The notes under the pieces are model-generated. The model was not told the DNA's origin. It did no database searches and saw only the letters and a list, made by a program, of their open reading frames with translations. The translations under genes and the position numbers were made by a program. Below are positions 1 through 25,837 of a stretch of DNA of 25,837 bases, piece by piece (positions within the stretch are counted from its first letter, which is position 1; each line of letters begins with the position of its first letter). Location of the stretch: IMG/VR virus record IMGVR_UViG_3300031976_000823, positions 1 through 25,837 of that record; one strand, given 5' to 3'. Source of the stretch: a virus.

Positions 1-18
1 CTCACGTGGAGATTTTTT

Positions 19-498
19 TTGAGCGAAGGGGATTTTCCGGAAGTCGATCTTTTCGGCAACCCGTCCAGCCCGCGCCGTGAGGGCCGAGGGCGCCCGCCGC
101 ATGTCCGGACCCTTGAAAGCTCAAATAAGGTGCTGTTGGCGTTCGTCAGCGGTCGAACCGTCAAAGAGGCAGCAATGGCGATCGGGGTGTCCGTTCCTAC
201 TTTGCGGACGCATTATTCTTCCGAGCTGGAAAAACGCGGTTCGGCGGCCTTGATGTTCGAAATGGTTCAATTGAACCGGCTGAACGAGAAGGCAAAGGCC
301 GGCAGCGTGTCGGCTGAGAAGGAATTGGCACGACGCTTGGATAAGGCGCGCCTCGATCTCCTTTCCGATCAAGCGTCGCGAAATGCTCGCGCACCAAAAC
401 CGGCCCCGCTGGGCAAAAAGGCGGCGATGCAAAAGGAGGCGGACGAATTGCGCGGGCAGTATGAAGCGCCGCCTCCGCCTCCTGGGCTGCTGAACTGA
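19..498 (+). CDS. Probable small terminase subunit
   Basis: This gene likely encodes the DNA-recognition subunit of the packaging terminase, which binds phage DNA and hands it to the large subunit. The 159-residue protein has a basic, disordered N-terminus. A helix-turn-helix-like stretch follows at about residues 36-67 ([20 protein letters not shown]), then a charged helical region and a Pro-rich tail (PPPPP). It ends one base before the large terminase start, the classic TerS-TerL order. The start is TTG at 19, chosen because GGAG at 8-11 sits seven bases upstream. The frame is open to the window edge, so a longer N-terminus cannot be excluded. Small terminases diverge fast, so the call rests on the helix-turn-helix, the size and the position. 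Confidence 0.75.
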
Positions 499-499
499 C

Positions 500-2278
500 A
501 TGTCGATTTTGGTGACGCAGCCGACTTGGTCGACCGCGTGCCTGGATTGGGAGCAGCGAATCGTCGAGCGCCGCTCGCTAGTGCCGTTCGCGCCACTATT
601 CCCGTCCGAGGCGGCAGCGGCGCTGGAAGTTTTCAAGTCGCTGCGAATGGTCGACGTCGCGGGGCAGCCGACGTTTGGCGAGGCATGTGAGCCGTTCGTG
701 TTCGATCTGGTCGAAGCGATCTTTGGCGCATACGACCCGAACAGCGGACAGCGGCTTATCGAAGAATTTCTGCTGTTGATCAGCAAGAAGAATGGCAAAT
801 CGACGATCGCGGCGGGCATCATGCTGACGGCGCTGATCCGCAACTGGCGGCACGGAGCATCGCTGAGCATCCTGGCACCGACGCAGAAGGTGGCTGGCAA
901 CAGCTTTGGCCCTGCTGCGGCGATGGTGCGCGCGGATCCAACGCTTCGCGTGATCCTTCACGTCATCGATAACCAGCGTCTGATCAAGCATCGAAAGACG
1001 GGTGCCGAATTGCAAGTTATTGCGGCCGACACCGGAACGGTCGGCGGCAGCAAAGCCGGGTTCGTGCTGGTCGATGAGCTGTGGCTGTTCGGCAAGCGGG
1101 CAAACGCTGAATCGATGCTGGAAGAGGCGACGGGTGGTCTGGCTTCACGTCCCGAGGGATTCGTCATTTACCTGACGACGCACAGCGATGAGCCGCCGCG
1201 AGGCGTGTTCAAAGATAAGCTCGACTATTTCCGTGGCGTCCGCGATGGCAAGATCATCGATCCGCGCAGCTTCGGAATGCTCTACGAGTGGCCGGAGCAG
1301 ATGCGCGAAGACGAAGCCTATCTGGACCCAGATAATTTCTATGTAACCAACCCCAATATGGGCCGGTCTCAGTCAGTCAGCTTCATCACCCGCAAGCTCA
1401 GGCAGGTGAAGGAAGGGCGCGGGGAGGACGGCGACACGTCGCTCCAGATCGTGCTGGCTAAATATTTGAACGTCGAAATCGGAACGCGATTGTCGCGAGA
1501 CCGGTGGTCAGGCGCGCCATTCTGGGAGGGGGCGGCCGAACCGGTGCTGACCCTGGATGACCTGATACGCCGCAGCGAGGTGATCGTCGCCGGGGTGGAT
1601 GGCGGCGGCCTGGATGACCTTCTGGGCTTGTGCCTGATCGGCCGCGAGAAGGGGTCGAAGCGTTGGCTGATCTGGGCGCAGGCATGGGCATGGTCGATCG
1701 TCTGGAAGCGGCGCTCGGACATCGCGACGTTTCTGGATGCGTTCATCGCCGAGGGCACGCTGATCCGATGCGAGCTGCCCGACGACGATGAAATCGCGGC
1801 GCTGGAAGCGGTGCCCGAGGGGCAGGACGATGCGGCCGAGCTGACCGACGACATCCTCGGTGTTGTCGACGTGCTGGTGAAGGTGCGTGATGCCGGTCTG
1901 TTTCCGGAAAAGGAAGCCATCGGCCTCGATCCGGCGGGCGTCGCCACGCTGGTCGATGAACTGGTGAAGCGCGGCTTCACCGACGAACAACTGAAGGCCA
2001 TCCCGCAAGGGTGGCGACTGTCGAGCGCCATCAAGGGGATGGCCCGAAAGGTAGCGGCGCGCACGTTGCGCCACGGCGGCACCAAGCTGATGGCCTGGTG
2101 CGTCGGCAATGTGAAACAGGAACCAAGGGGGGCGAGCGGCGTGGCGATCACGAAGCAGTCCCCAGGGGCGAAGATCGATCCTGTCGCCGCCATGTTTTCG
2201 GCGGGGATGTTGATGATGCTGAATCCAGAAACTTCGAAGCCCAGCGTCTACGCGACGCGGGGCGTGCGCCGAATTTAA
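500..2278 (+). CDS. terL: Large terminase subunit (HK97-type, Terminase_1)
   Basis: This is the ATP-driven packaging motor and DNA nuclease that fills the prohead through the portal. The 592-residue length is normal for the family. Visible motifs are a Walker A-like SKKNGKST at residues 95-102, typical of HK97-type terminases, and a hydrophobic Walker B strand ending in Asp192-Glu193 (FVLVDELW). A TTHS coupling motif lies near 226-229. In the C-terminal RNase H-like nuclease, candidate metal ligands are Asp367 (AGVDGG), Asp477 (GLDPAG) and Asp560 (KIDPVAAM). The ATG at 500 lies just after the small terminase stop. Portal, protease and capsid follow in the expected order. Family assignment is by motif recognition and is very likely correct. 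Confidence 0.95.
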
Positions 2279-2295
2279 GGAAGACCGCAAAGCTT

Positions 2296-3603
2296 ATGTC
2301 GCCGGACCAGTATCGCCAGAAAGCGAACTATCGGCGGTCGGAAGCCGCGCGCCCGATGCAGCTGAACGGCGGGGCTTCGGTCCAAGCGTTCACCGCGCTT
2401 GACGTCGATAGCCCGGTGCTGCGCGAGTTTCTGGCCGGCGGGCGAATTTCGGCTGCAGGGGTGACCGTCACCGAGAAGCTGGCTTTGAGGAACAGCGCTT
2501 TCTTTCGGGCCGTGAAGCTGATCTCGACATCGATCGGTATGCTGCCGACGCACCTGCATCGGCGGATGGCAGACGGCACGACCGAGAAGGCGAAGGATCA
2601 CCCGCTTTACCGAGTGTTGCATTCCCGGCCGAACGGCTACCAAACGGCACTTGAGTTCAAGTCCTTCATGCAGCTGTGTGCGCTGCTGGATGGCAATGCC
2701 TATGCTCGTGTTGTCTGGGGTGTAAAAGGCGGTCGACCAGCAGTCCTGGCGTTGATTCCATTCAAGCGCCGGTCGATCACACCCGAGTTGAGCGACACTG
2801 GCGAACTGACTTTCAAGTACCAGCCTGAAAAGGGCGTCAGCCGGGTATTTTCGGCGCGCGAGGTTTTCCACTTCCGGCATCCGATCACAACTGACGGGAT
2901 CAAGGGCATCTCGCTCCTCGACGTTGCGGTCGAGTCGCTTGGGCTGGCATCAGCAGCAGAGCGGGCGCTGGCGAAAATGCTGTCGACCGGCGTCATGGCC
3001 GGCGGTGCGATCGAGCTGCCAAAGGGCACGGAACTTGACGACGACCAGTATAAGCGGCTGCGCGAAAGCCTGAACGACGATCACAGCGGCGCTGAGAACG
3101 CGGGCACCTGGCTCTTGCTTGAAGATGGCGGGACCGCGCGACCGTTCATGACGAACGCGAAGGACAGCCAGACCGACGAAATGCGCAAGCGTCAGGTCGA
3201 GGATCTGGGGCGCTTCACAGATATCCCGCGTCCCCTCCTCATGATGGACGAAACATCATGGGGATCAGGCATTCGCGAACTGGGCCTGTTCCTTGTCACC
3301 TATTGCCTCATGGGCTGGTTTGTTGCCTGGGAGCAAGCGATCGCGCGGTCATGTCTTACTGAAGCCGAGCAGGATGCGGCCGAGCTTTACGTGAAGTTCA
3401 ACGACGGTGCGCTACTACGCGGTTCGCTGAAGGATCAGGCCGAGTTCTTTTCGAAGGCGCTCGGAAACAACGGCGCCTGGATGCGGCCGAACGAGGTTCG
3501 CGACAACTTCGAACTGAACCCGGTCGACGAAGGCAATGAATTGCCGAGACCGGCTGCCGCCCGTGCTCCTGCCAATCCGTCCAAGGAAAACGACGATGAA
3601 TGA
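2296..3603 (+). CDS. Phage portal protein (HK97 family)
   Basis: This gene encodes the portal, a dodecameric ring at one capsid vertex through which DNA enters and leaves and to which the tail attaches. The 435-residue protein carries the HK97 portal signature: an N-terminal segment LALRNSAFFRAVKLISTSIG (62-81) then LPTHLHRR, followed by HPLYRVLHSRPN (102-113), FKSFMQLCALLDGNAYA and the FHFRHP loop. The frame is open far upstream (to 2011) inside terL, but ATG 2296 is the better start. It has GGAAG at 2279-2283 just after the terL stop, and the upstream translation is Arg-rich nonsense. The acidic tail (KENDDE) ends in a codon run that overlaps the protease start (ATGAATGA). Confidence 0.94.
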   Translation: MSPDQYRQKANYRRSEAARPMQLNGGASVQAFTALDVDSPVLREFLAGGRISAAGVTVTEKLALRNSAFFRAVKLISTSIGMLPTHLHRRMADGTTEKAKDHPLYRVLHSRPNGYQTALEFKSFMQLCALLDGNAYARVVWGVKGGRPAVLALIPFKRRSITPELSDTGELTFKYQPEKGVSRVFSAREVFHFRHPITTDGIKGISLLDVAVESLGLASAAERALAKMLSTGVMAGGAIELPKGTELDDDQYKRLRESLNDDHSGAENAGTWLLLEDGGTARPFMTNAKDSQTDEMRKRQVEDLGRFTDIPRPLLMMDETSWGSGIRELGLFLVTYCLMGWFVAWEQAIARSCLTEAEQDAAELYVKFNDGALLRGSLKDQAEFFSKALGNNGAWMRPNEVRDNFELNPVDEGNELPRPAAARAPANPSKENDDE

Positions 3604-4591
3604 CCAGCGCCCTGCGCCGGCAAAGCCGGACGCCGTGAAGACCATTGGTGGACGCGCCCTGCCGGGTTCGAAACCGACAGGTGATCAGGCCGGTCGCCCG
3701 CGCGGTATCATCAGCGGCGTGCAGGCCCGCGAGCGGCCGAATGCGCTTCCGGTGCCCGCTGATCGCCGCGTGTCAGCGCTCTCGCCTTTGCCGGTGCTCG
3801 ATCGCTGGGGCGAGGACGCCGCCGGCGTCCGTCCGGCGGCTTTGTCGAGTGGCGACAATGTCATCACGATGTTCGAGGTGATCGGCGAGGATTGGTGGAC
3901 CGGCGGGGGCGTCACAGCCAAGAAGGTAGCCGCTCAGCTGCGCGCCATCGGCGATCGCCCCGTCGAGGTCCAGATCAACAGTCCTGGCGGGGACATGTTC
4001 GAGGGCCTGGCAGTCTACAATGTCCTGCGCGAACATTCGCAAGAGGTGACGATCAAGGTGATGGGGATGGCGGCTTCGGCCGCGTCGATCATCGCCATGG
4101 CGGGCGACCGTGTCGAGATTGGCGCGGCTTCGTTCCTGATGATCCACAATTGCTGGGTCGTGGCAGCAGGCAACCGGCACGACATGGCGGAAGTCGCCGC
4201 GTATCTGGCGCCTTTTGATCAGGCGATGGCGGATGTTTATGCCGCGCGCAGCGGCCGCGATGCCGCCGAGGTCGCAAAGTGGATGGATGCCGAGACCTGG
4301 CTGTCCGGCTCGCTGGCGATCGAGCGGGGTTTTGCCGATGCGTTGCTGCCGGCAGACCAGGTGAAAACCGACGAAAAGGCGAAGGCCGCCGACGCGCAGG
4401 TGAACGAAGTCCGCGCGATCGAGCTGACGCTCCTCGCCAGCGGGATGACCCGCGCCCAGGCGCGTGCCCGCATCAAGAGCATCAAGGGCACGCCGGACGC
4501 TGCCCCTGACCCTGCCGACACGCCTGGCGCTGGCGGCGAAACCGACGTGAGCGCCGCCTTCGCGGATCTGCTCGCGACGATCCGAAGCTGA
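3596..4591 (+). CDS. Prohead protease, ClpP-like (peptidase S14 type)
   Basis: This protease matures the prohead by cutting the capsid protein's scaffold-like N-terminus. It is a 331-residue ClpP-fold protein. An N-terminal extension of about 85 residues precedes the core strand, NSPGG at 128-132, and the nucleophile motif GMAAS with Ser161. The catalytic His184 lies in LMIHNCW, and DAETWLSGSLAIERGFADAL (231-250) is typical of phage ClpP-like enzymes. The C-terminal 80 residues are charged, Ala/Pro-rich and may help scaffolding. The start is ATG 3596 with AAGGA at 3583-3587. It overlaps the portal stop by a few bases, so translation is probably coupled. The frame is open upstream to 3536, but that part has no support. 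It sits directly before the capsid gene, as expected. Confidence 0.92.
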   Translation: MNDQRPAPAKPDAVKTIGGRALPGSKPTGDQAGRPRGIISGVQARERPNALPVPADRRVSALSPLPVLDRWGEDAAGVRPAALSSGDNVITMFEVIGEDWWTGGGVTAKKVAAQLRAIGDRPVEVQINSPGGDMFEGLAVYNVLREHSQEVTIKVMGMAASAASIIAMAGDRVEIGAASFLMIHNCWVVAAGNRHDMAEVAAYLAPFDQAMADVYAARSGRDAAEVAKWMDAETWLSGSLAIERGFADALLPADQVKTDEKAKAADAQVNEVRAIELTLLASGMTRAQARARIKSIKGTPDAAPDPADTPGAGGETDVSAAFADLLATIRS

Positions 4592-4608
4592 CCACAAAAG
4601 AGGCAACC

Positions 4609-5988
4609 ATGCAGTTCAAGAAAATGACCGCCCTTGCGGCGGTGGCGACGGTGCTCGCCCATCCATTTCGCGCGCTTTTCGCAACCGCCAAGCCGTCGCT
4701 GACCGTGACCGCGCCGACCATCACGCCGGGCGTGATGCCGCGCGCGTTGATCGGCGCAACGGTTCGCGCCGATGTCGGGGGCGATCCCAAGGCGATGATG
4801 CAGCAGTTCCAGGCGGCATTCGAGGAGTTCAAGAAGACGAACGACGCTGCGGTCGGCGCCAAGGCGGACAGCGCCGAGACGAAGGAGCAACTGGAAAAGA
4901 TCAACTCGACGCTGAACACGCTGGAGACGGCATTGAACGCCGCCGCCCTCAGCGCAGCTGCTTCCCAAATGCACGGCGGGCCGGTAGCCCCGAGCGATCC
5001 CGAATACACCAACGCCTTTGCTTCCTTCATCCGCGCAGGTTCGCGGGAGGACGAGCAGAAGCTGGTGGCCGAGCAAAAGAAGGGTCCGCGGGCTGCGATG
5101 ACCGAAGGCGTGCCCGCCGATGGCGGGCTGCTGACGCCGATCGAATGGGACCGCACGATTGCGGGACGCCTGAAGCTGATCACGCCGATGCGCGCAGAAT
5201 CGACGGTGATCAGCATCAGCAAGGCCGGCTTCACCAAGCTGTTTGCCGATCGCAATGTCGGCTCGGGCTGGGTCGGCGAAACCGCATCGCGCCCCGCCAC
5301 CGCGACGCCCAAGTTCACGTCGCTGCCCTTCGGCCTTGGCCAGATCTATGCGAACGCTGCGGCGTCGCAGGACGTTTTGGACGATGCCGAAATCGACCTT
5401 GAGGGTTGGCTTGTCGGCGAGATCGATACCGAATTTTCGCGGCAGGAAGGCATCGCATTCGTTGCGGGCGATGGCACCAACAAGCCCCATGGCTATCTCA
5501 CTTATGTGACCGGCGGGGCGAATGCAGCGCGTCACCCCTGGGGCGAGATCGAGGTCGTCAATAGCGGCCACGCGTCGCAGTTCACGTCGGACGCGGTGAT
5601 CGACATCGTCACGAAGCTGCCGGCGATCTACACGCCAGGCGCCAAGTTCTTCACGAACCGCACGTCGCTTGGCTCGATCCGCAAGCTGAAGGACGGTCAG
5701 GGCAACTATCTGTGGCAGCCGACCTTCGTCGCTGGCCAGCCCTCGACGCTGGTGGGGTATCCGGTCGTCGACATGCCGGACATGCCGGGTGTGGCGGCGG
5801 GTGCTCTGGCACTCAGCTTCGGCGACATGAAGGAGACTTATCTGGTCATCGACCGGACGGGCTTCCGGGTGCTGCGCGATCCCTACACCAACAAGCCCTT
5901 CATCAGCTTCTACTGCACGAAGCGGGTCGGCGGCGGCGTGAAGAACGTCGATTCAATGAAGGTCATGAGGATCGGCACCGGCGCCTGA
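4609..5988 (+). CDS. Major capsid protein (HK97 fold)
   Basis: This gene encodes the main shell protein. The 459-residue protein has a coiled-coil, charged delta-like region (about 60-115, starting MMQQFQAAFEEFKKTND) that serves as internal scaffold in HK97-type capsids. A linker follows, then the mature domain begins near EGVPADGGLLTPIEWDRTI (166-184). Family hallmarks in the mature part are GQIYANAAASQDVLDDAE, the FVAGDGTNKPHGYL segment and the C-terminal FRVLRDPYTNKPFISFYCTKRVGG. Cleavage probably falls between about 120 and 170. The start ATG 4609 has AAGAGG at 4598-4603. Odd: the first 57 residues are a hydrophobic, signal-peptide-like extension before the usual start of such proteins (Met63/Met64). 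Confidence 0.94.
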   Translation: MQFKKMTALAAVATVLAHPFRALFATAKPSLTVTAPTITPGVMPRALIGATVRADVGGDPKAMMQQFQAAFEEFKKTNDAAVGAKADSAETKEQLEKINSTLNTLETALNAAALSAAASQMHGGPVAPSDPEYTNAFASFIRAGSREDEQKLVAEQKKGPRAAMTEGVPADGGLLTPIEWDRTIAGRLKLITPMRAESTVISISKAGFTKLFADRNVGSGWVGETASRPATATPKFTSLPFGLGQIYANAAASQDVLDDAEIDLEGWLVGEIDTEFSRQEGIAFVAGDGTNKPHGYLTYVTGGANAARHPWGEIEVVNSGHASQFTSDAVIDIVTKLPAIYTPGAKFFTNRTSLGSIRKLKDGQGNYLWQPTFVAGQPSTLVGYPVVDMPDMPGVAAGALALSFGDMKETYLVIDRTGFRVLRDPYTNKPFISFYCTKRVGGGVKNVDSMKVMRIGTGA

Positions 5989-6005
5989 CGATCCGACAAC
6001 CCCTA

Positions 6006-6030
6006 CGGGCCGACCATTGCGGTCGGCCCG
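6006..6030 (+). terminator. Hairpin 1 after the capsid gene
   Basis: A perfect 10-bp inverted repeat, CGGGCCGACC (6006-6015) and GGTCGGCCCG (6021-6030), encloses the five-base loop ATTGC. It starts 18 bases after the capsid stop. Only a short GTTTCT follows, so it is a weak candidate for an intrinsic terminator. It may instead act as a partial terminator or an mRNA-stabilising end that keeps capsid message abundant relative to downstream genes. Confidence 0.6.
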
Positions 6031-6035
6031 GTTTC

Positions 6036-6062
6036 TCGAAGCGCCGCCACCCGGCGCTTCGA
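6036..6062 (+). terminator. Hairpin 2 after the capsid gene
   Basis: A second perfect inverted repeat lies five bases after the first: TCGAAGCGCCG (6036-6046) and CGGCGCTTCGA (6052-6062), 11 bp with the loop CCACC. No T-run follows. With hairpin 1 it makes a tandem hairpin block between the capsid gene and the next ribosome site at 6074, which fits transcript processing or 3'-end protection. Confidence 0.6.
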
Positions 6063-6084
6063 CAAGCCCCAACGGAGATAAACC

Positions 6085-6531
6085 ATGTCCGACCTGACGA
6101 AGCTGCTGGACGGCAGCATCGACGACGTGAAGACCGGCCTCGCCGGAAAGAGCAACGATGATCTTCTGAAGCTCCGCGATGCCGAGGCGGCGGGCAAGAA
6201 GCGCAAAGGCGTGCTGGACGCGATCTCTGCCGCCCTTGCTAAAAGCGATACGGCCCGCGCGGGCGGACGCGTTGAAGGTGCGGTAACGCACGCAAGCGTC
6301 GCAGCCGACCTGGACAATTCCTCGCCGGCGAGCATCGCACCGGCCGACGCAATCGACACGTCCGGCGCACCAAAGCAAATCGTGCCGGATGTCGACATGG
6401 GTCATCCCGCCGTTGACGCGGATCCGCGTGCACACACCAGCGTCGATCAGAATCGGATCGACTTTAACGACCCCTCGCTGTCGGGCCGCGAGGTTGTCGA
6501 GGCGGCTCTTGGCCAGCGTTCGGCCGACTGA
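6085..6531 (+). CDS. Small head-region protein of unknown function
   Basis: I do not recognise this 148-residue protein with confidence. The N-terminal 45 residues (MSDLTKLLDGSIDDVKTGLA, then LLKLRDAEAAGKKRKGV) resemble short two-helix modules (HeH or FI-like) found in phage packaging accessory proteins. The rest is low-complexity, Ala/Asp/Pro-rich and probably disordered. The C-terminus (SLSGREVVEAALGQ) could be a helix. GGAG at 6074-6077 supports ATG 6085. Its place between capsid and connector genes suggests a head accessory, decoration or packaging-helper role. That is inference from position. Confidence 0.7.
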   Translation: MSDLTKLLDGSIDDVKTGLAGKSNDDLLKLRDAEAAGKKRKGVLDAISAALAKSDTARAGGRVEGAVTHASVAADLDNSSPASIAPADAIDTSGAPKQIVPDVDMGHPAVDADPRAHTSVDQNRIDFNDPSLSGREVVEAALGQRSAD

Positions 6532-6558
6532 TCCAGTAGCGAGGCGGGAGAACCCAAT

Positions 6559-7092
6559 ATGGCAATTCCCGTCTCGCTTGAGGCTGCGAAGCACCAGCTT
6601 CGCATAGAGTTGGATGACACGTCGCAGGACGATCAGGTGCGCGACTGGATCGCTGACGCCGCTGCCTGGGTCGAGCGCTACACGGGCCACATTTTGGAGG
6701 CGCGGGACGTGGAAGAGGCTTTCACCGGCTTCGGGGCGCTGAAGCTGCGCGCCTGGCCGTTGAAATCCGATGCGGTTCCGGTCGTGACCTATGAAAACGC
6801 GAGTGGACAGCCTGTCGCGGTCACCGATGTTCGCATTTCTATATCTCGACGGCCGGGTCGTGTCGTCCTGCGACCGGGCGCTCGCTGGCCGATCCATTGC
6901 GGCCATCCGACTGTCACGGTCACGGTGCGTGCTGGATATGAGCCTGAAGATGTGGTGCCCGGCAACTTCCGCCGTGCGATGCTGATCCTGATTGCCGCTT
7001 ACGACGGGGATCGCGAAGGCGGCGACGTGCTGGCGAAAGCGGAAAAGGCCGCCAAATCGCTCTGTCGGCCCTTTCGAGTGACGGCACTATGA
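6559..7092 (+). CDS. Head-tail connector protein (gp6-like adaptor)
   Basis: This gene encodes a likely ring-forming adaptor that docks under the portal after packaging. The 177-residue protein starts with SLEAAKHQLRIELDDTSQDD (6-25) and continues DWIADAAAWVERYTGHIL, the standard pattern of HK97 gp6/YqbG-type connectors: short helices that begin with a LEEAK-like motif, then a beta-rich middle. The later part (TVTVRAGYEPEDVVPGNFRR) matches the family's Y-ED-P-++ pattern. GGAG at 6547-6550 supports ATG 6559. Its stop overlaps the next start (ATGA at 7089-7092), and it opens the four-gene joining block. Confidence 0.88.
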   Translation: MAIPVSLEAAKHQLRIELDDTSQDDQVRDWIADAAAWVERYTGHILEARDVEEAFTGFGALKLRAWPLKSDAVPVVTYENASGQPVAVTDVRISISRRPGRVVLRPGARWPIHCGHPTVTVTVRAGYEPEDVVPGNFRRAMLILIAAYDGDREGGDVLAKAEKAAKSLCRPFRVTAL

Positions 7093-7418
7093 AGCTGGGG
7101 AAGCTGGACCGGCGCATCCGTATCGAACGAGATGGGGCGCCGACGCATAACGGCTATCAGAACGTGTCCGGCGAGCCGGTGACGGTGGCGACGGTCTGGG
7201 CGCAATGGATGCCCGGCGTGGGTAGGGAGCGGTTTGCCAACGATGAAAACGTCGCGACGGCGCCGGGCGTGTTTGTCATCCGCTGGTCGAGCCGGGTTCG
7301 CGACGTCAGCCCGCTGGACCGCGTCGAGTTCGAGGGTCGCATGTATGACATCGGCCGTGTCGAGGAAATCGGCCGGCGGGTGGGGTTGCGGATCTTTGCG
7401 ACGGCGAGGGCAGAATGA
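7089..7418 (+). CDS. Head-closure / head-tail adaptor protein
   Basis: This gene encodes a probable SPP1 gp16-type head closure protein that plugs the portal-connector channel and receives the tail. It is 109 residues, normal for the family. It shows the typical opening GKLDRRIRIER, the VWAQWMPGVGRERF segment and the closing VEFEGRMYDIGRVEEIGRR, where family members read D-ri--dG-+y-I--v. The ATG overlaps the previous stop (ATGA), and its own stop overlaps the next start in the same way. Confidence 0.88.
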   Translation: MKLGKLDRRIRIERDGAPTHNGYQNVSGEPVTVATVWAQWMPGVGRERFANDENVATAPGVFVIRWSSRVRDVSPLDRVEFEGRMYDIGRVEEIGRRVGLRIFATARAE

Positions 7419-7816
7419 GCGGCTTTCGCGTCGATGGCTTCAAGAAGCTCAATCAGCGGCTGACCAGGCTGCATCGCGGCCCCAGCGATGATGAGATCGC
7501 TGCCGCCCTGTTTGCCGGCGCTCGTCTGGTCGGACGTGAGGAGCGGCGGCTTATTCCTGTCGAGACCGGGCGAGGGCGCGATAGCATCGTGGAAACGATG
7601 GAAGCGGCGAACCTGCCCAGCAACAACCGGACGATCTATATCGGCCCGGCGCGGACCGAGGCGGTGAATCCGTTCTATTTGTTCTTCGTCGAGTGGGGGA
7701 CCGAAGACACGCCCGCTCATCCGTTCGCGCGCGTCGCGGTAGCCACTAAGGGCAAGGCGGCGATGGGGACTGTGGCGAGCCGACTTCGGAAAGCCACCAT
7801 GGATCTAGCGAAATGA
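7415..7816 (+). CDS. HK97 gp10-like tail-completion protein
   Basis: This gene encodes a 133-residue protein of the HK97 gp10 type, a tail-component protein found beside head closure genes and thought to help join or complete the tail. Seen here are an N-terminal substrate-like domain with VDGFKKLNQRLTRL, ALFAGARLVGREERRLIPVETGRGRDSI, and the diagnostic FFVEWGTEDTPAHPFARVA (family pattern Y---vEfGT-k-pAhPFlrpA). ATGA overlaps exist at both ends. The family's exact biochemical role is not settled. Confidence 0.88.
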   Translation: MSGFRVDGFKKLNQRLTRLHRGPSDDEIAAALFAGARLVGREERRLIPVETGRGRDSIVETMEAANLPSNNRTIYIGPARTEAVNPFYLFFVEWGTEDTPAHPFARVAVATKGKAAMGTVASRLRKATMDLAK

Positions 7817-8205
7817 ATTTCGACCAGGCGCTGGCGGCGCGGCTGTTGAGCAACGCCGGAGTTGCGGCGCTGGTGGCGACAAGGGTGGACTGGGAGCGGC
7901 TGCCACAGGACTCGCTCATGCCCGCCATCGTCCTGACTATCGTGGTGGATCAAATGCCCCAGACGATGAAGGGCTTTCAGTCGGTGCGCGGCACGGCAAC
8001 CCAGATCGATTGCTACGGCGACACGAAAGCCCAGGCAGTCGCTTTGCGCAAGGCGGCGTTGGCGGCCGTCGTGCCCGCCGCGCTGATCGAGGGGGTCCGG
8101 TTTCAGCAGGCGCAGGATGTCAGCGTTCGCCGCGATTACCGGCGCGAGGCGGCTTTTGAGCGATATCGCGAGATCATTGATCTGACCCTTTGGCACAACA
8201 GTTAA
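7813..8205 (+). CDS. Tail terminator protein (DUF3168-like)
   Basis: This gene encodes a probable tail terminator, which caps the finished tail tube and links it to the head. The 130-residue protein has the DUF3168 layout: an N-terminal helix (LAARLLSNAGVAALVATRVDW), PAIVLTIV, a strand with IDCYGDTKAQAVALRKAALA, and a final strand YREIIDLTLWH. It starts at ATG 7813 overlapping the previous stop (ATGA). It lies directly before the tube gene, the place expected for a lambda gpU-like protein. Confidence 0.85.
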   Translation: MNFDQALAARLLSNAGVAALVATRVDWERLPQDSLMPAIVLTIVVDQMPQTMKGFQSVRGTATQIDCYGDTKAQAVALRKAALAAVVPAALIEGVRFQQAQDVSVRRDYRREAAFERYREIIDLTLWHNS

Positions 8206-8221
8206 GCACAGGAGCAACACA

Positions 8222-8689
8222 ATGTCGGACGAGAACGGAAACAGCGAGGCCCGGATTGGCTGGGGCACCGGCTTCTATCTGGCGAACCCTGAAGGTCAGC
8301 TGATCGAGGTCGATGAAGTTACCGAGGTGCCGTTCGGCGATGAAACCGCCGACGACGTCGAGGTGACCCATATGAAGTCGCCGAAGCAGCGGAAGGAATA
8401 CATTCGCGGCCTGATCGAAGCAGGCGAGGCGAATCTGGTCGTGAACTATATTCCCGGTTCCGCGACTGACGCTCTGCTGCGCGAAATGCACTCCACCGGG
8501 CGTGTCGCGGCCTTCCGGACCATCCTGAATGAGGAGACCGGAGAGGATATGTGGGCTGTTGAAGGCTTCCTCTATGTTCGCACCCGCTCGCGGGCGGTGC
8601 CGATCGGCGACCGCATGACGTGCACCTATGGCGTTCGCTTCACCGGCGACCAGACCGAGGCGGCCTATACCGCCCCGGTGACACCCTGA
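8222..8689 (+). CDS. Major tail tube protein
   Basis: This gene encodes the building block of the non-contractile tail tube. The 155-residue protein is beta-rich. It contains TGFYLANPEGQLIEVDEVTEV, a DDVEVTHMKSPKQRKEYIRG segment typical of gpV-like tube proteins (variable loop with T-h-s--+e+i-G) and a conserved GLIEAGEANLVVNY strand. It ends in a beta hairpin (TCTYGVRFTGDQT). CAGGAG at 8209-8214 gives a strong ribosome site for ATG 8222. The order terminator, tube, chaperones, tape measure is the standard one. Confidence 0.88.
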   Translation: MSDENGNSEARIGWGTGFYLANPEGQLIEVDEVTEVPFGDETADDVEVTHMKSPKQRKEYIRGLIEAGEANLVVNYIPGSATDALLREMHSTGRVAAFRTILNEETGEDMWAVEGFLYVRTRSRAVPIGDRMTCTYGVRFTGDQTEAAYTAPVTP

Positions 8690-8703
8690 TCGGAGATTGA
8701 TCG

Positions 8704-9135
8704 ATGATCGGTGAGGTCACATTCGACGCTGGCGGGAGTCGCTACATTCTGTTCCTCGGCACGGCCGCCCAGTGCCGTCTTGAGGAAATGCACGACAAGG
8801 GCTTCTTCGCGATCGTCGAAGAGGCGCTGCCCAACGTCACGCCGGCCATGCTGGGCAACCAGACGCTGATGGCGGAAGTGGCGCGAGGCGTGCGGATCTC
8901 GAAGCTGCGCGATTTGGCCTGGGCCGCGCTTCTCAAGCATCAGCCGTCCATGACGTTGCGCGATGTCGAAGACCTTGCCGATCTTATCGGCCCGCAGCGC
9001 TTCGGCGAGCTACTGGGCAAGACGATCGCTGCCGGGCAGGGGCAGGCAGAGCAAGAGGAGGCTGGCCATGACGCCGCCCAGGGAAAGCCCGGCCGAAAAA
9101 AGACTGGCGGGCAAAAACGGGCTGGGCAGAGCTGA
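8704..9135 (+). CDS. Tail assembly chaperone G (zero-frame product)
   Basis: This gene encodes the likely G-type tail assembly chaperone that binds the tape measure during tail building. The 143-residue protein starts with a beta strand set (GEVTFDAGGSRYILFLG), then helices (RLEEMHDKGFFAIVEEAL, LRDVEDLADLIGPQRFGELL). It ends in a Gln/Lys/Gly-rich tail that looks like linker rather than folded protein. It sits between tube and tape measure. GGAGA at 8692-8696 supports ATG 8704. The last ten codons lie beyond a slippery heptamer at 9096-9102. A share of ribosomes probably shifts there and makes a longer GT protein of about 245 residues. Confidence 0.8.
   Translation: MIGEVTFDAGGSRYILFLGTAAQCRLEEMHDKGFFAIVEEALPNVTPAMLGNQTLMAEVARGVRISKLRDLAWAALLKHQPSMTLRDVEDLADLIGPQRFGELLGKTIAAGQGQAEQEEAGHDAAQGKPGRKKTGGQKRAGQS
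9096..9102 (+). other. Slippery heptamer A AAA AAG, -1 frameshift site
   Basis: In the frame of the G gene the codons read CGA AAA AAG, so the heptamer A AAA AAG is in exact X XXY YYZ phase. This is the most efficient known bacterial -1 slip sequence. AGGGA at 9080-9084 lies 11 bases upstream and could act as a stimulating internal Shine-Dalgarno, as at dnaX. After the slip, reading continues GAC TGG CGG from 9102 without a stop to 9440. Confidence 0.8.
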
Positions 9136-9440
9136 TCTTGCAATGGGTGGCGGCGGGTCAAGTCGCCACCGACTTCTGGGACCAGTCTCAGGCCAGCTTT
9201 GCCGCCATTCTTCGCGGGTCGGCTGAGCGCTCCAGGCGTGAATATGAGCGCACGCTGTGGGGCGCCTGGCAGGGTGAGCGGTTCACGCGAACCGACAGGC
9301 TGAAACGCTGGAAGGTCTATCAGCGTGAGGTCCGCAGGACCGAACCGAAGCGCCGCCAGACCGATGCTGAGAAACTCGACGTTTTTCGTTCGCTACAGGC
9401 TGCGAGCGGCCTGAAAATCACGCGCCTCAAGAAACGGTAG
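9102..9440 (+). CDS. T part of the GT tail-assembly chaperone (-1 frame)
   Basis: This reading frame is best read as the extension made after a -1 shift at 9096-9102, giving a fusion of 133 G residues plus 112 T residues. The T part continues DWRAKTGWAELILQWVAAGQ, then FWDQSQASFAAILRGSAERS and a basic C-terminus (KITRLKKR). It resembles the helical T domains of alphaproteobacterial tail chaperones. If it were a separate gene, its only early start would be TTG at 9138, with no good ribosome site, three bases past the G stop. That lack of a start supports the frameshift model. In lambda the T domain binds tube protein and brings it to the tape measure complex. Confidence 0.75.
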   Translation, partial: DWRAKTGWAELILQWVAAGQVATDFWDQSQASFAAILRGSAERSRREYERTLWGAWQGERFTRTDRLKRWKVYQREVRRTEPKRRQTDAEKLDVFRSLQAASGLKITRLKKR

Positions 9441-9448
9441 GATCGACA

Positions 9449-12400
9449 ATGCAGACGCTGCTCGCATCGCTCGTCGTCTCGATGAGCGTGAAGGACGCTG
9501 CCTATAAGGCGGGCATGGCGACCGCGCGCCGTGAGGCTGCAAAAACCGAGCAGGATCTGAGCCGCGCCGCAGGCGGCATGGGTCACGCGATGCAGGGGGC
9601 GGCGCGGCAGGTGAACGATGCCGCCATCGGTATGGCCGAAAGTCTTGCCAATGCCGCCCGGCAAGTCCAGCGCACCGGGATTGTCATGACGGCGGCAATC
9701 AGCGCGCCGCTGCTGCTAATCGGCAAGCGCACGAAGGATACGGCCGCGTCCTTTGAGACATCGTTCAATCGTGTTCGGGCAGCAATGCTGTCGGCCTCGC
9801 CGGAACAACTGGACAAGTTGAACGCCGCCGCGCTGCGGATGGGGCCAGCGTTCGGCAAGTCCGCCAGCGATGCAGCATTGGCTATGGAGATGCTGGCCAA
9901 GAACGGGTTGTCGGCCTCCCAGATCCTGGGCGGTGCGCTGACATCCGCGATGACACTGTCGGCGGTCGGCGTGGCCGATCTGTCTGCGTCGGCCGACCTG
10001 ACGACGGACATTATGCAGCAGTTTGGCAAGAGCGCGGGGCAATTGCCGGACGTCGTGAACAAGGTGACGGGGGCGCTGGACGCGTCCAAGCTGTCCTTCG
10101 ACGACTATCGACTGGCGATCGGCCAAACTGGCGGCGTCGCCGGCGGACTGGGGTATTCGTTCGAGGATACGAACGTCGCGCTGGCCGCGACCGCATCGCT
10201 ATTCGCCAGCGGATCGGATGCCGGCACCAGCTTCAAGACATTCCTGACCGCGCTGGCCTCGCCGTCGAAAGAAGCGGCAAAGCAAATCGGTGCGCTGAAC
10301 CTGCAATTCTTCAACGCTGACGGCTCAGCCCGATCGTTGGGCGAGGTGGCCGATGAGCTTCGCCTGAAGCTGTCGGATCTGAGCGATCAGCAGAAGGGTG
10401 ATGCGCTTTCGACGATCTTCGGCAACGATGCGATGCGAACGGCGATCGCGTTAATGCAGCAAGGCCGTCAGGGTCTGGAAAATGTCGGCAAGGCGATCGA
10501 CGCGGTGCAGGCGAAGGACAAGATCAGCATTCTGCAGGCGGGCGATGAAGCGGCATCCCAGCGGTTGAGCGCCGCCCTGGATGTGCTGGCGATCAAAATG
10601 GGCGAGGTGTTGCTGCCTATTTCGGTTGCGACGAAGGACGCCTTGACGGGTATCGTTCAGTCGCTGTCCTCGCTGTCTCCGGCCTTTTACGTGGCTGGAG
10701 CCAGCGCGGCGCTGCTCGCGAGCGCTGTTGGGCCGCTTGTCACCGTCATCGGCTACACCCTCCCGCTGGCAGCGGCGCTTCTGGCCAACCGGCTTACCGG
10801 GGTTGGCGCTGTTGTCGGGTTCATAATCAATCCGATCGGCATGCTCGTCCGCACGGTCGGCGCGCTGCTGGTTGCGCGGGGCGCGTCGGTCGCGGTCGGT
10901 CTGCTGGGCGCGCGCATTGCGGCGATGGCGACGCCGATCGGGCTGGTTATTGGCGCCGCGACGATCTTGATCCCGCTGCTTTCAAAGATCGGGTTGGAAG
11001 AGGAGTTGATGGCCCGACAGGCGGGCCTTGCAAACAAGGTGCATGATCGCATGACGTCGATCGTCGAACGCCTTGCGACGGCAACCGGCAAGGCGGCGAC
11101 TGAAGCGCGGGGCCATGCCAAAGCCCTCATTGCAACGGCGCTGGCGGCGCAACAGGCGCAGCTGCAGGTCGCTCGTCTTGCTGTCGCCAACTATAATCGA
11201 GCTGTCGCCGACGAGCGAGCTGCGGCTGCGAACCTGACGCCTGGCGGCCTGGTGGTTCGTGAAGCTGCACGGCAGCGCCGCCAGAGCGCCGCCACGAACG
11301 CCTGGGAGCAGATCGGGCTGCTGCGTCAGGGAAATGTGGACATCGCGACCGTGCGGCAGGCGATCGAAGCCAGCGCGATTTCGGGCAATATCGGGACCGG
11401 GGGTTCGCCGATGGCTGAACCCGATGAAACAGACAAGTCCACCAGCGGACGCGGCGACGCCGCGAAATCCGCAGCCGATGCGCAGCGCGCGAACGCACAG
11501 TATCTGGACGATCTTGGGCGCTTGCGTGTTGCCGAAATGGACGCACTGGCAGACCTGACCGAAGGCTACCGTGCCCGATATCGAGCGGACGTCGCCAACC
11601 TTGAAGAGGAAATGGCGTCTTATCGCCGACAAGTGGCGCTGGATGATGAGTTGACGGCGGCGCAGCGCGCGGAACTGGTGGCAGCGAAGGAGCGTGAGAT
11701 CGGGCAGCGGCGTTATGTCGTCGAAAGCCGTATGAACGCTGCCGAAGCGAACGAGCGTTTCGATCTGATGCGCGCGGCGACAGAGGGGGAGGCGGAGCTG
11801 GTCCGTCTCGGCCTGGATATGGCGGAGACCGCCGCCGAGCGCCGGGACGGTGAACTTCGTCTCCTGGCGTTGCAGCGTAAGCTGGAAGAGGCGGAACTGG
11901 ACCGCGTGATTGCCGTGGCGGCGATTGGCAGCGTGGAGGCAGAAAACGCGAGGCGCGCAAAGGAGCGCCTGGGCGCTGCCTATAGCGCCCGGGAAGCGCG
12001 GCTGCGTCGCGACACCGCAGGCCCAGGCGAGCAATATCTGCGCGCGATCGATCTGTCGGCAGGGCAGCTTCGGGAAGCGACTGAGGACATGGGTGTGTCG
12101 GCCTTGGTGCGCTTCAACGACACGCTTGCAGATACGGCGGTCGGGTTCCTGAAGATGGGCGGGGTGGCCGGGCAAGTGTTCAACCAATTATTCGCCGATC
12201 TTATGCGCCTGCAGCTGCAGAAGGCAGTGCTCCAGCCCATCGCGAGCTTCCTGTTCGGCGGTGGTGGCGGCCTGACGACGGCAACGGCGCAGGGCGGGGT
12301 AACCAGCTTTCTTGATAGCTACATCCCTTCGCTGAACTTTGGCGGCGGTAAGGCATCAGGCGGGCGTGTCAGTCCGCGCAGTTGGTATATGGTCGGCGAG

Positions 12401-12628
12401 AACGGCCCCGAACCGTTCGTGCCGGACACGGCCGGGACGATCATCCCCAATTCCGGCCTGAAGAAGCTGAGCGGCGGCGCACCTGTCATCCAAATCGTTG
12501 CCGACGAAGGCGCGATGTTCGTTCCGCGCGTGCAGTCGATAAGCGGCGAAGTTTCGGTTCAGACGGTCGGCGCCGCGAACGCGTCGATGGTGCGGATGCA
12601 GCGCCGGAGGCTTGGCCGTGGCGGTTGA
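9449..12628 (+). CDS. Tail tape measure protein
   Basis: This gene encodes a 1059-residue tape measure that sets tail length and enters the cell envelope at infection. The PhageMin_Tail core spans about 90-335 (SFETSFNRVRAAM, LSASADLTTDIMQQFGKSAG, LGYSFEDTNVALAATASLFA, TIFGNDAMRTAIALMQQG). Hydrophobic segments at about 409-518 (PLVTVIGYTLPLAAALLANR, IGLVIGAATILIPLL) may cross the inner membrane for DNA entry. Long Ala/Glu/Arg-rich coiled coils follow (about 660-860). The C-terminus has the WYMVGENGPEPFVPDTAGTI motif seen in lambda H-like proteins. ATG 9449 has TAGGA just upstream. Its end overlaps the next gene by 11 bases. Confidence 0.95.
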   Translation: MQTLLASLVVSMSVKDAAYKAGMATARREAAKTEQDLSRAAGGMGHAMQGAARQVNDAAIGMAESLANAARQVQRTGIVMTAAISAPLLLIGKRTKDTAASFETSFNRVRAAMLSASPEQLDKLNAAALRMGPAFGKSASDAALAMEMLAKNGLSASQILGGALTSAMTLSAVGVADLSASADLTTDIMQQFGKSAGQLPDVVNKVTGALDASKLSFDDYRLAIGQTGGVAGGLGYSFEDTNVALAATASLFASGSDAGTSFKTFLTALASPSKEAAKQIGALNLQFFNADGSARSLGEVADELRLKLSDLSDQQKGDALSTIFGNDAMRTAIALMQQGRQGLENVGKAIDAVQAKDKISILQAGDEAASQRLSAALDVLAIKMGEVLLPISVATKDALTGIVQSLSSLSPAFYVAGASAALLASAVGPLVTVIGYTLPLAAALLANRLTGVGAVVGFIINPIGMLVRTVGALLVARGASVAVGLLGARIAAMATPIGLVIGAATILIPLLSKIGLEEELMARQAGLANKVHDRMTSIVERLATATGKAATEARGHAKALIATALAAQQAQLQVARLAVANYNRAVADERAAAANLTPGGLVVREAARQRRQSAATNAWEQIGLLRQGNVDIATVRQAIEASAISGNIGTGGSPMAEPDETDKSTSGRGDAAKSAADAQRANAQYLDDLGRLRVAEMDALADLTEGYRARYRADVANLEEEMASYRRQVALDDELTAAQRAELVAAKEREIGQRRYVVESRMNAAEANERFDLMRAATEGEAELVRLGLDMAETAAERRDGELRLLALQRKLEEAELDRVIAVAAIGSVEAENARRAKERLGAAYSAREARLRRDTAGPGEQYLRAIDLSAGQLREATEDMGVSALVRFNDTLADTAVGFLKMGGVAGQVFNQLFADLMRLQLQKAVLQPIASFLFGGGGGLTTATAQGGVTSFLDSYIPSLNFGGGKASGGRVSPRSWYMVGENGPEPFVPDTAGTIIPNSGLKKLSGGAPVIQIVADEGAMFVPRVQSISGEVSVQTVGAANASMVRMQRRRLGRGG

Positions 12629-13208
12629 CCTGTCGGGGCTGCCGATCCGATCGGCCGAACCTATCCTGCAGGAGTTTGGCGGCCTGCTGGTGCCCGCGCT
12701 TGGTGGGCCGGTGCAGCGGATCGAGCGGCCGGGATCGCGATGGGCCTTGCGAGTCGAGACGCCGCCGATGCCGGTGGAGCCGGATGGCCGGCGCTGGTCG
12801 GCACGTATCGCGCGCGCCAAGCGGGCGGGCGCACTGATCGAGATCCCGCAGCCGGGGCTGACCATCGGCAACCCCGGTGCGCCGGTTGTCAACGGCAGCT
12901 TCGCATCGGGCCGCCTGATCCAGCTGGGAGGACTCGCACCAGGCTATCTGCTGCGTGAGGGACAGTGGCTGTCGTTCATCGTCGGGGGACGTCGGTATGT
13001 GGACCAGATCGTTAGCGATGTGTCGGCCAGCGCCGGCGGCATCGCGGCGATCGCCATCCAGAATCTGCTTCGCGTGCCGCTTGCCGGTGGTGAGCAAGTC
13101 GAAGTCGCCAGCCCGAAGATCGAGGGGTGGCTTGAGGACAATTTCAGCTTTCCGATCGATGTCGCGCGGATGACGTCCTTTGGGTTTACGATCACGGAGG
13201 CGGAATGA
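12618..13208 (+). CDS. Minor tail protein downstream of the tape measure
   Basis: This 196-residue protein lies in the place of distal tail or tip proteins and is probably a structural tip component. Seen here are an RPGSRWALRVETPPMPVE strand, then GRLIQLGGLAPGYLLREGQW and an LSFIVGGRRYVDQIV hairpin. It ends with an LRVPLAGGEQVEVASPKIEG section that recurs in tail-tip proteins of alphaproteobacterial siphophages. I assign no molecular function beyond that. GTG 12618 is chosen over TTG 12612 because GGAGG at 12606-12610 is then seven bases away. The start lies inside the tape measure gene, and the stop overlaps the next start. Confidence 0.8.
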   Translation: MAVDLSGLPIRSAEPILQEFGGLLVPALGGPVQRIERPGSRWALRVETPPMPVEPDGRRWSARIARAKRAGALIEIPQPGLTIGNPGAPVVNGSFASGRLIQLGGLAPGYLLREGQWLSFIVGGRRYVDQIVSDVSASAGGIAAIAIQNLLRVPLAGGEQVEVASPKIEGWLEDNFSFPIDVARMTSFGFTITEAE

Positions 13209-13831
13209 CAGCGGCGATGGAGGTTGCGCTTGGCGCGCGGCATGTCATGCTGGTTGGGCTGCTGCGTATCGCGTTCCCCGGCTACACGCTTCGGCTTGCT
13301 GATGCATCGGCGGTGGTAACCGCCATGGGCGAACAGTTCGTCGGGCGTGATGCTCGTTTCGGGACGATCGGCGCGATCGAATCCGTAGGCGAGGCGACGG
13401 GCGACCAGATGCCCGGTCTGGACCTAGTGCTGATGCCGCCTGCCCTATCCGCCGCCGTCGACCTGGCGCAGCCGACGATGCAAGGCGCTGCAGTACGTGC
13501 GTGGCTGGCGGCTATCGACATTGAAAGCGGCCAGACGTTTGCGGAGCCTGAGCTTCTATTCGCCGGCGAGGTCGACACAGTCGCACTGGAAATTGATCGG
13601 GGCACGCGGACGCTGGCTGTTTCTTGCGCGTCAGTGTTCGAGCGCCTGATGGAGCCGGACGAAGGCGGCCGGTTGGCCGACAGCTTCCACCAGTGGGTTT
13701 GGCCGGGCGAATTGGGCTTTGCCAATATGAGCGGCACGCCGGTCGATCGGCTGTGGGGGCCGGGGAGCCGAGCGCCGTCCGTCACGCTGGCGCCGCAGCT
13801 ACCGCGAACGGGCGTTCAGCGCTTTTTCTAG
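13205..13831 (+). CDS. Minor tail-tip protein
   Basis: This 208-residue protein is probably a tail-tip structural subunit. It contains a repeated-strand pattern: GYTLRLADASAVV, then FVGRDARFGTIGAIESVGEA, LVLMPPALSAA, and ELLFAGEVDTVALEIDRGTR. This resembles the N-terminal domain of hub-type tail proteins: a lane with an added-load residue G-D-l-f-G and then a LF-GevD strand. The start ATG overlaps the previous stop (ATGA at 13205-13208). The next gene starts nine bases after the stop and has its own ribosome site. It may act with the 60-residue and NlpC-like proteins before J. Confidence 0.8.
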   Translation: MTAAMEVALGARHVMLVGLLRIAFPGYTLRLADASAVVTAMGEQFVGRDARFGTIGAIESVGEATGDQMPGLDLVLMPPALSAAVDLAQPTMQGAAVRAWLAAIDIESGQTFAEPELLFAGEVDTVALEIDRGTRTLAVSCASVFERLMEPDEGGRLADSFHQWVWPGELGFANMSGTPVDRLWGPGSRAPSVTLAPQLPRTGVQRFF

Positions 13832-13840
13832 GACATTTCG

Positions 13841-14023
13841 ATGATCATCAAAATTGACGAGGCGTCCGCCATGGTTGGCGGGCGGGCCGTTTTGTTGTGC
13901 GACGATGACGGTGTGCCGCTGCCAATGCAGTATCGCGTCGTGCTCGACCAAGCGGTCGGCGAGGCGAGTTCGATCACAGTCAGCTTTCATATTGACGGCG
14001 ATAAGGTGCGGGTTGCCGACTAA
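13841..14023 (+). CDS. Small tail-region protein, 60 residues
   Basis: This short gene has a good ribosome site (TAGGA at 13829-13833, seven bases before ATG 13841), and its stop overlaps the next start (TAATG at 14021-14025). The protein looks like a single small beta-fold (GRAVLLCDDDGVPLPMQYRV, then SSITVSFHIDGDKVRVAD). I recognise no family. Its place between two tip genes suggests a small tip or assembly component. That it is real is supported by coupling on both sides. Confidence 0.65.
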   Translation: MIIKIDEASAMVGGRAVLLCDDDGVPLPMQYRVVLDQAVGEASSITVSFHIDGDKVRVAD

Positions 14024-14442
14024 TGACCGAGATCGAACGTCGCGTCGTGGCAGTAAATGCGACCCGCGCTCGCTTTGCGGGCCGCGCCTTTGCATGGGGA
14101 ACGGTCGACTGCGCGAAGGTCGTCGCATGGCACCTGCGCAAGATGGGGCATCGCATCGGCATCTCGAAGGCGGGTTCCTATTCGACGGCTCTTTCCGCCA
14201 AGCGCGCCCTGGCTCGCTGGGGCGTGGAAACGCTGACCGAGGCGCTCGACAAGGCGATGCTTGATCGTATCCCGCCAGCAGCTGCTTTGGCCGGCGACGT
14301 GGTCCAGCTGCCCGGCACAGACGCCTTTGACGCTCTGGCGGTGGTTGCCGGCAACGGCGCGGTTCTCGGCTTCCACGAGGATAGCGACACGCTGGAAGTC
14401 GTGCGCTTGGACGTGGTCCCCCTCGCGGCGTGGCGCGCATGA
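14023..14442 (+). CDS. NlpC/P60-like tail protein (DUF6950-type)
   Basis: This 139-residue protein sits just before the J-like gene, where many siphophages encode an NlpC/P60 cysteine peptidase that opens peptidoglycan during entry. The candidate nucleophile is Cys30 in AFAWGTVDCAKVVAWHL, matching the F-WG--DC motif. Later, AGDVVQLPG mimics the GD-V strand. The next segment reads DALAVVAGNG where active NlpC enzymes carry His-Val-Gly, so the catalytic histidine seems absent. It may be a structural relative or use another residue. The start overlaps the previous stop (TAATG), and its end overlaps the J-like start (ATGA). Confidence 0.75.
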   Translation: MTEIERRVVAVNATRARFAGRAFAWGTVDCAKVVAWHLRKMGHRIGISKAGSYSTALSAKRALARWGVETLTEALDKAMLDRIPPAAALAGDVVQLPGTDAFDALAVVAGNGAVLGFHEDSDTLEVVRLDVVPLAAWRA

Positions 14443-17400
14443 GCAAGATGCTGAGAACCGCTGGGATGGTCGTTGGCGCGGCCGCCCTGATCGCCACCGG
14501 GGTCGGCGCGGTCGCCGGCGCGGCAGCGGCCGCGAAGATCGCGGGAGCGATTGGCGTTTCGAGTCTTGCGAAGCTGGCCGCGACCGCGTCGGTCATTTCG
14601 GCGGGCCTCGGGGCTGCGGGATCGCTCACGGCCAAGCCGCCGACCAACGAGCGTCAGGGCCTCCAGCTCAGCTTCAAGATCGATCCCGGTGCGCCCATTC
14701 CATATGCCATCGGGCGCACGGCGGTCGGGGGCACGGTGGTCTATCGTGAGACCTACGGCACCGATAATCATTACCAGACCTATTTTGTGGCCCTGTCGCT
14801 AGGCCCCATTGCGGGAATCGACCAGCGCCTGATTGATCGCGCCGCAATCACGTTCGCCGGCACGTCGGCGCTGGGCTATTACAACCGGTGGATGTGGCAG
14901 GATGTCCAGCTGGGCGCACTGCCTGAAGCGCGCGCGCTGAGCCACGGTATCGCATCGCCGCCGTTCGGCTCAATCCCGGCACAGGTGCCGGGCTGGAGCG
15001 CTCAGCATCGCATGTCGGGTTATGCCGCAGCATCGCTGACGATGCTGTTCGATACGAAGGCGCGGCGCTACCAGAACGGCGAACCGCTGCCGGCATGGGT
15101 GCTGCGCGGTAACCTGGTGTGGGATCCGCGCCTAGACAGCACCTATCCCGGCGGGTCCGGTCCCTGTCGCTGGAACGATCCCGCGACGCATGTTTATTCT
15201 GAAACCCCGGCGCTTCACGGTTTGAAGTGGCGGATCGGCGTCTTCCATAACGGCAAGAAGGTTATGGGCGTCGGGGCACCCATCGACCTAATCGATGTCG
15301 CGTCGATCGTCGAAGCTGCAAACGTGCAGGAGGCCAATGGGTGGAAGGTCGGCGGCGAGCTGAACAGCGAGATGGATCGCTGGGAAGCGCTTAAGCTGAT
15401 TGAGGAGGCGGGCGGTGCTGAGCCGATTCCGAGCGGCGCGCGAATGGCGACGCTGCAGAAGATGCCGCGCGTCCCGATTGGCACGATCCGCGCCGCCGAT
15501 ATCATAGAGGCGCGCTCGATCCCGGCCATGAAGCCGCGCCGCGAGCGTATCAACGGCTATCGTGCGCGGTTCCGCAGCGAGGCGCATGGTTGGGAGATGA
15601 TCCCGATCGATATCGTTCAGGTGGCTGATTACGTCACTGACGATGGTGGAGAGCGCACGGGCAGCGGCGACTTTGGCCTAGTTCAGAACGCCGATCAGGC
15701 AGGCAGTCTGGCTGCGTATAAGGTTTTCGACAGCCGCGAGATCGGCCCGATCGAGCTGACCCTGAAGCCCCGGTTTATTGGTTATCGCCTAGGCGATTGC
15801 CTGTCGATGGAGGCGGATGAGACGGGGCTTTCCGGCAAGCTGTTGATCGTTCGCGGGCGATCGATCGATCCGGAGACCGGTCGCGTCACCATGACGTTCG
15901 AGACCGAAACGCCGGAAAAGCACCCGGCAGCGCTGGGCCAGACGGGGGCCGTGCCGCCTGTGCCCACGCTGACCTTCGCTCCCGATGTCGCACCAGCGCC
16001 TTCGGTCAGCGGTTGGGATGCGAGTGCTTTCGTCTGGGAGGACAGCGGCTATTCCGAACCGGCTATCGTAGTAACAGGAGCCGCCGACAACTCTAACGCC
16101 GAGAATGTCGTTTTTGAGATCCGTGAGGTTGGCGGAGATTGGGTCGATCCTTCAATCGATCCTCCCGACGCCACGCGGCGGTTGTTTCGTCGTCTGCGCT
16201 CGAAAACGAATTATGAAGTCGCGGTCAGCTACAAGGTGCGCGGCACGATTGGGGACCGGCTCGTTCTGGGTCCAATTGTCACCCCGGAGGTTCGTCAGCC
16301 TGAAGCCTTCACCGTCGGATCGCACGGCAACTCGGCGATCGTACCCGGCCACTATCTGCACGGCTTGCGCAAGCAGGACGGCACGCCGATCGCGACCGAT
16401 TACAGGCGCTCTTATACCGCGTGCTATTACAGCCCCGATACCGGTGCATGGACAAGTCGATCGTTCGACGTCTTCGGCGGCGGCGCAATCGACTATGGCT
16501 ATGGCGCGGGCATCGGCAACGGCGACGCCACAAGTGGCAGCGATGCCGGCTCGATGGCGCGCTATCTGAACGCAATCCCGGCCGGACTGCCGGTCGTCGT
16601 CTTCACGGCCGACGAACCCGCACAGCTTCGCCATCAAGGCGGCCTGCTCGAAGCGATGTATCGTTGCGGCGCGAGCGCGAGGAAGTTCGGCGGAGACGGC
16701 AACGCATTTCCCTACCGGGCGGCTTACATCCTGGTGGGCACCGCCGGCGCGGGCGAAGGCAACGCAGCGATCGAGCGCGTGCAGGAACCGGGCGTGGACG
16801 GAAGCCCGAATGCGTGGCTGATGACGAGCTTCACCATCGTCAACGGGGTGCTTCAGCTGAGCGCGCGCGACGGATCGGACGGGCGCGACGGGACCGACGG
16901 CCTGCCGGGGGCGGACGGTGCGGATGGGCAGACGTCCTATATCCATTACGCCTATGCCAATTCACCCGACGGGCAGGTCGATTTCACCACCGGAGCGCCG
17001 GGCAACCGGGCTTTTGAAGGGGTCTACGCCGACTTCGTGGAAGCAGACAGCGGCAACCCGGCCGCCTATACCTGGCGCGAATATAAGGGGCCGCCGTTTG
17101 GCATGGCGACGCGCGGCACCGCGATCGTGGCCGGCAACCAGGTCATCAAGGGTGAGGGCGGGGCTGCGGATTGGGACGCGGACGCCTATTCGACGGTCGG
17201 CTTCCGTGGTTCGGCCAAAATGTCCTGCCGCTTCGCCGCCGGCAGCTATGCCATGGCCGGCCTGAACACCGACCCGACCGCCGACACATCTTATACGTCG
17301 ATCGACTTCGCCTGGTATTATCAGCCCGAGCAGAACGTGATGTATGCGTTTGAGTCTGGCGTAAACGCCGCCAGTCTGGGCACCTATGATCCCAGTGCCA

Positions 17401-18848
17401 ACTACGCCATCGAATATGACGGGGTCACGGTAACCTATACGGCCAATGGCGTACCGAAGCGGCAGGTCTATGTCGGCCCCGACCGCACCTATTATTTCGA
17501 CAGTTCGTTTCTGCTGGCCACCTCCCGCATCACCGATATCGAGTTCAAGGCGGGGTCGCAGCGCCCGGCTGGCCTGACGCTGGTGCCCGCGACAGGCGCG
17601 ACGATTACCGGCGCCGCAAGCGCGCGGATCTACGGCGCACCCGGCGGATGGGGGGCAGGCAAGGCGAGTTCGCTGGAAACCTTCAGCGGGGGTGCGGTAG
17701 CGGAGTGGACGGTCGCGCGTTTGGACAGTGCCAATGTCGGCGCCGGGCTGGCGCAGAACCCCGAGAATGATCTTGGCTTTAACACCATCACCTTCGCGCT
17801 GCTGACGCTGGATAACGGGAATACCGGCGCATACGTCAACGGCATCAACGTCTCGGGCGGGCCGAGCGTCCCGCTAGATCAGCCCGTGCGCTGCAAGGTC
17901 GCTTATGATGGCAAGCGCTGGGTGCGCTGGTATGTGAACGGCACCGAGTTCTATGCCTATGAATGGGGCGAGCAGCCTGATCCGCTGAAGTTCTCGGTTG
18001 CACTGGCTTCGCTGGATCCGACGGTGACTGACATCGCCTTCAGCAAGGCTGGTACGAATGGTCAGGATGGGGCGAACGGGCAGGACGGAACGAACGGCGC
18101 CGATGGTGCGGACGGCACCGACGGTTTCATCGTCGATACCGAAACGCCAGTCTTTGTCATCCCGGTCTATTCGAGCGGTGCGATCAAGCCGGGCTGGTCG
18201 GGCGGCGTCGGCACGATCAAGCTGACCAAGGGCGGCGTCGTCATCGCCGCCAGCAGCTACAGCGTTGCCAATAATCAGGACGTCACCGGGCTGGCGCTCG
18301 CCGGTAACCAGTTCAGCTTCACCGGCCTGGCGGATGACGCCGGGCAGTTCGATGTCCGGGCGGTTTACAACGGCCAGACCTATTCGCGCACGATTTCGGT
18401 CAAGAAGGTCTATGACGGGGAGGCGGCTTACAAGGAGTCAGCCTCGACAAGCGGGACAATCTCGGCCGGGCCGCTGCCGATCACCGGTGCGACCGTTGTG
18501 CCCAGCGCGCGCGGGTGCACCGTGTCGTCGACATTTTCCTACGTCAATTCCGCTCCCGGCAGCTTTGTGCAGTGGAGGGGAAGCCTGTCGATCTACTGGC
18601 GCAACATCACTGATAATGGCCCGTGGAACCTGTTGGAGACGGCCATCGGCTCAACCGCCAGCGTCGTGAATGTGGGGACCGCGCAGGAACCGGAATATCA
18701 ATATACCAACGGATCGGTATCGGCTGCGGCCGACTTTACGGCGCCGGTGGGCGACAAGGAGATCGGCTTTGAGGCTCGGCTAAGCCGCGATGTGGGCAGT
18801 GGATCCGTGAACGCCCGTGGCGGTGTGAAGCTGGAGGTCAGATCGTGA
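14439..18848 (+). CDS. J-like tail tip / receptor-binding protein with lectin-like modules
   Basis: This gene encodes the 1469-residue central tail-tip protein that probably binds the host surface. A hydrophobic N-terminal stretch (about 10-60) precedes the J-type hub region (LSFKIDPGAPIPYAIGRTAV; SLGPIAGIDQRLIDRAAITF; hub part to about 500). An FN3-like domain lies at about 501-621. About 655-785 fits an ILEI-like fold (AYILVGTAGAGEG at its end). A collagen-like GxD run is at 810-833. Two lectin-like jelly-roll modules follow at about 902-1041 and 1064-1203, then a second collagen-like run at 1205-1229 (NGQDGANGQDGTNGADG), an Ig-like domain at about 1230-1330 and a beta-rich C-terminus. ATG 14439 overlaps the previous stop; GTG 14430 is less likely. 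Confidence 0.9.
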   Translation: MSKMLRTAGMVVGAAALIATGVGAVAGAAAAAKIAGAIGVSSLAKLAATASVISAGLGAAGSLTAKPPTNERQGLQLSFKIDPGAPIPYAIGRTAVGGTVVYRETYGTDNHYQTYFVALSLGPIAGIDQRLIDRAAITFAGTSALGYYNRWMWQDVQLGALPEARALSHGIASPPFGSIPAQVPGWSAQHRMSGYAAASLTMLFDTKARRYQNGEPLPAWVLRGNLVWDPRLDSTYPGGSGPCRWNDPATHVYSETPALHGLKWRIGVFHNGKKVMGVGAPIDLIDVASIVEAANVQEANGWKVGGELNSEMDRWEALKLIEEAGGAEPIPSGARMATLQKMPRVPIGTIRAADIIEARSIPAMKPRRERINGYRARFRSEAHGWEMIPIDIVQVADYVTDDGGERTGSGDFGLVQNADQAGSLAAYKVFDSREIGPIELTLKPRFIGYRLGDCLSMEADETGLSGKLLIVRGRSIDPETGRVTMTFETETPEKHPAALGQTGAVPPVPTLTFAPDVAPAPSVSGWDASAFVWEDSGYSEPAIVVTGAADNSNAENVVFEIREVGGDWVDPSIDPPDATRRLFRRLRSKTNYEVAVSYKVRGTIGDRLVLGPIVTPEVRQPEAFTVGSHGNSAIVPGHYLHGLRKQDGTPIATDYRRSYTACYYSPDTGAWTSRSFDVFGGGAIDYGYGAGIGNGDATSGSDAGSMARYLNAIPAGLPVVVFTADEPAQLRHQGGLLEAMYRCGASARKFGGDGNAFPYRAAYILVGTAGAGEGNAAIERVQEPGVDGSPNAWLMTSFTIVNGVLQLSARDGSDGRDGTDGLPGADGADGQTSYIHYAYANSPDGQVDFTTGAPGNRAFEGVYADFVEADSGNPAAYTWREYKGPPFGMATRGTAIVAGNQVIKGEGGAADWDADAYSTVGFRGSAKMSCRFAAGSYAMAGLNTDPTADTSYTSIDFAWYYQPEQNVMYAFESGVNAASLGTYDPSANYAIEYDGVTVTYTANGVPKRQVYVGPDRTYYFDSSFLLATSRITDIEFKAGSQRPAGLTLVPATGATITGAASARIYGAPGGWGAGKASSLETFSGGAVAEWTVARLDSANVGAGLAQNPENDLGFNTITFALLTLDNGNTGAYVNGINVSGGPSVPLDQPVRCKVAYDGKRWVRWYVNGTEFYAYEWGEQPDPLKFSVALASLDPTVTDIAFSKAGTNGQDGANGQDGTNGADGADGTDGFIVDTETPVFVIPVYSSGAIKPGWSGGVGTIKLTKGGVVIAASSYSVANNQDVTGLALAGNQFSFTGLADDAGQFDVRAVYNGQTYSRTISVKKVYDGEAAYKESASTSGTISAGPLPITGATVVPSARGCTVSSTFSYVNSAPGSFVQWRGSLSIYWRNITDNGPWNLLETAIGSTASVVNVGTAQEPEYQYTNGSVSAAADFTAPVGDKEIGFEARLSRDVGSGSVNARGGVKLEVRS

Positions 18849-19408
18849 TCCGGTCGGAGATTGCGGTCTATCACCGCGACAGCGGCGAGCTATCCCACCT
18901 TGCGCCCGCAAATCTTGCGCCGGCGGCCGACGATCCGGCGTTGGCCTTCGTCGCGCTGCCCGAGGGCTATGCCGAAGGTCTCGCGCTTTGCCAGTGGGAC
19001 AGCGCGGCGCGCTGCATGTTGCCCTGGATCGAGGGTTACCGCGCGCGCCAGTGGGAGATGGTGAAGGCCGCCCGCGCCCGCGCAGAGATATGGGGCTGCA
19101 CCACGCCGCACGGTCGGGTCGACAGCGATCCCGAAAGCCGCCTGAAGATCAGCGGCGCGGTGCAGATGGCGATGCTGGCGCAACAGGCGGGCCAGCCCTT
19201 CACCATCGACTGGACGATGCAGGACAACAGCGTCGCGCCGCATGACGCCGCCGCGATGCTGGCAATGGGGCTGGCGGTCGGTGAGCATATCGCCGCGTGC
19301 CACGCCGCTGCCCTGGCCAAGCGCAACCTGATCGAGGCGGCCGACACGCCAGAGGCCATCGAAGCGGTCGACCCCGATGCGGGCTGGCCTGACGCGCCGG
19401 CGCCATAA
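18845..19408 (+). CDS. Tail fibre-associated protein, DUF4376 domain
   Basis: This 187-residue protein follows the receptor-binding gene and starts at a GTG that overlaps its stop (GTGA at 18845-18848). The C-terminal half matches the DUF4376 pattern common at the end of tail fibre or fibre-assembly proteins: RAEIWGCTTPHGRVDSDPES, then RLKISGAVQMAMLAQQAGQP, FTIDWTMQDN and an alpha-helical end (AMLAMGLAVGEHIAACHAAA). The N-terminal part is short and unassigned. It probably helps assemble or attach the fibre region. The molecular role of DUF4376 is not known to me. Confidence 0.8.
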   Translation: MIRSEIAVYHRDSGELSHLAPANLAPAADDPALAFVALPEGYAEGLALCQWDSAARCMLPWIEGYRARQWEMVKAARARAEIWGCTTPHGRVDSDPESRLKISGAVQMAMLAQQAGQPFTIDWTMQDNSVAPHDAAAMLAMGLAVGEHIAACHAAALAKRNLIEAADTPEAIEAVDPDAGWPDAPAP

Positions 19409-19432
19409 GTTCAACACCGAAGGAGAATGACG

Positions 19433-19579
19433 ATGAAACGTGCGCTTCTGAGCGCGGCGGCTGCCGCATTGTGCCTGCTTGCCGCGTGCACCGATCCTGG
19501 CCCCAGCCCGTCGCCCGACGGCAATCTGGTCTCCTGTGAGGGTGACGCGTGCTTCTATGACGACGGCACTGAAAAATGA
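19433..19579 (+). CDS. Small lipoprotein, 48 residues
   Basis: This gene has a strong ribosome site (AGGAG at 19421-19425, seven bases before ATG 19433). The protein starts MKR, continues with a hydrophobic Ala/Leu core and reaches a lipobox LAAC at residues 16-19. A mature part of about 30 residues follows: Pro/Ser-rich, then SCEGDACFYDD with a possible disulfide between Cys34/35 and Cys39/40. The stop overlaps the next start (ATGA at 19576-19579). Small phage lipoproteins are known in superinfection exclusion and as outer spanins. Here a separate outer spanin exists, so exclusion or an envelope role is more likely. The function is unknown. Confidence 0.75.
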   Translation: MKRALLSAAAAALCLLAACTDPGPSPSPDGNLVSCEGDACFYDDGTEK

Positions 19580-20100
19580 GTGTCGCGACAGCGTCCGTGG
19601 CGCAAGGGCCACTGACGGTCGCGCCGCCCAGCTTCGACGGCCATGGCTGGCTGGTCGTGATCAACCTGGCTGTCATGACCGCCGCGTGCGTGCTGGCCGC
19701 GATGATGGCGATCGACCTGGTGCGTCATATCTGGGGCCGTCGGCATCGTGACCGGGTAACGCACCCGGTCACGATCTGGCGATCGACGGCGGTGTGCTTC
19801 GCGATCGGCATCGCGCTGCGCGCCGGGGCCGAGGCGGCGGTGCTATGGAACTGGAACCCGCTGGATCCAGCGTCGACCGCGTCGTTCCTGATTGCCAAGC
19901 GCCTGGTCGACCCGATCGCCATGGCGTTCGGGCTGGCCGGGCTGGCGCTGACCTATCTGTCGGCGCGCGGCATGGTCGAGCAGCTGCGCAAGCGGCCGTT
20001 CCCGATCAACATGTGGGCCAACCTGCCCATGCTGAAGCGTCCGGCGGCGATCGTCGCGATCTGGATGGTGGCGTCGATCGGCGTCGTGGTGACGCGGTGA
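19576..20100 (+). CDS. Small membrane protein with four predicted segments
   Basis: This 174-residue protein has four likely membrane segments (about 25-49, 68-90, 108-130, 156-173) and a basic loop HIWGRRHRDR after the first. I do not recognise its family. It overlaps the lipoprotein stop on one side and the next membrane protein on the other (GTGA at 20097-20100). The pair precedes the amidase, so it could be a holin, an antiholin or an envelope protein of the lysis cassette. Four segments are more than in most class I or II holins, so confidence in a holin role is low. Confidence 0.7.
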   Translation: MSVATASVAQGPLTVAPPSFDGHGWLVVINLAVMTAACVLAAMMAIDLVRHIWGRRHRDRVTHPVTIWRSTAVCFAIGIALRAGAEAAVLWNWNPLDPASTASFLIAKRLVDPIAMAFGLAGLALTYLSARGMVEQLRKRPFPINMWANLPMLKRPAAIVAIWMVASIGVVVTR

Positions 20101-20498
20101 TCTGGCGCGTGGGGGCAACGATCGGTGCGCTGGTGCCGGTCGCGAGCGCGCTGGGCAGCAATGAGGGGGCAATGGTGACCAGTTCGCAGCCGGAGGTGTG
20201 GCACTTCTTTGGCTACCCGTTCGAGGTGGGGTCGATGCTGGCGGGGCTGATGGCGTGCCTGGCGGTGCGCTTCTACGTCACCCAGACCGACCAGGCGCAC
20301 TATCGCTGGACGGTCGACATGGCGGTGCTGGCCATTTCGCTGATGTTCACCGGCGGGCTGATCGTCACGCATCGGCCGGAACCATTCACGGCCATGATGA
20401 TGGGGACCGGCATCGGCGCGCTGGGCGCCGGCATCATCTCGATCGCGCTGAAATGGGTGCGGCGGTTCGCGCCGGAGGATGAAGTCAAGCCGGGCTGA
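20097..20498 (+). CDS. Small membrane protein, candidate holin
   Basis: This 133-residue protein has three clear membrane segments (about 43-62, 72-91, 98-119) and a weaker first one (about 4-20). It ends in a charged tail (KWVRRFAPEDEVKPG). GTG 20097 is used because it overlaps the previous stop. The same frame stays open upstream only as a shadow of the other membrane gene. Its place directly before the amidase, its size and its charged C-terminus fit a holin that opens the inner membrane for the lysin. Family recognition is lacking, so this rests on context. Confidence 0.7.
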   Translation: MIWRVGATIGALVPVASALGSNEGAMVTSSQPEVWHFFGYPFEVGSMLAGLMACLAVRFYVTQTDQAHYRWTVDMAVLAISLMFTGGLIVTHRPEPFTAMMMGTGIGALGAGIISIALKWVRRFAPEDEVKPG

Positions 20499-20522
20499 CC
20501 GGCGCAATCTGAAAGGACCGAG

Positions 20523-21023
20523 ATGCTAAAGCAACCGGCGTGGCACCGTGCCGCGCAGGGCGCCGTCGCGCGCCCGATCACCGACCTGATTGTCCATTGC
20601 ACCGCGACGATCGAGGGTCGCGACCACAGCGCCGCCGAGATCCGTGGATGGCACAAGCGGCAGGGCTGGCGCGATATCGGCTATCACTTCGTCGTGCGCC
20701 TCGACGGCACGATCGAGGTCGGCCGCCCGCTGGCGCAGGCGGGCGCGCACGTCAGCGGGCACAACGCCAAGTCGATCGGCATCACTTATGTCGGCGGTCT
20801 CGACCGGCAGGCGAAGCCGAAGGACACGCGCACGCCCGAACAGAAGGCCGCGCTGGTCGAGCTGCTGCGCGCGCTGTCGCAGCGCTGGCCGAAGGCCCGC
20901 ATCGCCGGTCACCGCGACTATTCGCCCGACAAGGATGGCGACGGCAAGGTGGAGCCGCACGAATGGCTGAAGTCGTGCCCGTGCTTCGACGCGGTGCGCG
21001 AATATGCGTGGCTGACCGCGTGA
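20523..21023 (+). CDS. Endolysin: T7-type N-acetylmuramoyl-L-alanine amidase
   Basis: This is a zinc amidase (Amidase_2) that cuts the bond between MurNAc and L-Ala in peptidoglycan for host lysis. The 166 residues align by eye with T7 lysozyme: IVHCTAT (zinc ligand His25), EIRGWHKRQGWRDIGYHFVV with Tyr54, DGTIEVGRP, GAHVSGHNAKSIGITYVGG, then AGHRD (His130) and KSCPCFD (Lys150, Cys152). An inserted DKDGDGKVEPHEW loop (about 136-148) looks like an EF-hand-like acidic loop and may bind calcium. No signal peptide is visible, so it needs a holin. GAAAGG at 20511-20516 supports ATG 20523. The stop overlaps the spanin start (GTGA). Confidence 0.94.
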   Translation: MLKQPAWHRAAQGAVARPITDLIVHCTATIEGRDHSAAEIRGWHKRQGWRDIGYHFVVRLDGTIEVGRPLAQAGAHVSGHNAKSIGITYVGGLDRQAKPKDTRTPEQKAALVELLRALSQRWPKARIAGHRDYSPDKDGDGKVEPHEWLKSCPCFDAVREYAWLTA

Positions 21024-21451
21024 CCTGGTCCGCTGCGGGCGCGCTGCTGCGGCGCTTCTGGTGGGCGCTGCCGATCGCGGCGCTGGCGATCGCGCTGGTG
21101 CTGACCCGTGAGACACTGGCTGACCGGACGCTGACGCTGACCAATGAGCGCGCGGCGTGGAACGAGAGGCTGCGCACTGCCGAGGCCGCCAAGGTCGCGG
21201 CCGAGCGGCGCTATGCGATGCAGATCGCCCAGGCCGCGACGGCCTATGCCGACCGGCTCGCGGTGCGCGAACCGATCATCGTTCGATCCATCGATACCGT
21301 GAGGGAATATGCCCAGACTGATGCTGGCCGGGCCGTGTGCCTTGGCGCTGACCGCGTGCGCGGGATCGACGATCTCGACGCCGCCCTCTTTGCTCCAGAT
21401 CCCGCCGGTGCCGGCGGCGGCGCGGGTGCGGTGCCTGCCGACGCCCGTTGA
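21020..21451 (+). CDS. Inner-membrane spanin (Rz-like)
   Basis: This gene encodes the likely i-spanin, which spans the inner membrane and reaches across the periplasm to the outer spanin. The 143-residue protein has one N-terminal membrane helix (RRFWWALPIAALAIALVLT, about 11-29). A long, charged, coiled-coil stretch with little Gly or Pro follows (TLTNERAAWNERLRTAEAAK, then VAAERRYAMQIAQAA). GTG 21020 overlaps the amidase stop. The frame is open further back inside the amidase, but that part is a shadow. The C-terminus (residues 97-143) overlaps the outer spanin gene in another frame and is Gly/Ala-rich, as expected for a constrained overlap. Confidence 0.83.
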   Translation: MTWSAAGALLRRFWWALPIAALAIALVLTRETLADRTLTLTNERAAWNERLRTAEAAKVAAERRYAMQIAQAATAYADRLAVREPIIVRSIDTVREYAQTDAGRAVCLGADRVRGIDDLDAALFAPDPAGAGGGAGAVPADAR

Positions 21452-21572
21452 GCGACAACCCGACGGATCGGCCGCCAGTGCCGATGCCGAAGCAACCATC
21501 CGACAGGGGCGGATCGATCTCGCCGCCTGTGACGCGCGCCGCCAGCTGGCGGTCGACGCGTGGCCCCGTTGA
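21309..21572 (+). CDS. Outer-membrane spanin lipoprotein (Rz1-like), overlapping Rz
   Basis: This gene encodes the likely o-spanin. The 87-residue protein has a lipoprotein signal with lipobox LTAC at residues 14-17 (cleavage before Cys17). The mature part begins with Pro-rich sequence (STPPSLLQIPPVPAAARVRC), a hallmark of Rz1 proteins. It starts inside the i-spanin gene in the +1 frame and runs 121 bases past its stop, the partly embedded arrangement of Rz/Rz1 pairs. GAGGG at 21301-21305 is a close but usable ribosome site. Together with the inner spanin it fuses the two membranes at the last step of lysis. Confidence 0.83.
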   Translation: MPRLMLAGPCALALTACAGSTISTPPSLLQIPPVPAAARVRCLPTPVERQPDGSAASADAEATIRQGRIDLAACDARRQLAVDAWPR

Positions 21573-21591
21573 ACGACCATAGGAGCTGACA

Positions 21592-21975
21592 ATGGCAATA
21601 GACTCGATCCATCCGAACTCGCCCGGCCTCGATCGGACGCTGGCGTTTCGCGACACCCGATTGCCGGGCAATCAGCAGGCGGGCGTGGAATACACGCCCG
21701 AGCTGGCCGATATCGAAAAGGTCATTCGGATGACCGGTGCCGCAGCGAGCGTAGTTACAATTCCTGCCGATGCGACCACCGACTTTCCGATCGGAACGCT
21801 TCTGAGCGTAGCGCGGGATGGTGCTGGTAGCGTGTCGATAGCGGCGGCCGCAGGAGTAACCATCAACCGCGAGCCGGCCACACAGCCTTCAGTGGCAGCC
21901 CAGTACGGTCTTGTGAATCTGCGGAAAACAGCTGCCAATACCTGGGCGCTATTCGGTGCGGTGGCAGCGGCATGA
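21592..21975 (+). CDS. Small virion-associated structural protein
   Basis: This 127-residue protein has a beta-rich C-terminal domain: VVTIPADATTDFPIGTLLSV, GAGSVSIAAAAGVTINREPA, QYGLVNLRKTAANTWALFG. This pattern of alternating strands with G-G-V-I-a-gVt- is common as a repeat unit in phage tail and capsid-fibre proteins. The N-terminal 45 residues (HPNSPGLDRTLAFRDTRLPG) are probably a flexible anchor. TAGGAG at 21580-21585 supports ATG 21592. Its stop overlaps the SGNH-like gene start (ATGA), suggesting it carries or anchors the following appendage proteins. Confidence 0.75.
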   Translation: MAIDSIHPNSPGLDRTLAFRDTRLPGNQQAGVEYTPELADIEKVIRMTGAAASVVTIPADATTDFPIGTLLSVARDGAGSVSIAAAAGVTINREPATQPSVAAQYGLVNLRKTAANTWALFGAVAAA

Positions 21976-23564
21976 GGGGCGTTCTTCGTGCCGCACGACG
22001 GTCCACTAGGCCAATGCCCTTTGCGGAAGGTGCCCCCACGCCGACGCCGTCCCCAGGCGGCACGTCGGCCGCGCGCTACAGCTTCGCTGGAACGCGGTTC
22101 CGGCAGCCGACGAAGGCGGGAACCGTCAATTCCGGCAATCCCTATCAGGTGACGCAGTTCGCCTTTGCCACGCCAGATTATCAGCTGGCGGATCCGCGCT
22201 TTTTCTTCCAGACCTTCTACAATCTGACCAGCGGCGCGTCGACGCATGAAGTCGCGACGACGTCGCCGATCACGATCGAGGGCATGAGCTTCCTCCTCGA
22301 CGGCGTGTGGGTTCGCGCCGATCCCACGCTGTTCCCGATCACGATCGACCCGGCTGTCGATACGGTGGGCAAGCTGCTGCCTGCGTTCACGAACATCGCC
22401 CTGCCGGTGAACAGCCTGGTGCAGGCGCGTATCGCTTGGTTCGGTACCGGTGGGATGACCGTGCCGGGGCCAGAGACGACGTGGGGCAGCGGCGGCGAGG
22501 CCGCGCGTGGTGGCACCAGCTCGATGGCCGACTTCCTGACGAACGGGTCGAGCCTGAACAACTCCAACGCGACGACGATGCACCCGTCCATGATGGTGGC
22601 GAAGGGTGGCGATGGGCGGCCGGCGCTGCTGGCGATCGGCGACAGCATCGGCTTTGGCCAGAACTCGGGCGTCAACGGCGCAATGTTCAGCGCGCGCGGC
22701 GAATTCGGTTATCTCGGCACCGGCTTCGACAGCAACGCGTCGAGCAAGCGGATCCCGGTCTACAACATGTGCGTGCCCGGTCAGTCGCCGGGCAACTGGT
22801 CGACGCCCGCGAACATCGCCAAGAAATTGGCGTTGCTGCAGATGGTCATCGATGAGACCGGCGCTGCGCCGTGCGATGAGATCGTGAACCAGCATGGGAC
22901 GAATTCGATCAGTGGCACGTCTACGCTGACCCAGCTGCAAGACTGGACGCGCGCAACACTTGCAAACTTCCGGGGCGTGGTGGGCGAGGATATGCCCGCA
23001 ACCCAAGCCGAAATGATCGCCTATCCCGCCAGCTCGAACGGCTATGCCGATCTGGCTGGCCAGTCGGTCAACACCCAGAACGCTTATCCTGGCGGCGTGC
23101 GCTGGCAGTTCAACGCCAGCGTCGGCGGCGCGGATGGTCTGGGCGATCCGGCGGCGACGTTGCGCGCCGACGGCACCATCCAACACAGCTTCGCGCCCTG
23201 GCGCGAGGGCAGCTATGACACTGGCGCCAATCGCGACAAGCTGCGCATTCTGGAACCGCAGACGACGCTGGCGGCCGACTGGAGCAACGCCAGCAGCTTT
23301 TCGTCGGTGCTGCCATTCCAGGTCGGCGACTATGTCGTCGCGGCGGGCAGTTCGACCGAAGAGGCGATGGTCACGTCCGGGCCGAGCGGAACCGGCCCAT
23401 ATTCGCACGGCTCGGCGCTCCAGAGCTTTCCGCTGACCACGCTGCCGGCGGGCACGCCCATCCGGGCAACGATGCATGGCGGCGGGCTGCACCCGGGCAA
23501 GACCGGGCACGATATCTATGCGGCGTCAGTCGTCGCTTACAAGCAACAGCGGGGTTGGGCATGA
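21972..23564 (+). CDS. SGNH/GDSL hydrolase-like tail appendage protein
   Basis: This 530-residue protein has an N-terminal beta-rich part (about 35-205), perhaps a carbohydrate-binding or attachment domain, then an SGNH-hydrolase-like domain. Block I is LLAIGDSIGFG with Ser225. Block II may be Gly270 in CVPGQSP, block III is NQHGTNS with Asn311, and block V is LHPGKTGHD with His507. SGNH enzymes in phage tails remove acetyl groups from surface polysaccharides, so a similar role is inferred. Odd: the Asp normally three residues before the catalytic His is Gly504. ATG 21972 overlaps the previous stop and its own stop overlaps the beta-helix gene start (ATGA), so all three appendage genes are coupled. 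Confidence 0.8.
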   Translation: MRGVLRAARRSTRPMPFAEGAPTPTPSPGGTSAARYSFAGTRFRQPTKAGTVNSGNPYQVTQFAFATPDYQLADPRFFFQTFYNLTSGASTHEVATTSPITIEGMSFLLDGVWVRADPTLFPITIDPAVDTVGKLLPAFTNIALPVNSLVQARIAWFGTGGMTVPGPETTWGSGGEAARGGTSSMADFLTNGSSLNNSNATTMHPSMMVAKGGDGRPALLAIGDSIGFGQNSGVNGAMFSARGEFGYLGTGFDSNASSKRIPVYNMCVPGQSPGNWSTPANIAKKLALLQMVIDETGAAPCDEIVNQHGTNSISGTSTLTQLQDWTRATLANFRGVVGEDMPATQAEMIAYPASSNGYADLAGQSVNTQNAYPGGVRWQFNASVGGADGLGDPAATLRADGTIQHSFAPWREGSYDTGANRDKLRILEPQTTLAADWSNASSFSSVLPFQVGDYVVAAGSSTEEAMVTSGPSGTGPYSHGSALQSFPLTTLPAGTPIRATMHGGGLHPGKTGHDIYAASVVAYKQQRGWA

Positions 23565-24610
23565 CAAATCTGCAACAGCGCCTATCGGAGGCGAGCGACG
23601 GCGACGTTATCGATCTGGGCGGCGACACGCTGCCTTTTCAGCGGCTCGCCGGCTTGTCTTTTGTCGAGCCGGTGACGATTGCCAACGGCTCGTTGTCCGG
23701 CCTGATGGTCAGCGACTGCGCGGGGCTGATCTTCCTCGACGTCCACATGGTCGCTGACCCGACCGAGCTTTACGGCTATCGCTTCAGCGGATGCGAGCGC
23801 ATCAGGATCGACCGCTGCCGAGCGCAGAGTGACGACACGCTGCCGGTCGATCAGCAGCGGGTGACGCTGGTGTTCTTCGACGGATGTTCGGACGTGGCGG
23901 TTGAGCGCAGCGACTTCTCGCATGCGTGGCACGGGATTGAGCATCGCCGCACTACCCGCATCACGATCAGCGACAACCGCTTTCATCACCTGCGCACTGA
24001 CGGCATCCGTGGCGGCGGCATGATCGACGGGCTGATCGAGGGAAACGAGTTCCGCGACTTTTTCGGTGCGGGCGTGATCGGCACCAGCGGCGATCACTGC
24101 GACGCGATCCAGTTCTGGACCACCGAGCGCACCGGGCGCAGTTCCAACGTGACCATCCGGCGCAACGCTATCCGGCGTGGGGCGGGTCGGCTGCTACAGG
24201 GCATGCTGCTGGACGGCATCGACGGTCTGACGGTCGACGACAACCTGGCCATCGGCACAATGTGGAATGGGATCCTGATTGCCGGCTGCACCGGCGCGTC
24301 CGTCACGCGCAACAAGGTGCTGGGCGATCAGGGCCAGCCAAGCCGCCTGCGCGTGGTGTCGATGGACGCCGTGGCTGAGATGACCGGCAACATCGCAGAG
24401 TTCGAATTGCCGAAAGGCGCTGAGGTGCCCGGAGCGAATGAAATCGTCGGGCTGCTTTCAACTGACGACCTGAGCAGGATCGAGGCTGATTGGCTGGCGC
24501 CTGATCAGCCCCAGTTGCCGCCGCAGGACAGCCTCGACGCGATCAAGTCGGAACTGCGCGAGCTGCTGCCCAAGGTTACGGCGGTGCTGGCTCGGTTGGA
24601 GGCGCTGTAG
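23561..24610 (+). CDS. Parallel beta-helix tailspike-like protein
   Basis: This 349-residue protein shows a right-handed parallel beta-helix: short strand rungs repeat as in CAGLIFLDVHM, CERIRIDRCRAQ, CSDVAVERSDFS, TTRITISDNRFHHLRTDGIR, MIDGLIEGNEF, SNVTIRRNAI, DGLTVDDNLA and GASVTRNKV (about 50-260). The motif SGDHCDAIQFW (176-186) resembles the G-H-D-IQ turn in polysaccharide lyase-like helices. The last 35 residues form a likely coiled coil (LDAIKSELRELLPKVTAVLA) for trimer formation. Tailspikes with this fold degrade or bind surface polysaccharide; activity here is inferred. ATG 23561 overlaps the SGNH stop. Confidence 0.85.
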   Translation: MTNLQQRLSEASDGDVIDLGGDTLPFQRLAGLSFVEPVTIANGSLSGLMVSDCAGLIFLDVHMVADPTELYGYRFSGCERIRIDRCRAQSDDTLPVDQQRVTLVFFDGCSDVAVERSDFSHAWHGIEHRRTTRITISDNRFHHLRTDGIRGGGMIDGLIEGNEFRDFFGAGVIGTSGDHCDAIQFWTTERTGRSSNVTIRRNAIRRGAGRLLQGMLLDGIDGLTVDDNLAIGTMWNGILIAGCTGASVTRNKVLGDQGQPSRLRVVSMDAVAEMTGNIAEFELPKGAEVPGANEIVGLLSTDDLSRIEADWLAPDQPQLPPQDSLDAIKSELRELLPKVTAVLARLEAL

Positions 24611-24646
24611 GCTCGGCCTGCTGTGATGTCGGTCAGGCAGAGGGCG

Positions 24647-25036
24647 TTATAGGGCACGGGCCGCTAGTGCGGCCCGCGCCGCGTCCGCGAGAAACCCGGA
24701 CCGGTTGGAGGCAACACGGTCGATGCGGGCCAGCAGGCCTTCGTCGATCGTAACCTGGACGCGCACTGCGCGGCCGGGGCGTTCACCGCGCACCAAAACG
24801 CGGCAAACCTCGACTGAACCCTCTTCAGGCTGGATCGCGTCGATATCCCCCGGCGCGGGGAGGGCATCGCCATGCTCGATTGAGACGGAAAGGTGGCCGT
24901 TCAGGGCTTCCTCTGCCCCCTCAACTGCTTCCTGCACGGATGCGCCGGCTGAGACGCAGCCCGGCAGGTCGGGGAAGTAGACGCCGAACCCTTCCGGGCC
25001 GCGCTCGACGATAGCTGGATAATAGACGGTCGTCAT
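24647..25036 (-). CDS. hicB: HicB antitoxin with RHH DNA-binding domain
   Basis: This gene encodes the antitoxin that blocks HicA and represses the operon. The 129-residue protein has the HicB partial RNase H-like fold: YYPAIVERGPEGFGVYFPDL (5-24), then PGCVSAGASVQEAVEGAEEA, and ALNGHLS. A C-terminal ribbon-helix-helix-like domain follows (VRVQVTIDEGLLARIDRVAS, then NRSGFLADAARAAL), the DNA-binding part. The minus-strand start at 25036 has AAGGAAGC seven bases before ATG. The frame extends further to 25213 but only across hicA. It follows hicA by 29 bases. The hicB ribosome site can pair with the end of hicA, so its translation may depend on hicA translation. Confidence 0.9.
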   Translation of the reverse strand: MTTVYYPAIVERGPEGFGVYFPDLPGCVSAGASVQEAVEGAEEALNGHLSVSIEHGDALPAPGDIDAIQPEEGSVEVCRVLVRGERPGRAVRVQVTIDEGLLARIDRVASNRSGFLADAARAALAARAL

Positions 25037-25039
25037 GAT

Positions 25040-25076
25040 CGCTTCCTTGGTGTGGATGCCGCTCCTTAAGGAAGCG
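25040..25076 (-). promoter_or_regulatory. hicA-hicB junction hairpin hiding the hicB ribosome site
   Basis: On the minus-strand mRNA the last codons of hicA (CGCTTCCTT, 25076-25068) are perfectly complementary to AAGGAAGCG (25048-25040), which contains the hicB Shine-Dalgarno. This nine-base pairing leaves a loop of 19 bases. A shorter local hairpin, GCCGC/GCGGC plus TCC/GGA around the hicA stop (25058-25078), competes with it. Ribosomes ending hicA would open the structure, a plausible translational coupling. Confidence 0.5.
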
Positions 25077-25254
25077 GCACCCCAGTCTGTTTGCTTATGC
25101 TCTTCAGTGTCCCGATTGGTAGGTCCGCTTTGGGGTGAGGGACCGTGGCCGTTCCGGACTTTGTTGGGTGCCGGAAGTGTTTGTGGCTTCCTGTCTGCCG
25201 AACCTCGAACCATCCATCTGCTTCAATCCGTCTGATGACTTCCCTACTTTTCAC
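25066..25254 (-). CDS. hicA: HicA toxin (mRNA interferase)
   Basis: This gene encodes a 62-residue HicA toxin, a small dsRBD-like mRNA endonuclease. Seen here are KSREVIRRIEADGWFEVRQT, then GSHKHFRHP with the catalytic His24 in G-S-H, and the conserved end TVPHPKADLPIGTLKSISKQ. Start is GTG at 25254 on the minus strand, giving the usual HicA N-terminus (VKSREV). GAGG lies just upstream. The frame extends back to 25338 but that part is upstream control region. The neighbouring DNA is visibly more AT-rich than the phage genes, which suggests separate acquisition of this module. Confidence 0.92.
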   Translation of the reverse strand: MKSREVIRRIEADGWFEVRQTGSHKHFRHPTKSGTATVPHPKADLPIGTLKSISKQTGVPLP

Positions 25255-25268
25255 TGCCTCGCTCCCTG

Positions 25269-25330
25269 TGTGTGTATTAGATACACACATATCTGCGGGG
25301 ATGCAAGAGGCGATACACATAAATACACAC
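25269..25330 (-). promoter_or_regulatory. hicAB operator: TGTGTAT repeats and candidate promoter
   Basis: Upstream of hicA lies a perfect 9-bp inverted repeat, TGTGTGTAT (25269-25277) and ATACACACA (25281-25289), with a three-base spacer. Two more ATACACA copies lie at 25313-25319 and 25323-25329. On the minus strand a candidate -10 TCTAAT (25281-25276) falls inside the inverted repeat; TTGCAT (25306-25301) is a possible -35 at a long 19-bp spacing. Binding of the HicB ribbon-helix-helix domain here would repress the pair. Confidence 0.6.
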
Positions 25331-25351
25331 CCCCGCACTGTTTTACGAACT

Positions 25352-25366
25352 GTTCCGATTATGTTC
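25352..25366 (+). promoter_or_regulatory. Candidate LexA (SOS) box GTTC-N7-GTTC
   Basis: GTTC at 25352-25355 and GTTC at 25363-25366 are separated by exactly seven bases (CGATTAT), matching the direct-repeat LexA box of alphaproteobacteria. It lies 22 bases before the start of the zinc-ribbon-like gene, where it could overlap a promoter and repress it until DNA damage. GAAC at 25347-25350 makes a nearby GAACTGTTC palindrome. hicA lies on the other side, about 100 bases away. Confidence 0.6.
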
Positions 25367-25388
25367 TGTTTATGGCAGCTAAGCCGCC

Positions 25389-25685
25389 ATGGCCGCGAAC
25401 CATCGATTCGAGACTATTGGCGACGCAGCCCGGAAGGGTGCGAACTTCGCTGTCGCCTGTAGCGGCTGCGATCGGCGGGCGGTGATCGACGGCCGATGGC
25501 TGGAGCGGATGTTCTTCGTGCGTCGATGGGACGGACGCATGTCGATGCTGGCGCTGCGGCTTCGCTGCGGGCGATGCGGTGCGCGGCCCGACCTGGTCCG
25601 CGTCACGCACCAGCGGCCGACGCTCGATCTGCCGCCGCGCACGGACGCGGAGTGGCGGCGGTTGGCCGCGCGGCTGCGAGGCTAA
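25389..25685 (+). CDS. Small four-cysteine zinc-ribbon-like protein
   Basis: This 98-residue protein has two CxxC pairs, Cys24/Cys27 (ACSGCDRRAVIDG) and Cys60/Cys63 (LRCGRCGARPD), typical of a zinc ribbon. Basic, hydrophobic sequence lies between them (ERMFFVRRWDGR), and an Arg-rich C-terminal helix (WRRLAARLRG) follows. I do not know its function; nucleic-acid binding is a guess from composition. No clear Shine-Dalgarno precedes ATG 25389, so it may have a very short or weak leader. It is transcribed away from hicAB and has a candidate SOS box just upstream. It may be a prophage accessory gene or the first gene beyond the late region. Confidence 0.7.
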   Translation: MAANHRFETIGDAARKGANFAVACSGCDRRAVIDGRWLERMFFVRRWDGRMSMLALRLRCGRCGARPDLVRVTHQRPTLDLPPRTDAEWRRLAARLRG

Positions 25686-25837
25686 AGCCTGAGAATTTGA
25701 ATAGAGACACTGCCCGTTCGGTCAGGCCGAGCGGGGGTTCCCGGCTGCAACCGAGAAACCGACGGACAGTGATCCGTCACGCGCAGCTGGCCTAGCTGCA
25801 TACGCCCCGCACCTGCGCAACAGGCGGGCGCCCTGTG
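25686..25837 (+). other. Gene-free end segment with overlapping inverted repeats
   Basis: I see no supported gene here. There is a near-perfect inverted repeat, CACTGCCCGTTCGGT (25708-25722) with ACCGACGGACAGTG (25758-25771), with one mismatch and one bulge. The inner part (25726-25745) may form a GC-rich hairpin. A second hairpin, GACGGA (25761-25766) and TCCGTC (25773-25778), shares bases with the right arm, so the two cannot form together. A third, GCAGCT (25783-25788) with AGCTGC (25794-25799), follows. It could be a structured RNA, an attenuator or a terminator for the zinc-ribbon gene. Confidence 0.4.

Follow-up and report, generated by a model that had tools for sequence, protein, structure and literature searches.

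What is known of SGNH deacetylases and beta-helix depolymerases in phages comes mostly from enteric bacteria and Acinetobacter as hosts. Virion SGNH deacetylases have strong precedents, having been described as receptor-binding proteins (RBPs) of Klebsiella prophages (PMC13123978) and as the tailspike of Acinetobacter phage Aristophanes (PMC8471582); gp63.1 of E. coli phage G7C is cited in PMC13123978 as an SGNH receptor-binding deacetylase, and an SGNH protein is present in the virions of phage PhiPsa374 (PMC9796965). A CBM-like domain joined to an SGNH domain characterizes the FjoAcXE-like acetyl xylan esterases, such as PbeAcXE (7TOG/7TOH) and CspAcXE (7TOJ); GNSI at the catalytic serine is reported as the signature of this family, and the substrate of PbeAcXE lies at the interface of the two domains (PMC9105624). 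Our literature search found no published exopolysaccharide (EPS) cassette of the SGNH/beta-helix type in a Sphingomonas phage. Here, we describe three overlapping phage genes that, on balance, probably constitute a late EPS-processing cassette of a sphingomonad phage, made up of an adaptor, a virion-mounted O-acetylesterase, and a lyase-like beta-helix protein. Each part resembles known phage tools, and the pairing of SGNH and beta-helix proteins and its kinship to a host EPS locus look new.

The window, by which we mean the whole stretch of DNA analyzed, is a 25,837-bp virus record and a fragment of a lambda-like siphovirus. Its tape measure gene lies at positions 9449 to 12628 and its J-like gene at 14439 to 18848, and tail, membrane, amidase, and Rz/Rz1-like genes come after the latter. 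Upstream of the cassette are genes for two membrane proteins (19576 to 20498) and, on the plus strand, an amidase endolysin (20523 to 21023; Amidase_2, E value of 5.1e-16; phrog_822, 2.2e-58). An Rz-like frame (about 21021 to 21451) is nested with a plus-strand gene for an Rz1-like lipoprotein (21309 to 21572), an outer membrane spanin by its form. Neither spanin gene has a profile match, and both assignments come from the form of the genes and their resemblance to genes of a Sphingomonas sequence (L066; positions 7011 to 7298 for the Rz1-like gene). After a gap of 20 nt, three plus-strand genes follow, referred to here as gene 1 (21592 to 21975; 127 amino acids), gene 2 (21972 to 23564; 530 amino acids), and gene 3 (23561 to 24610; 349 amino acids). 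Each junction is a 4-nt ATGA overlap (21972 to 21975 and 23561 to 23564), an arrangement that would allow translational coupling. The first-pass annotation had described three overlapping genes behind the lysis cassette, apart from the J-like receptor gene, and this description holds with the start of the beta-helix gene moved to the ATG at 23561; the TTG at 23555 is merely the mechanical first start. A HicB/HicA pair comes next on the opposite strand, so that the trio ends the late block. No promoter-like site was found between 20400 and 25400, and together with the short gap to the Rz1-like gene and the change of strand downstream, this indicates that the trio is most likely transcribed with the late genes.

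Gene 1, which is preceded by a clear Shine-Dalgarno sequence (AGGAGCTGACAATG), appears to encode a small virion-type beta-domain protein and is the probable adaptor of the SGNH protein. Its product matches PHROG 8780, a minor tail protein, with an E value of 9.9e-19 and PHROG 18179, a virion structural protein, with an E value of 7.5e-11, as well as PHROGs 21510 and 21978, which bears out its earlier description as a small structural protein. The matched PHROG region is the C-terminal beta domain of several virion proteins. In two Rhizobium phages (L012 and L003), the gene preceding the SGNH gene also matches PHROGs 18179, 21510, and 21978 and shares one base with the start of the SGNH gene. 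A phmmer comparison of gene 1 with the other genes upstream of SGNH genes gave no pairwise match, and gene 1 is therefore tied to them only through shared PHROGs. In a Sphingomonas sequence (L069) and in bacterial genome G315, the preceding gene encodes an 87- to 88-amino-acid tail fiber protein of phrog_12296 (E values of 7e-16 and 2.5e-15); overall, a virion or tail fiber PHROG protein precedes the SGNH protein in L012, L003, L115, and L069. The phrog_12296 domain is fused in front of an 840-amino-acid SGNH protein in the Sphingomonas prophage L151 (6e-11), and in that prophage only. Indirect though it is, this fusion gives good reason to think that the two proteins cooperate on a tail structure. 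For the SGNH protein of the window, the putative link to virion attachment is the separate, overlapping gene 1 with its virion PHROG matches.

Gene 2 has no match to any Pfam, PHROG, or NCBIfam model, and PDB sequence searches returned no SGNH match. The label SGNH-like thus stands on conserved residues and on a relative's modeled fold. When the proteins of genes 2 and 3 served singly as queries, scans of viral and genome contigs recovered no relatives; finding them required alignments as queries. Relatives of gene 2 were identified in 21 Rhizobium phage records, 55 viral contigs, and 26 bacterial contigs, the last belonging to Rhizobium, Agrobacterium, Sphingomonas, and other Rhizobiales. The SGNH residues of gene 2 are Ser225 (block I), Gly270 (block II), Asn311 (block III), and His507 (block V). 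Across the 32 aligned family members, Ser, Asn, and His are present in all and the block II Gly in 31, and an Asp precedes the catalytic Ser in every member, which in gene 2 forms the motif GDSI. An Asp three residues before the His is usual in SGNH hydrolases, without strictly defining them. At this position gene 2 has Gly504, and as a result its catalysis may be weak or lost. Asp occupies the position in 14 of the 32 members, and the family as a whole varies there (D/E/S/T/G/V/I), so Gly504 is not a one-off loss.

Two domains can be delimited in gene 2, a CBM-like N-terminal domain (about residues 35 to 200) and the SGNH domain (about 207 to 530). The AlphaFold model of gene 2 itself is poor (pLDDT of 43) and was left out of fold searches; a model of the relative from Rhizobium phage L012, built with the family alignment, reached a pLDDT of 87. 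Among solved structures, the L012 model best matches two acetyl xylan esterases, PbeAcXE and CspAcXE, together with a polyvinyl alcohol esterase (about 1e-12 in Foldseek), which superimpose on it over both domains (VIA; Z of 23.5 to 23.8, rmsd of 3.4, 327 to 347 residues), with the next tier of matches at a Z of about 10. Its CBM-like N-terminal domain matches the CBM domain of 7TOK (Z of 9.3), and a 72-residue insert before the catalytic His resembles a phage tail tube protein domain (Z of 10.7). Among predicted viral proteins, some of its fold matches are named minor tail, tail fiber, or SGNH hydrolase. Gene 2 differs from the FjoAcXE-like esterases, whose architecture its relative shares, in its sequence (12 to 15% identity), in having GDSI rather than GNSI, and in the Gly at the Asp position. 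Taken with the modeled fold of the relative, the conserved residues make it likely that gene 2 encodes a carbohydrate O-acetylesterase of the SGNH type, preceded by a CBM-like domain. The conserved residues and the L012 fold uphold the SGNH-like label given at first pass, and the replaced triad Asp and the poor model of gene 2 itself qualify it. The name lysophospholipase, found on some Rhizobium records (as lysophospholipase L1-like esterase), was rejected for gene 2, since carbohydrate esterases predominate among the fold matches.

The third gene encodes a right-handed beta-helix protein, as the first-pass annotation had it, with a match to Pfam Beta_helix over the cutoff (6.4e-13) and a weak match to the tail spike phrog_2234 (2.8e-7). 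It had no match among 50,697 phage records at 1e-5, and relatives were found in 49 of the 397 sphingomonad genomes drawn. The best-matching relatives are beta-helix proteins encoded among EPS genes, some near HlyD-type secretion genes, and they align with gene 3 from the first residues at 30 to 37% identity. The gene 3 motifs RTDGIRGGG and GDHCDAIQFWT preserve the RTDG(I/V)RGGG and GDHxDAIQxWT of the EPS-cluster proteins. RTX repeats are present in the EPS-cluster relatives checked (L115, L116, and L117), whereas gene 3 has none (no HemolysinCabind match), has no type I secretion neighbors, and ends in a leucine-rich C-terminal tail. A phylogenetic tree places gene 3 within the EPS-protein clade (support of 100/99) on a long branch. 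The order within this clade is unresolved, and the beta-helix protein of G315 was rejected as the proven closest relative; an insertion before GDH, common to the two proteins, is the sole hint of closeness. By analogy, the EPS-cluster beta-helix proteins can be likened to the welan lyase WelR (PMC7899989). The family profile matches alginate lyases weakly (E values of 0.005 to 0.02), and a PDB sequence search returned weak matches only. Gene 3 is thus best described as a polysaccharide lyase-like beta-helix protein with putative catalysis. Its family occurs in 12 viral contigs, in two of which (L122 and L126) it is located downstream of Rz-like lysis genes, and signal-peptide-like starts were seen in the relatives L121, L122, L123, L126, L130, and L152. 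A signal check found no signal peptide in genes 1 to 3 of the window. Gene 3 shares the right-handed parallel beta-helix of depolymerase tailspikes but lacks their N-terminal virion anchor, as the protein begins at the helix cap.

Both the pair and its position recur in prophages. For example, the Sphingomonas prophage L152, carried by genome G422, has SGNH and beta-helix relatives of genes 2 and 3 (31% identity, and 25% with an E value of 2e-11, respectively) whose genes share 4 nt at positions 10694 to 10697, behind a muramidase and membrane proteins, and this recurrence agrees with the earlier proposal that the genes form a unit. In L151, a second prophage of the same genome, the SGNH gene sits behind endolysin and Rz-like genes. 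L155 and L158, the prophages whose J proteins are closest to that of the window (48% and 44%), fill the same slot with unrelated GDSL-type proteins, which match Pfam Lipase_GDSL_2 (one over and one just under the cutoff) and the phrog_6102 lipase. The third gene of L158 (526 amino acids, with a signal-peptide-like start) looked by eye like a glycoside hydrolase but matched nothing in Pfam or the PDB and was not counted. SGNH genes of Rhizobium prophages often come after Rz/Rz1-like genes as well, and these placements together mark the slot behind the lysis genes as a recurrent home for esterases. The SGNH proteins of Rhizobium phages (RHph_Y1_11, N1_10, B1VFA, and RL38J1) belong to the gene 2 sequence family at 27% identity, but their genes often lie amid head genes or beside other pectin-lyase-fold proteins, and most have no EPS-type beta-helix gene adjoining. 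To judge from these sequences, the SGNH/beta-helix pairing would have either outlasted deep divergence or arisen twice. The occurrence of related SGNH and beta-helix proteins in Sphingomonas prophages agrees with the first-pass assignment of the window to a sphingomonad-type phage.

Relatives of both proteins also occur together on the host side. The SGNH relative of G315 (48% identity) is one of the two closest found, G520 having an equally close copy with a lipoprotein-type start; both copies are chromosomal, and that of G315 has a phage-like partner. A beta-helix relative (35%) is located about 9 kb from the G315 SGNH relative in one EPS cluster, which also contains Wzz, Wza-type export, Wzy, flippase, glycosyltransferase, and exosortase/EpsI (XrtV/EpsI-type) genes. 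A hexapeptide O-acetyltransferase gene lies about 600 nt from the small tail-fiber-type gene preceding the SGNH gene. The suggestion of a deacetylase-type protein beside a beta-helix protein that processes or binds polysaccharide is in line with the predicted esterase fold of L012 and with the EPS-cluster family of gene 3, and the common Sphingomonas EPS cluster of the two relatives, where an O-acetyltransferase is encoded near the SGNH protein, lends this polysaccharide reading further support. A sphingan as the substrate was rejected as a claim, the G315 cluster being an exosortase-type EPS locus. More tentatively, the window genes could be a viral version of a matched EPS esterase and beta-helix pair, passed from host to phage or from phage to host, that would first deacetylate and then cleave the polysaccharide of a G315-type EPS locus.

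From the combined data we infer the virion location, catalysis, substrate, and division of labor of the three products. The gene 1 product would be a small virion-type adaptor through which the gene 2 esterase is most likely held on the virion, where it would strip acetyl groups from the host surface polysaccharide at contact. The gene 3 beta-helix protein would cut or grip the same polysaccharide, either bound to the virion or freed at lysis. By description, gene 2 is like G7C gp63.1, the Klebsiella RBPs, and the Aristophanes tailspike in that it would direct an SGNH fold against O-acetyl groups of surface polysaccharides in the setting of virion-type parts. It differs from them in standing alone behind lysis genes, in having a separate virion-type partner gene, and in its CBM-like N-terminal domain. 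The main rival to this reading is that soluble enzymes freed at burst loosen the EPS and let the progeny spread, which we regard as possible though clearly less probable and which may apply to the beta-helix protein alone, the part that it fits in particular. The slot directly behind the lysis genes, in the window and in L122, L126, and L152, is consistent with such a release, as are the absence of an anchor domain from gene 3 and the signal-peptide-like starts of its relatives. However, none of the three window proteins has a signal peptide, and gene 1 and its counterparts are of virion-type PHROGs, with one fused to an SGNH protein. A two-part polysaccharide-processing appendage, as the first-pass annotation envisaged, accordingly has indirect backing for its SGNH arm in the virion PHROG matches of gene 1 and the L151 fusion. 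The beta-helix arm, several phage relatives of which have signal-peptide-like starts, would be a more tentative part of an appendage and may act after release at lysis.

Two further explanations assign the genes other roles. Receptor binding without catalysis, in which gene 2 has lost its esterase activity through the change from Asp to Gly and, with the beta-helix protein, would only bind polysaccharide, draws on Gly504 in the triad position and on the putative nature of beta-helix catalysis, with its weak alginate lyase matches; it is nevertheless unlikely, since gene 2 retains its Ser, Gly, Asn, and His, the Asp position is variable across a large family, and the beta-helix motif residues are kept. 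Lysogenic conversion, by morons that alter the EPS of a lysogen and so exclude other phages, might be read from the position of the cassette, last in the late block and beside the HicAB pair, and from the existence of chromosomal copies, that of G520 with its lipoprotein-type start. We consider it very improbable: a promoter-like site is missing from the interval searched, only 20 nt separate the trio from the lysis genes, the window proteins have no signal peptides, and the partner gene is of virion type. The reading as a late EPS-processing cassette is therefore the one that we favor.

Taken together, the SGNH/beta-helix pair, its recurrent slot, the L151 fusion, and the shared EPS cluster make a two-step attack on an alphaproteobacterial slime layer a testable proposal. 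This reading offers a likely function for a large, as yet unnamed protein family of rhizobial and sphingomonad phages, and it would provide candidate esterases and lyases for the polysaccharides of Sphingomonas.

In the AlphaFold model of a relative of the window's SGNH esterase-like protein (L012), residues 436-507 form an insertion within the SGNH domain, and this insertion matches a phage tail tube domain (structure 9n71; Z 10.7, rmsd 1.9, 72 residues aligned against the predicted model). The first gene of the cassette (window 21592-21975) has a low codon-position GC bias, unlike its neighbors, whose bias marks them as coding, and has strong PHROG matches despite this composition. This gene may be a recent arrival.

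Relatives of the SGNH protein are also encoded on chromosomes. In Sphingomonas genome G315, a tail-fiber-PHROG gene overlaps an SGNH gene with 48% identity to that of the window (L115, 1244-3084); the two lie within a chromosomal EPS cluster, and no other phage genes were seen around them there. It is possible that they represent a domesticated phage pair. The relative in genome G520 (47-48%; L150, about 8907-10595 of the reversed locus, reverse strand) carries a TP-rich linker and a lipoprotein-type start, is neighbored by trehalose/glycogen-type genes, and is apparently a cellular surface version. In several Rhizobium phages (L003, L005, L006, L016, L061, and L062), the SGNH gene has genes for the head and for DNA packaging as its neighbors: in L005 and L016 it overlaps the portal gene, and in L003 and L006 it comes after the major capsid genes. 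The esterase of these phages might be carried on the capsid.

Immediately past the cassette, on the opposite (minus) strand, lies a pair encoding a HicB-like antitoxin and a HicA toxin (window 24647-25269; Pfam, 1.6e-21 and 1e-21, respectively). A pair of similar appearance follows the esterase slot of a prophage with a related J protein (L158).

The window's beta-helix protein ends in a leucine-rich tail, DSLDAIKSELRELLPKVTAVLARLEAL (window 24520-24607), a possible short coiled coil that would serve trimerization; a phage relative (L124) has a similar short tail at the protein end. In uncultivated phages (viral contigs L122, L126, L128, and L130), genes for beta-helix proteins with a DHPDAIQ motif close the late gene block, and several of these proteins have signal-peptide-like starts. 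These proteins possibly constitute a class of lysis-timed EPS enzymes.
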